DNA of 64,000 nucleotides from Amycolatopsis acidiphila. GTDB lineage: Bacteria > Actinomycetota > Actinomycetes > Mycobacteriales > Pseudonocardiaceae. This document shows positions 1 to 64,000 of this stretch, in pieces; position 1 is the first letter of the stretch, and every line of letters begins with the position of its first letter. The stretch is from assembly GCF_021391495.1 (NCBI RefSeq), contig NZ_CP090063.1, forward strand, positions 3,658,001 to 3,722,000. The letters are read 5' to 3'. Made by a program: the position numbers and the translations under genes. The notes under the pieces were generated by a model. It saw only the letters and a list, made by a program, of their open reading frames with translations. It was not told the origin of the DNA and ran no database searches.

Positions 1-566
1 CGCTGGCCTTCACTGCGGGCCAGCACGGCATCTTGAGGATCGCGGGAGTGGCGGGCAGGCGGGCTTTCTCGCTCGCGTCCGCGCCGGAAGATCCGGAAGT
101 GATGATCGCGACGCGGCTGCAGTCAGACAGTGACTTCAAGCGCGCCCTCGCCGCGCTCAAGCCCGGCGATCTGGTCACGCTCAACGGCCCGATCCTCAAC
201 TTCACGCTCCGCGGTACTCCCGATGATGTGGTGTTCCTCGCGCAGGGCATCGGCATCACGCCGTTCCGCTCGATCCTGCGGCACATCGTGGCCGCCGGCG
301 TCCGCAAGCGCACGCACCTGGTCCACGTCGGTGGCACCGGCAACCCGCCCTTCCGGTCGGAAACCGAGCAGCTCGCGACGACCTCGGCGTACCTCGGCGG
401 CCGCGATGCCTACGCCGTCGCGGTCAAGCAGCTGGTCACGAACAACCCCGACGCGACCTATTTCGTCTCCGGAGCAGCTCCCTATGTGAAGGACACCGTC
501 CGGCAACTCACCCAACTCGGCGCCGCCAGGAGGCAGATCCGCACGGACACCTTCTTCGGCTACTGA
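1..566 (+). CDS. FAD/NAD(P)-binding oxidoreductase (ferredoxin-NADP reductase-like), 5' end outside the window
   Basis: The reading frame is open from the first complete codon (base 3) and continues upstream of any start codon, so this is the C-terminal ~187 residues of a longer protein. It shows the FNR-fold signatures in order: a flavin-binding RRAFSLAS stretch (RxxS type), then GIGITPF in the NAD(P)-binding half, a late FVSGAAPYV loop, and a C-terminal FFGY. No 2Fe-2S cysteine cluster is visible in this part. It probably passes electrons from NAD(P)H through FAD to an acceptor. The monooxygenase starting 32 bp downstream on the same strand may be co-transcribed, but TetX-like enzymes usually use NADPH directly, so partnership is only inferred. 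Confidence 0.8.
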   Translation, partial: LAFTAGQHGILRIAGVAGRRAFSLASAPEDPEVMIATRLQSDSDFKRALAALKPGDLVTLNGPILNFTLRGTPDDVVFLAQGIGITPFRSILRHIVAAGVRKRTHLVHVGGTGNPPFRSETEQLATTSAYLGGRDAYAVAVKQLVTNNPDATYFVSGAAPYVKDTVRQLTQLGAARRQIRTDTFFGY

Positions 567-597
567 AATCTCTGGCTGAAGGAAGGACCGATCCGTC

Positions 598-1785
598 ATG
601 CCGGCACCTGGCATCGTCGTCGTCGGCGCGGGCCTGAGCGGTCTGGTCTGCGCACGAATTCTGCACCAACACGGAATGGCCGTCACCGTCTACGAGGCGG
701 ACGCGACACCGGCCACCCGCCAGCAGGGCGGGTCACTCGACATCCACACCGACACGGGGCAGATCGCGCTCGAGGAGGCCGGTCTTCACGAGGCATTCCG
801 CGCGCACACGCACATCGGCGGTGAAGCTCTCCGCGTGCTCGACAAAACCGCACATGTTCACCTCAACCACGAGGAGCCGCCGGGCGGCAACGGCCGGCCG
901 GAGATCGACCGGAGAATCCTGCGGCAACTGCTCGTCGACTCACTGGAACCGGGCACGATTGCCTGGGGGAGAAAGGTCGTCGCCGCACGACCCGCCGCGT
1001 CGGGACACGAGCTGGAGTTCGCCGATGGCGCCACCGTGCGCGCCGACCTGGTGGTCGGGGCAGACGGCGCGTGGTCGAAGATCCGGCCGCTGCTGACCCC
1101 GGAACAGCCTGGATACACCGGAATCACGCTGGTCGAGATCCGTCTGTCCGACGCGGCCACTCGGCACCCGGACGCGCTCGCCCTCACCGGCCGGGGAAGC
1201 TTTTTCGCGCTCTCGGGCAACAAATACCTCGGCGGACACGGCGGGGACACCATCGCGCTCGGCTGCGGCCTGCGCGTTCCGGAAAACTGGATCACCGACA
1301 GCGGCATCGACTGGGACGACCCGGCGGACGCCCGCCTGGCGCTGCAACGCGAATTCTCCGACTGGGCCCCCGCCCTGACCGACCTGATCCGCGGCTGCGA
1401 CGACACCATCTGGCCTCGCCCGATCTACGCCTTGCCCACCGGCCTCACCTGGCAGCCGGTTCCCGGGGTGACCCTCGTCGGTGACGCCGCGCACCTCATG
1501 TCGCCGTTCGCCGGCGAAGGCGCCAACCTCGCCCTGATCGACGGCGCCGACCTCGCCAGGGCGATCATCGACCACGACGACCTCGACACCGCGCTCGCCA
1601 CCTACGAGAAGGCGATGTTTCCCCGGGGGGCCAAATCTGCCGCCGCTTCGCAGAAGGGCCTCGACATGATGTTCGTCGATGGGCCGCCGCGGAAGCTCGT
1701 CCGGTTCTTCCGGACCATGTCCACCGTTTCCCGCCTGACCAAACCGTTCCAGCGCCTGTTCACGTCGAAGAACCCGGAGGGATGA
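598..1785 (+). CDS. FAD-dependent monooxygenase, TetX-like class A
   Basis: A 395-residue class A flavoprotein hydroxylase. The N-terminal dinucleotide-binding motif VGAGLSG lies near residues 8-14, an Arg-rich segment follows, and the FAD-ribityl motif GDAAHLMSPFAGEGAN lies near residue 297, as in TetX/UbiH-type hydroxylases. These enzymes use NADPH and O2 to hydroxylate small aromatic or polyketide substrates in the cytosol. The ATG at 598 has a GGAAGGA ribosome-binding stretch upstream. It is followed after 1 bp by a VOC-family gene, suggesting a two-gene oxygenation/detoxification unit. The substrate cannot be inferred, and resistance to a drug is only one possibility. Confidence 0.85.
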   Translation: MPAPGIVVVGAGLSGLVCARILHQHGMAVTVYEADATPATRQQGGSLDIHTDTGQIALEEAGLHEAFRAHTHIGGEALRVLDKTAHVHLNHEEPPGGNGRPEIDRRILRQLLVDSLEPGTIAWGRKVVAARPAASGHELEFADGATVRADLVVGADGAWSKIRPLLTPEQPGYTGITLVEIRLSDAATRHPDALALTGRGSFFALSGNKYLGGHGGDTIALGCGLRVPENWITDSGIDWDDPADARLALQREFSDWAPALTDLIRGCDDTIWPRPIYALPTGLTWQPVPGVTLVGDAAHLMSPFAGEGANLALIDGADLARAIIDHDDLDTALATYEKAMFPRGAKSAAASQKGLDMMFVDGPPRKLVRFFRTMSTVSRLTKPFQRLFTSKNPEG

Positions 1786-1786
1786 C

Positions 1787-2659
1787 GTGGGAAAAACCTA
1801 CCGGATGAACGAGCGGCTTGCCCTCGGCGCCGTCGAACTCACGGTCGCCGATCTCGACCGCAGCCTGGCGTACTACACCGAGGACATAGGCCTGCGAGTG
1901 CTCACGCGCGACGCGGACAGCGCCCACCTCGGCGTGCCGGGACGTACTTTGGCCGTCGTGCGGGAGCGGCCCGGCGCGGTGCCGCCGCCGGCCTCAAGCC
2001 CGGGCCTGAGCCACTTCGCGCCACAGGTGCCGGCTCCCGCCGACCTGGCCCGATTCGTCACGCACTACACGAGCCGGTACTCCGGATACCAGCTGACCGA
2101 CCACGTCGTCGCACACTCGTGCTACGTCTTCGACCCGGACGAGCACTGCGTCGAAGTCACCTGCGCCCGCCCGCCCGACGAATGGCGCTGGCAAAACAAC
2201 CACCCCGTCGTCGTCGCCGATCCGCTGGACCTGCGGCACTTCTCCGACGAGCCCGGCGCGGACCTGCCGTTCGACGGGCTCCCGGCTGAGACCACGATGG
2301 GGCACGTCCAGCTCAAGGTGACCGACCCGGAACTCGCGGCCACCGAGCCCTTCTACTGTGGACTGCTCGGCTTCGACGTCGAAGGCCGCCTCGGAACCAT
2401 GTTCCTCGCGGTCGGGGTGACCGACCAGCACGCCCTGCTCGTGCTCACCAACCGCTTCAGCCCCGACGGCGGCGTGCCCGCACCGGAGAACAGCGCCCAC
2501 CTTCTCGGCGTCGACCTGGTGCTCCCCGCGGCGGACGACATTCGTGCGCTGGCCGAACGGCTCTCCACTGCCGGCTACCCCCACGAACTCGCGGCGGGCG
2601 TGCTGAAAGTGCGCGACCCCTCGGGACACCTTCTGCGTTTCACGACAAGTTCGATCTGA
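1787..2659 (+). CDS. VOC (glyoxalase/extradiol dioxygenase) family protein, two-module
   Basis: A 290-residue protein made of two vicinal-oxygen-chelate modules, roughly residues 14-130 and 168-288. Each opens with the typical beta-alpha-beta pattern ending in YY.EDIGL or FYCGLLGF. Likely metal ligands are the His in SHFAP and the Glu in CVEVT of the first module and the His of GHVQLKV in the second. This resembles CatE-type catechol-2,3-dioxygenase-like proteins of Gram-positive bacteria rather than a single-module glyoxalase. It starts with GTG one base after the preceding stop, so translation is probably coupled to the monooxygenase. A ring-cleavage role on a hydroxylated product is plausible but unproven. 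Confidence 0.75.
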   Translation: MGKTYRMNERLALGAVELTVADLDRSLAYYTEDIGLRVLTRDADSAHLGVPGRTLAVVRERPGAVPPPASSPGLSHFAPQVPAPADLARFVTHYTSRYSGYQLTDHVVAHSCYVFDPDEHCVEVTCARPPDEWRWQNNHPVVVADPLDLRHFSDEPGADLPFDGLPAETTMGHVQLKVTDPELAATEPFYCGLLGFDVEGRLGTMFLAVGVTDQHALLVLTNRFSPDGGVPAPENSAHLLGVDLVLPAADDIRALAERLSTAGYPHELAAGVLKVRDPSGHLLRFTTSSI

Positions 2660-2696
2660 ATGAGACGGGCCTGGTCGGCCGCGCGAGGCGAACAAC

Positions 2697-2738
2697 GCTT
2701 CGTGTAAGCACAGCGCGGCTTCGTGCAAGCGCAGCGCG
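2697..2738. repeat. Two tandem 21-bp repeats
   Basis: Two adjacent 21-base units, each starting GCTTCGTG and ending CAGCGCG, differ at two positions. Each unit can form a small GCTT/AAGC stem. They lie just after the VOC gene stop and before the helicase remnant. No function is evident. Confidence 0.5.
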
Positions 2739-2766
2739 GCTGGATATTCCACACTCGCCAGAAGTT

Positions 2767-3431
2767 TCACTGGTTTCGATAAATTTCTTCATTACAGAAC
2801 CGGATGATTTCCGGGTTGCATCGGTATTGCTCGTCGAGTAGCAGCGGTTCCGGACGGAACCGCGCGGCGAACGCGCTGAATACGGAGTCTTCGCCATAGG
2901 TATGGTGCCTTGTCGCGAGTTCTTGGCGCTGGACTCCGGCCTGTTCGGCGAGCCGGCGCAGTTGTCCGGTCCGCGGTGACGACCGGAGGTAGCTGTTGCG
3001 GATCGCCGACGATGACCAGTCGCTTCGAGCGGTAGGCGAGGGGGAGTACCTGTGCGAGGCTGCACTGACTTGCGTCGTCGCTCACCACCAGGTCGGTCGT
3101 GGCCGCAGCGCAGCGGAAGTTGGGCCGGCTGGACAGCGTCGAGGTGGCCCACCCTTTGGCGTAGCCGAGTGCCTCCACCATCAGATCGCGACGTGGCTCG
3201 TCTTCCGTCAATGTGGTGCTGAGCCTGGTGAGCTCGGAACCCGAGGTGATGCCGCGGCGCACGAGTTCGCGAAGCTGCCTCTCCGAAGCGTGTCGCCACC
3301 GCAGTTCCGTGCGTTCGAAGTCGCCGAGCAGGTTGCCTTGGCGAGTTTCGAGCAAATGACGAAGTTCCCGGTGAGTGTGGTCGAATTCCCGCTCCACGCG
3401 AAACCAGGCGATGACCTGCGCTGTCCGAGGT
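2767..3431 (-). pseudogene. Remnant of a superfamily 1 DNA/RNA helicase (DNA2/NAM7-like)
   Basis: The minus strand encodes helicase motifs in two different frames. The upstream frame (about 3431-2985) has a degenerate motif II, SDDASQCSLAQVLPL (normally DEASQ), and motif III RLVIVGDPQQLPPVV. The downstream frame (about 2985-2767) carries LLLDEQYRCNPEIIRFCN, the motif IV-like segment that normally follows in the same protein. The Walker A region and the end of the C-terminal RecA domain are missing. The frame change near 2985, the altered DE-box and the missing termini show that this is a decayed fragment and not a functional gene. It converges on another fragment at 3433. Confidence 0.75.
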
Positions 3432-3432
3432 G

Positions 3433-3580
3433 AATGGAACTTCAACCCCGACGGCGACGGCACCCTCATCCGGTGGACCTACGAATTCAAGCCGCTTCCC
3501 GGTCTCGCTGGATCCTTGCCGGTCCCTTCACGCCACTCTGGCGCCGATACATGCTGGCCGCTCTCGTAAAGTGCATTTAA
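3433..3580 (+). pseudogene. C-terminal remnant of an SRPBCC (polyketide cyclase/dehydrase-like) protein
   Basis: On the plus strand FNPDGDGTLIRWTYEFKPLP in one frame is followed, after a one-base shift near 3505, by RSRWILAGPFTPLWRRYML and a TAA at 3578-3580. Read together they look like the end of a START/SRPBCC ligand-binding domain (GTRVRWTYEF...PFTPLWRRYM pattern). Restoring one C in the CCC run at the shift joins the two halves in frame. The N-terminal part is gone. Confidence 0.6.
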
Positions 3581-3668
3581 GTGATCGACGCGGACAAAAG
3601 CGACTCGTTGGGCCGCCGGTTCCGCGACCGGCCAAGGGCGCCACGTGCCGCCCCGCCCCAGTGAGCGA

Positions 3669-4916
3669 TCAAATCTGCTCTTGACTTCTGCGCTTCGAGA
3701 TATTCTGGTATTCGACCAGTGGGTCGTGTAACAGGTGGGAGAATCCGAGTTCGCCGGCGCCGATCAGGGTGGCGTCGTCACCGAGTGCCGAGACTTCCAG
3801 TCTCACCCGTTCTCTGGCTACGGGTAGGACGTTGACTGCTATACGGGTGTGCACATATGTCGCCAAACCGGGGTAGATGTCCCGTAGCATTCCGCCAAAG
3901 ATCACCATGCCCGGGTTGAACAGGTTGATCAGGTTGGCCACCCCGACGCCCAGCCAGTCGCCAATCCGGCGAAGCGCGTCCCGGGCGGCGGGATCGCCTC
4001 GGCCGGCATCGTGCGCCACGGCTCGCACCGCGTCACGGCCGAACAGGTCCGCGGGCCGGCCGGCGGCGTCGAGCAGCGCCCGCTCACCGACCTCGGCCTC
4101 CAGGCAACCCCAGGAACCGCATCCGCACGGGCGCCCGTTCATCGGGTTGACCACTATGTGCCCGACCTCGCACCCATAGCCCGTATCGCCGTCCAGCAGC
4201 TTGCCACCGGCGATGATTCCCCCGCCTACGCCGACATCTCCGTGCAGGTAGATCAGGTTCCGCATGCCGGTTCCGGCCCCGCGTTGCTGCTCGGCGACCG
4301 CGCCCAGATGCGCTTCGTTGCCGACCAGCACCGGCAATTCCAAACCGAGTTTCCGGGAGAGCTCGGCTCCGAATTCCTGATCGACCCAGCCCAGATCAGG
4401 ACCGAAGCGCACCGTCCCGTCGCCCGGCTTGATCATCCCGCAGTAGGACGCGCCGACCCCCACGCAGACCGCCGTCGGGGGCGCCGCTTGGTGCAGCTGC
4501 CTGCCGAGCCGGGCGAGTACGTTCACCACGTACTCAAGATCCGGTCCAGCGCGCGCTCGAGCAGCGACCGCGCGCTCAAGCACCACTCCGCCCAACCCGA
4601 TGCGGGCAGCGGCCAGCTGATCGACCGCGACGTCAAAGGCCAGTACGTAGATCCGTTCGGACTCGGGTAGCACCATCAGAGACGGGCGGCCTTGCTGGTG
4701 ACTGTCCTTCGGAAGCTCTTCGCGGACCAGGCCGGCATCGGTCAGCTCCGCGGTCAGCGCCATGATCGTGCTTCGGTTCAGGCCCAGTTCCCTCGTCAGG
4801 CCCGCACGAGAAATCCCGCCGCTGAGATGGACACTGCGGAGGAGCGCGCCGACATTGTGCCGCCGGATCTCCTCTCGATCCAACCCGATCTCCCCAGCAG
4901 TCCGGCAGTGCAGCAT
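3669..4916 (-). CDS. ROK family transcriptional regulator
   Basis: A 415-residue ROK protein. Residues about 22-66 form a winged helix-turn-helix (GGISRAGLTRELGLNRSTIMALTAEL). The rest is an actin-like sugar-kinase fold with the structural zinc site H253, C264, C266 and C271 (CGCGSWGCLE). The residue at the usual catalytic Asp position is Glu (GNEAH near 200), typical of ROK repressors that bind sugars without phosphorylating them. The start chosen is the ATG at 4916; a longer in-frame start at 5006 would run into the upstream gene. It is last in a four-gene leftward set with GDP-sugar enzymes and probably responds to a sugar or sugar nucleotide. Confidence 0.88.
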   Translation of the reverse strand: MLHCRTAGEIGLDREEIRRHNVGALLRSVHLSGGISRAGLTRELGLNRSTIMALTAELTDAGLVREELPKDSHQQGRPSLMVLPESERIYVLAFDVAVDQLAAARIGLGGVVLERAVAARARAGPDLEYVVNVLARLGRQLHQAAPPTAVCVGVGASYCGMIKPGDGTVRFGPDLGWVDQEFGAELSRKLGLELPVLVGNEAHLGAVAEQQRGAGTGMRNLIYLHGDVGVGGGIIAGGKLLDGDTGYGCEVGHIVVNPMNGRPCGCGSWGCLEAEVGERALLDAAGRPADLFGRDAVRAVAHDAGRGDPAARDALRRIGDWLGVGVANLINLFNPGMVIFGGMLRDIYPGLATYVHTRIAVNVLPVARERVRLEVSALGDDATLIGAGELGFSHLLHDPLVEYQNISKRRSQEQI

Positions 4917-4971
4917 CGCGGTGCCTCGTTCGACGAGGATGAGAGCGCTCTGACGGGAATCGTACCGCCTG

Positions 4972-5952
4972 TCACGCACCCCGTTGCAGGTCGGCCAGAT
5001 CGTCATCGACCATCATCTCGATGAGATCGCGAAACTTCACCCGAGGCTTCCAGCCGAGGCGTGCCCGTGCATGCGAGGCATCTCCCACGAGGAGATTGAC
5101 GTCGGCGGGGCGGAAGAGCCGCGCGTCCTGCACGACGTAACGCGTCCAATCCTCGATCCCCACGCGGCTGAAAGCGATGTCGAGCAGATCTCGAATCGAG
5201 TGGGTCTCGCCGGTGGCGACGACGTAGTCGTCAGCCTGGTCTTCCTGGAGGATCAACCACATCGCCTCGACGTAATCGCCCGCGAACCCCCAGTCTCGGC
5301 GTGCCTCGAGATTTCCGAGCGTCAGACGCTTTTGCAGGCCGAGCGCGACGCGCGCCGCACCGCGAGTGACCTTACGGGTGACGAACTCGTGACCTCGGCG
5401 CGGACTTTCGTGGTTGAACAGTATTCCCGAGCAGGCGTGTGCACCGTAGGATTCTCGATAGTTGACAGTCATGTAGTGACCGAAGGTTTTCGCCACCCCG
5501 TAAGGGGACCGGGGATGAAATGCCGTTGTCTCGCGCTGGGGAACCTCGTGCACGTTGCCGAACATCTCGGAGCTCGAAGCCTGATAGAACCGGACCCTGG
5601 ACATGTCGTTGTGCGTATGTACCTGAATTGCTTCGAGAATACGTAGTACTCCCATCGCGGTGACCTCGCTGGTGATCTCGGCCTGCCTCCAGGACAGGCC
5701 CACAAAGCTGATCGCGCCCAGGTTGTAGACTTCGTCGGGCTGGGAGGTCTCCATGGCTCGGATGAGGCTGCGGAGATCGAGAAGATCGCCGTCCAGAAGA
5801 TGAATCGAAGGTGCGACTCTTCGTACGGCCGGTATTCTGGGGTTGTTTTGACCGTGGATCAGGCCGAAAATCTCATACCCCTTTGCCGCCAGGAACTCCG
5901 CAAGGTACATGCCGTCCTGGCCGGTCACTCCCGTGATGAGGGCGCGCGGCAC
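4972..5952 (-). CDS. gmd: GDP-mannose 4,6-dehydratase
   Basis: A 326-residue extended SDR that converts GDP-mannose to GDP-4-keto-6-deoxymannose with bound NADP. The cofactor motif GVTGQDG is at residues 8-14, the catalytic SSSEMFG near 126-132 (Ser/Glu), and the YGVAK Tyr-Lys pair at 151-155. The NHESPRRGHEFVTRKV segment is characteristic of GMD as opposed to dTDP-glucose dehydratases, and the length is normal for the family. It lies 34 bp after the methyltransferase stop and 55 bp before the ROK start, so the set is probably one operon. No GMER/fucose synthase or glycosyltransferase is adjacent, so the final sugar is unknown. Confidence 0.93.
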   Translation of the reverse strand: MPRALITGVTGQDGMYLAEFLAAKGYEIFGLIHGQNNPRIPAVRRVAPSIHLLDGDLLDLRSLIRAMETSQPDEVYNLGAISFVGLSWRQAEITSEVTAMGVLRILEAIQVHTHNDMSRVRFYQASSSEMFGNVHEVPQRETTAFHPRSPYGVAKTFGHYMTVNYRESYGAHACSGILFNHESPRRGHEFVTRKVTRGAARVALGLQKRLTLGNLEARRDWGFAGDYVEAMWLILQEDQADDYVVATGETHSIRDLLDIAFSRVGIEDWTRYVVQDARLFRPADVNLLVGDASHARARLGWKPRVKFRDLIEMMVDDDLADLQRGA

Positions 5953-5986
5953 GTTGTCTCCTCAAGGGTCCAATCGGTGACCTCTG

Positions 5987-7189
5987 TCAGGCGCTGACGA
6001 TCTCGAGATCGGGCAGCGGGAAGATCAGCTTCCCTCCGGATTCCAAGTACTCGCGTTCCCGTTGGACGAATACATCCCGAAAAAACCAGGGCATGACGAG
6101 CATGTACTCGGGGTGGTCCCTGTGTGCCCTCTCTTCCGATATTATGGGCACGCCTGTCGAAGCCATCTTGCGGCCGATCTTCGCCTTTTGGCGTTCGACT
6201 GCGAACGGTAGATCTTCTGCTGTCAATGAGGCGGCCTGAAGAATCGTTCCGCCCCGTGTGCTGGCGCCGTAGATGTAGCACCGCTCGCCGTTGGCGTTGA
6301 TGCTGTTGATCAGTTGACGCAGCTCGGCGAACGCTTTCAACGATCGCGTTGCGAAATTGTGCCAGGTCTCGACGCGAGACAGTCCGTATGAAATCTCGTT
6401 CTGCCGCTGAGCTTGCACGGACGGATTCTGTGGCCGTGCTCCGCGATGTGACACGAGAGTGCGGAAGGAGCCGCCGTTTATGTGGGAAAGGTGGACGTCA
6501 TTGACCTCTAAATCATGCCGGTTGAGCAGGTGTTCCAAGGCGGCCAACGACCAATACGTCACGTGCTCGTGGCAGATGTTGTCAACAGCGCCGAGTTCCA
6601 GCATGCTGAGCGCGTAGTTCTGCTGAACCACCCATATCCCGTCGTCTGCCAGTACCTGCTTGACGTTCGAGACGAATTCATTGGGGTCGTCCAGGTCGTA
6701 GAACATGGAGATGCTGGTGACCACGTCGAACTTCTGATACGATTCGCCGGTCTCGAACCAGTGACGATCGAAATAGTCGACCAGTATGCGGTCCGCGTGC
6801 TGCCGGGAATCGCGTTCAAAACTCGACACCGGATCCACGCCGACCCTGTGCAGCCGATCCGGTACGAATGACAGCAATGTGCCGTCGTTGCAGGCGATGT
6901 CCAGCCACTGCCGGGTGTCGGGCTTGACCTCCAGTGCCTGATTCACGATCGACCGAAGGTCGTCGCGGATCGCCTCGTTGATACCGGACCGAAACCCGTA
7001 TCGGTCGTGGTACATGAGCTCACGAGGTGTGGTGTCGCGCAGCTGTGCTAACCCGCAATGCTGGCACAGCACCAGGGACAGGGGCCATTTCGGAGGGCGA
7101 CTGTCGTCGTCGCGAAAGTCGCTGAGATACTGGTTGTCGAGGTCCAGTACCTCGGTCATGTCACTGCTGTGGCACGAACGGCACCTCAT
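5987..7189 (-). CDS. Sugar C-methyltransferase-type SAM-dependent methyltransferase
   Basis: A 400-residue protein with the three-part architecture of NDP-hexose C-methyltransferases. An N-terminal zinc-binding domain has C3, C6, C42 and C45. A Rossmann SAM domain has WLDIACNDGTLLSF near residue 92 and FDVVTSISMFYDLDDP. A C-terminal C-methyltransferase domain carries INGGSFRTLVSH and the YIYGASTRGGTILQ nucleotide-binding-like loop. Enzymes of this class (TylC3/NovU-like) add a methyl to C3 or C5 of 4-keto-6-deoxysugar nucleotides, which fits the adjacent gmd. The substrate is inferred to be GDP-4-keto-6-deoxymannose. It reads leftward between the Nudix gene and gmd. Confidence 0.82.
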   Translation of the reverse strand: MRCRSCHSSDMTEVLDLDNQYLSDFRDDDSRPPKWPLSLVLCQHCGLAQLRDTTPRELMYHDRYGFRSGINEAIRDDLRSIVNQALEVKPDTRQWLDIACNDGTLLSFVPDRLHRVGVDPVSSFERDSRQHADRILVDYFDRHWFETGESYQKFDVVTSISMFYDLDDPNEFVSNVKQVLADDGIWVVQQNYALSMLELGAVDNICHEHVTYWSLAALEHLLNRHDLEVNDVHLSHINGGSFRTLVSHRGARPQNPSVQAQRQNEISYGLSRVETWHNFATRSLKAFAELRQLINSINANGERCYIYGASTRGGTILQAASLTAEDLPFAVERQKAKIGRKMASTGVPIISEERAHRDHPEYMLVMPWFFRDVFVQREREYLESGGKLIFPLPDLEIVSA

Positions 7190-7228
7190 AGCAACCTCCA
7201 GACTTGCTCTCCGGGTCCGGCTGCCGGG

Positions 7229-7783
7229 TCAGAGAAGCCCGGCGTTCTTCAGTACGACGGGCAGGAACGGATGAATTAACCATGAGCCGGTGACGTGAAG
7301 TTCGCGGATCTGGGCAGGCGTGTACCACCGGACCCATTCATGAGTCTCATCGGCGGCGTTCAGGTTCGGTATTTCCGGTTCAGTGCATTCGTATCTCATC
7401 AGAATGAGAAGGGTCTGAAATCCACGTTCTTCCGGAGGGATGCTTCTGGAACCCCATATGACGTTGTAGATGTTGTCCAAGGCGAAGCGGGCGGGATCTG
7501 CGTTTTTGAACCCGAGTTCGCGGGCGAGGGCGCGCCCGGCTGCATCGGTAACAGATTCGCCCAGCTTCATTCGGCCGCCGAACGCCCACAGCATTCCTCG
7601 AAGCGGCAACTCCTGCCGATAACCGAGGAGAACGTTTTGTTCGGCTGTGTGGACGATGACGTCCACGTTCGCCTGAACGAGATGGTCCAGCGCCTTGCCG
7701 TAATCGGTTTCCGGCAGGCCGAATTCCGGTACATCCCGTGCGGCGAAGCCGTTCTCGACGAGTTCGTGAACCACGATATCCAC
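7229..7783 (-). CDS. Nudix hydrolase, GDP-mannose mannosyl hydrolase type
   Basis: About 184 residues with a Nudix fold whose signature (GGRMKLGES...RALARELG) departs from canonical GX5EX7REUXEEXGU in the same way as E. coli Gmm/WcaH. The REUXEE core becomes R-A-L-A-R-E. GDP-mannose mannosyl hydrolases carry this modified box and cleave GDP-hexose to GDP plus sugar. The GTG at 7783 is preferred because a GGGGG stretch lies 4-8 bases upstream; a TTG at 7795 is possible. It heads the leftward cassette with the C-methyltransferase and gmd, so it may control GDP-mannose level or release a free sugar. Confidence 0.75.
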   Translation of the reverse strand: MDIVVHELVENGFAARDVPEFGLPETDYGKALDHLVQANVDVIVHTAEQNVLLGYRQELPLRGMLWAFGGRMKLGESVTDAAGRALARELGFKNADPARFALDNIYNVIWGSRSIPPEERGFQTLLILMRYECTEPEIPNLNAADETHEWVRWYTPAQIRELHVTGSWLIHPFLPVVLKNAGLL

Positions 7784-8030
7784 GCTGACCCCCAAGCAAT
7801 CGGAGGTCTCTTCGACCGTTGACTCGCCGACAATCCAGGTGACCCCGCGATGAAGATCACGCTAGCAGAATCGGTCAAAAGTGGCAATCCTGATCGCGAG
7901 TTGGTTCCTCGTCCGGGAAATTCCGGCTTGTCGAGGCAGTTTCAAAAATCAGCGTGTTTTGTGGCCGCTGACAACTAAAGCCGTCCCGCCGGCGAAACCG
8001 GCACCGACGATGGCGTTCTCCTTCCGCCGG

Positions 8031-8205
8031 TCAGGCCTGGATTTCGGTCAGCGCGAAGAACTCCTGCCCCGCGCCCGCCGCCTGCACCCCCGCAGGTACA
8101 TGCACAGGTGCTCCGCCTCGATCACGACGCCGACGCCCTTGGGCGCCAGGTGTTCCTGCGGCCAGTCGGCGACCTGCTGGGTGAGCCGCTCCTGGGTGCT
8201 CCGAC
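8031..8205 (-). pseudogene. C-terminal remnant of GTP cyclohydrolase I (folE)
   Basis: The minus strand encodes [19 protein letters not shown] and then [17 protein letters not shown]. This is the highly conserved FolE segment that includes the zinc-ligand region (EAEHLCM). It breaks off into another frame ([18 protein letters not shown]) after about 45 residues. The catalytic N-terminal two thirds is absent, and the fragment abuts an unrelated fragment on the other strand. It is a dead piece of a folate-pathway gene, presumably with an intact copy elsewhere. Confidence 0.72.
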
Positions 8206-8251
8206 GCCGGGTTCTTGCCGAGTGCGACGAGCAGGTCCGGAGGTGGCCGGG

Positions 8252-8785
8252 CTCCCCGGGGCCGGCCGTGGCGTTCCACCTCGACAAGCTGGTGGCCGAG
8301 GACCTGCTTGAGGCCAGCTTCGAACGCCGCGCGGGCCGCCCCGGCGCGGGCAGCCCCGCCGAGCTCTACCGGCGCTCGGGCAGGCAGGTCTCGGTGTCCC
8401 TTCCCGAACGGCGGTACGAGCTGGCCGGTCTGCTGCTCGCCGGGACGCTCGAAGAAGCGGCGGCGTCCGGCGAGCCACCGGCGTCAGCCCTGCGGCGCCG
8501 CGCCCGTGAGGCGGGGGAGGAACTCGGCCGCGAGGCGGGTGCCGGAGCCCAGGACGCTGTCCTCCGCGCCCTCGAGGAGCAGGGTTTGGAGCCGCGTCCC
8601 GCCTACGGGACGATCCCTGCTCGCCAACTGCCCGGTCCACCGGTTGGCCCAGACGCACACCGAACTGATCTGCGGCATGAACCTCAGCCACGTCGAGGGA
8701 ATCCTCGACGGACTGGGGTGCGCCGACCTGCGAGCGAGCCTGGAGCCCGCCGCAGACGCGTGCTGCGTCCGCGGCGGGCTTCCCG
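8252..8785 (+). pseudogene. Frameshifted HTH transcriptional regulator remnant
   Basis: One frame gives [21 protein letters not shown] followed by a [22 protein letters not shown] wing and a helical region to about 8614. After a frame change the next piece reads NCPVHRLAQTHTELICGMNL...DACCV. Together these match the layout of a common actinobacterial ArsR-like regulator with a C-terminal NCPF/CGMNL...CCV metal- or effector-binding domain. The first HTH helices and a start codon are missing and the frame is broken near 8615, so it is not functional. Confidence 0.62.
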
Positions 8786-8840
8786 GTGATCCGCTGACCT
8801 CGGCGAGCCGGCACGGCCACCGGGGCGATCACAGCGTTGG

Positions 8841-9047
8841 TCATTTCGGGAGAACGTTCTCCCGCGCGAAGTACGCGGCCGCGCGCTTGAGAATTTCATT
8901 CTCCATCTCAAGCTGGCGGGTCTTCTTCCGCAGCTCGGCCAGCTCTTTCTTCTCCGCGCTCGTCAAACGGCTCGCTGAGCCGTTCTCATCGGTGTCGGCC
9001 TGGGTCATCCAGTTCCGCAGGCGGGTGTGGTTCAGGCACCGGGACAT
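8841..9047 (-). mobile_element. IS3-family OrfA remnant
   Basis: A 68-codon stretch ends in KTRQLEMENEILKRAAAYF and ARENVLPK. This leucine-zipper/coiled-coil tail is diagnostic of IS3-family transposase OrfA and is followed in an intact element by the frameshifted OrfB. No OrfB (DDE domain) and no clear terminal inverted repeats are present, so only a 3' scrap of orfA survives. It sits in a zone of other gene fragments (folE, HTH), which suggests that insertion activity drove the decay. Confidence 0.78.
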
Positions 9048-9294
9048 CCTTCCTGGTGGCCCAAGGTCACCTCAGGGTAGGTGTCCGAGCTGCGGGGACA
9101 AGCTCAGCTGGCGTTTGGTGTCTCGCACTACAGCTCAAATCTCTACGGATTCAGCGGATTGCCTCTCCGCCGGCGTGCGGCGGGCGCGCTGGCGTGCGGC
9201 CGCGGCTCGTGGATCAGCCACGAGGGCATTTCCTTTGTTCCTGGTTCCGAGGCGGGCGGTGCGACCGAAGTGCGTTCAGGACCCAGAGGTCGGT

Positions 9295-9915
9295 TCAGGC
9301 GGCCGTTCGAGCGCGCGAGGGGGCGGATGGTCGTGCGGGCGCCTGTGGCCTCGCCGGGGGTGATTGTTCATTAGCGAGGATGCGTTCGGCGCCGGCGAGT
9401 GCGCGGTCGGCGGCCTGCAGCTGTGTGATGGTTCGGGCGCGGATCTCTTCCAGCTGCCGGATCCGGTCCTGGGCCTGGCCCAGTTGTCGTTCTGCGATCG
9501 AGCGTGCCTCGGCGAGGATCCGGTTGCGGGCGCGGTCTGCTTGAGCGTTTACGGCGTCTGCTTGTCGGCGTGCCGTGTCGAGGATTTCGGCGGCTTCGGC
9601 GCTGGCAAGGTCGAGTATCCGGTGAACGCGTGCGCTCACTGCGTTGGGGTCGGCCGGGGTGCGGCAGACGGTGTCGAAGCGGGCCTGTAGGGCGGCGCGT
9701 TCGGCACGCACCTGCTCGAGCAGATCAGCCAGCGTTTCGGCTTGGTGGAGGGCGGCGTCGCGGTCGATGGTGAGGATGCGGATTTCGGCGTGCAGTTCGT
9801 CGAGGTACTCGTCGACCAGCGTCCGGTCGTAACCGCGCAGGGTCAACGGGAAGCTGAGCGGCAGTGGCAGCAGGCGGTCGCCATCGGTCGGTGCTGGGGC
9901 AGGCGTCGCAGTCAC
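9295..9915 (-). CDS. DivIVA-domain/coiled-coil protein
   Basis: A 206-residue protein. Residues about 20-45 (PLTLRGYDRTLVDEYLDEL) match the N-terminal DivIVA/Wag31 module that recognises curved membranes. The remainder is a long charged coiled coil rich in Ala, Glu, Arg and Gln, ending in a Pro/Ala/Arg tail. DivIVA-family proteins organise polar growth and septation in actinomycetes. This one is shorter than the essential Wag31, so it is probably an accessory paralogue. The GTG start overlaps the DUF6292-type gene's stop (GTGA), so the two are probably translationally coupled. Confidence 0.72.
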   Translation of the reverse strand: MTATPAPAPTDGDRLLPLPLSFPLTLRGYDRTLVDEYLDELHAEIRILTIDRDAALHQAETLADLLEQVRAERAALQARFDTVCRTPADPNAVSARVHRILDLASAEAAEILDTARRQADAVNAQADRARNRILAEARSIAERQLGQAQDRIRQLEEIRARTITQLQAADRALAGAERILANEQSPPARPQAPARPSAPSRARTAA

Positions 9916-10385
9916 GGTTGGCAGGACCTTTCGGGGCTTGGCTCCACGGCCGAGGGGACCGGCAGGTAGGCGAGCAACTGGGTAGCCAGGTCATCCAGAC
10001 TCCCAGCCGAGCGGATCGCGGGCGGGGCCGCCCCGCAGACGGTGCGGTCGTCGCGGTGGAGAGTGTCGACGAACCGTGCGATGTTCCTCGGTGCGGGCGC
10101 GATCGTGGGGCCGCCCAGGTAGGCGAGGACGATCAGGTCTTCGCTGGAGTGTGTTTCGATCGCGATGGCCCAGCCGTGCTTCTCGTCCCACAGCAGTGCG
10201 ACGTCGCGGTCGGGGTAGCGGGGTAGGCGGGTGTCGAGCGCGAGGTAGGCCGAGACCGGAGTGGTGTGGTCGATGGTGGCGGATTCCAGCCCCACTCCGA
10301 GTTCAGCGGCTACCGCGCTCAGGTAGCCGCGCAGCGCGCGATATGCGGTGTGCTGCTGGAGCGAGATGTCGAGCGACGCGGTCAC
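9912..10385 (-). CDS. DUF6292-family-like protein
   Basis: A 157-residue soluble protein with no membrane segment or signal peptide. Recognisable stretches are LRGYLSAVAAELGVG, DTRLPRYPDRDVALLWDEKHGW and VETHSSEDLIVLAYLGG-type text, which I associate with the actinobacterial DUF6292 family. Function is unknown. GTG at 10385 is chosen, with GAGAAAGG about 11 bases upstream; the longer in-frame extension runs through a hairpin terminator and is unlikely. It is coupled to the downstream DivIVA-like gene by a 4-base overlap, hinting at a shared cell-envelope role. Confidence 0.62.
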   Translation of the reverse strand: MTASLDISLQQHTAYRALRGYLSAVAAELGVGLESATIDHTTPVSAYLALDTRLPRYPDRDVALLWDEKHGWAIAIETHSSEDLIVLAYLGGPTIAPAPRNIARFVDTLHRDDRTVCGAAPPAIRSAGSLDDLATQLLAYLPVPSAVEPSPERSCQP

Positions 10386-10437
10386 TGTTGCACAAACCTT
10401 TCTCCCAGGCGAGCGTTGAATGGGCAGGGCCCCCGAG

Positions 10438-10500
10438 CCGCGGTGGAAGAGCGGGCCCATCCACCGCGGAATGCCGCGCCGCCGTGCTGTTCGGCGGCGC
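10438..10500. terminator. Two strong hairpins after hsp18
   Basis: A perfect 10-bp stem CCGCGGTGGA/TCCACCGCGG (10438-10447 and 10460-10469) is followed by a perfect 9-bp stem GCGCCGCCG/CGGCGGCGC (10476-10484 and 10492-10500). They lie 55-120 bp past the Hsp20 stop on the minus strand and before the DUF6292 start, so they probably end the heat-shock transcript. Confidence 0.55.
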
Positions 10501-10554
10501 CTGACGTGCGGAGAGGCGGCACGGCGGCGCGGCGTGGACGCGGCGTCCGGGCCG

Positions 10555-10995
10555 TCAGGCCTCGATTTCCCTGGGTTCGCCGCCGGTCCGGCCGATCGCG
10601 ATGCGGCGTGGCTTGGCGTTCTCGGCGACCGGAATGCGCACCGTGAGGACACCGGTGTCGTAGTCGGCCTTGATGTTGTCGATGTCCAGGTTGTCGCCGA
10701 GGAGCAGCTGGCGGGAGAACACGCCCAGCGGACGTTCGGAGACCTGTGTCCGGACGTCGTCGCCGGTGGGCAGTGGACGCCGCTCGGCCTTGACGGTCAG
10801 CACGTTGTGCTCGACGTCGAGCTCGATCGCGGCGGGGTCCACGCCGGGCAGGTCGAAGCAGACCACGAACTCGTCGCCGGCGCGGTAGGCGTCCATCGGC
10901 ATCGCCGCCGGCCTCGACCAGGTCCCCGGTGCACTGCCGAACAGCTGCTGGGTCAGCCGGTCGAACTCATGGAACGGATCGGTGCGCATCAACAT
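10555..10995 (-). CDS. hsp18: Hsp20/alpha-crystallin small heat-shock protein (Hsp18 type)
   Basis: A 146-residue small heat-shock protein, an ATP-independent holdase that binds unfolding proteins. It starts [20 protein letters not shown]. An alpha-crystallin domain runs from about residue 38 to 135, with the [15 protein letters not shown] motif and the terminal [11 protein letters not shown] signature. It is transcribed divergently from a RheA-like regulator across a 106-bp gap with a perfect RheA-type operator. On the minus strand a TTGTCA/ATACAA promoter candidate overlaps that operator. This mirrors the hsp18-rheA arrangement of Streptomyces albus, so heat-induced derepression is expected. 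Confidence 0.93.
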
Positions 10996-11052
10996 CCGGT
11001 TCCACCTCCTGTTGCCCTGTCTGTGGTGTCAATACGCACTTTCGTTGTATCA

Positions 11053-11071
11053 TGTCATCGTGTCGATGACA
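11053..11071. promoter_or_regulatory. RheA-type operator TGTCATC-N5-GATGACA between hsp18 and its regulator
   Basis: The sequence TGTCATCG-TGT-CGATGACA is a perfect 8-bp inverted repeat, equivalent to TGTCATC-N5-GATGACA, which I recall as the published RheA operator of Streptomyces albus. A further half-site GATGACA lies at 11091-11097, immediately before the regulator start. On the hsp18 side a TTGTCA -35-like hexamer overlaps the right arm and ATACAA fits a -10, so bound repressor would block the hsp18 promoter and probably the regulator's own. Confidence 0.85.
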
Positions 11072-11101
11072 ATCTCTCTGTCGTCTTAAGGATGACATCA
11101 C

Positions 11102-11707
11102 ATGGACGCTGACCCGATCACCACCCTCGGCGACATTCGCGCCGTGGTCGTCGCCGCCCGGAAAGGTGGCGCGGAGCGTGAGCAACTGCTCGACGCGCTG
11201 GCCGCGCTGCGCGCGGTGCGCGATGAGCTCAGTGCGTGGGAACCGGAACTGATCAGCGCGGCCCGCTCGAACGGCACCAGCTGGGCGGCACTGGCCCCGG
11301 CGCTCGGGGTGGCTAGCCGACAGGCCGCCGAGCGTCGCTATCTGCGGCTGCGGCCGTCCGACACCGGAGAAGCCACCGGCGAAGCCCGGGTCGACGCGCA
11401 GCGTGACAAACGCGCCGGCGACCGCGCCGTCGCGGAGTGGGCGCGACGCAACGCCGGGTCGTTGCGGAAGCTGGCCGGGCAGGTGAGCGCCCTCGAAGGG
11501 CTCGGTGCCGCGGCGCAGGACAGCGCCGACCGGGTCGGCGACGCACTCGGCACCGACAACCCCGCCGACCTGCTCAGCCCCCTCGCCGCGTCCCACCCGC
11601 ACCTGGTCGAACACCACCGGGGACTCGCCGACCAGCTGGCGGGCATCGCCGAGCACACCGATCGGCTTCGCCGCGACGCCGCCGTCCAGCGACGCACCCA
11701 GCGCTGA
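11102..11707 (+). CDS. RheA-like repressor of hsp18
   Basis: A 201-residue, mostly helical, charged protein without membrane segments. Residues about 45-85 (ELISAARSNGTSWAALAPALGVASRQAAERRYL) form a helix-turn-helix-like unit of the kind seen in proteins annotated as HSP18 transcriptional regulators. A long helical C-terminal half follows. Assignment as a RheA-type heat-shock repressor rests mainly on its divergent position next to hsp18 and the intervening perfect RheA-type palindrome. In the S. albus model heat reversibly inactivates RheA. ATG at 11102 is used; a half-site overlaps the leader, consistent with autoregulation. Confidence 0.75.
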   Translation: MDADPITTLGDIRAVVVAARKGGAEREQLLDALAALRAVRDELSAWEPELISAARSNGTSWAALAPALGVASRQAAERRYLRLRPSDTGEATGEARVDAQRDKRAGDRAVAEWARRNAGSLRKLAGQVSALEGLGAAAQDSADRVGDALGTDNPADLLSPLAASHPHLVEHHRGLADQLAGIAEHTDRLRRDAAVQRRTQR

Positions 11708-11734
11708 CCTTCGCGCGCAGTGCGAGCCTGGATA

Positions 11735-11786
11735 CCGTGAAGGCCTCCTTCCCGGCATTGAGCGCCGGTCAAGGAGGCCTTCACGG
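11735..11786. terminator. Bidirectional 16-bp hairpin terminator
   Basis: Perfect 16-base arms CCGTGAAGGCCTCCTT (11735-11750) and AAGGAGGCCTTCACGG (11771-11786) flank a 20-base loop. It lies between the 3' ends of two convergent genes, as expected for a shared terminator. I recognise this arm sequence as a recurrent intergenic hairpin in Amycolatopsis genomes. Confidence 0.75.
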
Positions 11787-11819
11787 CTGGTCACCAGGGT
11801 GCCAATCGCTCAGCCCAGT

Positions 11820-12347
11820 TCAGGCGGCCTGGCCGAGCGTCTGATCGTGCCCGGCGCGCGCACCGCGCTCGTGCGCCGCCATGCCCACCACCAAGCCCAG
11901 CATGGCGACTACGACGGCAGCGAAGCCCCAGACGGGCCCGCTCGTCGCCCAGCCGACGAGGTGGTCCAGGCTGAACCGGCCGGGGCCGGTGAACGCCAGC
12001 GCCAGCGTCGAGCCGATCAGCGCCAGCGGGTACTCGAACCCGCCCGCGGTGTTCCACAGTCCGTGGCGACCATGAACGACCAACGCCGCGTTGGCCAGCA
12101 CCGCCATCAGCACCGCGGCCGCGAACGGAGTCGCGAAGCCCAGCGCCAAAGCCAGGCCTCCCACCAACTCCGCCGCGCCGAGCAGCAGCGCGAACGCCCG
12201 CCCCGGCCGCCAGCCGAGCGACTCGAGGAAGCCCGCGGTGCCCGGCACACCGTGACCGCCGAACCAGCCGAACAGCTTCTGCGCGCCGTGACCGGCCATC
12301 AGGAGTCCGATCACCGCTCGAAGAAGCAGCAAACCGATGTCCATCAC
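11820..12347 (-). CDS. DoxX family membrane protein
   Basis: A 175-residue protein with four predicted transmembrane helices. The first is followed by the typical MAGHGAQKLFGWFGGHG loop (GHGxQKLFGxFGG, DoxX hallmark). DoxX-like proteins are quinone-associated membrane proteins linked to oxidative stress and membrane redox balance. The start is GTG 12347 or ATG 12344, both served by GGGAGGTGAC a few bases upstream. It stands alone on the minus strand, convergent with the RheA-like gene, about 100 bp from the glycosyltransferase stop. Confidence 0.85.
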   Translation of the reverse strand: MMDIGLLLLRAVIGLLMAGHGAQKLFGWFGGHGVPGTAGFLESLGWRPGRAFALLLGAAELVGGLALALGFATPFAAAVLMAVLANAALVVHGRHGLWNTAGGFEYPLALIGSTLALAFTGPGRFSLDHLVGWATSGPVWGFAAVVVAMLGLVVGMAAHERGARAGHDQTLGQAA

Positions 12348-12451
12348 AAGTCACCTCCCAGCAAATGGAGCCATACTCTGTTGTCGATCAAGTGAGCGGA
12401 GGAAAACCTGTGCTGCAACAGGTCCCGCCCAGTGTGAATCCGCTTCGCCGG

Positions 12452-13564
12452 CTATCCGGTCTGAAGCAGGCTTTGCCCGGCCCAGCTCCGGCCGCGCATC
12501 GGCCGCAGGGGCGCCGTACGTTCCCAGCCGGCGTCGGCGAGTGCCCGCCGGTAGACCCGCTCGTAGCCCGAGGCCATGGCGTCCGGATGGAACCGGTGAA
12601 GCACGTGGGCACGGCATGCGGCGGAGCTGATCGCCTCGACGGCGTTGATCGCGTCGGCCAGTTCGGCCGGGTCGTCGCACACCAGCCCGGTGCGGCCGTG
12701 GGCGACCACCTCGGGCACCGAACCGCGCCGCAGGGCCACCACGGGCGTGCCGCAGGCCATGGCCTCGATCATGACCATACCGAACGGTTCTTCCCACTGA
12801 ATGGGGAAGAGCAGACAGCGCGCCTTGGCCAGCAGCTCCTTCTTCTGCTCACCGCCGACCTCGCCCAGCCACACCACGTCGTGGCCCAGGCGCGGCTTGA
12901 TCTCGGTCTCGAAGTAGCGGATCTCGGCCGGTTCGGAGCACTTGGCGGCCAGCACGATGTTCCGGCCTGCCTCGCGGGCTACGTCGATCGCGAGGTGCAT
13001 GCCCTTGTCGGGGGTACAGCGGCCGAGGAAGAGGACCCAGTCCTCCTTGTCCTCGTGGAACGGAAAGTCGTCGACATCGATCGCGTTGTGCACCGTCGCA
13101 CACCAGTTGAGGTCCGGTGCGACGCGTCGCTGCGCATCCGAGATCGCGACGAGCCGGACGCGGTCGCCAAGGTGGCGGTAGTACTGGCCGGGTTCACCGC
13201 TGACCGGGCCGTGCACCGTGACCACGGTCGGGATGTCGCGACCGCGGGCCAGCAGCGGACCGGCCAGCGAGTGGTCGTGGACGACGTCGACGTCCAGCTC
13301 GTCCAGGATCCGGCCGGTCGCGGCCGCGTGCAGCACTTCGGGCATCGGCTCCCCGAGGCGTGCGCCCTGCGGGGTGTCATACGTGCGCCGGAACCGGCCG
13401 CGTGTCCCGTTGTGTCCCACGCCGACGACGATGACCTCGTGTCCGCGCGTGACCAGCGCGTCGACCAGATCGGCGCAAACCGCCTCGACGCCTCCGTAAC
13501 CCTGTGGGGGCAGTTCGAACCACGGTGGCGCGACCATGGCGATCCGAAGCGGGCGGGTACTCAC
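12452..13564 (-). CDS. GT4-family glycosyltransferase
   Basis: A 370-residue GT-B retaining glycosyltransferase. The N-terminal donor/acceptor cleft loop is APPWFELPPQGYGGVE, and the GT4 E-x7-E signature is in WEEPFGMVMIEAMACGTPVV near residues 259-278. It probably transfers a hexose from a nucleotide sugar to a cytosolic acceptor. GTG at 13564 is chosen because AAAGGAGG sits just upstream; an earlier ATG would lie in the ribosome-binding region. It begins 12 bp after the stop of the glycogen-debranching-type hydrolase, so the two are an operon, probably for alpha-glucan or compatible-solute metabolism. The exact sugar is unknown. Confidence 0.88.
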   Translation of the reverse strand: MSTRPLRIAMVAPPWFELPPQGYGGVEAVCADLVDALVTRGHEVIVVGVGHNGTRGRFRRTYDTPQGARLGEPMPEVLHAAATGRILDELDVDVVHDHSLAGPLLARGRDIPTVVTVHGPVSGEPGQYYRHLGDRVRLVAISDAQRRVAPDLNWCATVHNAIDVDDFPFHEDKEDWVLFLGRCTPDKGMHLAIDVAREAGRNIVLAAKCSEPAEIRYFETEIKPRLGHDVVWLGEVGGEQKKELLAKARCLLFPIQWEEPFGMVMIEAMACGTPVVALRRGSVPEVVAHGRTGLVCDDPAELADAINAVEAISSAACRAHVLHRFHPDAMASGYERVYRRALADAGWERTAPLRPMRGRSWAGQSLLQTG

Positions 13565-13575
13565 AGTTCCTCCTT

Positions 13576-15690
13576 TCAGTCGCAGGCGCACGCCTGCCGT
13601 ACCACCTGCCAGCCCTCGGGCAAACCGTCCACTCGCGGCTGTCCATCATGGATGCCGACACACACACTCGTGCCACCGAACGGCACGTCACGCAGGCGCA
13701 GCGCGCCGAATCGCTGGGGCAGCACGGGATCGAGCCGGACCCGGCCGTGCGGTAGGCACGGCTCGGCCCGCAGCAGCACCCGCAGCAGTTCGACCGGGGT
13801 CGCCGCGGCCCAGGCCTGCGGCGAGCAGGCCGTCGGATATGGAACCGGGCGCGGGTATTCAGACCGGTCGAACCCGCAGATCAGCTCGGGCAGCCGGCCG
13901 TCGAACTCCGCCGCGGCGTCCAGCACCGCGCAGGCGACCCGCTGGGCGTGGTCGACGAAGCCGTAGCGCATGAGACCGGCCGCGATGATCCCGTTGTCGT
14001 GCGGCCACACCGAGCCGTTGTGGTAGCTCATCGGGTTGTACGCGCCCATGGTGGTCGCCAGCGTGCGTACACCCCAGCCGCTGAACATTTCCGGGGACAG
14101 CAGGCGATCCGCGACGGCGGCGGCCTTGTCGTCGTCCACGATGCCGGTCCACAGCAGGTGGCCCATGTTGGACGCGAGCGAGTCGATGGGCCGCTTGTCC
14201 CGGTCCAGGCCGAGCGCGTACCACCCGCGGTGGGGCAACCAGAACCGCTCGTTGAACGCTCGCTTGAGCCGTGCGGCCCGCTCCCGCCACCGCCGTGCGC
14301 CCTCGGCGTCCCCGGCCTCGTCGGCCAGCAGCGCGCGGGCGAGGTAGGCGGCGTAGACGTAGCCCTGCGCCTCGCACAGCGCGATCGGCGCCTGCGGGAT
14401 CCGGCCGTCGGCGAAAGTGATTCCGTCCCAGGAGTCCTTCCAGCCCTGGTTGACCAGCCCACGGTCGGTGGCGCGCCGGTACTCGATGAACCCGTCGCCG
14501 TCGGCGTCGCCGTAGTGTTCGATCCACGCGAGTGCCTCGTCGGCGTGCGGTAGCAGTGCGTGCACCTGTTCGCGGTCCACGCCCCAGCGGCGCAGCTCGC
14601 CGAGCAGCATCACGAACAGCGGTGTGGCGTCGACGGTGCCGTAGTACACGTTGCCGCCGAGTGTCAGCGACGCGTCGCCGAACCGCAGCTCGTGGGGGAT
14701 GCGCCCCGGCTCCTCCTCGGTAACCGGGTCGACCCGCTTTCCCTGGTAGCGCGCGAGAGTCTGCGCGGTGCCGAGCGCGAGCGAGGGATCCAGCGGGATC
14801 GTCATCAGTGAGGTGATGATCGAGTCGCGCCCGAACAGGGCCATGAACCACGGCGCTCCCGCGGCCACGGCCGCCCGGTTCGGCAGGTCGGGATCGAAGA
14901 TTCGCAGGGCGCCGAGGTCGCTGCGGCTGCGCGCGAGGGTGTGGCGCAGCGAGTCGTCGTCCGCGACCAGGCTGGGCCCGGTTTCCCGCCATTCGGTCGA
15001 GCGCAGGGCTGGGCCGGTCAGCTCGACCGGCCGGTCCTGCGGGAACGACTGGGGCGACTCCTTGCCGTCCACCACGGGTAAGACCTGCATGGTGGTCCGC
15101 CAGGTGCCTCGTGCGGGGACGACCACGGGGAAGGTGATCGTGTCGGCGGAAGTGACCGCGTCCTCCGCGACGATGTGCACCTCGCGATCCTGGTCCCGCC
15201 AGCGCCGCGCCAGCCGCAGCCGGCCGTCGCCGTGCTCGATGCTGTGGTGGCCGTGGCGGCGGATCTTGCCCTGCTTCACCTCGAACAGGTCGGCGAAGTC
15301 CGCCTCGACCCGCACTGTGAGCGTGCACGCGGCGGCCTCCGGGCCGAGGTTGCGCAGCACGATGTCCTCGCGCATGCCGGCGTCGACGAACCGGTGGCGC
15401 TCGACAAGCAGCGTGCTGTCGGCCAGACCGGCCCGAGGCCGCGCGCGCCCAAGGAACGTCGCGGAATACGACGCCTCGGCCATCACCGCGAGCGGTTCGA
15501 CGGCTTCGTCGTCGAGCCGGAGCTGCCATTCGGACAGGATCCGGGTGTCCCTGAAGAACAGTCCGTGCGGGGAACCCCGGTTGATGTCCCCGGTCTGCTC
15601 GCAGAGGCAGAACGATGCCCCCTCCAGCAGGGTGACCGAGCCACCGCTGAGCCGGGCGGGTTCCCCGGCGAAGGTCCAGCCCTCGGTCAT
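13576..15690 (-). CDS. Amylo-alpha-1,6-glucosidase / glycogen debranching N-terminal domain protein
   Basis: A 704-residue cytosolic glycoside hydrolase. The N-terminal beta-sandwich debranching domain spans about residues 15-215 and includes GDINRGSPHGLFFRDTRILS. A (alpha/alpha)6 barrel follows with APWFMALFGRDSIITS, GWKDSWDGI and YHNGSVWPHDNGIIAAG, hallmarks of the amylo-alpha-1,6-glucosidase family. It probably trims branched alpha-glucans. It lies between a small membrane-protein gene (3-bp gap) and a GT4 gene (12-bp gap), forming a compact leftward operon. The family is often found near stress genes in actinomycetes, which fits the two flanking Hsp20 genes. Confidence 0.9.
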   Translation of the reverse strand: MTEGWTFAGEPARLSGGSVTLLEGASFCLCEQTGDINRGSPHGLFFRDTRILSEWQLRLDDEAVEPLAVMAEASYSATFLGRARPRAGLADSTLLVERHRFVDAGMREDIVLRNLGPEAAACTLTVRVEADFADLFEVKQGKIRRHGHHSIEHGDGRLRLARRWRDQDREVHIVAEDAVTSADTITFPVVVPARGTWRTTMQVLPVVDGKESPQSFPQDRPVELTGPALRSTEWRETGPSLVADDDSLRHTLARSRSDLGALRIFDPDLPNRAAVAAGAPWFMALFGRDSIITSLMTIPLDPSLALGTAQTLARYQGKRVDPVTEEEPGRIPHELRFGDASLTLGGNVYYGTVDATPLFVMLLGELRRWGVDREQVHALLPHADEALAWIEHYGDADGDGFIEYRRATDRGLVNQGWKDSWDGITFADGRIPQAPIALCEAQGYVYAAYLARALLADEAGDAEGARRWRERAARLKRAFNERFWLPHRGWYALGLDRDKRPIDSLASNMGHLLWTGIVDDDKAAAVADRLLSPEMFSGWGVRTLATTMGAYNPMSYHNGSVWPHDNGIIAAGLMRYGFVDHAQRVACAVLDAAAEFDGRLPELICGFDRSEYPRPVPYPTACSPQAWAAATPVELLRVLLRAEPCLPHGRVRLDPVLPQRFGALRLRDVPFGGTSVCVGIHDGQPRVDGLPEGWQVVRQACACD

Positions 15691-15693
15691 CGG

Positions 15694-16290
15694 TCATCCC
15701 TCCGTCGTGGAAATCGGTGGTGGTATCGGCCCGCTCGCGGACGCGCTGGACGGTATCGACGACGCGGTCGTGGTCGGCGTAGGCGGCGTGGAGACGGCGC
15801 TCGTCGGCGACACCGATGTCGTCGGGACTGCGCTTGTCGTCGAGGTCCGCGGCGCCGGAACGGATGCCGGCGTCCGCCGGCCCGCGTCATGTCGCGGATC
15901 GATCAGCTGGACGATCGCAGGCGCGCTGGGGCCGGACGAGCCGCGGACCGTGTCGGCCGTGGACCGGCCCAGTACCCGTTCCCCGAAGGTGATCACAGCC
16001 ATCGCCAGCGCGAACGCCACGACGGCCGTCATCGCGACCCGCCGCCAGTTCGGCGGTGCGGCACGAAGTCTGTCGTGGGTGCGGCGCAGGGCCTGCTCGT
16101 ACAGTGCCGCGCCGGCCGTGCTCAGGCCGCTCACCAAAGCCGCGCCGGCAACGGTTCCGGCGACCCCGAGAGACGAGGCCGCGACGGCTGCGGAAACTGC
16201 GGCGAGAGCGCTCGCGGCCACTTCCATGACACTGAGTCGCGAGCGTCGTGCGGTTGACGGATCAGCCACCCGGGGCCGCATCCTTGCCAC
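15694..16290 (-). CDS. Membrane protein with Thr/Ser/Pro-rich tail, function unknown
   Basis: A 198-residue protein. It has two hydrophobic regions (about 28-62, Ala/Val rich, and 88-108), the second a clear transmembrane helix. A roughly 80-residue tail of Ser, Thr, Pro and Ala (TSTTSAVPTTSVSPTS) looks like an extracytoplasmic, possibly O-mannosylated, linker. No catalytic motif is visible. The ATG start at 16290 follows an Hsp20 gene by 53 bp and the stop is 3 bp before the debranching enzyme start, so it belongs to the same leftward operon. I do not recognise the family. Confidence 0.65.
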   Translation of the reverse strand: MARMRPRVADPSTARRSRLSVMEVAASALAAVSAAVAASSLGVAGTVAGAALVSGLSTAGAALYEQALRRTHDRLRAAPPNWRRVAMTAVVAFALAMAVITFGERVLGRSTADTVRGSSGPSAPAIVQLIDPRHDAGRRTPASVPAPRTSTTSAVPTTSVSPTSAVSTPPTPTTTASSIPSSASASGPIPPPISTTEG

Positions 16291-16343
16291 TCCTTCCAGG
16301 TGCGGACCGGCGGGAGCCGGCGCGGCCGGCTCCCGGCGACTGC

Positions 16344-16787
16344 TCAGTTCCCGGTGATCTCGATCCGGCGCGGCTTCATGGCCTCGCTCTTCGGAATCCG
16401 CACACTCAGCACGCCGTCGTTCAGGTTCGCCTCGACGCGGTCGGCGTCGACCTCATGCGGCAGCGTGGTGCGGTACTCGAACCGGCCTCGCCGTCGAGTG
16501 CGAGACCGGAACCACCCGGCCTGCTCCCGCTCCTTCAGCTCACCGGCGATCGCCAGCGTGGTGCCCATCAGCTCGACAGAGACGTCCTCACGCTTCACGC
16601 CTGGCAGATCGACCGCCACCAGATAGGCATCGGCCGTCTCCGACACGTCGGCCAGCGGGGACCACACAGGCACGCCGCTGACAGCCGACTCCAGCCACTC
16701 GTCCAATCGGCCGTGGAGATCCTCGAACTCACGGAACGGATCCCACCGGTTCACCGTGTTCGACGAACGCAGCACAGGCAGTGCCAT
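16344..16787 (-). CDS. Hsp20/alpha-crystallin small heat-shock protein (second copy)
   Basis: A 147-residue holdase chaperone starting MALPVLRSSNTVNRWDPFREFEDL-type, with an alpha-crystallin domain (VDLPGVKREDVSVELMG...GRFEYRTTLPHEVD...DGVLSVRIPKSE). The ATG at 16787 follows GGAGAGGTGAG, so the longer upstream reading frame is rejected. It is clearly diverged from the first Hsp20 at 10555 and resembles the HspX-like/Hsp16 type more. No TGTCATC-N5-GATGACA operator lies upstream; instead a short CGACCA-A-TGGTCG palindrome is present at 16813. It heads the leftward block of membrane protein, debranching enzyme and GT4. Confidence 0.92.
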   Translation of the reverse strand: MALPVLRSSNTVNRWDPFREFEDLHGRLDEWLESAVSGVPVWSPLADVSETADAYLVAVDLPGVKREDVSVELMGTTLAIAGELKEREQAGWFRSRTRRRGRFEYRTTLPHEVDADRVEANLNDGVLSVRIPKSEAMKPRRIEITGN

Positions 16788-16812
16788 GGTTCTCACCTCT
16801 CCTCCGGAAAAT

Positions 16813-16825
16813 CGACCAATGGTCG
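16813..16825. promoter_or_regulatory. Short palindrome upstream of second Hsp20
   Basis: CGACCA-A-TGGTCG is a perfect 6-bp inverted repeat 26-38 bp upstream of the second Hsp20 start. The position suits an operator, but the size is small enough to arise by chance in GC-rich DNA. Confidence 0.3.
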
Positions 16826-17099
16826 GCTCTGCCGGGGAAGCCGCCCCAGGCAGGCCATCCACACCCAAAGACGATCAGGCGCCACGACTTGTTTCCCAAA
16901 ATTCTGTGGCGTTCGTCACGGCGCCGAACCTGGTCCAAGGACGTCGCCGCCAGGTGCGGAGCTGCTCGACCTGTGGGAGCGCCCGGCGCTTCCGCCCCAG
17001 GCGGCCAGCGGGTTTCGGCGTGACTTCGCGCGGCGGCCTTGGTGTTCGTGCCTGGGTTGTCGCTGCGCGCGAGGGGTGTGTAGCGCGACCCGAACCTTT

Positions 17100-17530
17100 C
17101 CTCCCGAACGTGGCCGACATCCCAACAACAACGCCAGAAGGCAAGCAAGCGCCGTCGGTGAGCGCGACGAGTTCCTTGCGGCCGGCCGTGCGCACCCCGA
17201 TCATCGCCAGCAGGCACAGTTTCCCTTCCTCCAGAAGGATATTGACGTGGATTCCGTCCGTCCACAGATAAACGTAGTCCACATCGGACAGACCACGTTG
17301 GGCGAAGGCGCGTTGCTCGGTCTTCCACTGCTCGGTCAGCTGCGCGATCACCGGTCCCGACAAGCCCTTCGTCGAGCCGAGGAACTGCCGCAGCGCGGGC
17401 ACGAAGTCCCGGACGAGAGCCCCGCGCAGGTAGGGCAAGCGCAGCACCTCGGTTGCGCACCACCACCCGACGGCCGCGCTCGTCACACTCCTCAGCGAAC
17501 TGGGCGATGTAGGCGTCCACCTCGGCCGGG
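17100..17530 (-). mobile_element. Broken IS256-family (mutator) transposase
   Basis: The minus strand starts with MDAYIAQFAEECDERGRRVVV, the IS256 N-terminal region. It skips about 40 residues of the usual sequence and changes frame. It resumes with FVPALRQFLGSTKGLSGPVI, VDYVYLWTDGIHVN and CLLAMIGVRTAGRKELVAL, which include the first catalytic Asp region (DGIHVN). The remaining two thirds of the transposase, including the later Asp and Glu, is lost and replaced by unrelated sequence. No inverted repeats were identified. It is a dead fragment lying between the stress block and the catabolic island. Confidence 0.82.
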
Positions 17531-17770
17531 CACCTTCACGACGATCTGATCGATCAACGACGAACTAACGGCCGATCGGTCATCGCCGGCATCGGGGTCA
17601 GGGACTCCGGTGAGCCTCGGGTCGTACCCTCCCGGCCGACGTTGGCGCGTCGGCCTTGCTCGGAACCTTCAACCGGTCACCATTAGGTACGCCCCTGCCT
17701 GCTGATCCACAGGTATCAAGCGTTGCTCCTGGATTGGACTCCGCGGCGGAAGGCAAGATCGCTCGCCGTC

Positions 17771-17848
17771 TTGACTCTGTGACGGGCGCTACCTCATAAT
17801 CGGCCAAGTAACCGATTATGAGGTCGAAGGAGGTCATCCACGTGGCAG
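17771..17848 (+). promoter_or_regulatory. Orphan promoter/operator with 13-bp perfect palindrome and ribosome-binding site
   Basis: A good promoter, TTGACT (17771-17776), 18 bases, CATAAT (17795-17800), overlaps a perfect inverted repeat ACCTCATAATCGG (17791-17803) and CCGATTATGAGGT (17812-17824) with an 8-base spacer. It is followed by AAGGAGG and a GTG start that reads only four sense codons before TAG. The layout is a complete repressor-controlled start region whose gene has been lost. The palindrome is AT-rich against its surroundings and is the kind of site bound by MarR, TetR or GntR proteins. Confidence 0.6.
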
Positions 17849-18010
17849 GCGGCTAGGGGATGAGGACTCCGCGGCGACACACAGAGTCTCGCTTCATCAC
17901 GTCAGTTGCGGTTCCACCCAGTTCTTGCGTCGAACCGGGTGGGTGGCGAATGGCGCCAAAACGCGCGCGAACCGAAGATTCTCGACAACGTTCAGCGCAG
18001 CACCATCCGG

Positions 18011-18670
18011 TTAGTTGCGGGTCAGCAGCGTTCCCATGAGAGCTCGCATCAGCCCCTCGATCGCATTCCTTGCCTGAGTCTCCTGGTTCAGGCTCACCAC
18101 TACGAGCCCCCAGGCCATCGACCGAAACATTGCGAGCAAAGCATGTACGTCGCCTTCATCGATCTCCCCTTGCAGCACGGCGTCATCTCCGATGCGACGC
18201 AATGTTCGATCGACGACCGGGGGAATGTGCAGCGGAACATCGGTGTCTCGCTGATCCACCCATCCGCGCAGGATCATGGACACCCGGCTCTGGCTCATGA
18301 CGCTCGGATCAATCATGGCCTGCAAGAGGCCACGCAGCCGAGTTCGAAGGTCGCCGTGGCGGTTCAGAATATCGTTGAACCCGGTGTAAACCTCCTCGAC
18401 TGCGTACTCGAACGCCGCCTCGTACAGCGAACGCTTGGTCGGGAAATAGTGGTGGAGAGTGCCGGCGGTGAGGTCCGCCGCCGAGGAAACCTCGCGCAGC
18501 GTGGTCCCCTTGAAGCCACGGAGGGAGAACTCCTTGATCGCCGCATCAAGAATGGTGTTCCGCGTATGATCACTGTCACCTTGGGCCGGCCGGCCGGCAC
18601 CCCGCTTCTGGCGCGCCACGCTCTCCCTGGCGTCCGCAGGTGGTGGCACATCACTCTTGGTGCGGCTCAA
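18011..18670 (-). CDS. TetR/AcrR family transcriptional regulator
   Basis: A 219-residue repressor. The N-terminal helix-turn-helix at about residues 38-84 (ILDAAIKEFSLRGFKGTTLREVSSAADLTAGTLHHYF) is classic TetR, preceded by a basic extension. The C-terminal half is the helical ligand-binding domain. It is divergent from the rightward catabolic operon that starts with fprB at 19081, with 410 bp between, so it most likely controls that operon in response to a pathway substrate or CoA thioester. No clear operator palindrome was found in the shared gap. The start at 18670 is the first ATG of the open frame. Confidence 0.88.
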   Translation of the reverse strand: MSRTKSDVPPPADARESVARQKRGAGRPAQGDSDHTRNTILDAAIKEFSLRGFKGTTLREVSSAADLTAGTLHHYFPTKRSLYEAAFEYAVEEVYTGFNDILNRHGDLRTRLRGLLQAMIDPSVMSQSRVSMILRGWVDQRDTDVPLHIPPVVDRTLRRIGDDAVLQGEIDEGDVHALLAMFRSMAWGLVVVSLNQETQARNAIEGLMRALMGTLLTRN

Positions 18671-19080
18671 TCGCGGTCATCCGTTCTGCTCGTGTCGATC
18701 TACCACTGCGCGGTCACCACTATATTCGGGTTCGCCGGGCGCACCCCGCCGGTGTGGCGACGACTATCAGCGGTCTTGCCTGTGGCAATTCCGCCAGCTC
18801 CAGGCACTGGTCCGGCCAGGCGCACGGCTCACGCGTCGTCGCGCAACTCCGCGAGATGGCCTGGTATCGGGCCGGAACAGGCGCAGCTGCTCCCGCGACC
18901 CATCGTGGTACGGCCGGCGATGACGATGTCGCCGACACGGCCGGCGTCGATTCGCCCACCGGTCACCCTGCGCAGGAGCCCGAGTAGCCGATGCGCAACC
19001 CTGTCCCTCGCGAACGACGCTGTTCTGAAGAGGACTGGCGCGCGGTGCTCACCGTTCCCGAACCACGGCGGTGGTAACTG
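18671..19080. other. Divergent regulatory gap, no gene identified
   Basis: These 410 bases separate the TetR regulator from fprB. The plus strand has a 28-codon frame (18990-19076) ending just before the fprB start; it resembles nothing I know and could be a leader or chance. A 10-bp direct repeat ACGGCCGGCG occurs at about 18911 and 18937. Promoters for both directions should lie here, but I cannot place them with confidence. Confidence 0.4.
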
Positions 19081-20784
19081 ATGCCCTACGTCATCACTCA
19101 GAGCTGCTGCAGCGACTCTTCGTGTGTTTCGGCATGCCCCGTCAACTGCATCCATCCGGCTCCGGACGACCCCGACTTCGGCATGACGGAGATGCTGTAC
19201 ATCGACCCCGAACGATGTATCGACTGCGGCGCGTGCGTCGAGGAATGCCCCGTCGACGCCATTGCCGCGGATTGGGAGCTCACCGAGGCGACCGAGCGGT
19301 ACGCGGCGATCAATGCGCACTACTACGACGGCGAGGACAAGTCGCAGTACAGCGCCGAAACCTACATAGCGCGCCGCCGCGTCGTCGACGTGCTCGAGCC
19401 ACCGCGTTTCGCGATAGTCGGCGCTGGACCCGCGGCTTTCTATGCCGCCGAGGAGATCGCCTCGACACGAGGGCTCAACGCACAGATCAACCTTTTCGAG
19501 CAATTGCCGGCGCCAGGTGGGCTGGTTCGCTACGGCGTCGCCCCGGATCATCCCGATACGAAGAAGATCGGACAGACCTTCGCTCGTATCGCCAAGAGTC
19601 CGGGAACCACTATCTACCTCAACGTGGAAGTGGGGTCGGATATCAGTCATGAAGAGTTGCTCGCCCACCATCACGCGGTGCTATACGCGGTTGGCGCCCC
19701 GGCCGATCGAGAGCTGGGCGTCCCGGGGGAGGAGCTGGCCGGAAGCTACGCGGCCAGCGACATCGTCCGCTGGTACAACGGCCATCCGGATTTCGCCGAT
19801 CGCACGTTCGACCTGGCTGCGGACAAGGCCGTGGTGGTCGGCAACGGGAACGTCGCCCTGGACGTGGCAAGGATCATGCTCGCCGGCGCGGAGGAACTGG
19901 GACGGACCGACGTGGCCGATCACGCGCTGGCGGTTCTCACCGGGAGCCCGCTGAGGGAGGTGATCGTCCTCGGTCGTCGCGGCCCGGCACAGGCGGCTTG
20001 CTCGGTCCCGGAGCTCCTCGCACTCACACACCTTCCGGAGGTCGAACTCGGGGTCGATGAACGCGACGCCACACTCGATCCGGTCTCGGCCGAGGCCCTG
20101 CGCAACAGTCCACACGCGACGACGCGGCTCAAAGCGGACATCTTCGCCGAGATCGCCAGGGGAGGACGCTCCGGCAAGGACAGGAGAATGACTTTCAAGT
20201 TCTTTGCCTCCCCGACCGAGATCGTGGGGCACGATCGCGTCGAAGGGCTGCGTGTCGAGCGCACCGAACTCGTCGCTCGCGCGGATGGAAGCCTCGAGCC
20301 GCGCCGGACTGGAATGACCGAGGTCATCGACTGCGGGATCGTCATCCGTTCAGTGGGGTTCCGCGCGGTTGCCTTGCCGGGGCTGCCGTTCGACCAAGAC
20401 CGTGGCGTCGTCCCGAACCGCCGCGGCCGGGTCGTCACCGCCGGTGACCAGATCCTGCCTGGAACCTACGTCGCCGGCTGGGCCAAGCGTGGGCCGACCG
20501 GTGTCATCGGAACCAACAGGAAATGCGCGCGTGAGTCAGTCGAGGCGCTCGTCGAGGACTATCTCGCGGGCAGGCTTGCGGCGCCCTCACACGGAAGCAC
20601 CAAGCTTGGTGAGCTTGTCTCGAGCCGAAAGCCGACCGCGATCACTTTCGAATCGTGGGAAAAGATCGACCGTTATGAACGGTCGCTCGGCCACAGCCAG
20701 GGCCGACCGCGGGTCAAGCTGGCCACGGTGCGGGAAATGCTCGACGTGATCGGCTCCGAGCGCACTATCCGGAGTCGCACATGA
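19081..20784 (+). CDS. fprB: Ferredoxin--NADP reductase FprB (ferredoxin-fused)
   Basis: A 567-residue fusion. Residues 1-65 are a bacterial 7Fe-type ferredoxin (CCSDSSCVSACPVNCIHP and CIDCGACVEECPVDAI). From about 108 it is an adrenodoxin-reductase-like flavoprotein with the FAD motif VGAGPAAFYAAEEI and the NADP motif VVGNGNVALDVARI. The order and length match Mycobacterium tuberculosis FprB, which moves electrons between NADP(H) and its iron-sulfur domain. As first gene of the catabolic operon, in a locus with a two-subunit Rieske oxygenase but no Rieske ferredoxin, it is the best candidate for the oxygenase's electron supply. Its stop overlaps the next start (ATGA). Confidence 0.92.
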   Translation: MPYVITQSCCSDSSCVSACPVNCIHPAPDDPDFGMTEMLYIDPERCIDCGACVEECPVDAIAADWELTEATERYAAINAHYYDGEDKSQYSAETYIARRRVVDVLEPPRFAIVGAGPAAFYAAEEIASTRGLNAQINLFEQLPAPGGLVRYGVAPDHPDTKKIGQTFARIAKSPGTTIYLNVEVGSDISHEELLAHHHAVLYAVGAPADRELGVPGEELAGSYAASDIVRWYNGHPDFADRTFDLAADKAVVVGNGNVALDVARIMLAGAEELGRTDVADHALAVLTGSPLREVIVLGRRGPAQAACSVPELLALTHLPEVELGVDERDATLDPVSAEALRNSPHATTRLKADIFAEIARGGRSGKDRRMTFKFFASPTEIVGHDRVEGLRVERTELVARADGSLEPRRTGMTEVIDCGIVIRSVGFRAVALPGLPFDQDRGVVPNRRGRVVTAGDQILPGTYVAGWAKRGPTGVIGTNRKCARESVEALVEDYLAGRLAAPSHGSTKLGELVSSRKPTAITFESWEKIDRYERSLGHSQGRPRVKLATVREMLDVIGSERTIRSRT

Positions 20785-21959
20785 ACCGGGCCTCAACGAC
20801 AGTCAGTGTCGCGGGTGTCGGGACGGCCGGCTTCGCGCGGCACAGTGGAGTCAGTGCCATTGCGCTCGCCGACATCGCACTGACCGAAGCTCTCGACGAC
20901 TGTGGGCTGTCTCGTGCCTCGGTCGACGGGCTGCTCGTCCACATCGGCTCGCCCCGGGGAGCCGACTACGACACGCTCGCACGAATGCTCGGTCTGTACG
21001 TCGGTTTCGCCGGGCAAACCTGGGCCCACGGGCGCTTCACGGGAACCATCATCCAGCATGCGGTCCTGGCCCTCGCTCACGGTCTCGCCGAGTACGTCGT
21101 GTGCCTTGCCACGTTCCGCAACAGCGTCTGGGGCAGGCACGGCACGACCGGGTTCCCCGACTTCGCCGAAGCGATCCGCGAGGGCGGCGGGCCGCACGCC
21201 GAAACGTTGCCGGCCGGGCTCGCCGCCCCAATCGGTGGCGCGGCCATGGCTGCCCAGCGCTACATGCATGTCTACGGTGTCGATGCCGCGAAACTCGGCG
21301 CAGTCGCGCTGGCCCAGCGGAGGGCGGCGCTGCAGAACCCGCTCGCGGTGATGCGTGAGCCGCTGGATCTGGCCACCTATCTGCGTTCACCGTTCGTCGT
21401 CGAACCCCTTCGCAGACTCGACTGCTCGGTGCCCGTGGACACCGCGGTCGCGGTTGTGCTCACGCGCGCCGACCGTGCCCGGGACATGCCGCGCCCGCCG
21501 GTCGATGTGCTCGGATTCCAGGGCCTGTCCGCCGGCCCGGACGAGTTCGTGTTCGGGCCGCCCGGACTGGGCGTCCATCAGGTCTCGGCCGTGAACCGCC
21601 GGCCGGAGGGTGCCGCCCAGGCGGTCTTTCGGACCACCGGGCTCACACCCGCGGACATCGACACGCTCCACTGCTACGACGGGTTCTCGCCACAGGTCCT
21701 GTGGACTCTTGAGCGATTCGGTTTCTGCCCGGCAGGTGAATCGGCGGACTGGGTGCAGGGCGGCCGGATCGAGATCGACGGAGAACTTCCCGTGAACACA
21801 AGCGGCGGCCATCTGTCCGAAGGGCACTCCAACGGCTGGGGGCAGACCATCGAAATCGTACGACAGTTGCGCGGGGAGGCCGGACCGCGGCAGGTCAACG
21901 ACTGTCAGACGGCCATGTGGGCCACGACGTTCGGGGATGCGATCATCTATGGCCGTTGA
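20781..21959 (+). CDS. Thiolase-fold protein (lipid-transfer/acetyl-CoA acetyltransferase-like)
   Basis: A 392-residue thiolase-superfamily protein. The C-terminal half has HCYDGFSPQVLWTLERFGF and NTSGGHLSEGHSNGWG, matching the second-half His motif of SCP2-type thiolases. The N-terminal nucleophilic Cys motif is not recognisable (a Phe/Arg stretch replaces it), as in Ltp-type non-thiolase enzymes. The next gene encodes a Zn-ribbon/OB-fold (DUF35) protein, and such pairs (for example Ltp2 with a DUF35 partner in steroid side-chain degradation) act as retro-aldolases on CoA thioesters. A similar C-C cleaving role is inferred here. The start overlaps the fprB stop. Confidence 0.8.
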   Translation: MNRASTTVSVAGVGTAGFARHSGVSAIALADIALTEALDDCGLSRASVDGLLVHIGSPRGADYDTLARMLGLYVGFAGQTWAHGRFTGTIIQHAVLALAHGLAEYVVCLATFRNSVWGRHGTTGFPDFAEAIREGGGPHAETLPAGLAAPIGGAAMAAQRYMHVYGVDAAKLGAVALAQRRAALQNPLAVMREPLDLATYLRSPFVVEPLRRLDCSVPVDTAVAVVLTRADRARDMPRPPVDVLGFQGLSAGPDEFVFGPPGLGVHQVSAVNRRPEGAAQAVFRTTGLTPADIDTLHCYDGFSPQVLWTLERFGFCPAGESADWVQGGRIEIDGELPVNTSGGHLSEGHSNGWGQTIEIVRQLRGEAGPRQVNDCQTAMWATTFGDAIIYGR

Positions 21960-22404
21960 CGCCCACACCGTGTCAGAGTTTCCGGGAACCGGCGCGGCGA
22001 GCGACCTGATGCCGTCCAGGACGGACGACACCGAGGCGTTCTATTCCGCTCTGGACAACGACGGCCGGCTACTGCTCCAGCTCTGCAGGGCCTGTAACCG
22101 GCACCGAACGCCAACAGTGCCGGTGTGCCCGCACTGCGGCGCCCGGGAATTCACCTGGACAGCGGCGGCGGGAACCGGCCGGCTGTACAGCTGGGTGCGT
22201 TACCACCGTCCCTATCTTTCCCCGTTCGCGTCATTGACACCCTATTCGGTCGGCCTGGTGGAACTCGCCGAAGGGCCGCGAATGTTCGGACGTCTCGTCG
22301 GCATTCCGTCTCCGGTCATCGGTATGCGCGTCCGAACGGTCTTGGAGCGCTGGTCTGACGGAGTGGTCGTGCCCGCGTTCGGTGCCGCTGAGGAGGGTGA
22401 GTGA
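21949..22404 (+). CDS. Zn-ribbon/OB-fold (DUF35-type) acyl-CoA-binding partner protein
   Basis: About 151 residues. A rubredoxin-like zinc ribbon has two CxxC pairs (LCRACNRHRTPTVPVCPHCG, roughly residues 42-61). An OB-fold follows with GRLYSWVRYHRPY. DUF35/ChsH2-like proteins bind acyl-CoA and dock on thiolase-fold proteins to form the active complex. The overlap with the preceding thiolase-like gene supports a stoichiometric complex. ATG at 21949 is preferred over the in-frame ATG at 21937; both lie within the upstream coding region. Its stop overlaps the next GTG start (GTGA). Confidence 0.82.
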   Translation: MAVDAHTVSEFPGTGAASDLMPSRTDDTEAFYSALDNDGRLLLQLCRACNRHRTPTVPVCPHCGAREFTWTAAAGTGRLYSWVRYHRPYLSPFASLTPYSVGLVELAEGPRMFGRLVGIPSPVIGMRVRTVLERWSDGVVVPAFGAAEEGE

Positions 22405-23447
22405 CAGTGATGCGTGCCGCGATGTTGCGCGCACCCGGACCGCCTGAGCAGTTCGAGGTCACCGAGGTCGAGATACCCCGGTTCGGCCGCGACGAGGTAC
22501 TGGTGCAGGTCAGAGCATGTGGTGTGTCGTCGCGGGATGTCGTCGAACGCAACGGCACCTACCGGCGCGACGTGACGTTCCCCCTGGTGATCGGCCTGGA
22601 GATCAGTGGGACGGTCGTTGAATGCGGCCAGGATGTGCCCGACCTCCGGCCGGGCGATCACGTGTGCAGCAAGGCCTTCAGCAGTTGCGGGCAATGCCGG
22701 CTGTGCCGGACCGGACGGGAGACGACGTGCTCGCGCAGGCGGCCGGTGCGCGGCGGCTACGCCGAGTACGTCGTGCTGCCGTGGGATGCGCTCGTCCGGG
22801 TCCCGTCCGGACTGCCGTTCGAGGAGACCTGCGGCCTTGGGCCGGCCGGCGGCGTCGCGCTCAACGCGGTCCGCGACGTCGCACGCGTCACGGTCGGAGA
22901 GACTGTTCTGATCACCGGCGCCACGGGGGGAGTCGGCTGGATGGCGCTGCAGATCGCGCGGCTGTCCGGTGCCAGGGTCATCGCGGCCACCCGCGACCCC
23001 GACCGGCGATCCTCCCTCCTCGAGGCGGGCGCCGACGAGGTGATCGTGATCGACGGCCCTGACTTCTCACCGCAGGTGCGGACGCTCACCGACGGAGAAG
23101 GTGTCGACGTCGTGGTCGACACGGTCGGCAGCCCGGTCTTCGGCTCCTGCTTCAACAGCCTCGCCGTGCACGGTCGTTACGCCCTCGTCGGCCAGCTCCT
23201 CGGCGAGGAGATCTCGATCAACCCGGCGCGGATCTTCTTCAAGCGCGCGAGCCTGCTCGGGGTCGGCAGTGTGAGCCGTGCGCAACTGGCCGACGTCGTC
23301 GACCTGGCCGCGCGCGGCCAGATCAGACCACGGATCGCGTGCACGCTCCCGCTCGATGACGTCGTGCGGGCACACCACCTCGTCGAGCGGAGCGCGTTGT
23401 TCGGCCGAGTGGTGTTGGCGCCGTCCCCGTCAGCTTCGACAGAATGA
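22401..23447 (+). CDS. Zinc-type alcohol dehydrogenase / MDR family oxidoreductase
   Basis: A 348-residue medium-chain dehydrogenase/reductase. A GroES-like N-terminal domain (VRACGVSSRDVVERNG, GLEISGTVVE) carries a structural-zinc-like lobe with four Cys (SCGQCRLCRTGRETTC). The Rossmann motif is VLITGATGGVGWMALQIA near residue 168. The catalytic-zinc Cys is present (ACGVSSRD), but the usual zinc His is shifted to GLEISG, so a zinc-independent quinone-reductase-like mechanism is possible. Within the operon it could oxidise a hydroxyl or reduce an enone or enoyl-CoA intermediate. It starts with GTG in a 4-base overlap with the DUF35-type gene. Confidence 0.84.
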   Translation: MTVMRAAMLRAPGPPEQFEVTEVEIPRFGRDEVLVQVRACGVSSRDVVERNGTYRRDVTFPLVIGLEISGTVVECGQDVPDLRPGDHVCSKAFSSCGQCRLCRTGRETTCSRRRPVRGGYAEYVVLPWDALVRVPSGLPFEETCGLGPAGGVALNAVRDVARVTVGETVLITGATGGVGWMALQIARLSGARVIAATRDPDRRSSLLEAGADEVIVIDGPDFSPQVRTLTDGEGVDVVVDTVGSPVFGSCFNSLAVHGRYALVGQLLGEEISINPARIFFKRASLLGVGSVSRAQLADVVDLAARGQIRPRIACTLPLDDVVRAHHLVERSALFGRVVLAPSPSASTE

Positions 23448-23460
23448 GTGGAACTTGACC

Positions 23461-24249
23461 GTGAATGCCACAAGCCGACTTCAACTGATCGCCGACCGGG
23501 TGACGTCCGCACTGACTCCCGTGATGCGGGAGCTGCGGATCACGGAGGACGAACTGCACGCCGCAGGCGACTTCCTCGACAGGGTCGGCCAGGCAGGCAT
23601 GTGCAAGAGCCTTCTCGACATCGCCTTCGCCATGACCGCGATCGACACCCGGCGCCACGGCATCCCCGGAACCAGAACCAACCTCGAAGGACCGGTGTAC
23701 CGGCCCGGTGCGCCAACCCGGGCCACCAACAACCTCATCGAACGTGACCTGTCGCCGGACGCCGATCTGCTGGTCCTCTCGGGCCAGGTGACCGACGCCG
23801 TCACCGGCCGCCCGATGAGCGGTGTCGAGCTGGACTTCTGGCACGCCGACGAGCACGGACGCTACGACTACGACGGCAACCATCTGCGCGGCGTGGTGCA
23901 CAGCGGCCAGGACGGGCGCTACCGGGTGGACACGATCATGCCGGTGGACTACGCCGAGCATCTGAACGATCCCATCGGTGAGCTGCTCGCCATGCTCGAT
24001 CGGGACGGCTACCGGGCCGCGCACATCCATCTCAAGGTGCGTGTCCGGGGCGTCGAAAGGCTCACCACCCAGCTGTTTCGCGGCGACTCCCCGCACTTGG
24101 ACCAGGACTACGTCATCGGCGCGGTCAGCGAGGACCTCGTGGTCGAGCCGAGGCTGGTCGGCACCGTGGACGGCCACCGCCAATACGCGATGAGCTTCGA
24201 CATCGCTGTGCCACCCCTGCCCGCCGACCACCTCGTGGAGGGATCGTGA
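23461..24249 (+). CDS. Intradiol ring-cleavage dioxygenase (catechol/hydroxyquinol 1,2-dioxygenase family)
   Basis: A 262-residue non-heme Fe(III) dioxygenase that opens catechol-type rings between the two hydroxyls. The N-terminal helical dioxygenase_N domain covers about residues 8-65. The catalytic domain shows the expected ligands Y135 (GRYDYDG), Y164 (MPVDYAEH), H188 and H190 (AAHIHLKV). LDFWHADEHG and DTIMP are family landmarks. The fused N-terminal domain is typical of catechol 1,2- and hydroxyquinol 1,2-dioxygenases rather than protocatechuate 3,4-dioxygenase subunits. The start is GTG 23461; no ATG is available in frame. It presumably acts on the diol made by the Rieske dioxygenase and SDR further along. 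Confidence 0.88.
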   Translation: MNATSRLQLIADRVTSALTPVMRELRITEDELHAAGDFLDRVGQAGMCKSLLDIAFAMTAIDTRRHGIPGTRTNLEGPVYRPGAPTRATNNLIERDLSPDADLLVLSGQVTDAVTGRPMSGVELDFWHADEHGRYDYDGNHLRGVVHSGQDGRYRVDTIMPVDYAEHLNDPIGELLAMLDRDGYRAAHIHLKVRVRGVERLTTQLFRGDSPHLDQDYVIGAVSEDLVVEPRLVGTVDGHRQYAMSFDIAVPPLPADHLVEGS

Positions 24250-25163
24250 TGGACGGAACGTTCCGACCCAACGGACATCGGCCGGTACAGGGCCGGCAGC
24301 GGCTCTCCGACCTGCTTGCCGCCGGCCGTATCTTCGCCGCGCCGGGCGCCTACGATCCGTTCACGGCGCGCATCCTCACCGATCTGGGATTTCCGGCGGT
24401 CTACCTCGGCGGCAATGCCCTGGCGTTGCAGCTGTGCCTCGGCCAGCCGTTGGCGACGTTGACCGAATCGGTGGACGGCGCGGACAAGATCATCCGGGCG
24501 ATTGACGCGCCGCTGATCGTGGACGCCGGCGCTGGATTCGGCGATGCCGCACACACGTTCCGTACCGCCGGCGAGTTCGAGCGCATCGGCGCGGCGGCCA
24601 TCCACATCGACGATCAGCCCTATCCCAAGCAGATCGGCTACCACTACGGACACGGCGAGCTGCTGGAAACCGAGCTGGTCGCCGACAAGCTCGAAGCCGC
24701 GATCGCCGCCCGCCGTGATCCGGAGTTCCGGGTGATCGCCCGAACCGACGCACTACGCGTGACGGGCGACCTCAACGCCACGGTCGCCCGCTGCCAGGCG
24801 TACGCGGAAGCGGGCGCCGACATGCTCATGGTGCTCGACCTCACCCCGCAACAGTGTGCGCGGATAGCTCCCGATCTGGGCGGCAAGCCGCTCGTGTGGA
24901 TCGGCGGCGCATCAGATCCCGGACCACACCTCGACGAACTCGCCGCAGCCGGATTCGCGGTCGCCGTCTACCCGTTCACCACCATCGCCGCGGTGGTCGC
25001 CGCGGTCCGTGCGACCTGGCAGCCGCTGCGCGAACGCGGCCAGCTGGAGCAGCCCGCGGACCTGATCGCGGACGCCCGCGCTCGCGTCCTCGATCTCGCC
25101 GGGCTGGGCCGTTACCACGACTTCGAGGCGAAGAACCGAGCAACGAAGGAAGCCAGGCAGTGA
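24246..25163 (+). CDS. Isocitrate lyase/PEP mutase superfamily protein
   Basis: A 305-residue (beta/alpha)8 protein of the PEPM/ICL superfamily (FAAPGAYDPFTARILTDLGFPAVYLGG at the start, VIARTDALRVTGDL near residue 164). Two active-site deviations are visible. The KKCGH loop of true lyases is replaced by KQIGYHYGHGE, which has no catalytic Cys. The metal-binding D-A-D of typical members reads VDAGAGFGD. Isocitrate or methylisocitrate lyase activity is therefore unlikely; oxaloacetate/oxopropionate decarboxylase or hydrolase-type chemistry on a ring-cleavage product is more plausible. GTG 24246 overlaps the previous stop; an ATG follows directly at 24249. Confidence 0.8.
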   Translation: MMDGTFRPNGHRPVQGRQRLSDLLAAGRIFAAPGAYDPFTARILTDLGFPAVYLGGNALALQLCLGQPLATLTESVDGADKIIRAIDAPLIVDAGAGFGDAAHTFRTAGEFERIGAAAIHIDDQPYPKQIGYHYGHGELLETELVADKLEAAIAARRDPEFRVIARTDALRVTGDLNATVARCQAYAEAGADMLMVLDLTPQQCARIAPDLGGKPLVWIGGASDPGPHLDELAAAGFAVAVYPFTTIAAVVAAVRATWQPLRERGQLEQPADLIADARARVLDLAGLGRYHDFEAKNRATKEARQ

Positions 25164-26770
25164 ACACACCGCGAACTCTCGCCGGAGCAGTCGAGAACAC
25201 CGCGGCGGCCGCGCCCGGCCGTCCGGCGCTCCTTTATCACGGGACGACGTTCAGCTACCACGACCTGCACGCGGAATCCTGCCGGGCAGCGAAGGCGTTG
25301 CTCGGCCTCGGGGTGCGACGCGGGGACCGCGTGGGCGTGCTGCTCGGCAATCAGCCGGAATGGGTCGTCATCTGCCTGGGCGCGGCGCAGATCGGTGCGG
25401 TTCTGGTGCCGCTCAACACGTGGTACCAGTCCCGGGAGATCGAGTGGACCCTGCGCCACTGCGGCGTCACGGTACTCGTCTCGGGCAGCCGGTTCCTGAA
25501 ACGTGAGTTCGACCGCCTTCTCACCGACCTGATTCCCGAACTGGCCGCGGGTGAGCCCGGTGAGCTGCGCAGCACGCGTTTGCCTCGGCTGCGAGCGGTC
25601 GCCATGACCGGGGACCCCGCCCCTGGGGCGTTCAGCTGGCCGGGCTTCCTGTCGGTCGGGGCCTCGGTGACGGATGCGGATCTAGAGAAAGCGGCCGGAT
25701 CCGTGACGGCCGACGATGACATGTTCGTCATCTACACCTCCGGAAGCACCGCCGATCCCAAGGGGGTGCGCCTCACCCACGGCGGGCTGCTCGGCAACGG
25801 CGCCGAGGTCGCCAGAAGGCGGTGGATCGACGCCGAGGACCGGATATGGCTCGGCGCGCCGTTGTTCTACGGACTGGGCGCCGCCAACGCGCTGCCTGTC
25901 GCGCTGGCGGCGGGGGCGGGTCTGGTGCTGCAGGACTATTTCGACCCCGGCGTCGCCATCCGCACCATCCGGTCCACCTCTGCGACGACGTACTACGGGA
26001 CCGGGAACATGACGCGCGCGATCCTGGACCATCCGACCTTCTCGCCCGGCAAGGTGGCCACCCTCGAGAAGGGCACTGCCGGCATAAGCCGCCATTACAA
26101 GTCCATGACTCTTACCGAACTCGGTGTTCGTCTCGCCACCCCGGCGTACGGCCTCACCGAGACCTACGGGCACATCACCGGCGGACTTCCGGACGACCCC
26201 CTCGATGTCAAGCTCGACACGGACGGTGCCCCGTTGCCCGGTGTCGAGGTTCAGATCGTCGATCCGGTCACCCGCAGGCCGCTGCCGCCCGGTGAGCGAG
26301 GACTCATCCTGCTCCAGGGTCGGGTCACCCCCGGGTATTTCGACAACCCGGACGAAACCGCGAAAGCCCTGCGGCCAGACGGTTTCTTCGACACCGGCGA
26401 CCTCGGGCACCTCGACAGTGCGGGCAGGCTGGTGTTCCACTCCCGGATCAAGGAGGTGCTCAAGAGCAACGGCGTCACGATTTCCCCAGCCGAGATCGAG
26501 CAACTGCTGGTCAGCCATCCGGACGTGACGGACGCCTGTGTGGTCGGCGTCCCTCATCCCGACCGCGGCGAGCTGATCGTCGCGTTCGTGACCGCCAAGA
26601 CTCCGTTGAAGGAAACAACACTTCGAGACTACGTTCGCGAGCGGGCCGCCTCATTCAAGGTGCCCCACCATGTCCTGGTTCGCGACAAGGACGACCTGCC
26701 CCGGCTCGCCAGCGGAAAGATCGCCAAGCTGCGGCTGGCCGAAATGGCGATCGCCGAGCTGACGGGTTGA
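25160..26770 (+). CDS. AMP-dependent acyl-CoA synthetase/ligase
   Basis: A 536-residue adenylate-forming enzyme that activates a carboxylic acid as acyl-AMP and then CoA thioester. Motifs are the P-loop YTSGSTADPKG (192-202), YGLTETYGH (about 330), the hinge FDTGDLGHLDSAGRL (about 410), and the C-terminal catalytic Lys in SGKIAKLRL. GTG at 25160 overlaps the previous stop. It closes the first half of the operon, 130 bp before the Rieske genes. It may activate an aromatic acid or ring-cleavage product, supplying CoA esters to the thiolase-like/OB-fold pair. Substrate specificity cannot be read from sequence alone. Confidence 0.9.
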   Translation: MNTPRTLAGAVENTAAAAPGRPALLYHGTTFSYHDLHAESCRAAKALLGLGVRRGDRVGVLLGNQPEWVVICLGAAQIGAVLVPLNTWYQSREIEWTLRHCGVTVLVSGSRFLKREFDRLLTDLIPELAAGEPGELRSTRLPRLRAVAMTGDPAPGAFSWPGFLSVGASVTDADLEKAAGSVTADDDMFVIYTSGSTADPKGVRLTHGGLLGNGAEVARRRWIDAEDRIWLGAPLFYGLGAANALPVALAAGAGLVLQDYFDPGVAIRTIRSTSATTYYGTGNMTRAILDHPTFSPGKVATLEKGTAGISRHYKSMTLTELGVRLATPAYGLTETYGHITGGLPDDPLDVKLDTDGAPLPGVEVQIVDPVTRRPLPPGERGLILLQGRVTPGYFDNPDETAKALRPDGFFDTGDLGHLDSAGRLVFHSRIKEVLKSNGVTISPAEIEQLLVSHPDVTDACVVGVPHPDRGELIVAFVTAKTPLKETTLRDYVRERAASFKVPHHVLVRDKDDLPRLASGKIAKLRLAEMAIAELTG

Positions 26771-26900
26771 GCGTGGGCTCACGGTCAAACGAACGTGACG
26801 TTCGCCCGCTCGCGCCAGCTAAGAGCTGAACCCGACAGCCGCTTTCTGCGAGGGTCGGCGTTTCACGTCCGCCAACAACGATGGAAACACGGGTGCAACG

Positions 26901-28256
26901 ATGCTCGACGAAGAGTCAATTGTCGCCACGGTACGCAAAGGAATGCTGCCGGCCCACATCTACAACGACCCCGCGGTCTTCGCCGCTGAGCAGAGGAGCA
27001 TATTTTCCAGGAACTGGCTCTTCCTGGCGCATGAGTCCGAGGTCCCGGACCCCGGTGACTACGTGGTGCGCGGAGTGCTCGACGACTCGTTCATCGTGGC
27101 TCGCGGAGAGGACGGCGACGTTCGGGCACTCTTCAACATGTGCCTGCACCGCGGCATGCAGGTGTGCCGGGCCGAATTCGGGAACACATCACACTTCCGC
27201 TGCCCCTATCACGGGTGGACCTACAAGAATGATGGCAGGCTCATCGGCCTGCCGTTCTTCAAGGAAGCCTACGGCGGAGATCGCGGGTTCCGCCGCGACG
27301 AGCATTCCCTGCTGCCGGCGCCTGCCACGCAGGTCATCAACGGGATGATCTTCGTAAGTCTCGACCCGTCGACGCCCGCGTTGCCGGAGCGGCTCGGCGG
27401 CTTCGGCGACTACCTGGACTTCTACATGAAGCCCGGGCCGGGTGGTGTCGAACTACGCGGCCCCCAGCGCTGGCGGCTGCCGGCCAACTGGAAGATCGGC
27501 GCCGAGAACTTCGCCGGTGACACCTACCACACCCCGCACACGCATCTCAGCGTGTCGGAGATAGGTCTCATGCCCGACGCCAGAGGAGGTAACCGGAAGG
27601 GCGGCGCGATGTACTTCGCCGACGGCGGCGGCGGGGCCACCTTCCCGCTCGGTCCGGGTGACTTCCGCCAGCGACTGCGCACCATCGGGTATCCGGACGA
27701 TCTGATCGACCGTCGTGAGTCCAGCTGGCCCGCCAGCATCAGGACGTTGATCGGGGAGAACGGGCACATTCCCTCCGCCGCCACCATCTTCCCCAACCTC
27801 AGCTTCCTGCATCTGTGGGCGAAGATCAGCGAGACGCGGACCGCGCCATTCACCACGCTCCGGCTTTGGCAGCCCATTTCCGAGCGGGAGACGGAGGTCC
27901 TGTCGTGGTTCGTGGTCGAGAAGGAAGCTCCCGAGGATTTCAAGAAGGCCTCCTACAAGGCGTACCAGATGTGCTTCGGGTCGAGCGGCATGTTCGAGCA
28001 GGACGACATGGAGAACTGGTCGTCGATCACGCGTGTCGCCGGCGGGGCGATGGCTCGCCGGCTCGAACTGAACAACCGTATGGGGCTTCTCGAGAACAAC
28101 GAGCCGGTGGCGCGCCCACTCACCGAGTTCGCCGGCCCTGGTGTGGCTTATGGTGGCTTCGGCGAGTTCAACCAGCGACGTTGGTTCGAACTGTGGTGCC
28201 GGGACATCGCAGACGGCCGGCCGCCGGCGAAGGAAGCCGTCGGGGAGGGCCGGTGA
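26901..28256 (+). CDS. Aromatic ring-hydroxylating dioxygenase, alpha subunit (Rieske)
   Basis: A 451-residue catalytic subunit. The Rieske [2Fe-2S] ligands are C81, H83, C101 and H104 (CLHRGMQVC, CPYHGW). The mononuclear iron site is in ENFAGDTYHTPHTH (bridging D207, H210, H215), with the third Asp probably in FEQDDMENW. It forms an (alpha-beta)n oxygenase with the next gene and inserts O2 into an aromatic ring to give a cis-dihydrodiol. ATG at 26901 is used; 130 bp separate it from the ligase, with a small CGAACG-TGA-CGTTCG hairpin at 26790 that might mark a second promoter or processing site. Size and motifs fit the benzoate/phthalate/biphenyl-type class. Confidence 0.93.
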   Translation: MLDEESIVATVRKGMLPAHIYNDPAVFAAEQRSIFSRNWLFLAHESEVPDPGDYVVRGVLDDSFIVARGEDGDVRALFNMCLHRGMQVCRAEFGNTSHFRCPYHGWTYKNDGRLIGLPFFKEAYGGDRGFRRDEHSLLPAPATQVINGMIFVSLDPSTPALPERLGGFGDYLDFYMKPGPGGVELRGPQRWRLPANWKIGAENFAGDTYHTPHTHLSVSEIGLMPDARGGNRKGGAMYFADGGGGATFPLGPGDFRQRLRTIGYPDDLIDRRESSWPASIRTLIGENGHIPSAATIFPNLSFLHLWAKISETRTAPFTTLRLWQPISERETEVLSWFVVEKEAPEDFKKASYKAYQMCFGSSGMFEQDDMENWSSITRVAGGAMARRLELNNRMGLLENNEPVARPLTEFAGPGVAYGGFGEFNQRRWFELWCRDIADGRPPAKEAVGEGR

Positions 28257-28257
28257 C

Positions 28258-28809
28258 ATGAGCCTGCACCAGTCAGAGCCGACGCGAGTCGGTACGCCCT
28301 TGTCCTTCGGGGATCCGGCCCATCATGCCGCCCACCAGTTCTTGGTGGAGGAGGCCCATGTCCTGGACAGCCGGGACCTCGACGGCTGGCTTCGGATGCT
28401 CTGCCACGACGTCACGTACCGGGCTCCGGTCAGGGTCACGACCGCACGTGGTGCGGCGTTCGACGAGCTGGAGACGGCCAGCCATTTCGACGAGGACTAC
28501 TACTCGCTTCGGAAGAGGGTCGAGCGGTTCAGCACCGAACACGCATGGACGGAGGACCCGCCCTCACGGACCCGGCACTTCGTCAGCAACGTGCGATGCT
28601 TCCACGTCGACGAGCCCGGCCTGCTGGCCGTGGACTCGTACCTTCTCCTGTTCCGGAGTCGCGGTGATGTTCGCCCACCGGACCTCGTTTCGGCAGGTCG
28701 TCATGATCTGCTGCGCGGCGACCCGGAGGTGGGCTACCAACTCGCCCGCCGCAGGATCACGCTCGACGAGTCGGTACTTCGCACCCAGAACCTGGCCGTG
28801 TTTCTGTAG
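28258..28809 (+). CDS. Aromatic ring-hydroxylating dioxygenase, beta subunit
   Basis: A 183-residue structural subunit with the cone-shaped NTF2-like fold. FLVEEAHVLDSRDLDGWLRML at the start and PPSRTRHFVSNVRCF in the middle match the family. The length is typical. ATG at 28258 lies 1 bp after the alpha stop, so the subunits are made together. The beta subunit has no metal site; it stabilises the hexamer and can tune substrate choice. Confidence 0.9.
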   Translation: MSLHQSEPTRVGTPLSFGDPAHHAAHQFLVEEAHVLDSRDLDGWLRMLCHDVTYRAPVRVTTARGAAFDELETASHFDEDYYSLRKRVERFSTEHAWTEDPPSRTRHFVSNVRCFHVDEPGLLAVDSYLLLFRSRGDVRPPDLVSAGRHDLLRGDPEVGYQLARRRITLDESVLRTQNLAVFL

Positions 28810-28843
28810 ATCGCGTTGCGCGCGCTACCGCAAGGGGAAAACG

Positions 28844-29080
28844 ATGAGTGAAAACGAAGCCAACCGGCACGTCAGTCCGGTGATCGAGATGGCCAACGAG
28901 TTCGGCTCGGTGGTCCTCACCAAGATTCGGACCCACAATGGCGAGCGCCTGCGGATCCGCTCTCCGGAACTAGGGCGTTCGATAGACCTCTGCCCGCTGG
29001 AACTGGAGAGCCTGACCTGGCAGACACCCGAGGTCTTCTCCGGGTTCCTGCAGACGCCTTTCGGCGTGATGGAGGACTGA
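28844..29080 (+). CDS. Small protein of the dioxygenase operon, function unknown
   Basis: A 78-residue soluble protein between the beta subunit and the dihydrodiol dehydrogenase, with CAAGGGGAAAACG as ribosome-binding stretch and 4 bp to the next start. It has two beta-rich stretches (VVLTKIRTHNGERLRIRS and GRSIDLCPLELESLTWQ) and an acidic end. I have an impression of similar ~80-residue proteins beside actinobacterial Rieske dioxygenase genes, sometimes loosely named dihydrodiol dehydrogenase, but it has no Rossmann fold and cannot be one. It may be an assembly or regulatory factor. Confidence 0.65.
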   Translation: MSENEANRHVSPVIEMANEFGSVVLTKIRTHNGERLRIRSPELGRSIDLCPLELESLTWQTPEVFSGFLQTPFGVMED

Positions 29081-29084
29081 GGCG

Positions 29085-29867
29085 ATGGGATGGCTTTCAG
29101 GTCAACGCGCGCTCGTCGTCGGCGGCGGCTCTGGCATCGGGCGGGCCGTGTTGTCGTCCTTCCTGGAGGAAGGAGCCCAGGTCGCGACGATGGAACGCGA
29201 TCCGGACAAGTGCGCGGCGCTAAGGACCGAACTCCCGGAGTGCACGGTGAGCCAGGGCGATGCGACGACCCTGACCGACACCAGGCGTGCGGTCCAAGCC
29301 GCCGCGGCAGGGCTCGGTGGCCTGGACTGCCTGGTGAGCTGTGTCGGGGTGTTCGACTTCTACCGCGGCTTGGCGGAGCTCACGGAGGAGCAACTGTCGG
29401 CCGGCTTCGACGAGATCTTCCGGACCAACGTGCTGAGTCAACTGCTGTCTGTGAAGGTGGCGTTGCCGCTGTTGCGCGCATCCCGCGGCTCGGTGATCCT
29501 GACGCTCTCCTCGTCGGCGTTCTATCCAGGGCGCGGTGGGATCCTGTACGTCGCCTCGAAGTTCGCCTTGCGCGGCGCCGTGATCTCCCTCGCGCACGAA
29601 CTTGCCCCCGACGTCCGGGTCAACGGGGTCGCGCCGGGCGGCACGACCAACACCCGGCTGCGCGGACTGGCCAGCCTGGGCGAGGCCGAGCACGAGGTGG
29701 TGGACGGCCCCGGGCGAACGAAGGACCTTGAGGAGCTGACCCCGCTCCGGTTGGCGATGTCGTCGCGGGATCACACGGGTAGCTACGTCTTCCTGGCCTC
29801 CGCACGTGCACGGGGAATCACGGGCACCTTTGTGCACCCTGATGGTGGAATGTCGGTCCGCTGTTGA
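29085..29867 (+). CDS. SDR family cis-dihydrodiol dehydrogenase-like
   Basis: A 260-residue classical short-chain dehydrogenase. The cofactor motif is VVGGGSGIGRAV (12-23), with an acidic residue after beta-2 (MERD) pointing to NAD+. The catalytic Ser is in LTLSSSAF, and the YVASK Tyr-Lys pair is near residues 151-155. The C-terminal HPDGGMSV is also typical. Next to Rieske dioxygenase subunits, the likely reaction is oxidation of the cis-dihydrodiol to a catechol (BphB/BenD role). It is the last gene of the rightward operon, 150 bp before the AraC regulator. Confidence 0.88.
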   Translation: MGWLSGQRALVVGGGSGIGRAVLSSFLEEGAQVATMERDPDKCAALRTELPECTVSQGDATTLTDTRRAVQAAAAGLGGLDCLVSCVGVFDFYRGLAELTEEQLSAGFDEIFRTNVLSQLLSVKVALPLLRASRGSVILTLSSSAFYPGRGGILYVASKFALRGAVISLAHELAPDVRVNGVAPGGTTNTRLRGLASLGEAEHEVVDGPGRTKDLEELTPLRLAMSSRDHTGSYVFLASARARGITGTFVHPDGGMSVRC

Positions 29868-30017
29868 CCGGGTTCCGTCCAGGGCAACAGCGGGTGCAGG
29901 AAGAGAGGACTCGCGCAGGGTTCTCCACGAACTCAACGCGCGCCGTTTCGGTGCGCCGTCGCAGAACGGTACGACCTCGGGCGACCCAGTAGTCGGACGG
30001 GAGATGGACCATTGGAC

Positions 30018-31043
30018 ATGAATGCGGGTTCCGGTGGGAGCGTCCGTTTTGGCATGAACGAGCCGCTGCGGACGCGGCCGCTCCTGGACAGCCGGGACGT
30101 TGAGCATGCTCATGCGGAGATCACCGGGCTGTTCAGCCCGCACGAGCTTATTCCGATCGGCCTGCGCAGCGGGTTCCACGCCCGCGCCAACGTGGCGACG
30201 CTGAACCGCGTTCGGTTGATCTACCTGTCGCTCGGCAGCGAGGTCGTCGTGCGGCCCGCGCCGTTGACCGATTACTACGCGATCAACATCGTGATCGGCG
30301 GTGCCGCCGACGTGCGGCGCGGCAGGCGCGCCATCGCCGTGGAAGGATCGACCGCGGGAGTCGTGCTGACCCCGGACTCGACGATCGACATGCGGTGGTC
30401 GGCCGACTGCCGGCACCTATCGGTGGTCGTCGGCCGGTCGCATCTTGAAGAAGCGTTCTGGTCCTTGTGGGGCGACGTGCCCCGCCCCGAGGACTTCCCG
30501 ATCGGGCTCGACCTGCGGATGGGCCGGGTCGCGAGCTGGATCCGGTTGGTCCGCTGGGCGGTTGCCGACATCGACCAGGGCAGCGGCCTGGCCGCGAACC
30601 CGCTCGCCGCCAAGCAGGTCGAGGACCTCCTCGTGCACGGGTTCGTCGCGGCTCAGGGCCGGCGGTCCGGGCCGCAGCCCTCTGTCCGTGCCATGACGCA
30701 GGTGGCCGTGCGAGACGCGCGGGAGTACATCGAATCGCATGCGGCCGACGCGATCTCCGTCAGCGATGTCGCGCGCGCGGCCGGCGTGAGCGTGCGGACC
30801 TTGCAGGAGTGCTTCAAGCGGCACGTCGGCATGACACCGATGACCTACCTGCGCGACGTGCGTCTCGATCGTGTCCACGGCGCTCTGCGGTCCGCCGACC
30901 CGCGCACCGCGGTTACGGTGACCGAAGTCGCCCTGAGCTGGGGCTTCGGTCACCTGCCGCGATTCGCCGCCGCTTACCGCCGGCGGTTCGGCCAGCTGCC
31001 GTCCGAAACGCTGCGGCGCGGTGTTTCCCGCGCTAACCGCTGA
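30018..31043 (+). CDS. AraC family transcriptional regulator
   Basis: A 341-residue activator. Residues about 45-180 form a cupin-like AraC-binding domain (VVVRPAPLTDYYAINIVIGG), and the C-terminal 110 residues hold the two HTH motifs (ISVSDVARAAGVSVRTLQECFKRHVGMTPMTYLRDVRL and VTEVALSWGFGHLPRFAAAYRRRFG). It resembles the NphR/PobR-like group found with aromatic oxygenases. ATG 30018 is used; a TTG at 30012 is possible. It lies on the same strand after the SDR and converges on the carboxylesterase with an 11-bp overlap of 3' ends. It probably activates the Rieske half of the cluster. Confidence 0.87.
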   Translation: MNAGSGGSVRFGMNEPLRTRPLLDSRDVEHAHAEITGLFSPHELIPIGLRSGFHARANVATLNRVRLIYLSLGSEVVVRPAPLTDYYAINIVIGGAADVRRGRRAIAVEGSTAGVVLTPDSTIDMRWSADCRHLSVVVGRSHLEEAFWSLWGDVPRPEDFPIGLDLRMGRVASWIRLVRWAVADIDQGSGLAANPLAAKQVEDLLVHGFVAAQGRRSGPQPSVRAMTQVAVRDAREYIESHAADAISVSDVARAAGVSVRTLQECFKRHVGMTPMTYLRDVRLDRVHGALRSADPRTAVTVTEVALSWGFGHLPRFAAAYRRRFGQLPSETLRRGVSRANR

Positions 31044-32628
31044 TGCCGTCCCACAGATCGGCGTGATGGCCCTTCCCGAAGCCCTCGAGCACGTGGCACT
31101 CCGGGATGGCGAGACGTATGACGTTCTCCCGCGCCGGGTCGTAGACGGGCCACTGCGGCAGCGCGGAGGACTCCGGACTGGGCGTGCCGGTACGCGCGAA
31201 GGTGGTCCAGTAGCCGACCATCTCGGCCGCCAGCTTCGCGTCCGCCTCGTCGTGAGGGACCACGCAACCGCCGCCACCACGGAAGTTCGGGAACAGGTAC
31301 TGCAGGTCCTGTGTGTGCGCCGCCCCGTAGGGGAAGGACACGGGAGGCCACGGGGTGGACGTGCAGGCCACGTCGAACTCGTAGGCGTACACGGCATCAA
31401 CGTATTCGCGCAACATGCGGTTGGACTGACGGTTGCCGAGGTTGATGAAGCCGCAGTCGCCGATCGCGGCCGACATCGCCTCGCTCGCGGAGGCGTAGTC
31501 GGCAGGCGGATAGGCGGAGATGATGTCGTCGATGCGATCGGCTGGAATCGTTCGGCCCAGCATGATGGGCGGCAGGTTGGTCAGGGCGTCCCTCATGATC
31601 GCGGCGTAGGCCTCGGCCGGGATCGGGGTCCCCGTGCTGAGCTCGATCAGTCCCTGGAACCAGTTGAACTCCGAGCGAGTCGTCCCGTTGATGGTCGGCA
31701 CACGGTTGAAGCGACCCGACGTGAACAGGTCCACCATGGGTTCGGGGATGACCGTGCCGTCGGCGGTCTGCCCGATCTCGTACTTGCCGATGCCGAAAGT
31801 CTTGTCCGGGAGCAGGTTCGCGGCGAGCAGGTCGGATGCCGGGATCGCCCGCAGGTCGTCGGCGGTCGCCCCTGGCGCGCCGGTGTCCCTGATGAGGTCC
31901 AGCCCGTTCTGCTCGACGTGCACGGTCAGGGGGGTCCGGAGGAGGGGAGCGCCCGTACCGCTCTGGATGATCGCCTTGTGGAACAGACCGCGCGAACCCG
32001 GCGACGCGATGTTGCACCACACGCTGATCCCGCCGGCCGACTCGCCGAAGATCGTCACGTTGTCCGGGTCTCCACCGAACCCGGCGATGTTGTCCTGGAC
32101 CCAGCGCAGGGCGGCCTGCTGATCCATGATGCCGTAGTTGCCGATCTCGTGGTCCTCCGCGTTGATCGCGGGGTGGGAGAAGAACCCGAAGACATTGACC
32201 CGGTAGTTGAACGACACGAACACGACCTGGCCGTCCTTGACGAGCGCCGACGGGTCGTAGCCGGTGCTACCGCCGATGAACAACCCGCCGCCCGGGATCC
32301 ACACCATCACCGGTAGCTTCGCGCCCTCGTCCACGCCGGCCGGGGCGTACACGTTCAGGTACAGGCAGTCCTCGGTGTTGCTGGAGAACCCGAAGCCGAC
32401 GAACGACTTGTTGTTCTGCGCGCAGACATTGCCGTAGGCGAACGCATCGCGGGGTAGCCGCCAGCCCTCCGTTTCGACGGGCGGCCGCCAACGCAGCCGA
32501 CCGACGGGCGCGGCTGCGTAGGGAATGCCAAGGAATTGATGCATACCGTCGATGACCAGGCCACGAACAGGACCCCTGCCGGTCGGCGCAGTCAGGGTCG
32601 GCGCCAGCTCCCAGTACGTTCGTTCCAC
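31033..32628 (-). CDS. Type-B carboxylesterase
   Basis: A 531-residue alpha/beta hydrolase. The oxyanion loop is MVWIPGGGLFIGG, the nucleophile Ser is in IFGESAGG, and the likely catalytic His is in PYGAAHTQDLQYLF; EDCLYLNVYAP is the second family signature. No signal peptide is visible, so it is probably cytosolic. GTG at 32628 with AGGAGAG five bases upstream is the real start; the frame stays open for another 135 codons into a methylase remnant. Lying beside an aromatic dioxygenase operon, it may release an aromatic acid from an ester such as a phthalate- or benzoate-type ester. Confidence 0.9.
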   Translation of the reverse strand: MERTYWELAPTLTAPTGRGPVRGLVIDGMHQFLGIPYAAAPVGRLRWRPPVETEGWRLPRDAFAYGNVCAQNNKSFVGFGFSSNTEDCLYLNVYAPAGVDEGAKLPVMVWIPGGGLFIGGSTGYDPSALVKDGQVVFVSFNYRVNVFGFFSHPAINAEDHEIGNYGIMDQQAALRWVQDNIAGFGGDPDNVTIFGESAGGISVWCNIASPGSRGLFHKAIIQSGTGAPLLRTPLTVHVEQNGLDLIRDTGAPGATADDLRAIPASDLLAANLLPDKTFGIGKYEIGQTADGTVIPEPMVDLFTSGRFNRVPTINGTTRSEFNWFQGLIELSTGTPIPAEAYAAIMRDALTNLPPIMLGRTIPADRIDDIISAYPPADYASASEAMSAAIGDCGFINLGNRQSNRMLREYVDAVYAYEFDVACTSTPWPPVSFPYGAAHTQDLQYLFPNFRGGGGCVVPHDEADAKLAAEMVGYWTTFARTGTPSPESSALPQWPVYDPARENVIRLAIPECHVLEGFGKGHHADLWDGISG

Positions 32629-32754
32629 GCTTTCTCTCCTCTTCGAGATGAAAGATGACTCACCCGTGGGCGGGTGCTCGGAGCGTAAGATCCGGCCGCA
32701 GGTTCGGCGATCCGCTAAGCGCACGTCATCCGGAAAGCGCGAGCATGCCTGGTG

Positions 32755-33245
32755 CTTGTTTGGCTGGGTAGCTCGCTCGTGCCGCCGTCCACGCCTGAGC
32801 GCAGCGAAGGTCAGTCCGAACGCGAGCCGGCCGGCGCGCAGCGCCTCGGTCAGCACGGTGACCGCGCCGCAGCCGGGATCGAGAACGAGGTCGCCGGGGC
32901 GGGTGTAGGTGGCGATCGCGTGAGCGGCGATGGCGGGCGGAATCCGCTTGGTGTCGGTCTCGGTGCCGGGCACACAGCCGGCATCGCGCAGCTGCGCGAG
33001 CGGGTCACGCTGCCCGGTCGGCCAGACCGACATCGGCGGCTCCTCCCCCCGGCGGTTGGGGGAGCGGTCAAGGCGACGTGGGACGGTCGGTCATCGGAGG
33101 TCTCCTCCCCGTCGACGGCGAGGTTTTGGGCCGGCTGGCGGGTGAACACCAAGAGGTCGTCGCGAACCGGCACGCGCAGCAGAGCGATGCGATCGAGGTA
33201 GCGCAGTCCCGGCGTTGCGCGCGGCGTGCACCGGCGAGCCAGCGG
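32755..33245 (-). pseudogene. Remnant of a TRM11-like/N4-N6 DNA methyltransferase
   Basis: In one frame RYLDRIALLRVPVRDDLLVF (about 33205-33145) matches the segment before the C-terminal domain of actinobacterial TRM11-like DNA methylases. In another frame SVWPTGQRDPLAQL, IAAHAIATYTRPGDLVLDPGCG and VLTEALRAGRLAFGLT (33033-32790) give the SAM-binding motif I region, with the usual catalytic PPY part missing. The frame change lies near 33035 and the end is lost. The frame runs on, without a stop, into the esterase gene. Confidence 0.7.
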
Positions 33246-33278
33246 GGTCGGTGAGCCGACCCAGCGGCCTGAGAACAA

Positions 33279-33896
33279 TCAAGGCTTCGAGTGTGCGGAG
33301 CTGGCCGAGTTGTGGGATGTGCTGGTGGCTGTCCAGCCGGTTTCGATGAGCTGGAAGGTCTGGTCGATCACCAGTTCTGGGTGGGCGGATGTGCGGGCCA
33401 GGGTGTAGACGTCGAGTGCGAACCGGGCCAGGGCGCGGCAGGCGGGGAAGGTTTCGGGGTCTGCGCCGAGGTCGGTGCTGATGGCGTCGGTGAGGGCGTC
33501 TTCGTGGCGCAGCCACATCGTGGTCGCGTATTCGCAGAGGGTGGGTGTCTGCTCGATCAGCTGGTGGTAGGCGTCCAGTTCCGGGGTTTCTCGTGCCTCG
33601 CGGAGCATGATGTGGAACTCCTGGCGTAGTGCCTCGGGGATCGATGTGCCCGCCGGCCGGTGGCGGACGGCGTTGACGAGCCGTTCCTGCTGGTCGTGGT
33701 CTTGGTCGAAGACAAGCGCTTCCTTGGACGGGAAGTGTGCGAACAGAGTGGTGCGGGCCACGTCCGCCGCGGCGGCGATGTCGCTGATGCTGACCGCGTC
33801 GAAGCCGTGTGCCAGGAAAAGTTTCAGCGCGGCGTCGGCGATCGCGCGCCGTGTCGCGGCCTTCTTGCGCTCCCGGCGTCCCGGTCGGTCGGTCAC
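33279..33896 (-). CDS. TetR family regulator, divergent from FAD monooxygenase
   Basis: A 205-residue TetR protein. The HTH is at about 15-60 (RAIADAALKLFLAHGFDAVSISDIAAAADVARTTLFAHF) and the C-terminal domain is of the AcrR-C/MftR-like type. It is divergent from the monooxygenase at 33972 with only 75 bp between, and an AT-rich palindrome (33925-33960) fills that gap. It is therefore expected to repress both itself and the monooxygenase, with release by the substrate or a structurally similar toxic compound. The ATG start at 33896 has no strong ribosome-binding site, as is common in this class. Confidence 0.88.
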   Translation of the reverse strand: MTDRPGRRERKKAATRRAIADAALKLFLAHGFDAVSISDIAAAADVARTTLFAHFPSKEALVFDQDHDQQERLVNAVRHRPAGTSIPEALRQEFHIMLREARETPELDAYHQLIEQTPTLCEYATTMWLRHEDALTDAISTDLGADPETFPACRALARFALDVYTLARTSAHPELVIDQTFQLIETGWTATSTSHNSASSAHSKP

Positions 33897-33924
33897 CCCG
33901 GCATTCTAACCACACTCGAACCAA

Positions 33925-33960
33925 AACACTACTTAGTACAGTTATGGTCTTAGTAGTGTT
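33925..33960. promoter_or_regulatory. 36-bp palindromic operator between TetR and monooxygenase
   Basis: Arms AACACTACTTAG (33925-33936) and CTTAGTAGTGTT (33949-33960) match at 11 of 12 positions in inverted orientation, with a 12-base spacer. The site is AT-rich, lies centrally in a 75-bp divergent gap and almost certainly covers both promoters. It is the predicted binding site of the adjacent TetR protein. Confidence 0.7.
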
Positions 33961-33971
33961 AGGTTGCGGGT

Positions 33972-35471
33972 ATGGAAGACAGAGGCACTGCCCTGGACCG
34001 GTCGTGCGAGGTGCTGGTGGTCGGTGCTGGGCCGACCGGGCTGACTGCGGCGTGCGAGCTGGCGCGCCGTGGGATCGAGGTGGCCGTGGTGGATGCCGCC
34101 GAAGGACCGTTCCCGGGATCGCGGGGCAAGGGGTTGCAGCCGCGCAGCCTCGAGGTGCTGGACAACCTGGGCATCGCGGGCCGGTTGATCGCCACGGGAC
34201 GGTTCCGGATGCCGCTGCGGTTCTTCCGGTCGGTGACCAGCTATCAGGACATCGACCTCAGCGGTGGTGCCGAACCCGGTCCGGACAGCCCGTACGCCCG
34301 GACACTGCTGATCCCGCAGTGGCGGGTCGAGCAGACACTGCGGGACCTGCTGGCCGACTGCGGTGTGCGGGTGGCCTGGGCTGCCCGTGTGACCGGGCTG
34401 GCGCAGGACGACAAGGGTGTCGTGGTCGACCTCGCGGACGACAGCCGCGTGCTGGCGCGGTATGTGATCGGCGCGGACGGCGGCTCCAGCACGGTGCGCA
34501 AACTGGCCGGGTTCACGTTCCTGGGCGAGATCGACGAGGACGAGCAGATGCTGCTCGCCGATGTACGGCTGGACGGGCTCGACCGGGACTTCTGGCGGAT
34601 CTGGAACCGTGCGGGCGGTGGGTCGCTGGCGCTGTGCCCGCTGCCGGCCACCGACACGTTCCAAGTGCAGGCGTCGCTGCCTCCTCGGGCCGCCACCCCG
34701 CCCACTGTGCCTGCCTTGCAAGAGATCGTCGACGAGGTTCTCGGGGACGGCGTGGTGCGGTTGCGGGAGGCGAGCTGGCTGTCGCGGTGGCGGCTGAACG
34801 TCCGCATGGTGGACCGGTACCGGACCGGGCGGGTGTTCCTCGCCGGCGACGCCGCCCACGTGCACTCCCCGGCCGGCGGCCAAGGCATGAACACCGGCAT
34901 CCAGGACGCGGCCAACCTCGGCTGGAAGCTCGCCGCCGTGCTCCGCGGCGCCGAGCCCGCGCTGCTGGACACCTACCAGGCCGAGCGACTGCCGATCGCT
35001 GCGGCCATGCTCGGCCTGACCAACCGGATCATGGGCCAGCAACCCGGTGCCCACGGCACGGACCAGGACGAGCTGCTCCAGATGGGCATCACCTACCGGG
35101 GCGGCCCGCTGGCACTCGGCCACTGCGCGGCGGGCCCGCAACCCGGCGACCGTGCCCCGGACGCACCATGTCAGCTCCCTGGGGGACGGCCCGTCCGCCT
35201 GTTCGACCTGCAACGGGGTGGGCGGTGGACCCTCTACCGCTTTCCCCGTAGCGCAAGCCCAATACTGACCGATCCATCCACAATGGTCATTTACGACATC
35301 GGCCGGGACATTGTCGACCAAGACGGCCACATCCACGACGCCTACCAGCCCGGCGACAACGAACTGATCCTCGTCCGCCCCGACGGCCACATCGGTCTCC
35401 GCAGCACCGATCCCGCCGCCGTGCGCTCATACCTCACCGGTGTTGCGTTGACAACGCGTCCACTCTCCTGA
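33972..35471 (+). CDS. FAD-dependent monooxygenase, phenol hydroxylase-like class A
   Basis: A 499-residue flavoprotein hydroxylase. The FAD ADP-binding motif is VVGAGPTGLTAACELARRG (15-33), the DG motif is GADGGSSTVRKLAG, and the ribityl-binding GDAAHVHSPAGGQGMNTGIQD lies near residue 294. A C-terminal thioredoxin-like extension (residues about 400-499) puts it in the PheA/MhpA/rifampicin-monooxygenase type group. It hydroxylates aromatic compounds with NADPH and O2. Control by the adjacent TetR points to an inducible detoxification or catabolic role. ATG 33972 has a weak ribosome-binding site, so the transcript may be nearly leaderless. Confidence 0.9.
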   Translation: MEDRGTALDRSCEVLVVGAGPTGLTAACELARRGIEVAVVDAAEGPFPGSRGKGLQPRSLEVLDNLGIAGRLIATGRFRMPLRFFRSVTSYQDIDLSGGAEPGPDSPYARTLLIPQWRVEQTLRDLLADCGVRVAWAARVTGLAQDDKGVVVDLADDSRVLARYVIGADGGSSTVRKLAGFTFLGEIDEDEQMLLADVRLDGLDRDFWRIWNRAGGGSLALCPLPATDTFQVQASLPPRAATPPTVPALQEIVDEVLGDGVVRLREASWLSRWRLNVRMVDRYRTGRVFLAGDAAHVHSPAGGQGMNTGIQDAANLGWKLAAVLRGAEPALLDTYQAERLPIAAAMLGLTNRIMGQQPGAHGTDQDELLQMGITYRGGPLALGHCAAGPQPGDRAPDAPCQLPGGRPVRLFDLQRGGRWTLYRFPRSASPILTDPSTMVIYDIGRDIVDQDGHIHDAYQPGDNELILVRPDGHIGLRSTDPAAVRSYLTGVALTTRPLS

Positions 35472-35481
35472 AGGAGTGTCG

Positions 35482-35775
35482 GTGATCACCATCGCCGTCA
35501 TTCTCGCCGGCACGCGTCCGGGCCGGGCCGGCGCTTCCGTCGCCCCCTGGCTCGTGGCCGAGGGCGCCCGAGATGAACGCGCCCGCTTCGAGTTGCTCGA
35601 TCTGGCCGAGATCGCATTGCCGCCGCTGAACGAACCGGCTCCACCGGCAACAGGCAGTTACCTGATGCCGCACACCCAAGACTGGGCGAAAACTGTCGCC
35701 CGGTTCGACGGATACCTCATCGTCACCCCGGAGTACAACCGCTCGTTCCCCGGAACCCTCAAGCGCGCCGTTGCC
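35482..35775 (+). pseudogene. N-terminal fragment of NADPH-dependent FMN reductase
   Basis: GTG at 35482 follows AAGGAG by five bases. The protein begins VITIAVILAGTRPGRAG, the FMN phosphate-binding loop, and reaches VTPEYNRSFPGTLKRAV, the second flavin motif (PEYNxSxPGxLK). Then the similarity stops, about 90 residues short of a normal ~190-residue enzyme. The sequence after about 35775 belongs to a different gene. It starts 10 bp after the monooxygenase stop and was presumably its flavin-reductase neighbour before a deletion. A truncated product may still be translated. Confidence 0.72.
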
Positions 35776-35806
35776 GGGGGCATCACGCTGGTTCTACCGT
35801 GCAGGG

Positions 35807-36262
35807 GTGGTCTTCCCGGCACCTGCGACAGCTCCGCGGTGGATGCTGCTGTCCGTGCTGGCATTAGCCGTAATCGGGATGCACAGCCTGGTGACCACCC
35901 ACAACGCGCACGCGTCCGATGGATGGTCGGGGATGGTCGGCACGTCTGCGGAGGCGGCGTTCAAACCGGTCGCACCCGTCGCGGGACCGATTGCCGGCCA
36001 GGAGACGGTCGAGACGGATAACGAGTGCTGCCCGGACCACCACTCCGGTCCCTCCGGCCATGGCCACGACCTGCTTCACCTGTGCCTGGCCGTGCTGGCT
36101 GCCCTCGCCGGGCTGGTGCTCGGGTGGCTGTCGTGGCAACGAGGTCAGACCACGACCCCTCACTGCGACCCGATCCGCGCCGTGACCAGCGCCGGCCGCG
36201 GACCACCTCGCATCCGCTCCTCCAACGAGTTGTTCTCCTCGCTCTGCGTGCTGCGGCTGTGA
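35807..36262 (+). CDS. DUF6153-like small membrane protein
   Basis: About 151 residues. A transmembrane helix (WMLLSVLALAVIGMHSLV) is followed by a His-rich outer segment (CCPDHHSGPSGHGHDLLHLC) and a second helix (LAVLAALAGLVLGWL). This layout is that of DUF6153 proteins, which I associate with actinobacterial DUF305 genes; one lies 80 bp downstream. The His/Cys segment suggests metal binding, perhaps copper. The start is uncertain: GTG 35807 or ATG 35843. It may be expressed from the truncated flavin-reductase leader. Function is unknown. Confidence 0.65.
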   Translation: MVFPAPATAPRWMLLSVLALAVIGMHSLVTTHNAHASDGWSGMVGTSAEAAFKPVAPVAGPIAGQETVETDNECCPDHHSGPSGHGHDLLHLCLAVLAALAGLVLGWLSWQRGQTTTPHCDPIRAVTSAGRGPPRIRSSNELFSSLCVLRL

Positions 36263-36342
36263 CAGGACCAGTGCGTGCGTCTGTGCGCGCACTTCGCATG
36301 TCCTGCACCGAAATATCACCAGCTCGCTAAGGATGTAAACCC

Positions 36343-36960
36343 GTGATGACCAGGAAGACCCTGGTCGGGATGGCTCTGGCCGTCCTGACCCTCGGCGCCG
36401 TGCTCGCCGGATGTGGCGGCGGCACCACCACCGGCCACGACATGAGCAGCATGAGCGGCTCGGCCACGAAAGCGCCCGCCGCCGGGCAAGGCGATCACAA
36501 CCCGGCCGATGTCGCCTTCGCCCAGCAGATGATCCCGCACCACCAGCAGGCCCTGGACATGGCCAAGCTCGTGTCCAGCCGGACGACGAACACCAAGGTC
36601 GTCGACTTGGCCGGCCGCATCGAGAAGGCACAAGATCCCGAGATTCAGCAGATGACCGGTTGGTTGAGCACTTGGGGCGCCGCGGCGAACGGCATGAACA
36701 TGCCGGGTATGACCAGCGGCCAGCCGATGCCCGGCATGATGAACTACACCGACATGACCAAGCTGCAGGGCATGAAGGGCGCCGAGTTCGACCGGATGTG
36801 GCTGCAGATGATGATCCGGCACCACCAGGGCGCCATCGACATGGCCAAGACCGAACTGGCACAAGGCAGCAACACCGACGCCAAGACCCTGGCCCAGAAG
36901 ATCATCGACGGCCAGCAGGCGGAGATCACCGAAATGAACGGACTGCTCGGCCAGGACTGA
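36343..36960 (+). CDS. DUF305 lipoprotein
   Basis: A 205-residue secreted lipoprotein. A signal peptide ends in the lipobox LAGC (about residue 23). A Met/His-rich linker (GHDMSSMSG) is followed by two DUF305 ferritin-like halves marked by MIPHHQQALDMAK and MMIRHHQGAIDMAK, and by Met-rich loops (MNMPGMTSGQPMPGMM). The paired His and clustered Met residues are typical of periplasmic or cell-surface copper-binding proteins. It forms a likely two-gene unit with the DUF6153-like gene. A strong terminator follows at 36978. Confidence 0.88.
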   Translation: MMTRKTLVGMALAVLTLGAVLAGCGGGTTTGHDMSSMSGSATKAPAAGQGDHNPADVAFAQQMIPHHQQALDMAKLVSSRTTNTKVVDLAGRIEKAQDPEIQQMTGWLSTWGAAANGMNMPGMTSGQPMPGMMNYTDMTKLQGMKGAEFDRMWLQMMIRHHQGAIDMAKTELAQGSNTDAKTLAQKIIDGQQAEITEMNGLLGQD

Positions 36961-36977
36961 GCAACAGCCGCACCGGG

Positions 36978-37006
36978 TGGGGGATCCCGCAATGCGGGAT
37001 CCCCCA
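36978..37006. terminator. 13-bp hairpin terminator
   Basis: TGGGGGATCCCGC (36978-36990) and GCGGGATCCCCCA (36994-37006) form a perfect 13-bp stem with an AAT loop, 17 bp after the DUF305 stop. Confidence 0.8.
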
Positions 37007-37031
37007 GCCCCTGGTCAGCACAAGTCCCGGA

Positions 37032-37250
37032 TCAGGTCGCGGCCTCGTGACGGTCGGCCGGGTTCTCCGCTGCCGCGGACGCCTTGGCGTGGCCCCGTCG
37101 ACGGCGCCGGAGGGCACCGCGACGGCGAGAGGCCATATGGCCCACAACCACGTGAACGCCGACCGTGATGACCTTCATCAGGATGACCGCCAAGACGATG
37201 TTGGTTCCCCAGTTGGCCCACGGCGAGTCCCAGTGCGCCGCCGAGCAACC
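37032..37250 (-). pseudogene. Possible remnant of a small membrane protein
   Basis: The minus-strand frame ending at 37032 reads WANWGTNIVLAVILMKV, ITVGVHVVVGHMASRR and then a very basic, Ala-rich tail. It is a plausible single transmembrane helix with a cytosolic positive tail. No good start codon exists, and the upstream part has no hydrophobic or conserved character, so it is probably the 3' end of a broken gene. I do not recognise the family. Confidence 0.35.
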
Positions 37251-37307
37251 CGACGTGCACGACGATGGCCCCCAGCCCGTATAGCGATCAGCCAGGGCGC
37301 AGGCGGA

Positions 37308-38495
37308 TCATGCGCGGGCTCCGGTCCGCGCACCCGCCACGACCAGCCCGGCGACCATCAGCAGGACGGCCAGGCCGAGGAAGCCGGCGTTGAGAGTCGC
37401 CGTTACGGCGATCGCGCCGACCAGCAGCGGGCCGCCCGCGTCGCCGAGTTCACGGCCGACTTCGGCGGCACCCATGGTCTGCCCGAGCCGCTCCTGCGGG
37501 GTGACCGCGGCGAGGTGCGCGAACCCGAGCGGCGTGGCCAGCCCCACGCCGACCCCAACGGCCACCGCCGCCGCCAGAACCCCAGCGACACCAGGGACCA
37601 GCGCGGCCAGCACCATCCCGGTGGCCGCCAACCCGAGCCCACCGGCCATGCCGGCGCCGTCACGCAGGCGCCCGGCGTCGCGGGCGCGGCCGGACCACGG
37701 CTGCACCAGTGCGGAACACAATGCCAGCAGCGACACAGCCGCGCCCGTGACCAACGGCGTCAACCCGGCCGCCGCGCCGGCCACGGGCAGGAATCCCACC
37801 CCGACCGCCAGCGCCGCGGTCGTCGCGGCGAGAGTGGCGGTGGGGCGCAGGAAGCTCGGTCGGGCCAGGCGGCGGGCCAGGTCGACCACGGTCTGGCGGG
37901 TGCGCGGCAACGGTGGCGCCGCGGGCACGACCAGCATGGCCCAGCCGGTGACGGCCAGCGCGAGCACCGCGAGGGTGCCGAACAGCAAGGGAAATCCGCC
38001 GAGGGTGATCAAGACGCCGCCCAGCAGCGGACCGAGGGTGTAGCCGATGCTCTTCCAGGCGCCGTAGCCGCCGAAGGCCCGTCCCCGGCGCTTCGCCGGG
38101 GACAGTCGCGCGACGAGCGCTCCGGCGGCGGGGGAGAACGCCGCGGCGGCAGCACCCTGGCCAAGCCGCGCCAGCCCGACCACGGCCGGGTTTCCGGCAA
38201 TGACGAAGGCAGCAGACGCGAGGGCGAAGGCGACGAGACCACCGAGCAGCACCGGGCGGGGGCCGATGCGGTCGGCCAGCGAGCCGAACACGGGTTTGAG
38301 GATCACTTCGGCGCCGTCGTACACCGCCAGCAGCATCCCCAAGGTGAGCAGGGAGGCGTGCTCACCGTGGGTATAGGCGCCGAGGCTGGCGGCGATGCTG
38401 TGCGCCCCGAACGCGGTCACGAATCCGGTCGCGTACAACGGCCGCAGCTGTGCGGCCGAGCCGTTGGAGGTCTGCTCAGGCGACTCAGCGCTCAC
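37308..38495 (-). CDS. MFS transporter
   Basis: A 395-residue major facilitator protein with about 12 transmembrane helices. The loop 2-3 signature is GSLADRIGPRPVLLGG, and the proton-linked drug-exporter-like motif GARLGQGAAAAAFSPAAGALVARL-type falls in helix 4-5. It is probably an efflux pump. Its start overlaps by 4 bp (ATGA-type) the stop of a frameshifted PAP2 gene, which follows a frameshifted chrB gene on the same strand. The three were therefore likely one operon, of which only this gene remains intact. The substrate is unknown; chromate or another oxyanion is a guess from the chrB context. Confidence 0.87.
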   Translation of the reverse strand: MSAESPEQTSNGSAAQLRPLYATGFVTAFGAHSIAASLGAYTHGEHASLLTLGMLLAVYDGAEVILKPVFGSLADRIGPRPVLLGGLVAFALASAAFVIAGNPAVVGLARLGQGAAAAAFSPAAGALVARLSPAKRRGRAFGGYGAWKSIGYTLGPLLGGVLITLGGFPLLFGTLAVLALAVTGWAMLVVPAAPPLPRTRQTVVDLARRLARPSFLRPTATLAATTAALAVGVGFLPVAGAAAGLTPLVTGAAVSLLALCSALVQPWSGRARDAGRLRDGAGMAGGLGLAATGMVLAALVPGVAGVLAAAVAVGVGVGLATPLGFAHLAAVTPQERLGQTMGAAEVGRELGDAGGPLLVGAIAVTATLNAGFLGLAVLLMVAGLVVAGARTGARA

Positions 38496-39175
38496 CGGTC
38501 GGTGTCTTCCGAGGCAAGCCTGCCTGCGAATAACGCAGGACGAGCGCCGCCGTCACCGGAGCCCACCATCGGCTCCACCGCGGCCGCCGGAGAACGCGGT
38601 GCGGTGGGGAACGCCGGCCGCAAGGAGGTGCGCTCGGCGAACTCGACCAGCCGCACCAGGAGCCGATGCACCAGCCAAAACCCGAGCAGGCTGACCACCA
38701 CGCCCACCAGCAGCCCGGCAACCACATCCTGGGGGTAGTGCGCGGCGACGTAGACGCGGGAGAACCCCATCACGACTGCGGCCAACGCGGCGAGCCAGCC
38801 GAGGCGCCGACTGACCGGGAACAGCCCCGCCGAGACGCCCCCGCCAGCACCGCGTGATCACTCGGGAACGCCGGATCGTGGCTGTGCTGAGCCAGCACGA
38901 GAATGTTCTGCAGCGCGGTGTATGGGCGCGGCTCACTGACCACGGCCGAGAGCGGCTGATTCACCCCCAGCGCAGCCAGCATCCCCAGCGGCGCCCACAC
39001 CGCTGCCGCCATCCGCGCCGGATTCGCCTGCTGACGCGCCGACCACCACCCGGCCACCATCAGCGCGGCGAACACCGCGATCTCGTCATTGGCGTAGCTC
39101 AAGACAATCCTGTGCAGCCACGGCGTCGCGCGCCAGGTCGTTGATGACCTGGAACAGGTGCGTATCGATGTTCAC
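38492..39175 (-). pseudogene. PAP2 family phosphatase with two frameshifts
   Basis: Three frames must be joined. From GTG 39175 comes a helix (IDTHLFQVINDLAR). From about 39130 TPWLHRIVLSYANDEIAVF leads to the PAP2 motifs SEPRPY and PSDHAVLAG. After a shift in the C5 run at 38838-38842 (G5 on the coding strand) the third motif SRVYVAAHYPQDVVAG and the tail follow. All PAP2 catalytic motifs are present, so the breaks are recent or are sequence errors. The normal product is a membrane phosphatase of about 225 residues acting on lipid phosphates. Confidence 0.78.
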
Positions 39176-39204
39176 TCGTGGTCCTCGGGCCGATGGTCGG
39201 TGGG

Positions 39205-39750
39205 TCACATTTGGCGCAGGGCTTGGAAACCTGCTCGGTGTAGTCGGCCAGCCGCTCGGTACAGTGCTTGAGCCGTTGCTCCGCGTCGGGGGCCGAGGGC
39301 GCGCCGAAGACATCACGTGCCTCAGGTCGCGATGCCAGCGCCGCAACCGCTCCGGGCTCTGCTCCTGTTCTTCCAGTTCGGCCATGGTGAACTTGCCGTT
39401 GCGGATCTCCTCGTCGATCTCGGCATCGAACTTGCCACAATCGGCCAGGAACTCCGTCCATTCCGCCTCCCGACCGGCGGTGAACAGCCCCTCCAGCCGC
39501 GCTCCGTCGGATTCGGCGCGCCCAGCTGTGCCCAAAACGACCACTTCGCCTTCACCGCGCCGGGCCAGTCCGATCACCCGGGCGACCCCTCGGCGAACAC
39601 CAGCACGTTGAGCACCGCCCAGGTGCCCTGCCCCAACGACAGCGCCCCGATCCGGCGCAACTCCCGCCACACCGCCACTCGATGCCGCGACGGCTCTGCC
39701 GGCACCTGCACCACCAGCACCAACCACTGTGCGGCCTTCTGCTTGGCCAC
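39205..39750 (-). pseudogene. ChrB-like protein with three single-base frameshifts
   Basis: Starting at GTG 39750 the pieces are KAAQWLVLVVQVPAEPSRHR and LSLGQGTWAVLNVLVFAEG. After a missing G at about 39586-39589 comes VARVIGLARRGEGEVVVLG through FTMAELEEQEQSPERLRRWH. After a second shift near 39322 comes ARDVFGAPSAPDAEQRL and LADYTEQV. A third shift in a T run near 39227 restores FQALRQM and TGA at 39205. Together these make a full-length ChrB N-terminal-type protein, known from chromate-resistance regulation. Each break is explained by one lost base, so the gene may be recently dead or mis-sequenced. Confidence 0.8.
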
Positions 39751-40645
39751 ACAGGAGAACGTATCACCAGTTACAAACACTGTGGTGTGCTGAAGCCAGA
39801 GCCGCGAGGCTCCGACCGCAGAGATCCCTTCGAGCATCGACCGGACTTGGGGCAGCTTCGCCCGAGCATCAGCACCGGTCCGCTGTTGTCGCCGTTGACG
39901 GTGCCGCGGGGTGGAGGTGGGGCGAAAACGAAGCCGCCGTCGTGGAGGGTAAGGCCAGCCCGATCCGATCGGCCTTGAACATTCGGACATCAACTTCCGC
40001 TGTCTGCGGCCAACTCGGGTTGAGCTGGCAGTCCTGGACCTGGCTGGTTCCGCTTGGACCCAAGCGGAACCAGAGGGTCCGTCTTCAGCCGGAACCGGCA
40101 GCAGCGGCGTCGCGGAGCAGGCAGAGAAATGCCGGCCAGTGCAGAAGTTGTGAACAGGCGACGTCAGAAGCTCGGCTTGGTGGCCACTCGGAACAATGCG
40201 AGACGGCTGATTGCCCCAGGCTGGGTGATCTGCCGCACAACCGTCGGCGGGTGTGGCCATCGCTCGCGGCCGCTTGCCGGCCAGCTGCACGGGCCTCGCT
40301 GAAGCTCCGGCTTGGAGCTCGCCCAGTCAAGTGGGCGGATTGCGGATCACGGTCGATCCCGGTTCGGCGCCCCGAAACCATGATCCTCGGCGCCGCGAAT
40401 CCGGACATTTGGCTCTCAACGATCTTGATCAACGGTTGCGGTAACTCGGATCCGCAGGTCAGGGTTGTGGTGTTCCGAAGGGGAGTAGCCCGCAAGTCCA
40501 CTGTCGACACACTGAGAACCCGTTCTCCGGCAGCGGCACCCGCACTCGATGGGTGGGCGAGACCTTCGGCCGGTTGATCATGCCTGGCCGAGACCCCTGG
40601 ACGTCGCGGCACGGCCTGCGCGCGTCCAGGAAGGAACCTGCACCC
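39751..40645. other. Long gene-poor stretch with one hairpin
   Basis: Nearly 900 bases without a convincing gene on either strand; the open frames are low-complexity GC shadows. A perfect 12-bp inverted repeat CTGGTTCCGCTT/AAGCGGAACCAG (40044-40055 and 40062-40073, 6-base loop) is the only structured element noticed. The last ~100 bases must contain the antiporter promoter. Decayed sequence related to the chrB side is possible, but nothing was recognised. Confidence 0.45.
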
Positions 40646-41902
40646 ATGATGGCCACCAAGTTGCTGCGTCCTATCGGGATGTGCGTCGCCCTTGTCGTCC
40701 CGGCCCTCGTCCTGCGACTCATCGGCGCGCAACCGACGCCGGTGATCGGGCTGGTGTTGTTCGGGATGGCGGTGGTCGCCGCGTCGTTCGTTCTGGCCTG
40801 GGCTGCCGAGGCCGCGCAGGTCGACATCTCCGGCGGGCTGGCGATCGCGATCCTCGCGGTCATCGCCGTGCTGCCCGAGTACGCGGTCGATCTGTACTTC
40901 GCCTACACCGCAGGGTCGAACCCGGATTACGTCGCCTACGCTGCGGCCAACATGACCGGCTCCAACCGCCTCCTGCTCGGCCTCGGCTGGTCCTTGGTCG
41001 TGCTGATCGGCCTCGCGATCGCGAGAAAACGCACCGGGAAGACCGTGCGCGAGCTGACACTGGAATCCCCCTACCGGGTGGAGCTCGGGTTCCTCGCCAT
41101 TGCGTCGGTCGTCGCGTTCGTCATTCCGGTGACCGGGCAGATCTCGCTGCTGTTCGGCTTCGCGCTGCTCGGGTTCTTCGTGTTCTACCTGTGGAAGGTC
41201 TCGCGCGCCGAAGTCGGGGAGCCGGACCTGGCGGGCCCGGCCGCGACGATCGGTGCCCTGCCCAAGCGCGTCCGCCGGATCCTGGTGGTGGCGCTGTTCG
41301 TCTTCGCCGCCGCGGTCATCCTCGCCTGCGCCGAACCGTTCGCGCACAACCTGATCACCGCCGGCACCCAGCTCGGGATCGACCAGTTCCTCCTCGTGCA
41401 GTGGCTCGCCCCGCTGGCCTCGGAGGCACCCGAGTTCATCGTGGCGATCCTGTTCGCCGTCCGCGGCAAAGGCGACGCCGCGATCGGCACCCTGATCTCC
41501 AGCAAGGTCAACCAGTGGACCCTGCTCGTCGGCAGCCTCCCGCTCGCCTACCTGCTCGGCGGCGGGGGCGGCGCCCTGCACCTGGACGCCCGGCAGGTCG
41601 CAGAGTTCCTGCTGACTGCGACGCAGACTCTGCTCGGCGTCGCCGCGCTGCTGGCGCTGCGGTTCCCGCGCTGGTCGGCCTGGACGCTGCTCGGGCTGTT
41701 CGCGGTCCAGTTCGCGCTGCCCGGCCAGACCGCCCGCTACGTCCTGGCCGCGATCTACGCGGTCATCGCACTCGCGGCGCTGATCCGCAACCGCCGGTAC
41801 ATCCTGCCCACCCTCGCAGCCCCGTTCCGCCGGGCATCCGACGACGGCGAGGACGAGCACGATCCGACCGCGTCGGACATCGCGGCCACGGCTGGTCGCT
41901 GA
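40646..41902 (+). CDS. Sodium/calcium exchanger-type (CaCA) cation antiporter
   Basis: A 418-residue membrane protein with about 11 transmembrane helices. It carries two alpha repeats, AVLPEYAVDLYFAYTAG...NMTGSNRLLLGLGW and APLASEAPEFIVAILFAVRGKGDAAIGTLISSKVNQWTLLVG, which hold the acidic residue and Asn/Ser of the cation site in NCX-like exchangers. The first repeat departs from the usual GNxxPEL pattern. The start is ATG 40646 or the adjacent ATG 40649, after AGGAAGG. It probably exports Ca2+ (or another cation) against Na+ or H+. It is a stand-alone gene; no regulator or riboswitch was recognised upstream. Confidence 0.86.
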   Translation: MMATKLLRPIGMCVALVVPALVLRLIGAQPTPVIGLVLFGMAVVAASFVLAWAAEAAQVDISGGLAIAILAVIAVLPEYAVDLYFAYTAGSNPDYVAYAAANMTGSNRLLLGLGWSLVVLIGLAIARKRTGKTVRELTLESPYRVELGFLAIASVVAFVIPVTGQISLLFGFALLGFFVFYLWKVSRAEVGEPDLAGPAATIGALPKRVRRILVVALFVFAAAVILACAEPFAHNLITAGTQLGIDQFLLVQWLAPLASEAPEFIVAILFAVRGKGDAAIGTLISSKVNQWTLLVGSLPLAYLLGGGGGALHLDARQVAEFLLTATQTLLGVAALLALRFPRWSAWTLLGLFAVQFALPGQTARYVLAAIYAVIALAALIRNRRYILPTLAAPFRRASDDGEDEHDPTASDIAATAGR

Positions 41903-41999
41903 GACACGCTCACGTCGAAGCGACCACCCTCACGTTCGTCCCCGCGGCAACGGCAGGCTCGCCGGTGGCGCGGACCGCACCACCAGACAGCACAACCCG

Positions 42000-42154
42000 C
42001 CAGGACCGATGACGAACTCAGCCGTGCTTTCCTGCAGGAATTACGCGACGTGCTACCGACGCGGTTGCTCACGGCTGCTGCACGGCGCAGTCCACGCTAC
42101 CTCGACCACGGGCGGCCCGAGCTGCCCACGCCGTGGCGGTACGGTCGCTGGTGA
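42000..42154 (+). pseudogene. C-terminal coding remnant of unknown origin
   Basis: The plus-strand frame ending at TGA 42152-42154 gives RTDDELSRAFLQELRDVLPT, RLLTAAARRSPRY and LDHGRPELPTPWRYGRW. Its amino-acid balance is that of a real soluble protein end, unlike the neighbouring frames. No start codon or ribosome-binding site precedes it, and the antiporter stop is only about 100 bp upstream. It lies in an otherwise empty 328-bp gap between the antiporter and the VIT1-type gene. I do not recognise it. Confidence 0.35.
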
Positions 42155-42230
42155 GACTTCGATTTAGGACGTCCGTGCCGAGCGAAACGACCGGCCAGCC
42201 CCCCTAGCTCGACGACGATGGAGGGCGTCG

Positions 42231-42974
42231 TCAGGCCACGGGCGCTCCGATGAGCTGACCGATGCCGTAGGTGACGGCGACGGCGAGCGCGCCGAGGACG
42301 AGCTGGCGCAGCCCGGAATGCAGCAAGGGGCGGCCGGTGAGCTTGCCGACGGTCATGCCGCCGGCCAACAGCGCAATGCCGGTCACCACCAGCGAGACAA
42401 TCAGGGTGCTGGCGCCGAGAAGGTAGGGCAGCAGTGGCAGAAGCGCGCCGATCGAGAACGCGGCGAACGACGCACCGCCCGCGAGCAGGGCCGAGGGCAG
42501 ATCCTGGGGATCGACGCCGAGCTCGTCGCGGGTGTGCAGCCGCAGATCCTGTTGGGGATCACGGGCTACTGCTTCGGCCATCCGGCGGGCCGTCTCGTTG
42601 TCCGCGCCGTAGCCGATGAACCGGTCGACCAGCTCGTCGTGCTCCTGCTGCGGGTAGCGCGCATGCATCTCCGCTTCCAGCGCGACCTCGGCGTGCACGA
42701 GCTCGTTTTGGTTGGTGACCGAGACGTACTCGCCGGCGCCCATGGAGAATGCCCCGGCGACCAGTCCGGCCAGGCCGGTGAGCACGATCGTGTGCGGCGC
42801 GACACCCCCGCCGCCCACACCGGCGATCAGGGCGGCGTTGGTGACCAAACCGTCAACGGCGCCGAACACGGTCGGGCGCAGCCAGCCGCCGGAGACGTCA
42901 CGGTGACGATGGGCGGCCCAGGTCGTGGCAGCCGACCGGCCAGGGCGGCGTTCGGCGCCGGAATTCGTTGTCAC
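42231..42974 (-). CDS. VIT1/CCC1-family metal transporter
   Basis: A 247-residue membrane protein with five predicted helices. VFGAVDGLVTNAALIAGVGGGG in helix 1 and AGAFSMGAGEYVSVTNQNEL in helix 2 are diagnostic. The cytosolic metal-binding domain follows with its Glu/Met/His residues (HAEVALEAEMHARYPQQEHDEL). The family moves Fe2+ or Mn2+ out of the cytosol. The ATG start at 42974 is used. It is a monocistronic leftward gene; a small hypothetical gene on the same strand ends 52 bp upstream. Confidence 0.9.
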   Translation of the reverse strand: MTTNSGAERRPGRSAATTWAAHRHRDVSGGWLRPTVFGAVDGLVTNAALIAGVGGGGVAPHTIVLTGLAGLVAGAFSMGAGEYVSVTNQNELVHAEVALEAEMHARYPQQEHDELVDRFIGYGADNETARRMAEAVARDPQQDLRLHTRDELGVDPQDLPSALLAGGASFAAFSIGALLPLLPYLLGASTLIVSLVVTGIALLAGGMTVGKLTGRPLLHSGLRQLVLGALAVAVTYGIGQLIGAPVA

Positions 42975-43025
42975 CCTCCGAGTCTGGTCGACCCGACCGC
43001 AGGCTGCCTGTCGAGACGTCCGCGA

Positions 43026-43328
43026 TCACCTGCTGCGGTGTGTCACCCGTCCGGCGCGGTGCCGTGGCCAAGCAGGAGCCAGACGGCCTCCGACGCCGTG
43101 CGTGGTCTCGGGGACGCCCCAGCCCGCTTCGGTTGCGGTGTCGGCAAGGCTCTGCCCAGTCGAGACTGCGGTGTCGGTCAGGTTCTGCCCGGCCTCGGCG
43201 AGCCCGGTCGTGGTCTCGCTGATCTGCTCACGACCCGGTACGTCGATGCCGGTCAGCTCGGCGACCTTGTCACCCACGCCACCAAGCAACTCCTCGGCCT
43301 TGCCCTTGATCATGTCGAACAAGCTCAC
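43026..43328 (-). CDS. Small amphipathic-helix protein, function unknown
   Basis: 100 residues. The first 65 (SLFDMIKGKAEELLGGVGDK, VAELTGIDVPGREQISETTTG) are helical, acidic and amphipathic, in the style of small CsbD/Rv0909-like stress proteins. The final 30 are Arg-rich and look out of frame, so the true 3' end may have been changed by a frameshift near 43110. The start ATG 43328 has a GAAGGGATC ribosome-binding stretch. It may be co-transcribed with the VIT1-type gene. I cannot name the family. Confidence 0.5.
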   Translation of the reverse strand: MSLFDMIKGKAEELLGGVGDKVAELTGIDVPGREQISETTTGLAEAGQNLTDTAVSTGQSLADTATEAGWGVPETTHGVGGRLAPAWPRHRAGRVTHRSR

Positions 43329-43863
43329 AGCTAGATCCCTTCAGGTGATACGGAGCGCTCGTGTCGCATCTCCAGCAAGACGCCGAGGCCGCGGCGCAGG
43401 ACACAGACCGGCTTGATGTCCCCACGTGACAGCTTCCCGCGACGAGTACGCTCCGGGACGAATCCGACAATCCCACCTGCTTCCGAGTTGCCGCAACCGT
43501 TTTCCGCCGACATCCATGCGCCGACTTTCCGTTCTGGCACCGGGAAACAGGAGATCGGCAACCCGAAAACGCGGCCGCCGGCCCCCGCATGATCCCTTCC
43601 CGCCTGCGGCGGCGCGCGATCCAGGCGGCGGTACCAGCAAGTCGACGACATCCATCTGCTCAGCTGAGTCGTCACCCGCAGGATCGTCCGCGGAGGGCCC
43701 GCCACCCGGCAGGAACGACGGACCGTCGCCACCGCAAGTTGATCTTCTCAAACAGGCTCTCAGTCCGGAACGCGAGGACTACCTGCGGACGCAGATCGCG
43801 CACAGATTAGGTTTTCGCGCCGCGCCCGTCTGTATGTGTGAGATCGACTCACGGGAGGATGGC
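43329..43863. other. Gene-poor stretch between small ORF and RibD-like gene
   Basis: About 535 bases. Overlapping open frames exist on both strands but show only Arg/Pro/Gly-rich shadow composition and no recognisable motif. The promoters of the two diverging neighbours are expected here. Nothing else was seen. Confidence 0.4.
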
Positions 43864-44433
43864 ATGATGCGGAAACTGATCTTCGGCATGAACGTGACCC
43901 TGGACGGCTACATCGCCGCGACCGGCGTCGACATCGGCTGGGGCGGGCCGCCGAGCGACGAGCTGTTCCAGTGGTGGCTCGACCAGGAGCGGGCGAGCGA
44001 TCTGTCGCTGTACGGGCGCAAGCTGTGGGAGACGATGAGTTCCTACTGGCCGACCGGCGACCAGCGGCCGGGCGCTACTCCGGCGGAGATCGAGTTCGCG
44101 CGGAACTGGCGGGACACGCCGAAGGTGGTTTTCTCCTCGACGATCGACAAGGTCGACTGGAACACCCGCCTGGTCACCGGCGACGCGGTCGCCGAGATCA
44201 CCCGGCTCAAGGCCGAGGACGGCGGCCCGATGAGCATCGGCGGCGCAACGCTCGCCGGGGCTGCCATGCGGGCCGGGCTGATCGACGAGTACGCCCTGGC
44301 CGCCTACCCGGTCCTGGTGGGCGGCGGCACGCCGTTCTTCACGGCGTTGGACAGCTGGGTGAACCTGAACCTGGTGGAGACGCGGACGTTTCCCGGCGGC
44401 GTGGTGCTGACCCGATACGAGACGAGGCGATGA
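43864..44433 (+). CDS. Dihydrofolate reductase family protein (RibD C-terminal domain)
   Basis: A 189-residue protein starting MRKLIFGMNVTLDGYIA, the classic N-terminus of stand-alone RibD_C/DHFR-like proteins. It continues with LYGRKLWETMSSYWP, VVFSSTIDKVDWNTRLV and SIGGATLAGAAMRAGLIDEY before a PVLVGGGTPFF loop. These bind NADPH with a DHFR fold, but substrates are mostly unknown and they are not essential DHFR. ATG 43864 or 43867. It converges on the sigma-factor gene with a terminator hairpin between. Confidence 0.88.
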   Translation: MMRKLIFGMNVTLDGYIAATGVDIGWGGPPSDELFQWWLDQERASDLSLYGRKLWETMSSYWPTGDQRPGATPAEIEFARNWRDTPKVVFSSTIDKVDWNTRLVTGDAVAEITRLKAEDGGPMSIGGATLAGAAMRAGLIDEYALAAYPVLVGGGTPFFTALDSWVNLNLVETRTFPGGVVLTRYETRR

Positions 44434-44622
44434 GCACGGGCCACATGCTCGGCGCGTGAGGCCAGGTCGAAATCCTTCCTGGCGTGCTCACCGTGACCCT
44501 CGGCTATGAGGGAACCTTCCCCCGGGCCCCTCTCTTGCGTTCGGAGCGACCTGTTGACCGACTCGCTGGAGATGAGGACGACGGCGTCGTTGATCGTGAC
44601 GATGTTCTTCGGGCGTAAAGAA

Positions 44623-44647
44623 GCCCCACCGGCAACGCCGGCGGGGC
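44623..44647. terminator. Hairpin terminator between convergent genes
   Basis: GCCCCACCGGC (44623-44633) and GCCGGCGGGGC (44637-44647) pair with one mismatch around an AAC loop. It lies between the RibD-like gene (plus) and the sigma-factor gene (minus). Confidence 0.6.
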
Positions 44648-44759
44648 GGTGGTGTTCGCGTTGTCGCGTTGGTGTTCAGGCGGTCGGGGTGCTCATTCCG
44701 CGGTGACTTCGGTGACGGCGGCCGTGCGCTGGACTCGTCGACGATGGGGACATGTGTGA

Positions 44760-45773
44760 TCACAATGTCGGGGGCAGGTCCAGCCATGGTTTGTCGGTGG
44801 CGTCGAATCCGGTGAGCTCGGCGATCTTCCCGTCGACGACGTGCAGGACCGCGATGTTCAATAACCGGTACTCCGGGTCGTCGGGGGTGCGGAGGTACAG
44901 CACGGCGGCAGGCATGCGGTTGACCGTCGTGGTGATACAGCGCCAGTCGTCGTGGCCGCGCTGGAAGAGCCCACCGGAGACCCAGCCGTCCACCGCGTCC
45001 TTGGCCGTCATGATCAAGGTGCCCGGCTCGGGCAGCATCGCGAAGCGCAGGTCGTCGCGCAGCAGGGACATCAGCCCGTCGAGGTCGTTGCGCTCATGGG
45101 CGTCGATGTAGGACTTCACCACGCCGCGCTCGTCATTCGACAGCTCGTGGATGGCGGGGCTCCGCCAGGCGAGGCGGCGGCCGGGCAGCTGCTCGCGCAT
45201 CGTCACGCGCGCCCGCTGCAGTGCGCTGGTCACCGATGCGACGGTCAGCTCGAGGGCGTCGGCGGCCTTCGACGCCGGCCAGCCGAGGACGTCGCGCAGG
45301 ATGAGCACCGCCCGCTGCCGCGGCGGCAGGTGCTGGACGGCGACGATGAACGCCAGCTCGATCGTCTCCCGTGCCACCACCGATTCCTGCGGGTCCTCGG
45401 GGAGCATCCGGTCGGGGTACGGCTGCAGGTACTGCACCTCGGAGCCGGAGTCCGACAGCTCGGACGGTAGGGGTGTGCGGTCCTTGTGCTTCTCCAGGAA
45501 GTCGAGGCAGACGTTCGTCGCGATCCGGTACAGCGAGGTCCGCAGCGCAGCGTGGCCCTTGAACGACTCCCGCTTGTTCCACGCTCGCAGGAACGTCTCC
45601 TGCGTCATGTCCTGGGCGTCCTCGTAGTTCGCGAGCATCCGGTAGCAGTGCACCTGCAGCTCACGCCGGTGGCGCTCCGTGATGAGCGCGAACCGCGCCG
45701 TATCGCCTGAGCGGACCGCCGCGATGAACGTGGCCTCGTCGGCGCCCAGCGGTCTAGCGTCGGTCATGGTCAT
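44760..45773 (-). CDS. sigG: ECF sigma factor, SigG-like with SnoaL-type C-terminal domain
   Basis: A 337-residue group IV sigma factor. Region 2 is at about 15-85 (YEDAQDMTQETFLRAW), and region 4 near 140-190 (LPPRQRAVLILRDVLGWPASKAADALELTVASVTSALQRAR). A C-terminal SnoaL/NTF2-like domain (ERNDLDGLMSLLRDDLRF...WLDL) is characteristic of SigG/ECF41-related factors, where it tunes activity in place of an anti-sigma factor. No anti-sigma gene is adjacent. ATG 45773 is chosen because GGAAGG lies just upstream; GTG 45785 and ATG 45767 are alternatives. Confidence 0.88.
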   Translation of the reverse strand: MTMTDARPLGADEATFIAAVRSGDTARFALITERHRRELQVHCYRMLANYEDAQDMTQETFLRAWNKRESFKGHAALRTSLYRIATNVCLDFLEKHKDRTPLPSELSDSGSEVQYLQPYPDRMLPEDPQESVVARETIELAFIVAVQHLPPRQRAVLILRDVLGWPASKAADALELTVASVTSALQRARVTMREQLPGRRLAWRSPAIHELSNDERGVVKSYIDAHERNDLDGLMSLLRDDLRFAMLPEPGTLIMTAKDAVDGWVSGGLFQRGHDDWRCITTTVNRMPAAVLYLRTPDDPEYRLLNIAVLHVVDGKIAELTGFDATDKPWLDLPPTL

Positions 45774-45863
45774 CAATCCTTCCACCAGTGCGAGGGGGCT
45801 ACCAGAACTGACGACGTGGCGGAGGATTTCTGATCGGTGAAGCCGCTGACACTGGGCCGTTCG

Positions 45864-45986
45864 TCAGGGCGGATGGGTCGGGTCGATCCAGGGGAGGTGC
45901 TCCGGGTCAGGCATACCCTCGATGTCGAGGTGGGGGTCGCCGTGGTACCCGGTGAACACCTCGTCCAGCGCCCAAATCAGCATCAC
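45864..45986 (-). pseudogene. Short C-terminal coding remnant
   Basis: A 40-codon minus-strand frame ending at TGA 45864-45866 reads LIWALDEVFTGYHGDPHLD followed by IEGMPDPEHLPWIDPTHPP. The composition (Trp, His, Asp, Pro) is that of a genuine protein end and not a shadow. It begins at a GTG/ATG pair (45986/45983) but has no ribosome-binding site and could equally be the surviving tail of a longer gene cut by the adjacent insertion-sequence-like repeats. Not recognised. Confidence 0.4.
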
Positions 45987-46071
45987 CGGGCCAGAGGCTT
46001 ATGGCTTTCCGCCACGCCATCGTCACCGGGCTAGCAACTTCACGCGGCCAGCAGAAACACCCAAACGAGGT

Positions 46072-46198
46072 GGGGCCAAATCAGAGTGCCGCACTTCGCA
46101 GCGACCGGCGAGTGGGCCAAATCAAGACCCACCCGACCCCGCAACCCAGACACCGGGGCCACCTCAGAATGCCGAACCGGGGCCACTTCAACTTGCCG
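46072..46198. repeat. Four degenerate direct repeats, probable end of an IS21-type element
   Basis: A ~20-base unit of consensus GGGGCCAnnTCAnnnTGCCG occurs at 46072-46091, 46113-46132 (weak at its 3' end), 46155-46174 and 46179-46198, in the same orientation. Multiple short direct repeats of this kind are the known terminal structure of IS21-family elements, where the transposase binds. No istA or istB coding sequence is adjacent, so this would be a relic end. Confidence 0.55.
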
Positions 46199-46455
46199 AA
46201 ATCAGCAGTTTGTCGGAAATGACGCAGGCCGTGCGCTGACAGAGAAGCGGGACTGTCGACTGAGGTCGGCCCGAGCGGGCCCTGCCGGTGGGCGGATACG
46301 CCAGGTGGCACTCCGCGGGGGTTCTTTGGCGGCTGTGTCGGGCGACTTCAGGTGTGGAGACTGGGGGAGCGACATCGATGCGGCCCGCCTGCTCATCGAG
46401 CAGCGGTGTGAAGCGCCAGAACGCGGCACGGAGATATCGCTGTTGGGTTCGGATG

Positions 46456-46647
46456 TCAGACCGGGCGGACTGTCGCCGCGGCCAGCAGCGCCCACCGCAG
46501 GACGGTGAACCGGGCTGGGCAACTCACGCCGCCACGGTAGGACCTCATCGCGCCGTGAGCCGGGTGGGGGTGCACTCCGGGTTCCGGCACGGCGACCGTG
46601 GCCGCCTGACGCAGCCCACTGTCGTGGTCAGGGTTGGTCGTGGTCAT
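46456..46647 (-). CDS. Small ORF coupled to permease remnant, possibly truncated
   Basis: A 63-residue frame whose ATG (46647) overlaps the stop of the permease remnant (ATGA). The start MTTTNPDHDSGLRQAATVAV and the body AHGAMRSYRGGVSCPARFTVLRW have no recognised family. The tight overlap argues that a real gene started here; the short length and the nearby IS21-like repeats suggest that its 3' part was lost. Confidence 0.4.
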   Translation of the reverse strand: MTTTNPDHDSGLRQAATVAVPEPGVHPHPAHGAMRSYRGGVSCPARFTVLRWALLAAATVRPV

Positions 46648-47050
46648 TGGCTGCCGTGCTCGTGGTGCTCGTCCTGATGTGCAGGAGTGTGCTGGCCGGA
46701 CCCCTCGTGGTCGTGGTGGGCGTTCGGCGAGCCGCCCGTCATACCCAGCATCTCCCGGCCGCCCGTGCGGAAGAACCCCCAGGAGCAGGAGAGCGGCAAG
46801 GATGAGGAACGCGATGTTCAGCCAGGTGGCGTAGTTCCACGAGACGCTCTCGGTCATCACCGTTGCCGAGCGTTGGGTGGGGATGAGGCCGGTGACGCCG
46901 AAGACGAGGTCGACGAGGTAGGCCGCACCAACCATGGCGACGTAGAAGGTGCCGAGCAGGGCCAGGGGCATCCGGGTGCTGTAGTCCTTCCGGACCAGGC
47001 CTGCCAAGCTGAGGCCTTGCGACCGAGGCCATGCCCGCGAGTGCGTGCCG
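46644..47050 (-). pseudogene. C-terminal remnant of a UPF0718/DUF318-type permease
   Basis: One frame gives ALLGTFYVAMVGAAYLVDLV, GVTGLIPTQRSATVMTESVS and WNYATWLNIAFLILAALLLL. After a shift in the C5 run at 46776-46780 (one extra base) another frame gives GFFRTGGREMLGMTGGSPN and a His-rich tail (HHDHEGSGQHTPAHQDEHHEHGSQ pattern). This is the end of a permease-family membrane protein with a metal-binding tail. The N-terminal ~250 residues are missing; the MFS gene stop lies directly upstream. Not functional as it stands. Confidence 0.72.
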
Positions 47051-47111
47051 CCGATCGGTTCCGCCGGTGGCCTCTGAAGGCGTCCTATGTGGACGGCACC
47101 TGTGTCGGAGG

Positions 47112-48512
47112 TTACCGAGGGCCCGTCTGTGCTGCCGTCTCGACGGTGACCTGTCCACGGGGGAGCCCGGCGGCGGCGGTCAGCCCGAGCAGCCCGATCC
47201 CGGCCAGGGTGATCATCGCCGCGGCGTAGGCATGCGAGGTGAGGCCGGCGACGAGGATCGTGCCCGCGATGGCGGTACCCAGGGACGAGCCCAGGTTGGA
47301 CACGCTGCGTGACAAGCCCGAGATCTCCCCCTGCTGATCTTCTCCAAAGCTGGACTGCACGACGTTGACCGAGGGGGTCAGCATCACCCCGAGGCCCAGG
47401 CCGATCAGCAACAGCCCGGGAGCGGAGGACCAGGGGTTGGGCACCCACCAGGCCATGACGAGCAGCACACCGACGCCGGCAATCGTGAGCAGGAAGCCCG
47501 CTACGATGAGCGTCCGCTGCGCGCGCCGCTTGGCCAGCCGGCCCGCGGCCAGTGACGACACGAGCAGTCCCGCCGTGGCGGACGTGAAGATCACGCCGGT
47601 CGCCATCGCGCTGTAGCCCTTCACGACCTGCAGGTAGGTCGCCACCACGAACGAGGAACCCATCAGCAGCAGCCACTGGATGTTCTGGGTGACCATGCCC
47701 AGGTTCGCCGTGCGGTTGCGGAACAACGCGAGCGACACCAGGGGTTCGCGGCCTGCCCTCTCTTTCGCCCGTATCCACAGGAAGAACCACAGCAGAAGGA
47801 GGCCGCCGGCGAGCAGGAAGGCGAGCAGCAGCCAGACGTCGACCTTGGCAAGGAGGATGCCCATGACGACGAGCACCAGGCCGGTGGCCGACAGCACGGC
47901 GCCGCCGACGTCGAGGTGTCGTGCCGGGTTGACCGGAAGGGGATCGGTGATCTTGCGGCTGAACAGGATGATCACCACGACCACCACAGCCTGGAAGCCG
48001 AACGCGGCGCGCCAGCTGATGGCCGACGTGATCAGGCCGCCGATCAAGGGCCCCGCAGCGCCCCCGATGCCGGCCATCGCCATGATCGCGCCGAACGCGC
48101 GTGCCCGTGCGGTGAAGTCGGCGAACAGCAGCGTGGTCAGGATGTACACGGGCGGGATCAGCAATGCCGTGCCGACGCCTTCGAAGATCGAGTTGCCGAG
48201 GATGAGCACGCCCAGCCCGGGCGAGAATGCGCTCAGGACGGCTCCCACGCCGTAGAGCGCCAGACCGGCCAGGAAGCAGCGCTTACGGCCGTAGCGGTCG
48301 GTGACCTTGCCGCCGGGGATCATCAACGCGGCCATGACGAGCAGGAAGAGGGTGATGGAGATCTGCACGCCTTGCACGGTCGTGTGGAGGTCGCGGCTGA
48401 TGTCGTTGATCATCACGGTCATGTTCGAGCCGGCGAAGCTGCAGATGAACTGCGCGAGGGCGAGTGGGACGAGCACCGCCCGGAGCGAGCCGGACGTGGA
48501 GGGATCAGCCAT
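47112..48512 (-). CDS. MFS transporter, DHA2 (EmrB/QacA-like) family
   Basis: A 466-residue exporter with about 14 transmembrane helices, the DHA2 number. Motif A is present (GKVTDRYGRKRCFLAG), and helix 5 carries a motif C-like GIGGAAGPLIGGLI. It is expected to expel hydrophobic drugs or metabolites using the proton gradient. ATG 48512 is chosen; the frame is open upstream without a homologous extension. It is leftward and divergent from the LAL regulator at 48716, 203 bp apart, so that regulator is a candidate for its control. The 3' end abuts the permease remnant. Confidence 0.9.
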   Translation of the reverse strand: MADPSTSGSLRAVLVPLALAQFICSFAGSNMTVMINDISRDLHTTVQGVQISITLFLLVMAALMIPGGKVTDRYGRKRCFLAGLALYGVGAVLSAFSPGLGVLILGNSIFEGVGTALLIPPVYILTTLLFADFTARARAFGAIMAMAGIGGAAGPLIGGLITSAISWRAAFGFQAVVVVVIILFSRKITDPLPVNPARHLDVGGAVLSATGLVLVVMGILLAKVDVWLLLAFLLAGGLLLLWFFLWIRAKERAGREPLVSLALFRNRTANLGMVTQNIQWLLLMGSSFVVATYLQVVKGYSAMATGVIFTSATAGLLVSSLAAGRLAKRRAQRTLIVAGFLLTIAGVGVLLVMAWWVPNPWSSAPGLLLIGLGLGVMLTPSVNVVQSSFGEDQQGEISGLSRSVSNLGSSLGTAIAGTILVAGLTSHAYAAAMITLAGIGLLGLTAAAGLPRGQVTVETAAQTGPR

Positions 48513-48715
48513 CCGCGAATCGTGCTGCACGCCGCCCGCCGGCGGCTCACCCGGAAAGGAGGGGGTACGGCTCGATGGCCGCGATGAACCAGAAGCTCCA
48601 GATTTCAACGGCCGCACTGGTTTCTCGCCCATCGCTGGTGAGATGCCGTGACGCCGCTGGCTGCGCAGCGTCACCCGGTGCGACAGTGGGCGAGAGGCGG
48701 CCATCGGGAGTGGGA

Positions 48716-51397
48716 ATGCACGAGGGTAGTCGAGGCAAGGCGAGGCGGCGAGTGCCCAGGGCCAAGGTCGTGGTGCCCGGCGTGCCGCCCGGCTATGTTT
48801 CGCGGCCGCGCCTGCTGTCCGCACTGGATCAGGCGCGCGACGCCACCGCGATCGTGGTGTGCGCCCCGGCCGGGTCCGGCAAGACGCTGTTGCTGGCCGA
48901 ATGGGTGCGGCTGCGCCATGCCGCGGAAACGGCATGGGTCTCGCTCGACTCCGACGACAACGACGATCGCCGGTTCTGGTCCGGGATCCTCAAGGCGCTC
49001 GAAGCGTGCCCGGGCGTGCCGCCGGACAGTCCGTTGCGCCACCTCGCGGTGCCCGTGCACCCGAGCCGGCACCTCGGTTTCACCGGCGCAGTGGTCAACG
49101 CACTGGACGAGCTGCCCCGCCCGGTGTGGCTGGTGCTCGACGATCTGCACGAGATCGTGGGGGACGCACCGCTGCAGGGCCTGGAAACGTTGTTGCGGCA
49201 GCACGCGTCCGCGCTGAGGCTGGTGCTGATCGCGCGGCACGACCCGCCGCTGTCACTGGCCAAGCTACGACTCGCCGACCAACTCGCCGAGATCCGCACC
49301 GACGACCTGCGGTTTTCCGGTCCCGAGGCGCACGCGTTGCTCGCCGCGGCCGGGGTGGAGCTCAGCCCGGAGCAGCTCGCCGAGCTCGTCCAGCGGACCG
49401 AAGGCTGGGCGGCCGGCCTGAGACTGGCGACGGTGTCCCTGCGCGAGACCGAGGACCCCGGCCGGTTCCTTGCCGAGTTCGCCGAGAACGACCGCGCGAT
49501 GGCGGACTACCTGCTCGACGAGGTGCTGTCCAGGCTGCCTCCGGACCTGCTGGAGTTCCTGCGGGCGATCAGCGTGTGCGATGAGGTATCCGCAGGACTG
49601 GCGCGCACCCTCTCGGGACGTGGCGACGCGGGCGTGCTGCTCGACACCCTGGAGCGTGCCACCTCGCTGGTCATGCGGGTCGGCGCCCGGCAGCGATGGT
49701 ATCGGGTGCACGCGCTGGTGCGCTCGTACCTGCTCGCCGGCCTCAACCGGCAGCTGCCCGGCCAGGCGGTGGTGCTGCACCAGCACGCCGCCGACTGGTT
49801 CGCCCGGCACGGCCGCCCGGTGCAGGCGCTCGCCCAGCTGATCCAGACTCGCGACGCCGACCACGTCGTGGCGTCATTGCGGCGATCGGCCCTGCCGCTG
49901 GCGCTGGCCGGCGCGCATGACCTGCTGGCCCGCGCGCTGGCAGTGCTGGGTGAAAACGTGATCGCGGCCGACAGCCTGCTCGCGCTCGTCTCGGCATCGC
50001 TGCAACTGGAAGAAGGCGAAGCGGCCGGCGCCGAAGTGGACCTGGCGCACGCCGAGGCGGCCTGGGCCGTTCCGGCCCCGGCCGAACTCGAGCAACTGCA
50101 CGTCCTGGTCAAGGTGCGGCTCGCCGAGCTCACCGGCGACATCGACGCCATGTTGCACACCACCGATGAGCTCGAACTCGGCGAGGCGTCACACATCCTG
50201 GGTGCGCTGAGCATGCTGCGCCGAGGCAACGCACTGCTCGCCGCGGGCCGCCACAACGCCGCGCACAAGCAGCTGGAGGCCGCGCTCGACGCGGCGCGCG
50301 AGAACGAGCAGGACTACGTGGCTACGCAATGCCTCGCCGCACTCGCCGGGGTCGCCGCGACCGTGGGGGACTACCGCCTGATGGGCCGGCTTGCCGGCGA
50401 CGCGCTCCGCGAGGCCGAGGACAAGGGCTGGCGGCACACCATGGTCGCGGCCACCGCGTCGGCGGTGCTGGGGTACCGGGACTTGCTGCTCGGACGGCCC
50501 GCCGAGTGCCTGCGGCATGCGCAGGACGCCACCCAACTGGTCGACGGGGACGTGCCATCCGCCAACCGTGGGTTGTCCGTGTTGCTCGGCGCCCTGGCCG
50601 GCACGGCCCGTTTCGAGGTGGGCGAGTGGGCCGAGGGCCTCGCGCAGCTGGGCGCGGCCCGGGCCGGCGCCCGCGGCATTCATCTGCCGGCGCCACAGGT
50701 CGTGCTCGGCGCCGTGCTCGAGCATCGGGCGGCAGTCCGGTTCGGCTGGACGGAGGCCGCACGCGAAGCCGTGACCTGGGTCCGGGAGGCCGCGCCCGAG
50801 TGCGGGGAGCTGATGCTGATGCGGGCGAGGAGCCAGCTCGCGCTGGGTCGCCCCGTGTCCGCGGGCGCGCTGATCCGGGCAATGCTGGACGCCTCCCACA
50901 CCATGCTGCTGCCCTGGACGGCCATCGATGCGTGGCTCCTCGACACCGAAGTCGCACTCTTCGCCGACGACGAGCCGGGTGCCCAACGGGCGCTGCACAA
51001 GGCCCTTTCGCTCGCCGGGCACATGGACGTGTTGTACCCGCTCGTTTTCGCCTCGCCGGTGGTCATCGAACTGCTGATCAGCCGGCTCGGCAAGCTGGGC
51101 GGCTTGCACAGTGTGGCCGCGCAGGTGCTCGAAGTCCGGCAAGCGCTCGGGGTTCCGGTGATTCCGCTGCCGCTCACCCGGCGGGAGCGCACTGTTCTGA
51201 ACCTGTTGCCCACCCTGCGCTCGTTCGACGAGATCGCACAGGATCTGACGATTTCTCCGAACACCGTGAAAACGCATGTCCGGGCCATTTACCACAAACT
51301 CGGTGTCCGCAGGCGCCGCGACGCGGTGAGCGTGGCACTGGAACGCGGATTGCTCGAAAGCGCAGCCGAAGTGACCAATGGCCCTGGGCCGCATTGA
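48716..51397 (+). CDS. LuxR family LAL-type (MalT-like) transcriptional regulator
   Basis: An 893-residue STAND-type ATPase regulator. Walker A is APAGSGKT (50-57) and the Walker B-like segment is VWLVLDDLHEI. A winged-helix/TPR-like region of about 450 residues follows. A C-terminal LuxR HTH occupies the last 65 residues (LTRRERTVLNLLPTLRSFDEIAQDLTISPNTVKTHVRAIYHKLG). Proteins of this kind switch with ATP and an inducer and activate transcription. ATG 48716 follows GGGAG; longer upstream frames are not supported. It is divergent from the DHA2 exporter and 24 bp upstream of a second paralogue. Confidence 0.9.
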   Translation: MHEGSRGKARRRVPRAKVVVPGVPPGYVSRPRLLSALDQARDATAIVVCAPAGSGKTLLLAEWVRLRHAAETAWVSLDSDDNDDRRFWSGILKALEACPGVPPDSPLRHLAVPVHPSRHLGFTGAVVNALDELPRPVWLVLDDLHEIVGDAPLQGLETLLRQHASALRLVLIARHDPPLSLAKLRLADQLAEIRTDDLRFSGPEAHALLAAAGVELSPEQLAELVQRTEGWAAGLRLATVSLRETEDPGRFLAEFAENDRAMADYLLDEVLSRLPPDLLEFLRAISVCDEVSAGLARTLSGRGDAGVLLDTLERATSLVMRVGARQRWYRVHALVRSYLLAGLNRQLPGQAVVLHQHAADWFARHGRPVQALAQLIQTRDADHVVASLRRSALPLALAGAHDLLARALAVLGENVIAADSLLALVSASLQLEEGEAAGAEVDLAHAEAAWAVPAPAELEQLHVLVKVRLAELTGDIDAMLHTTDELELGEASHILGALSMLRRGNALLAAGRHNAAHKQLEAALDAARENEQDYVATQCLAALAGVAATVGDYRLMGRLAGDALREAEDKGWRHTMVAATASAVLGYRDLLLGRPAECLRHAQDATQLVDGDVPSANRGLSVLLGALAGTARFEVGEWAEGLAQLGAARAGARGIHLPAPQVVLGAVLEHRAAVRFGWTEAAREAVTWVREAAPECGELMLMRARSQLALGRPVSAGALIRAMLDASHTMLLPWTAIDAWLLDTEVALFADDEPGAQRALHKALSLAGHMDVLYPLVFASPVVIELLISRLGKLGGLHSVAAQVLEVRQALGVPVIPLPLTRRERTVLNLLPTLRSFDEIAQDLTISPNTVKTHVRAIYHKLGVRRRRDAVSVALERGLLESAAEVTNGPGPH

Positions 51398-51421
51398 CGC
51401 GGCCACATAGCCTCGCTGGGT

Positions 51422-54052
51422 ATGGGACCAACGGACCGAAACGAGGAAGCTGCGCGGCGTAGCGCGGATCGGATACCCCATCCGAAGATCGCGGTACCGC
51501 ACGTTCCCGCCGGTTTCGTCAGACGGGAACCGCTGCTGGACCGGCTCGAGGACGCCGCAGCGACACCGGTCATGATGGTGTGCGCACCGGCGGGCTACGG
51601 GAAGACCTTGTTGCTCGCGGACTGGTTCACCGCCACCGCCGTGCCGGCCAAGGCGTGGTTGTCGCTGGATGGCAACGACAACACGCCGGCGCGGTTCTGG
51701 ACCGCGATATTGCGCGCCCTGCGCGAACACGGAATCCTGCCGCAAGAGAGTCCACTTCGGACGGTGGTTCCCGATCCGAATGACACCGCGGGTTTCCTTG
51801 CGGAGCTCACCGACGGACTTGAGGCGTTGCCCGACCCGTTCTGCCTCGTGCTCGACGATTTCCACGAGGTCGTCGACCAGGAGACCTTGCACGGGATCGC
51901 GACGTTGCTCCGGCACCAGCCCGAACCGCTGCGACTGGTGCTGTCGAGCAGACTCGACCCGCCGCTGCCACTCGCGCGGCTGCGGCTGCAGGAGCGGCTT
52001 CGCACCCTGCGCGCCAGTGACCTGCGCTTCTCCGAGTCCGATGCGGCGGCGTTGCTCGAGACGAGCGGCGTCCGCCTCACCAGCCGCCAGCTGCGCCGGC
52101 TGATCGAGCAGACCGACGGATGGGCGGCCGGGCTCCGGCTCGCCGCGCGGTCGCTGCGTCAGGCATCGGACCGGAACGCGTTCCTCGAGGACTTCGCGTG
52201 CGACGACCGGGCCGTCGCCGACTACCTCGTGGGCGAGGTGCTGGCGGGCCTGCCGGAGGAGACCAAGGAGTTCCTCGCCGCGGTGAGCGTCTGCGACGAG
52301 GTGGCCCCGTCGCTTGCCACCGTGCTGTCCAGTCGCGAGGACGCGGGAGTGATCCTCGATGAGCTCGAACGCGAGAGCTCGCTGGTGATGGGCGTCGGAC
52401 GCGAACGGCATTGGTACCGGCTGCATCCCCTGCTGCGGTCTTACCTCCGGGGCGACTTGGACCGGCGGCTGCCCGACCGGGCGGTGGAGCTCAACCACAC
52501 CGCGGCGACGTGGTTCGCGGCGGAGGAATTGCCCCGGGAGGCCCTCGACCACGCGGCCAGGGCGGAGGAGACCGAAACGGTCATGACACTGCTTCGCGAC
52601 CACGCAGTGGGCCTTCTGCTCCATGGCGAGCACGACATCGTGAGGCAGGCGTTGTCCGCGGCGGGCTGCGCGGTGGTCGAGGGGGACGCGTGGCTGACGC
52701 TGCTCGCGGCGCTGACCCACCTGGAACGGGATGAGCTGGGGCTCGCCGGCGCGTACCTCGCACGCGTGGGGATGATGCCGGAGGGCGACGGCGGGATGCC
52801 GGTGGGCTCGGTACACCAGCTTGTCACGGCGACGTACGAGCTGCTGCGCGGCGGCCCGAGGCGGCGGGCGTCGCTCGACTGGCACGGCGTCGTGGCCGGG
52901 CACGACCGGCCGGGGCTCGAGACGTGGGCGCGGGTCGTCGCCGGCTGGACGTCCTTGTGGGCCGGTGACCGGAGCACCGCCCGGCACGAGCTCGACGTGG
53001 CCATTCGGATGGCCCGCGATCTCGGCCTGGACTACCTCGCGCTGCACGTGCTGCTCGCCCGCGGGACGGCGGCCGGATTCGATGGTGACCTGGCCGGCCT
53101 GGCGGACGCGGCCGGCGAGGCCGTCGCGATCGCCGAGGGAAACGGATGGTCTCAGTCGACGTGCTCTGCCGGCGCGCACTTGATGCTGGGTTTCGCCCAT
53201 TTGCTCCGCCTCCGTCCCGAGGCCGCCGTCGCCGAGGCCGGCGCCGCGAAGAGCGCGATCGGCGGAGCTCCGACGCCCCGGCTGTCTTACCTTGCGGCGG
53301 TCGCCGAGGGAGGTGCCCGGTTCGACCTCGGCGACCGCCAGGCCGCGCTCCAGCTCGTCGGCCAGGCCCGGCGGACGCTTGCCGATCACTCTCTCCTGCC
53401 TGAGCTCGCCGCTGCCGGCGCCCTCGTCGAACTCCGGTGCGCGGTGCTGCTCGGGGAGGAGGCCACCGCGGGCGAGGTGCTGCGGTGGACCTACCGGCGG
53501 GCCGGGGCGACAGCGGAATTCGCGCTGATGACGGCGTGGGCGCAGTTCGCCCGTGGCAGCCTGGGGCGGGCGGTGCGCACGCTCGACGGAGCCGGGCCCG
53601 CGCTGCTCACGGAAACCTTGGTGGAAGGCCACCTGCTGCGCAGTGCCGTGGCGATCCATTCCGCGCAGCGCACCCGTGCGCGCGGGGAGCTGGAAGAGGC
53701 GGTGCGGCTCGCGGAGCCGGCCGAGCTGATCCGGCCCTTCCGGTGGGCTGACCCGCTGGTGCGGCAGTTGCTCGTCGACCAGATCGGAAGCTTCGGCGCC
53801 GCAGATGCCTTCGCCGCCGGGGTACGCCTGGCGGTCGTCGCGTCCGGTGGAGACCACGACGGGTTGCTGACCGAACGGGAACAGACAGTGCTGTCACACC
53901 TCGGCGCCCAGCGCTCGCTGGACGAAGTCGCCACCGACCTGTCCGTATCGGTGAACACGATCAAGACGCACGTCCGCGCGATCTACGCGAAGCTCGGCGT
54001 GAACAACAGACGGGCGGCCGTACTGACCGCCCGTGAGCGCGGCCTCGCCTGA
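51422..54052 (+). CDS. LuxR family LAL-type transcriptional regulator (tandem paralogue)
   Basis: An 876-residue paralogue of the preceding gene with the same order: Walker A APAGYGKT (55-62), FCLVLDDFHEV, a TPR-like middle and a LuxR HTH at the end (LTEREQTVLSHLGAQRSLDEVATDLSVSVNTIKTHVRAIYAKLG). N- and C-terminal domains are strongly similar to its neighbour while the middle sensor part diverges, as after an old tandem duplication. The start ATG 51422 has no good ribosome-binding site; the 24-bp gap suggests coupling to the first gene. An AI-2E family permease gene starts 19 bp downstream. Confidence 0.9.
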   Translation: MGPTDRNEEAARRSADRIPHPKIAVPHVPAGFVRREPLLDRLEDAAATPVMMVCAPAGYGKTLLLADWFTATAVPAKAWLSLDGNDNTPARFWTAILRALREHGILPQESPLRTVVPDPNDTAGFLAELTDGLEALPDPFCLVLDDFHEVVDQETLHGIATLLRHQPEPLRLVLSSRLDPPLPLARLRLQERLRTLRASDLRFSESDAAALLETSGVRLTSRQLRRLIEQTDGWAAGLRLAARSLRQASDRNAFLEDFACDDRAVADYLVGEVLAGLPEETKEFLAAVSVCDEVAPSLATVLSSREDAGVILDELERESSLVMGVGRERHWYRLHPLLRSYLRGDLDRRLPDRAVELNHTAATWFAAEELPREALDHAARAEETETVMTLLRDHAVGLLLHGEHDIVRQALSAAGCAVVEGDAWLTLLAALTHLERDELGLAGAYLARVGMMPEGDGGMPVGSVHQLVTATYELLRGGPRRRASLDWHGVVAGHDRPGLETWARVVAGWTSLWAGDRSTARHELDVAIRMARDLGLDYLALHVLLARGTAAGFDGDLAGLADAAGEAVAIAEGNGWSQSTCSAGAHLMLGFAHLLRLRPEAAVAEAGAAKSAIGGAPTPRLSYLAAVAEGGARFDLGDRQAALQLVGQARRTLADHSLLPELAAAGALVELRCAVLLGEEATAGEVLRWTYRRAGATAEFALMTAWAQFARGSLGRAVRTLDGAGPALLTETLVEGHLLRSAVAIHSAQRTRARGELEEAVRLAEPAELIRPFRWADPLVRQLLVDQIGSFGAADAFAAGVRLAVVASGGDHDGLLTEREQTVLSHLGAQRSLDEVATDLSVSVNTIKTHVRAIYAKLGVNNRRAAVLTARERGLA

Positions 54053-54070
54053 CCTACTCGCCTTCCCGGG

Positions 54071-55246
54071 GTGAGGCGGCGCGTGGCGGAGGTGCTTAAC
54101 GTCGCCGTGATGACGGACCGACAGCTCAGGGTCCACACCTTCACCGACCCGACTGTGCGCACCGGACCAGGCCTGCCGCGGGCCGTGGTCATCCTCCTGG
54201 GGCTCGCCGCGGTGACGGTCACGGTGGCGGGCATGCGGGCCACGGCGTGGCTGCTGGCGCCGGTCCTGCTGGCGCTGGTCATCGTGATCGCCGTCGCGCC
54301 TGTGCAGCAGGCGCTGCGCAGGCGCGGGTTCCCGGCGTGGTCGGCGACAGTGGTGCTCCTGCTACTCGTCTACGGGGTGATCATCGGGTTCGGCCTCGTG
54401 GTGTTCGTGTCGCTGGCGAAGCTGATCACGTTGCTGCCCAGGTACGCGAGCCGGTTCGACGAGCTCGTCACCAGGGCAACCGGTGTGCTCGCGCGTGCCG
54501 GGGTCGGCCCCGAGCAGCTGCGCGAAGTCGCGCGCTCGCTCGACCTGGGCAAGCTCTTGCCCTATCTGGGCTCGGTGCTGAGTGGGCTGACCGGCTTGCT
54601 GACCAGCGTGACGTTCCTGCTGGCGCTGCTGTTCTTCCTCAGCGCGGAGGCGGGTGGGTTCGGCACGCGCATGGCGGCGCTCACCCGGGACCGGCCGGCG
54701 ACCGGGGCCGCGCTCGCCGCGTTCGCCACGCGCACGCGGCGATACCTCGTGGTCACCACCGTGTTCGGTCTCGTCGTGGCCGTGCTGGACACGGTCGCGC
54801 TCGCGATCATCGCGGTCCCGCTGGCCGTGTTGTGGGGACTGCTGTCGTTCGCGACCAACTACATCCCCAACGTCGGCTTCCTGCTCGGCCTGGGCCCGCC
54901 CGCGCTGCTCGCGCTCCTCGGCGGTGGCTGGCGGCCGATGATCGCGGTGATCGGCGTCTACTGCCTGTTCAACCTCGTGATCCAGTCGCTGATCCAGCCC
55001 TACTACGTCGGCGATTCGGTGGGACTGTCGGCGACGGTGACGTTCCTGGCGCTGGTGTTCTGGTCGTGGGTGCTCGGGCCGCTCGGCGCGATCCTCGCGA
55101 TCCCGGTGACCCTGCTCGTGCGGTCCGTCCTGCTGGACATGGACCCCGGGACGAAGTGGTTCGCCGTGCTGTTGCACCTGTCCGGAGACGGCGCCGGCCG
55201 CGCTCGACGTGGCGACGGCCGGCGTCTCTCACCGGATGAGCCGTAG
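54071..55246 (+). CDS. AI-2E family transporter (UPF0118 permease)
   Basis: Up to 391 residues with about eight transmembrane helices. The family-typical soluble segment lies between helices 3 and 4 (LPRYASRFDELVTRATGVLARAG), and SFATNYIPNVGFLLGLGPPALLALLGGG is near residue 270. Members include exporters of small molecules and Na+/H+ antiporter-like proteins; most have unknown substrates. The start is uncertain between GTG 54071 and ATG 54110; the conserved part begins after both. The gene follows the LAL regulators closely and overlaps the 3' end of the convergent DUF7144 gene by 18 bp. Confidence 0.86.
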   Translation: MRRRVAEVLNVAVMTDRQLRVHTFTDPTVRTGPGLPRAVVILLGLAAVTVTVAGMRATAWLLAPVLLALVIVIAVAPVQQALRRRGFPAWSATVVLLLLVYGVIIGFGLVVFVSLAKLITLLPRYASRFDELVTRATGVLARAGVGPEQLREVARSLDLGKLLPYLGSVLSGLTGLLTSVTFLLALLFFLSAEAGGFGTRMAALTRDRPATGAALAAFATRTRRYLVVTTVFGLVVAVLDTVALAIIAVPLAVLWGLLSFATNYIPNVGFLLGLGPPALLALLGGGWRPMIAVIGVYCLFNLVIQSLIQPYYVGDSVGLSATVTFLALVFWSWVLGPLGAILAIPVTLLVRSVLLDMDPGTKWFAVLLHLSGDGAGRARRGDGRRLSPDEP

Positions 55247-55663
55247 GTCCCGGCCGTGCGCGACGATCGCGTAGATAACGATCACATCCAGTGCGATGAC
55301 CACCATCGACCACACCGGGTACGCCGCGACGAAGCCGAGGTTGACCACCGCGCTGACGCCGGCGATGACGATGGCCGCCACCCGCGCGGCGGCATTGCCG
55401 GTGAGGACGCCGATACCGGCGAGCACGGCCACCACGCCCAGGCCGATGTGCACCCAGCCCCAGACGGAGTAGTCGACGGCTACCACCAGGCCGGAAGGCC
55501 TGACCAGGTAATAGCCCCGGTCGTACACGGCGACGACGCCCTGTACCGCGTGGAAGAGGCCGAGCAGGATCAGCATCACCCCGCCGAAGGCGACCCAGCC
55601 GGTCCACGCGCTGACTCGCTTCGTCCTGGCCGCCGTCCGATCGCCGGCTGATGTCTGGGTCAT
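55229..55663 (-). CDS. DUF7144 family membrane protein
   Basis: 144 residues with four transmembrane helices: FGGVMLILLGLFHAVQGVVA, GWVHIGLGVVAVLAGIGVL, VAAIVIAGVSAVVNLGFVA and MVVIALDVIVIYAIVAHGRDL. The pattern GxxHxxxG...YDRGYYLV is typical of the family, common in actinobacteria beside stress genes; function unknown. ATG 55663 follows AGGAGGACG, so the upstream extension is rejected. A broken partial copy in opposite orientation lies at 57001. Confidence 0.83.
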   Translation of the reverse strand: MTQTSAGDRTAARTKRVSAWTGWVAFGGVMLILLGLFHAVQGVVAVYDRGYYLVRPSGLVVAVDYSVWGWVHIGLGVVAVLAGIGVLTGNAAARVAAIVIAGVSAVVNLGFVAAYPVWSMVVIALDVIVIYAIVAHGRDLRLIR

Positions 55664-55752
55664 CTCGTCCTCCTGAGGTCGGTTTGCGCCAGCCTGGCCG
55701 CGCGGCGGCGGCGACCGCCTCATCCGGTGGGGATGAACCCCCGGCAGCGGGG

Positions 55753-56361
55753 TCACGAGCGGCTCGGCCGGCCGCTGAACCGTTCCCATTCGCGGGTCCA
55801 GCTCGCGGCCCGGCCGCGGTTGAGCAGCAGCCGCCCGGCGGCCAGGCCGCCCAGGGCCGCGGCGACGCAGCAGATTCCCGCCGCGAGGGCGGCACCCACA
55901 GCGGAACCGAGCACCGTGGCTCGGCCGGCCGGCGCCGTGGTCAGGTCGTCATTCCGGTCGAGCCAGATCGGCTGGGCGCTGCCGGCAGGCGTGACCGGCT
56001 CGACCCAGATCGGTGCGGTGCGGTCGAGGCCGTCGGCGCCGGTCCAGGTGGCCGGGGCCTGGACCTGTTCATCGGCCGACGGGATGTCGGTCAGCGGCGC
56101 CTCGGGTGCGTCCGCCTGGATGATCGCGATCGCCGGGTGCCGTTCCAGTCCCTGCTGTCGTGCCAGCGCCGACTGTTCCCGGTAGACATCCGCGCCGGCC
56201 GCCGCGGCGACCGGGATCGCGGCCAGACACAGCCCGATGGCCAGCAGCGCCAGCACCGCCTCGATGCGATCCCAGCGCCGGGCCAGCGCGCTGCGGCCGG
56301 GGCGCAGCAGCCGTAGCTGCCGTGCCGGCCAGTTTCCGGATCCGCCCCTCACGTGTCCCAT
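55753..56361 (-). CDS. Rv1733c-like two-helix membrane protein
   Basis: About 202 residues. Two transmembrane helices (IEAVLALLAIGLCLAAIPVAAAAG and VGAALAAGICCVAAALGGLAAGRL) flank an extracytoplasmic domain with the pattern APIWVEPVTPAGSAQPIWLD. This architecture matches Rv1733c, a dormancy-associated mycobacterial membrane protein of unknown function. ATG 56361 is used; GTG 56376 is possible. It begins 17 bp after the SHOCT gene stop on the same strand. Confidence 0.75.
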   Translation of the reverse strand: MGHVRGGSGNWPARQLRLLRPGRSALARRWDRIEAVLALLAIGLCLAAIPVAAAAGADVYREQSALARQQGLERHPAIAIIQADAPEAPLTDIPSADEQVQAPATWTGADGLDRTAPIWVEPVTPAGSAQPIWLDRNDDLTTAPAGRATVLGSAVGAALAAGICCVAAALGGLAAGRLLLNRGRAASWTREWERFSGRPSRS

Positions 56362-56377
56362 CGCCGCCGCCCGCACG

Positions 56378-56782
56378 TCAGATCGCCACCAGCTTCGCCC
56401 TGGCGCGCTGGTATTCCTCTTCGGTGAGGTCGCCGTGGTCGCGCAGCCTGGTCAGCCTCGCCAACGCCCCGTCGCCGGAGCCGTTCGGGCGCGGGACATC
56501 GGCGGCGGCGTCCCGGACGTAGGCGCGGAAGGCCTGGTCCCGCTGCCGCGCACGCTGGTACTCGCGGTCGCCCATGCCCCGGCCGCGTGCGATGAGGTAG
56601 ATCAGGACGCCCAGGAACGGCAGCACGCACACGAAGATCGTCCAGCCCGTCTTGGCCCAGCCACTCAGCTCGTCGTCGCGGAAGAGGTCGCCGAAGACCC
56701 GGAACAGCAGCACGAGCCACAGCACCCAGAGGAAGAACCACAGCATGGTCAGGAACAGGTCGAGCAGGGGATAGCCGGACAT
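56378..56782 (-). CDS. SHOCT domain membrane protein (PLDc_N-type)
   Basis: 134 residues. An N-terminal two-helix PLDc_N-like membrane module (LFLTMLWFFLWVLWLVLLFRVFGDLFR and WTIFVCVLPFLGVLIYLIARGRGM) is joined by a linker to a C-terminal SHOCT motif (ALARLTRLRDHGDLTEEEYQRARAKLV). SHOCT motifs are short oligomerisation or membrane-control elements. ATG 56782 has GGAGGTTCC upstream. It is the first gene of a leftward set with the Rv1733c-like gene; such proteins are frequent in actinobacterial dormancy regulons. Confidence 0.85.
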   Translation of the reverse strand: MSGYPLLDLFLTMLWFFLWVLWLVLLFRVFGDLFRDDELSGWAKTGWTIFVCVLPFLGVLIYLIARGRGMGDREYQRARQRDQAFRAYVRDAAADVPRPNGSGDGALARLTRLRDHGDLTEEEYQRARAKLVAI

Positions 56783-57000
56783 GGTGGAACCTCCGATCGG
56801 CGACCGGCCCGGTGAAGCGGCCGGTGCGGGCAGGCGGGACGAGACCACGCTCGGCCGCCGCGTGCCGCAGCCGCACCACCCGAAGCGGATGGCTCGTGCG
56901 GTGGCGGAATTCATCTCGGCGGGATGAGGGGCCCGGTGCCGGGCGGGACATCGTGGCGGGAGGAGGCCCGCTCACGGCAGGGAGGATGCCATGGCAGAAA

Positions 57001-57165
57001 GCGCCTACCACGGCAGCTGATCCTGCTCGGCCTGGTCCACCCGGTGGAAGGTCTCGCCTCGGTGTTCGACGACGGTTATTACCTGGTGAGCTCCGCCGGA
57101 TTGCTGACGGGGAACACCGCGGCCCGGCTGCCGGGGTGATCCTCGCAGGCGCACGGACGGGAGAT
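57001..57165 (+). pseudogene. Partial, decayed DUF7144 copy
   Basis: The plus strand encodes QLILLGLVHPVEGLASVFDD and GYYLVSSAGLLTGNTAARL. This matches the intact DUF7144 protein at two separated regions (LILLGLFHAVQG...DRGYYLV and GVLTGNAAARV), with about 27 residues deleted between them. One lost G in the GGGG at 57134-57137 then ends the frame; the other frame continues GVILAGA. It is a rearranged relic of a second family member in inverse orientation. Confidence 0.65.
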
Positions 57166-57195
57166 GAAGCTCCCGGAGGACCGAGGCGAGGGTGG

Positions 57196-57585
57196 TCAGA
57201 GGTCGATCCGCGCGGTACACCACCAGCCGCTGGGAAACCGCCGGCAGAGCGCACTCCGGCGTGAAACGGCTTTCGGAAGCGCGCCGGAGGGCAGGATCGC
57301 GGCGGCGCTGACGGTCTCGCGGCACACTTCCAGTCCCTCGGCGATCACCGACACCGCCGTCGCGACCGGTACCTCCTGCCTCTCCAGCACGTCGGAGATG
57401 ACCTGGCCCAGTACCGCTTGCAGGAGTTCGGCGTCGGTGCCGCCCGTGACCCTGAAAGATGACCGCGCCGACGGGGAGGGGCGTGCCGGGCCGATGAAGC
57501 TTCCCACCACTGCGTCCACCGCTTCCGCGATGCACGCTTCCCGGGTGCCGGCCCACGTTTCGATCCGCAGGTCCCCGGCGTGCAC
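57196..57585 (-). CDS. Archease-like protein
   Basis: About 129 residues resembling archease: HAGDLRIETWAGTREACIAEAVDAVV at the start (HTADLRIEA pattern with the conserved Asp), TDAELLQAVLGQVISDVLE in the middle, and a PKAV...GWWCTARIDL end. Archeases activate RNA-ligase-type enzymes in other systems; the bacterial role is unclear. The start is taken at GTG 57585 without a good ribosome-binding site, so the N-terminus may be incomplete. It follows an HD-domain gene by 32 bp on the same strand. Confidence 0.65.
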   Translation of the reverse strand: MHAGDLRIETWAGTREACIAEAVDAVVGSFIGPARPSPSARSSFRVTGGTDAELLQAVLGQVISDVLERQEVPVATAVSVIAEGLEVCRETVSAAAILPSGALPKAVSRRSALCRRFPSGWWCTARIDL

Positions 57586-57617
57586 GGGACGCCGCGAAGG
57601 TGCAGCTCGCGGCGGTT

Positions 57618-58211
57618 TCACAACCGGCCCAGCCCGTTCGCGCCCACCGAGACCGGGCACACGACCCGGACGGCCAACAGGAGTCGCACTCGCTGGAACG
57701 CCGCCGCTCGCGCTTCGAGCCCGCCCGCGTCCAGCGCCCGCACGACGAAGGAGTCCGGCGCGTGCCGTGCCCGGATGTCGGCGATGCGCTGTTCGAAGGT
57801 GGCCGGCTGCCCGGTCGCGTCGACCGACATATCGCAATACCACAGGGCGTCACGGAGGTTCGTCGTTTCGTCTGGGAAGTGCGCGAGCTGATCAGTGAGA
57901 CCTCGTAACCCGGCGACGGACCTCGCGTCGGAGTGGTTCGCGACCAACGCGCAGAGACGCATCGGCGCGCCCAGGTGACGCAGGAACCGCGCGCCGTCGA
58001 GCGGGTGGAAGCCGGAGACCACCAGCGGTCCGGCATAACCGATGTCATGCAGAATTGCCGCGGTGACAAGCAGATCCTGTTCATCGGCGGCCAGGAGCCG
58101 GGGACCGATCCGGGCGGCTACCCGAGCAGTCGCTCGCACGTGCGCCCACCGTCGCGGTAGCGCGTGCGCGAGACAGCGCCGGGAGAGTTCGCGTGCAGAT
58201 GCCACATCCAC
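57618..58211 (-). CDS. HD domain phosphohydrolase-like protein
   Basis: 197 residues. An HD metal-binding site is visible: H23 (WAHVRATARVAARIG), the HD pair in TAAILHDIGYAG (about 54-55), His in LVANHSDA and a later Asp in WYCDMSVDATG. HD proteins of this size are nucleotidases or hydrolases of small phosphates or ribonucleotides. GTG 58211 is used. It lies upstream of the archease-like gene on the minus strand and is divergent from the amphi-Trp gene by 115 bp. Confidence 0.82.
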   Translation of the reverse strand: MDVASARELSRRCLAHALPRRWAHVRATARVAARIGPRLLAADEQDLLVTAAILHDIGYAGPLVVSGFHPLDGARFLRHLGAPMRLCALVANHSDARSVAGLRGLTDQLAHFPDETTNLRDALWYCDMSVDATGQPATFEQRIADIRARHAPDSFVVRALDAGGLEARAAAFQRVRLLLAVRVVCPVSVGANGLGRL

Positions 58212-58326
58212 GAGGACATCGTGATCATCGCGGACCGGTTGCCCCCCATCCGTTCGGGGTGAACTCTCGGCGCTTCACCACGGGCGGGTGAGGCGCGACA
58301 AGGCGTGACGGCGTTCTGTGCGAACC

Positions 58327-58566
58327 ATGTCCATTCTGGAAGTGACACGCGAAGAGCTGCTGACGCGCGAAGAAGCAGCGCACCGGTTGTCGACGCTGGC
58401 GGCGGCGCTCTCCGACGGCGAAAAGGTGCTGGTCCCCTTGGGCGGCAGCAACGTGAAGGTGAACGTGCCCGAGCACGTCCGCTGCGAGATCGAGCTCGAG
58501 GTCGACGGGGACGAGGTCGAGCTGGAGGTCGAGCTGAAGTGGCCCGCGCCGGGACACCAGGACTGA
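58327..58566 (+). CDS. Amphi-Trp domain protein
   Basis: A 79-residue protein with the amphi-Trp layout: a short helical region (VTREELLTREEAAHRLSTLA), two amphipathic beta stretches (KVLVPLGGSNVKVNVPEHV and CEIELEVDGDEVELEVELKW) and the key Trp near the end (KWPAP). These small proteins of unknown function are widespread in halophiles and actinobacteria. ATG 58327 is preferred to GTG 58318. It lies 4 bp upstream of a DUF2252 gene, so the two are co-transcribed. Confidence 0.78.
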   Translation: MSILEVTREELLTREEAAHRLSTLAAALSDGEKVLVPLGGSNVKVNVPEHVRCEIELEVDGDEVELEVELKWPAPGHQD

Positions 58567-58570
58567 GTCG

Positions 58571-59977
58571 GTGGTCACCTCGATCCGCGAGCGGACAACA
58601 GGCCGCCACGGGCTGACGCCGGTCGAGCGGGCGGCGCTGGGAAAGGCGGCGCGATCGGCGGTGCCACGCTCGCGGCACGCCGAGTTCGCCCGGGACCCGA
58701 ACGCGCCGACTCCGCTGGAGCTGCTGGCCGGCCAGGACGCGAACCGGGTGCCGGAGCTGCTGCCGATCCGGCACGAGCGGATGGCCCTGTCGCCCCTCAG
58801 CTACTTCCGCGGGGCGGCGCTGCCGATGGCGAGCGACCTCGCCGGAAGCCCGCGGACCGGGTTCACCGTGCAGACCTGCGGTGACGCGCACCTGTCCAAC
58901 TTCGGGTTGTTCGCCTCGCCCGAGCGGCGCCTGGTGTTCGACATCAACGACTTCGACGAGACCTTGCCCGGACCTTGGGAATGGGACGTCAAGCGGCTCG
59001 CGGCCAGCCTCGAGGTGGCCGGACGCGACAACGGCTTCCCGCGGAAGCGGCGGCGGGAGATCGTGACCGGTGCGGCCGCCGAGTACCGCAGCGCGATGCG
59101 CGAGTTTTCGAGGTGGACCGTGCTGCGGGTCTGGTACGCCCGCGCCGATGTGGAGACCGTACAGGCGACCTTTGCCGATCAGCTCGGTGCGGCGCGTCGC
59201 AAGAAGCTGTCGCAGACCACGGTCAAGGCGCGTGCGAGGGATCATCTTGGTGCGCTGGAGAAGTTCACCGAACGCGCGAACGGGGGACCGCGGATCGCGT
59301 CAGACCCGCCGTTGATCGTCCGGGTGGAGGAGCTCGGCATCCGCGACCGAGCGGCCCAGGTGATCGAGGAACTGCACGGCGTGCTCGCGGCGTACCGGGA
59401 AACCCTGGAGCCGGAACGGCGGCTGCTGCTGGACCGCTACCGCGTGGTCGACTTCGCGCGGAAGGTCGTCGGCGTGGGCAGCGTGGGCACCCGGTGCTGG
59501 ATGCTGCTCCTGCTCGGCAAGGACGACCGGGATCCGTTGTTCCTGCAGGCGAAGGAAGCGGGCCCGTCGGTGCTGGAGGCCTACCTTGAACCGAGCGAGT
59601 TCGGCAACTCCGGTCGGCGGGTCGTCGTCGGGCAGCGGCTTATGCAGGCGGCCAGCGACATCTTCCTCGGCTGGGTGCGGGTGACCGGCCTGGATGGGGC
59701 AATCAGGGACTTCTACCTTCGGCAGTTGCGCGACTGGAAGGGCTCGGCGGAGATCGAGACGCTGGATCCGGTCGGCATGCTCGCCTACGGCCGGTTGTGT
59801 GCCTGGACGCTCGCGCGGGCCCACGCGCGCACCGGGGACGCGATCGCGATCGGCTCGTACCTCGGGTCCGGGACGTCGTTCGACACGGCGATCGGCGAGT
59901 TCGCCCGCGCGTACGCCGATCAGAACGAGCGCGACCACGCGGCATTGGCCGACGTGGTCAAGACGGGCGCGCGATGA
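58571..59977 (+). CDS. DUF2252 family protein
   Basis: A 468-residue protein with a kinase-like (aminoglycoside phosphotransferase-type) fold. The signature QTCGDAHLSNFGLFASPERRLVFDINDFDETLPGPWEWDVKRL (about 97-138) contains the catalytic-loop-like GDAHLSNFG and the DFDE metal-binding motif. DUF2252 proteins are widespread in actinobacteria; their substrate is unknown, but phosphotransfer is likely from the conserved residues. GTG 58571 follows the amphi-Trp gene by 4 bp, and the stop overlaps the next ATG by 4 bases. Confidence 0.88.
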   Translation: MVTSIRERTTGRHGLTPVERAALGKAARSAVPRSRHAEFARDPNAPTPLELLAGQDANRVPELLPIRHERMALSPLSYFRGAALPMASDLAGSPRTGFTVQTCGDAHLSNFGLFASPERRLVFDINDFDETLPGPWEWDVKRLAASLEVAGRDNGFPRKRRREIVTGAAAEYRSAMREFSRWTVLRVWYARADVETVQATFADQLGAARRKKLSQTTVKARARDHLGALEKFTERANGGPRIASDPPLIVRVEELGIRDRAAQVIEELHGVLAAYRETLEPERRLLLDRYRVVDFARKVVGVGSVGTRCWMLLLLGKDDRDPLFLQAKEAGPSVLEAYLEPSEFGNSGRRVVVGQRLMQAASDIFLGWVRVTGLDGAIRDFYLRQLRDWKGSAEIETLDPVGMLAYGRLCAWTLARAHARTGDAIAIGSYLGSGTSFDTAIGEFARAYADQNERDHAALADVVKTGAR

Positions 59978-60420
59978 ACCCGCGGCGGCCGGTCGCCGGC
60001 GACGCGGTCATCGCGGTCGCGGCCGTGGCGATCCGAACCGGTGCGAAGGTTGCCGGCAACTTCGCCCCGCTGCTGCGGACGGAGCGCTGGCCCGGTCCGC
60101 TGCGGGCGCTGGCCGGAACCGGCTTCGCGTACCGGCAGGAAGCTACCGCACAGGCGATCCGGTGGTACCACAAGGCGGCTCCTGCCATCGTCCGGGACGT
60201 GCTGGACCAGCTGGATCTGGCCGGTCTCGTGCGAGACATCGTCGAAGAGAGCGATCTGCCCGAACTCGTCCGGCTGGCGACCGGTTCCGTGGCGACGGAA
60301 ACCGCGCGCGACCTCCGGATCCGCACGATGACAGCGGACGAGACGGTGTCGCGGTGGGTCGGCCGGGTCCTCAGCCCGGGCGCTGGCGCCTCAGCCGTGG
60401 GGGCACCGGTTGGCGGCTGA
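59974..60420 (+). CDS. Protein resembling the N-terminal extension of RDD-domain proteins
   Basis: 148 residues. The C-terminal half (LDQLDLAGLVRDIVEESDLP, LVRLATGSVATETARDLRIR, ADETVSRWVGRVL) resembles the helical extension that precedes the RDD membrane domain in many actinobacterial RDD proteins; here an RDD gene follows with an 11-bp overlap in another frame. It may therefore be a split form of the usual fusion, working as a soluble or peripheral partner. The ATG overlaps the DUF2252 stop (ATGA). No catalytic motif is seen. Confidence 0.65.
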   Translation: MNPRRPVAGDAVIAVAAVAIRTGAKVAGNFAPLLRTERWPGPLRALAGTGFAYRQEATAQAIRWYHKAAPAIVRDVLDQLDLAGLVRDIVEESDLPELVRLATGSVATETARDLRIRTMTADETVSRWVGRVLSPGAGASAVGAPVGG

Positions 60421-61438
60421 CGACCGGGCCGGTGTACCGGCAGAGGTCCGGGCGTGCCAGGGGCACCGCGCCGGCGTGGTGAGCCGCGCGCTGGCGGCCG
60501 TGGTCGATCTCGGCGTGCTCGTGGTCGCCCTCGGCGCAGGCTACCTGGCCGTGGCCGGGCTGGCTTTCGCGGTCAGCCCGGCCCGGTTTTCCTTTCCCCG
60601 GCCGTCGCGGACCGTCGTCGTGGTGGCGGCGGCCGCGCTCGCGATCAGCTACTTGACGGTGTCGTGGACCGCGACCGGGCGCACGGTCGGCGATCTGGCG
60701 CTGGGCTTGCGGGTGCTCGGCCGGGGCGGCCGCTGCCCGCATCCGGTGCTCGCGTTGCTGCGTGCCGTGTGTTGCCTGGTCTTCCCGATCGGCCTGGCCG
60801 TGGCCGCCGGTCCAGGACGCCGGTCCGTGGCCGACCTGCTGCTGCGCACGTCCGTGGTCTACGACTGGTTCCCGTTCACGTCACCCGGAACGTGCGAGGT
60901 GCGCCGGTGGCGCGCCGGGAAGCGTGACCTGCCCGAGCGGAGGGAAGTGAGCGCGGTGGTTGCCAGCAGGCGTGTGATGGTGGCGGTACTGGCCGGTGTG
61001 GTGACCGTCGTCGTGGGCGGCTGCCAGTCCGGTGGCAGTGAACCGCCGGCCGCGCCTCCGGCGACCGCGGCGACCATGGCGCCGCCGGCGTCGCCCCTCG
61101 CTTCGGTCCGGCCGGAGTGCGCGAGCCTGGTGGACAGCGGGCAGGCGCTCGCCGCAACTGTGAGCGAACTGGTCCAGGGGACCGCGTCCCGGGAACAGGT
61201 GCGCATCGCCGCGGCGCAGCTGTCGAGCGCGATCGACTCCGCCCAGCACACCGTCGGCGCCGAGATCAGCGCTCGGCTGAACGACGTCAAGGCCGCGCTC
61301 CAGCGGGTGGTCGATGCGGCGGGAGCGCAGCCGCCGGACGGCGCGGCGATGCGGGCCGGGGTGAACGACCTTCTCGTCGCGCTCCGCGACGTGGCGACGA
61401 GCTGCCAGGCGGCCGGCACACCGACCTCTGGGGGATGA
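60410..61438 (+). CDS. RDD membrane protein joined in frame to a lipoprotein-like domain
   Basis: One open frame of 342 codons covers two normally separate proteins. Residues about 23-155 are an RDD domain with three helices (VSRALAAVVDLGVLVVALGAG, WTATGRTVGDLALGLRVLG). Residues from about 180 look like a fresh lipoprotein: positive start, hydrophobic stretch VMVAVLAGVVTVVVG, lipobox VVGGC, Pro/Ala linker and a helical domain of about 130 residues. GTG 60947 or 60956, preceded by GGAGGG, could start the second part alone. The TTG start at 60410 is uncertain. It could be a true fusion or two coupled genes with no stop between them. Confidence 0.7.
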   Translation: MAADDRAGVPAEVRACQGHRAGVVSRALAAVVDLGVLVVALGAGYLAVAGLAFAVSPARFSFPRPSRTVVVVAAAALAISYLTVSWTATGRTVGDLALGLRVLGRGGRCPHPVLALLRAVCCLVFPIGLAVAAGPGRRSVADLLLRTSVVYDWFPFTSPGTCEVRRWRAGKRDLPERREVSAVVASRRVMVAVLAGVVTVVVGGCQSGGSEPPAAPPATAATMAPPASPLASVRPECASLVDSGQALAATVSELVQGTASREQVRIAAAQLSSAIDSAQHTVGAEISARLNDVKAALQRVVDAAGAQPPDGAAMRAGVNDLLVALRDVATSCQAAGTPTSGG

Positions 61439-61450
61439 TGCCGAGCGCGC

Positions 61451-61699
61451 TCAGCTGGTCTTCGGCACCTGTGGCGCCCGTTGCGGCTCGGGTACCTGTT
61501 GCACGGACACGATACGCAGGCCGAGGTCCTCGCACAGCCGCAGGATCCCGTGGAGATGCATCACGTCGGGCACGCGGCTGTAGATGAGGGTTTCCGGGGG
61601 AGCCGTGATGATCCGCATCTCGCTGAAGTCGCCCACGATGTCGCAGATTCGCTCGGACAGTTCGCCGCTGACCCGGAACTCATAGGTCCGTTCCGCCAC
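61451..61699 (-). CDS. Small conserved-looking protein, unknown
   Basis: 82 residues starting VAERTYEFRVSGELSERICD, with alternating beta/helix pattern (MRIITAPPETLIYSRVPDV, LRIVSVQQVPEPQ). It looks like a single compact alpha/beta domain, similar in size to ACT-like folds. GTG 61699 is chosen for the strong AAGGAGGTG six bases upstream. It lies 20 bp downstream of a leftward membrane protein gene and converges on the RDD/lipoprotein gene. Function unknown. Confidence 0.7.
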   Translation of the reverse strand: MAERTYEFRVSGELSERICDIVGDFSEMRIITAPPETLIYSRVPDVMHLHGILRLCEDLGLRIVSVQQVPEPQRAPQVPKTS

Positions 61700-61719
61700 A
61701 ACGCCACCTCCTTGTGTCG

Positions 61720-62151
61720 TCACGTCTCACTACTGGATTCCGGTTTGCCGGACATGATGACGGCGATGACCACAGCGACGTCGAACCCGACCAGCGTCAG
61801 CCATCGGGAGTCGGCCGGAACCAGCACGGCGTGCGTGAGCGCGTCGGCCAGCGCCAGCAGGGCCGCCGCTGCCCGGCCCCAAGCCCGCCTAGAGAACACC
61901 GCGAAGGTGGCGGCCAGCGACACCAGTACCGTGAACGGCCGGACGTGCCCGGTCACCATGAGCTCGCCGATCAGCAGGGCACTGGGACACAGCCACACCA
62001 GTCCGGTCGCGACGGGCCGGCGCACCGGCACAGCACTGTCCTGGTCCCCTGGGGGCGGTAGGTCGCTCATCGTCAGCTCCAGACTGCCGCCGGCCGTGGC
62101 AGCGATCCGGTCAGGATCGCTTGCCAGCCGGGCATTTCCTTCGCCCGTCAT
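61720..62151 (-). CDS. Small membrane protein coupled to hdeD-like gene
   Basis: 143 residues. Four hydrophobic segments (ATGLVWLCPSALLIGELMVTG, PFTVLVSLAATFAVFS, AAALLALADALTHAVLV, WLTLVGFDVAVVIAVIMSG) follow a Pro/Asp-rich N-terminus. ATG 62151 overlaps the HdeD-like stop (ATGA), which decides the start; an internal ATG at 62070 is possible. No family recognised; the context suggests membrane stress. Confidence 0.7.
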   Translation of the reverse strand: MTGEGNARLASDPDRIAATAGGSLELTMSDLPPPGDQDSAVPVRRPVATGLVWLCPSALLIGELMVTGHVRPFTVLVSLAATFAVFSRRAWGRAAAALLALADALTHAVLVPADSRWLTLVGFDVAVVIAVIMSGKPESSSET

Positions 62152-62681
62152 GGGTGAGAAGCCGCGCGCCGGGCGTCGAGCCCCACCCACACGGTGATCG
62201 CACCGCACAGCAGCAGCTGCAGGCCGAGCAGCCAGACCAGCACGAGCAGTGCGACCGAGCCGTAGACCAGCGCCGTGATCCCCGCGAGGATCCGCAGCAC
62301 GGCCGCGGTCAGGTCCAGCCAGCGTTCGGGTGTGCGACCGCGCAGTACCACCCGGATCGCCTCGTTGAGCCCGCTGATGATCCAGTACGCCGCCAGCAGC
62401 AGTGTGAGCAGGTGCAGGGACTGGTCCGCCTGTGGCAGGGCCAGCAGCGCCGCGAGCACGAGCAACGTTCCGGTCAGCACCCGGCGTCTGCCGTGCTCGA
62501 GACGGGGCGAGAGGAAGGCCGACAGGATCCGGAAGACCCCGATCACGACCAGCACCACGGGGAACACGAAGGCGATCACACCCAGTGTGGCCTGCGGGAA
62601 GGCCGGGATGGCGATCCCCGCGACCACCGCGACGGCGCCCGGGACGACGAGGAACCAGGGGGACTCCATCGTTCGGTTCAT
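62148..62681 (-). CDS. HdeD family membrane protein (DUF308)
   Basis: 177 residues with six transmembrane helices in three pairs. The motifs GVIAFVFPVVLVVIGVFRILSAF, LLLAAYWIISGLNEAIR and LVYGSVALLVLVWLLGLQLLLCGA show the DUF308/HdeD repeat. HdeD-like proteins are linked to acid and envelope stress. ATG 62681 is used. It is divergent from the GH15 gene by 182 bp and overlaps the next leftward gene by 4 bp. Confidence 0.85.
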   Translation of the reverse strand: MNRTMESPWFLVVPGAVAVVAGIAIPAFPQATLGVIAFVFPVVLVVIGVFRILSAFLSPRLEHGRRRVLTGTLLVLAALLALPQADQSLHLLTLLLAAYWIISGLNEAIRVVLRGRTPERWLDLTAAVLRILAGITALVYGSVALLVLVWLLGLQLLLCGAITVWVGLDARRAASHP

Positions 62682-62863
62682 GATCGTCCGCTTCCGCCGG
62701 GAACGTTCTCGGCCGCCAGCGTGGCGGAAGGGCCTTCGCGCGACCTCACCTCTGGAATGTGACGTCCGAGCGTTGCCTTCGTCCGGCCGGGGTGATGCGC
62801 CGTGGCGCGGCCGGCACGACGCTGTTGCCGCCGGACTCCGGCACGTCCACTGTGGAGGTAAGG

Positions 62864-64000
62864 ATGACCGAGACCGCAATCGCCGATCACGGGATGATCG
62901 GGGACCTGCAGACAGCCGCGCTCGTCGGCACCGACGGCTCGATCGACTGGTTCTGCTGCCCGCGTTTCGATTCGCCGAGTGTCTTCGGCGCGCTGCTCGA
63001 CGAGCACCGCGGCGGGCGATTCCGGGTGCGCCCGGCCGGCACGGAGTACGTCACGAAACAGATGTACTACCCGGATTCGGCCGTACTGATCACCCGGTTC
63101 CTGTCCGAACAGGGCGTGGGCGAAGTGGTGGACTTCATGCCCCCGTCGGGTGAGGTTGCCACCGGCCGCCATCGGCTCGTGCGCATGCTCCGCTGCGTGC
63201 GCGGCCGGATGAGCTTCGACATCGAAGTGGCGCCGAGGTTCGACTACGGCCGTCGCACGCACACCGCACAGGTCACCGAGCACGGCGCGGTCTTCTCCAC
63301 CGACCAGCTGGAACTCTCCCTGCACACCGTGCGGGAACCGGAGGACGAGCGGCTGGCTCGTGGCCGCGCCGAGGACGGCGACGTGCGGGTCGCAGTGGAC
63401 CTGGTGGCCGGGCAGGTGCGTGGCATGATCCTCGAATCGGGAGCCGACGGTCCGCCGCGCGAGATCCGGGTGGCGGAATTCCAGCGCCTGTTCGACGAAA
63501 CAGTGCGCTACTGGCGATCCTGGCTCGCACGATCCACCTACACGGGGCGCTGGCGCCAGGTCGTGGCCCGGTCGGCGATCACGCTGAAGCTGATGACCTA
63601 CGCCCCGACGGGGGGTTTGGTGGCGGCGCCGACCATGGCCCTGCCCGAGCAGGTGGGCGGTGAGCGGAACTGGGACTACCGGTACACGTGGGTCCGCGAC
63701 GCGTCCTTCTCGGTGTACGCACTGCTGGCGCTCGGTTTCCGGGACGAGGCTGCGGGGTTCGGTTCGTGGCTCGGCGACCGGATCCGCGAGCACGCCGGGG
63801 GAGAGGGGGGACCGCTGAACATCATGTACCGCGTCGACGGTTCCGCCGATCTCAAGGAGGAGGTCCTCCAGCACTGGTCGGGCTACCGCGGGTCCCGTCC
63901 GGTGCGGCTCGGCAACGGCGCCGCGGAACAGCTCCAGCTCGACATCTACGGCGAGGCGCTCGACAGCATGTTCGTCGGCGCCCAGGCCGGGCTCGACGTG
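62864..64000 (+). CDS. GH15 family glycoside hydrolase (trehalase/glucoamylase-like), 3' end outside window
   Basis: The first 379 residues of a larger (~600-residue) enzyme; the frame is open at the window end. The N-terminal beta-sandwich begins IADHGMIGDLQTAALVGTDGSIDWFCCPRFDSPSVFG, the signature of actinobacterial GH15 proteins including mycobacterial trehalase. The (alpha/alpha)6 barrel starts with GERNWDYRYTWVRDASFSVYALLALG. The general acid and base Glu residues lie beyond the edge. ATG 62864 follows GGAGGTAAGG. A role in trehalose or alpha-glucan turnover is likely and complements the debranching enzyme at 13.6 kb. Confidence 0.92.
   Translation, partial: MTETAIADHGMIGDLQTAALVGTDGSIDWFCCPRFDSPSVFGALLDEHRGGRFRVRPAGTEYVTKQMYYPDSAVLITRFLSEQGVGEVVDFMPPSGEVATGRHRLVRMLRCVRGRMSFDIEVAPRFDYGRRTHTAQVTEHGAVFSTDQLELSLHTVREPEDERLARGRAEDGDVRVAVDLVAGQVRGMILESGADGPPREIRVAEFQRLFDETVRYWRSWLARSTYTGRWRQVVARSAITLKLMTYAPTGGLVAAPTMALPEQVGGERNWDYRYTWVRDASFSVYALLALGFRDEAAGFGSWLGDRIREHAGGEGGPLNIMYRVDGSADLKEEVLQHWSGYRGSRPVRLGNGAAEQLQLDIYGEALDSMFVGAQAGLDV

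Follow-up and report, generated by a model that had tools for sequence, protein, structure and literature searches.

The 64,000-nucleotide stretch of Amycolatopsis acidiphila DNA analysed here (the window; contig NZ_CP090063.1) carries a catabolic island, which we read, at about even confidence, as an interchangeable oxygenase front end joined to a conserved CoA-dependent lower module. All genes named in the initial annotation were recognised at their places by Pfam or NCBIfam profiles (Table 1). A 78-aa ORF absent from its gene list is a further conserved member of the Rieske module, with no Pfam or NCBIfam match at 0.001. The genes from fprB to the SDR gene (19081-29867) form two tight co-directional runs, and the 130 nt between the ligase and Rieske alpha genes may separate two transcripts. 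In the first run, the gaps are -4 nt (fprB to thiolase-like), -23 nt (thiolase-like to OB; -11 nt with an inner ATG of OB), -4 nt (OB to MDR), 7 nt (MDR to intradiol), -4 nt (intradiol to PEPM), and -4 nt (PEPM to ligase). In the second, they are 1 nt (alpha to beta), 34 nt from beta to the ATG of the small ORF at 28844 (22 nt to the reference start 28832), and 4 nt (small ORF to SDR). A promoter and terminator scan stayed at chance level, and Rfam gave no match in the window.

Table 1. Features of the A. acidiphila locus (positions in the window).
Feature	Position	Strand	Evidence or remark
TetR regulator, divergent from cluster	18011..18670	-	PF00440 6e-15; 60% identical TetR at same position in Pseudonocardia sp. 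SCN 73-27
FprB-type: N-terminal Fe-S ferredoxin fused to flavin NAD(P) reductase	19081..20784	+	Fer4, Pyr_redox_2
Thiolase-like (Ltp2/Sal-type), putative retro-aldolase	20781..21959	+	best PDB relative 6ok1, lipid-transfer protein
Zinc-ribbon/OB-fold partner subunit (DUF35, ChsH2-C type)	21949..22404	+	PF01796 1e-17, PF12172 4e-9
MDR zinc dehydrogenase/reductase	22401..23447	+	PF00107, PF08240
Intradiol ring-cleavage dioxygenase, separate clade	23455..24249	+	PF00775 8e-31
PEP mutase/isocitrate lyase-fold (PEPM) protein	24246..25163	+	without lyase Cys; metal-ligand positions altered
AMP-forming acyl-CoA ligase	25160..26770	+	PF00501, PF13193, scored on longer ORF 24854-26767
Rieske oxygenase alpha subunit	26901..28256	+	PF00355, PF00848
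Rieske oxygenase beta subunit	28258..28809	+	PF00866; NF007479 190 bits (cut-off 145)
Small conserved protein, Rieske module	28844..29080	+	78 aa; reference 28832-29077
cis-Dihydrodiol dehydrogenase, SDR HcaB type	29085..29867	+	NF004849 (PRK06200) 346 bits (cut-off 330)
AraC-family regulator, adjacent	30012..31043	+	PF14525, PF12833
Carboxylesterase, adjacent, opposite strand	31033..32628	-	PF00135 2e-108 in ORF 31033-33033; end as in initial annotation

The gene arrangement is more than chance, since Pseudonocardia sp. SCN 73-27 (L050) has 12 genes from TetR to SDR arranged identically, at 52-76% identity. The lowest value belongs to FprB (52%), and the Rieske half is 71-75% identical. The small Rieske-module protein is 71% identical there, and 45% and 49% identical in the modules elsewhere in its own genome. 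The AraC and carboxylesterase genes have no match in L050, which extends 3.9 kb past the SDR gene, and on this comparison they are neighbours not conserved with the cluster. The proposal that an esterase releases an ester-linked substrate was therefore dropped; the esterase also lies on the opposite strand.

The mixture of enzymes is not peculiar to this genome. Besides Pseudonocardia sp. SCN 73-27, 11 proteobacterial loci carry the core (thiolase-like/OB pair, MDR, intradiol dioxygenase, PEPM, and CoA ligase). Of 13 loci, 12 have the MDR, intradiol, PEPM, and ligase genes in direct succession, and nine of these 12 also carry thiolase-like genes; in L054, the intradiol gene occurs but ligase and thiolase-like genes do not. 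In a comparison of the window with L050-L062, matches to FprB, Rieske beta, and the small ORF were confined to the window and L050, and beyond these two Rieske alpha and SDR find only 27-33% matches. The oxygenases beside the core vary: NtaA/DmoA FMN monooxygenases in L055, L056, and L060, and Rieske genes in L052, L053, and L057 (the calls for L056 and L052 rest on clustering). This variety suggests that the core is a lower module common to these loci, into which the neighbouring oxygenases of the other loci would feed.

In metagenomes, equal size of the longest contig was used as a proxy for location on the same contig. All 114 intradiol matches were compared with the best 119 of 353 PEPM and the best 119 of 2827 thiolase matches. 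Intradiol and PEPM shared at least 14 values, intradiol and thiolase at least 8, and PEPM and thiolase at least 8; one shared value (1382) is too short to hold both genes and is probably due to chance. Among 150 genomes of the same family, the matches outside G000 for intradiol (E <= 1e-30, 32-38%, 7 genomes) and PEPM (1e-40, 37-44%, 21 genomes) were taken as paralogues rather than cassette members. Among 394 genomes of the actinomycete class, only G000 and G399 matched at E <= 1e-70. G399 was rejected as a cassette carrier: its protein is only 36% identical, and the surrounding 19.9 kb gave no tblastn match to any other gene of the cassette. Sister thiolase-like genes (46-50%) occur together with ligase and OB genes in L044-L046, where intradiol and PEPM gave no match, and on the DK17 plasmid, where no such gene is annotated.

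The intradiol enzyme has the PF00775 domain and Y137, Y166, H190, and H192, which are invariant in 40 homologues and which we take to be the Tyr2/His2 iron ligands. It scored below the named catechol/chlorocatechol equivalogs (129.6 vs 359 and 119.7 vs 404 bits). In four of seven cassette genomes (L055, L056, L057, and L059), it is the sole PF00775 match, and these four have no plausible muconate cycloisomerase (best scores of 59, 20, and 44 bits, and none, respectively). Isolates of Croceicoccus and Novosphingobium are among the cassette carriers in which a second PF00775 gene was not found. The cluster shares intradiol ring cleavage with the beta-ketoadipate (catechol ortho) pathway, but no cycloisomerase, muconolactone isomerase, enol-lactonase, or CoA transferase was recognised in it; a CoA ligase is present instead. 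The reported lack of muconate cycloisomerase and beta-ketoadipate genes held for the 20 proteins scanned at 13.5-38.7 kb of the window. Elsewhere in the genome, however, catA (451 bits, above cut-off) at 5.33 Mb has a cycloisomerase-like neighbour (199 bits, cut-off 335), and pcaD at 6.44 Mb scored above its cut-off, so that in this organism the beta-ketoadipate route could take up the product.

The thiolase-like protein resembles the Ltp2/Sal steroid side-chain aldolases, which include its nearest solved relative (6ok1), in its DUF35/OB partner and the Tyr of YDxF. According to PMC12329534, the Tyr of the YDxx motif is the catalytic base, and Tyr344 of TcLtp2 or Cys304 of CtSal is the second catalytic residue. 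The window protein keeps the first Tyr (YDGF; Y299 and D300 are invariant in 36 sequences), but has Gly for the His/Cys of the motif (the Cys304 position) and His for Tyr344, the second acid residue of Ltp2; Ltp2 His296 is likewise absent. Compared with the PcaF-type L136 and L137 (L135 was left out of the alignment), it has no Cys at either thiolase position, and it retains the GH histidine. Two of nine aligned cassette copies (L052 and L053) keep the nucleophile-position Cys. With this Cys in L052 and L053 and the GH His in the window protein, thiolysis may be possible within the clade. The CoA-dependent C-C cleavage proposed initially is plausible from the aldolase-type residues.

The PEPM protein belongs to the isocitrate lyase (ICL)/PEP mutase superfamily by fold, but differs from methylisocitrate lyase and its relatives in that the PD-loop Asp is deleted, the second Asp of DxD is Gly, the ED Glu is Asp, the KxCG Cys is missing, and a new YHxG motif is present. 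In its clade (n=66), the KxCG Cys is absent from all sequences, the second DxD position is Gly in 56, Asp in 9, and Asn in 1, and the ED position is Asp in 53 and Glu in 13. Some of the nine sequences with the second Asp are probably cassette members, because they share longest-contig sizes. Since nine of 66 retain this Asp, the metal site is called altered rather than lost. PrpB of L054 and the paralogues in L040 and L042 served as active-site controls, all of which keep the residues; the paralogues L039, L041, and L043 were left out. A canonical methylisocitrate lyase role was rejected on the score (163 bits vs a cut-off of 354) and the active-site changes, and an ordinary isocitrate lyase-type role appears doubtful. 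The fold usually binds di- or tricarboxylates.

In the preferred pathway, FprB of the window and L050 would supply electrons to a Rieske oxygenase resembling phthalate 3,4-dioxygenase, and this enzyme would convert an aromatic acid to its cis-diol. The SDR would re-aromatise the diol to a substituted catechol. Cleavage of this ring between its two hydroxyls by the intradiol dioxygenase would give a muconate-type diacid, and the ligase would form the CoA thioester. The MDR enzyme, whose best NCBIfam match (221 bits) lies below that family's cut-off of 349, may reduce a C=C bond or interconvert an aldehyde. The PEPM-fold protein may act on a polycarboxylate, probably by something other than an ordinary ICL-type lyase reaction. 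Retro-aldol cleavage of a beta-hydroxyacyl-CoA by the thiolase-like/OB pair would yield an acyl-CoA together with an aldehyde or ketone. The sequence itself establishes the gene set and its order, the conservation, the residue changes, and the family assignments, whereas the substrate and the order of steps are inferred. This order needs an enoyl-CoA hydratase, and a profile scan recognised none in the window cluster.

A bolder form of this reading, which we hold only tentatively, is that the core is a complete, undescribed CoA-dependent replacement for the beta-ketoadipate pathway. It would carry intradiol products to central metabolism by ligation, reduction, and retro-aldol cleavage, behind different oxygenases in Actinomycetota and Proteobacteria, with a PEPM enzyme that gave up its lyase cysteine and part of its metal site for a new reaction. 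Ortho cleavage would then gain a second fate besides muconolactone, in bacteria where no other intradiol gene was found. A function would be given to metagenome genes named 'protocatechuate 3,4-dioxygenase beta subunit', 'methylisocitrate lyase', and 'acetyl-CoA acetyltransferase', and the limits of the PEP mutase fold with an altered metal site could be probed. In the open-access literature, judged by title and start of abstract, no paper was recognisable as describing this gene combination.

A rather unlikely alternative follows ibuprofen degradation: the ligase would form an aryl-alkanoyl-CoA, the Rieske enzyme would hydroxylate the ring at the side-chain carbon, the thiolase-like/OB pair would strip the side chain as acyl-CoA, and the intradiol enzyme would open the catechol. 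The ipfABDEF genes of Rhizorhabdus wittichii pIBU218 cluster a ligase, a two-subunit Rieske enzyme, and thiolase-like and OB genes as in the window, IpfD carries the same Tyr motif (YDAF), and L054 looks as if the ligase and thiolase-like steps were separable. However, identities are low (IpfD 35%, IpfF 27%, IpfA 33% over 216 aa), which led us to reject orthology. The order leaves PEPM and MDR unexplained, and neither gene is annotated beside ipf on pIBU218; Rieske alpha is nearest to phthalate dioxygenase, and the cluster includes an SDR suited to a normal cis-diol. The lower ibuprofen pathway has a catechol 2,3-dioxygenase, according to PMC9195938.

Less probable still is a variant phthalate-type pathway, in which the Rieske/SDR half takes a phthalate analogue as substrate and the polycarboxylate from intradiol cleavage passes to the core. 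Rieske alpha is 58-59% identical to four phthalate-type enzymes, its best PDB match is a phthalate 3,4-dioxygenase (9jp5, 596 bits; next 362), and the usual ligands of the PEPM fold would suit such a product. Yet those four enzymes share 76-85% mutually, and at 58 positions the window protein agrees with L050 but with none of them, so it lies outside their clade; it is a divergent paralogue of phthalate 3,4-dioxygenase. Each of the 11 remaining cassette loci gives a 30-33% match to Rieske alpha or none. A phthalate-type operon is already found at 5.39 Mb of this genome, and its alpha is 78-83% identical to three plasmid ones. Such operons (Arthrobacter keyseri pRE1 and that at 5.39 Mb) share the alpha-beta-small ORF order with the window, and at 5.39 Mb an SDR gene follows likewise. 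They carry ferredoxin, reductase, and class II (decarboxylase-type) aldolase genes, annotated in L025 and read from translations at 5.39 Mb, whereas none was recognised among the cluster genes and the window copy adjoins the CoA module. A plain phthalate operon was therefore rejected, and the claim that this linked enzyme set is unlike known loci is supported for the four phthalate-type operons compared.

That two neighbouring operons lie here without functional link, the Rieske module deriving from a phthalate-type operon, is very improbable: the 130-bp gap and similar alpha-beta-small-SDR modules at other places in the genome, where the core is missing, would fit, but both halves stay together in L050, and the Rieske half has no recognised ferredoxin/reductase gene and the other half brings FprB. 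On domain content, the FprB-type protein is a candidate for donating electrons to the Rieske oxygenase; its FdxA and GltD-type NCBIfam matches were below cut-off.

Several gene limits were refined. The OB gene has an ATG at 21949, with an alternative start of the ORF at 21937. The ORF 28325-29080 was rejected as the beta subunit, as it lies in the wrong frame there. The ligase starts at a GTG that overlaps the PEPM stop codon.

All genes that the initial annotation had named in the island are present, as confirmed by profile scans. From fprB (a ferredoxin/reductase fusion) to the CoA ligase, neighbouring genes overlap or sit 7 nt apart. The Rieske alpha and beta genes, a 78-aa ORF and the SDR gene form a second tight run, 130 nt past the ligase. 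A divergently oriented TetR gene lies upstream of the island, and the SDR gene is followed by AraC and then by the carboxylesterase gene on the opposite strand.

Coordinates of the island and of related or neighbouring features
Sequence	Position	Strand	Feature
Window	19081		fprB
Window	to 26770		CoA ligase
Window	to 29867		Rieske-SDR run
Window	28844-29080		small ORF between Rieske beta and SDR
Window	30012		AraC
Window	32713-33033	-	N6_N4_Mtase-like stretch
Window	33972-35471	+	FAD aromatic hydroxylase
Window	61022-61112	-	tRNA-His call
L049 (own genome, 5.39 Mb)	10209-15600		phthalate-type operon
L049	12265-12579		small ORF between Rieske beta and SDR
L003 (own-genome Rieske module)	661-864		small ORF between Rieske beta and SDR
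L060 (Brevundimonas)	15643-17571		RipC-like lyase and hydroxylase-like gene
L143 (G399)	9590-10585		PEPM-fold variant

A genome scan with the intradiol-clade alignment returned 479 relatives, and the best 80 loci were examined. In 13 of these 80 (L050-L062), identity was 44-73% over almost the full intradiol protein; the others reached at most 36%, except one partial segment at 42%. L050, from Pseudonocardia sp. SCN 73-27, carries all 12 genes from TetR to SDR in the window's order (TetR 60%, FprB 52%, thiolase-like 76%, OB-fold subunit 56%, MDR dehydrogenase 71%, intradiol 73%, PEPM-fold protein 64%, ligase 68%, Rieske alpha 73-74%, beta 71%, small ORF 71%, SDR 75% identity). In 11 of the 12 other loci, 11 that we take from their titles to be proteobacterial, MDR-intradiol-PEPM-ligase is contiguous (truncated within MDR in L061 and within the ligase in L058). 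In L054 (Pigmentiphaga), the intradiol gene lacks the remaining core genes and neighbours amidohydrolase and Ldh_2 genes and a PrpB-type gene that scores above the prpB cut-off. The thiolase-like gene precedes the MDR-to-ligase row in L052, L053, and L062 and follows it in L055, L056, L057, L059, and L060. No thiolase-like match was present in L051 (contig beginning in or near OB), L058 (1.4 kb upstream covered; contig stopping inside the ligase) or L061 (2.4 kb downstream covered; contig beginning inside MDR). FprB, Rieske beta, and the small ORF had matches only in L050 among the 13 loci. Across 150 genomes of the window's own family, intradiol and PEPM matches were only 32-44% identical; hence, few relatives carry the island, and it was probably acquired.

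The oxygenase front end of the cassette seems exchangeable. An NtaA/DmoA-family FMN monooxygenase gene immediately precedes MDR in L055, L056, and L060, and Rieske alpha-type genes without a beta match lie near the cassette in L052, L053, and L057. Downstream, L055, L056, and L060 carry an acyl-CoA dehydrogenase and a 1-deoxypentalenic-acid-hydroxylase-like gene, presumably of PhyH type. The L060 cassette is followed by a CitE/RipC-like citramalyl-CoA lyase (237 bits, below the cut-off of 375) and the hydroxylase-like gene; these genes hint that a branched C5 acid is an intermediate. The downstream extras of L050 include a TPP enzyme.

The window's Rieske alpha scored 596 bits to phthalate 3,4-dioxygenase 9jp5 (next, 362). 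The phthalate-type operon at 5.39 Mb comprises Rieske alpha, beta, small ORF, SDR, ferredoxin, reductase, and class II aldolase genes, the last three identified by reading translations. Its alpha subunit shares 78-83% identity with three enzymes borne on plasmids, whereas the window's is 58-59% identical to all four, against 73% to L050, with which it has 58 differences from those four in common. By these comparisons, the window copy is a sister paralogue of phthalate 3,4-dioxygenase, probably with another substrate. Neither a ferredoxin nor a reductase gene was recognised in the window's Rieske half, unlike in the 5.39 Mb operon, and FprB may replace them. The small ORF is retained between Rieske beta and SDR in each of three modules of this genome; the window's copy had no Pfam or NCBIfam match.

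The nearest solved sequence to the thiolase-like protein was 6ok1 (183 bits), which we take to be TcLtp2. Its YDHF motif reads YDGF in the window; YD is retained in all 9 cassette copies aligned, and Y299 and D300 are invariant in 36 homologues. PMC12329534 gives the Tyr of YDHF as the base of TcLtp2 and, for CtSal, names the Tyr and Cys of its YDCY motif. At the Tyr344 position, the window, L050, L052, and L053 have His, and L055-L057, L059, and L060 have Gln, as does CtSal. Aligned to two PcaF-type thiolases, the window protein has Thr at the first thiolase Cys position and no Cys at the second; L052 and L053 retain the first. The Tyr motif and the missing Cys favour a predicted retro-aldol reaction over thiolysis in the window protein. 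Sister thiolase-like/OB genes (46-50%) occur with a ligase in L026 (Rhodococcus sp. DK17 pDK3) and L044-L046, where no intradiol gene was seen; L026 additionally carries cyclase, LLM, and MmgE/PrpD genes. These sets are a related CoA cluster.

Two step orders are compatible with the gene set, which alone is not decisive between them. The ligase and thiolase-like/OB proteins would act after ring opening, a reading to which we give an even chance and which the SDR and phthalate-like oxygenase favour for the window. Side-chain removal by the same proteins before ring opening, by analogy with the ibuprofen ipf cluster, runs against these two enzymes and is rather improbable. Each enzyme family is already known; among the open-access papers searched, none was recognised as describing the conserved combination, which we therefore regard as a new form of a known kind, the aromatic catabolic cluster.

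Seven cassette genomes of unstated completeness (those of L050, L053, L055, L056, L057, L059, and L060) were searched for the beta-ketoadipate pathway. In four of the seven (L055, L056, L057, and L059; completeness unstated), the single PF00775 match is located within the cassette locus; the genomes of L053 and L060 have 3 each and that of L050 has 7. Muconate cycloisomerase exceeded the cut-off only in the L050 genome, a strict threshold given that the catA-linked gene of the window genome reaches only 199 bits; best scores were 142 bits in L053, 59 in L055, 44 in L057, and 20 in L056, with no match in L059 and L060. pcaD was over the cut-off in the L050, L053, and window genomes, and the profile search did not find it so in L055, L056, L057, L059, and L060. 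Parts of the later route are present in some cassette genomes, since pcaF exceeded the cut-off in the L057 and L053 genomes and a pcaF-like gene lies within locus L056 (536 bits vs. cut-off 597). Because the window genome carries catA (451 bits), a second intradiol enzyme, that of the island, is probably not required there for plain catechol.

A second PEPM-fold variant, in L143, has VDAGAGFG and YHRG motifs, retains LEDQ and adjoins MmgE/PrpD-like and TPP-enzyme genes, as read from sequence; the subfamily may therefore extend beyond the cassette. At the island edge, the FAD hydroxylase adjoining the esterase (PRK06184, 586 bits vs. cut-off 476) could be a further aromatic function. The in-frame stretch ahead of the carboxylesterase ORF weakly resembles a DNA methylase (E 0.0009) and is perhaps a remnant. 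The ARAGORN tRNA-His, with the unusual anticodon ATG, is possibly a false call.
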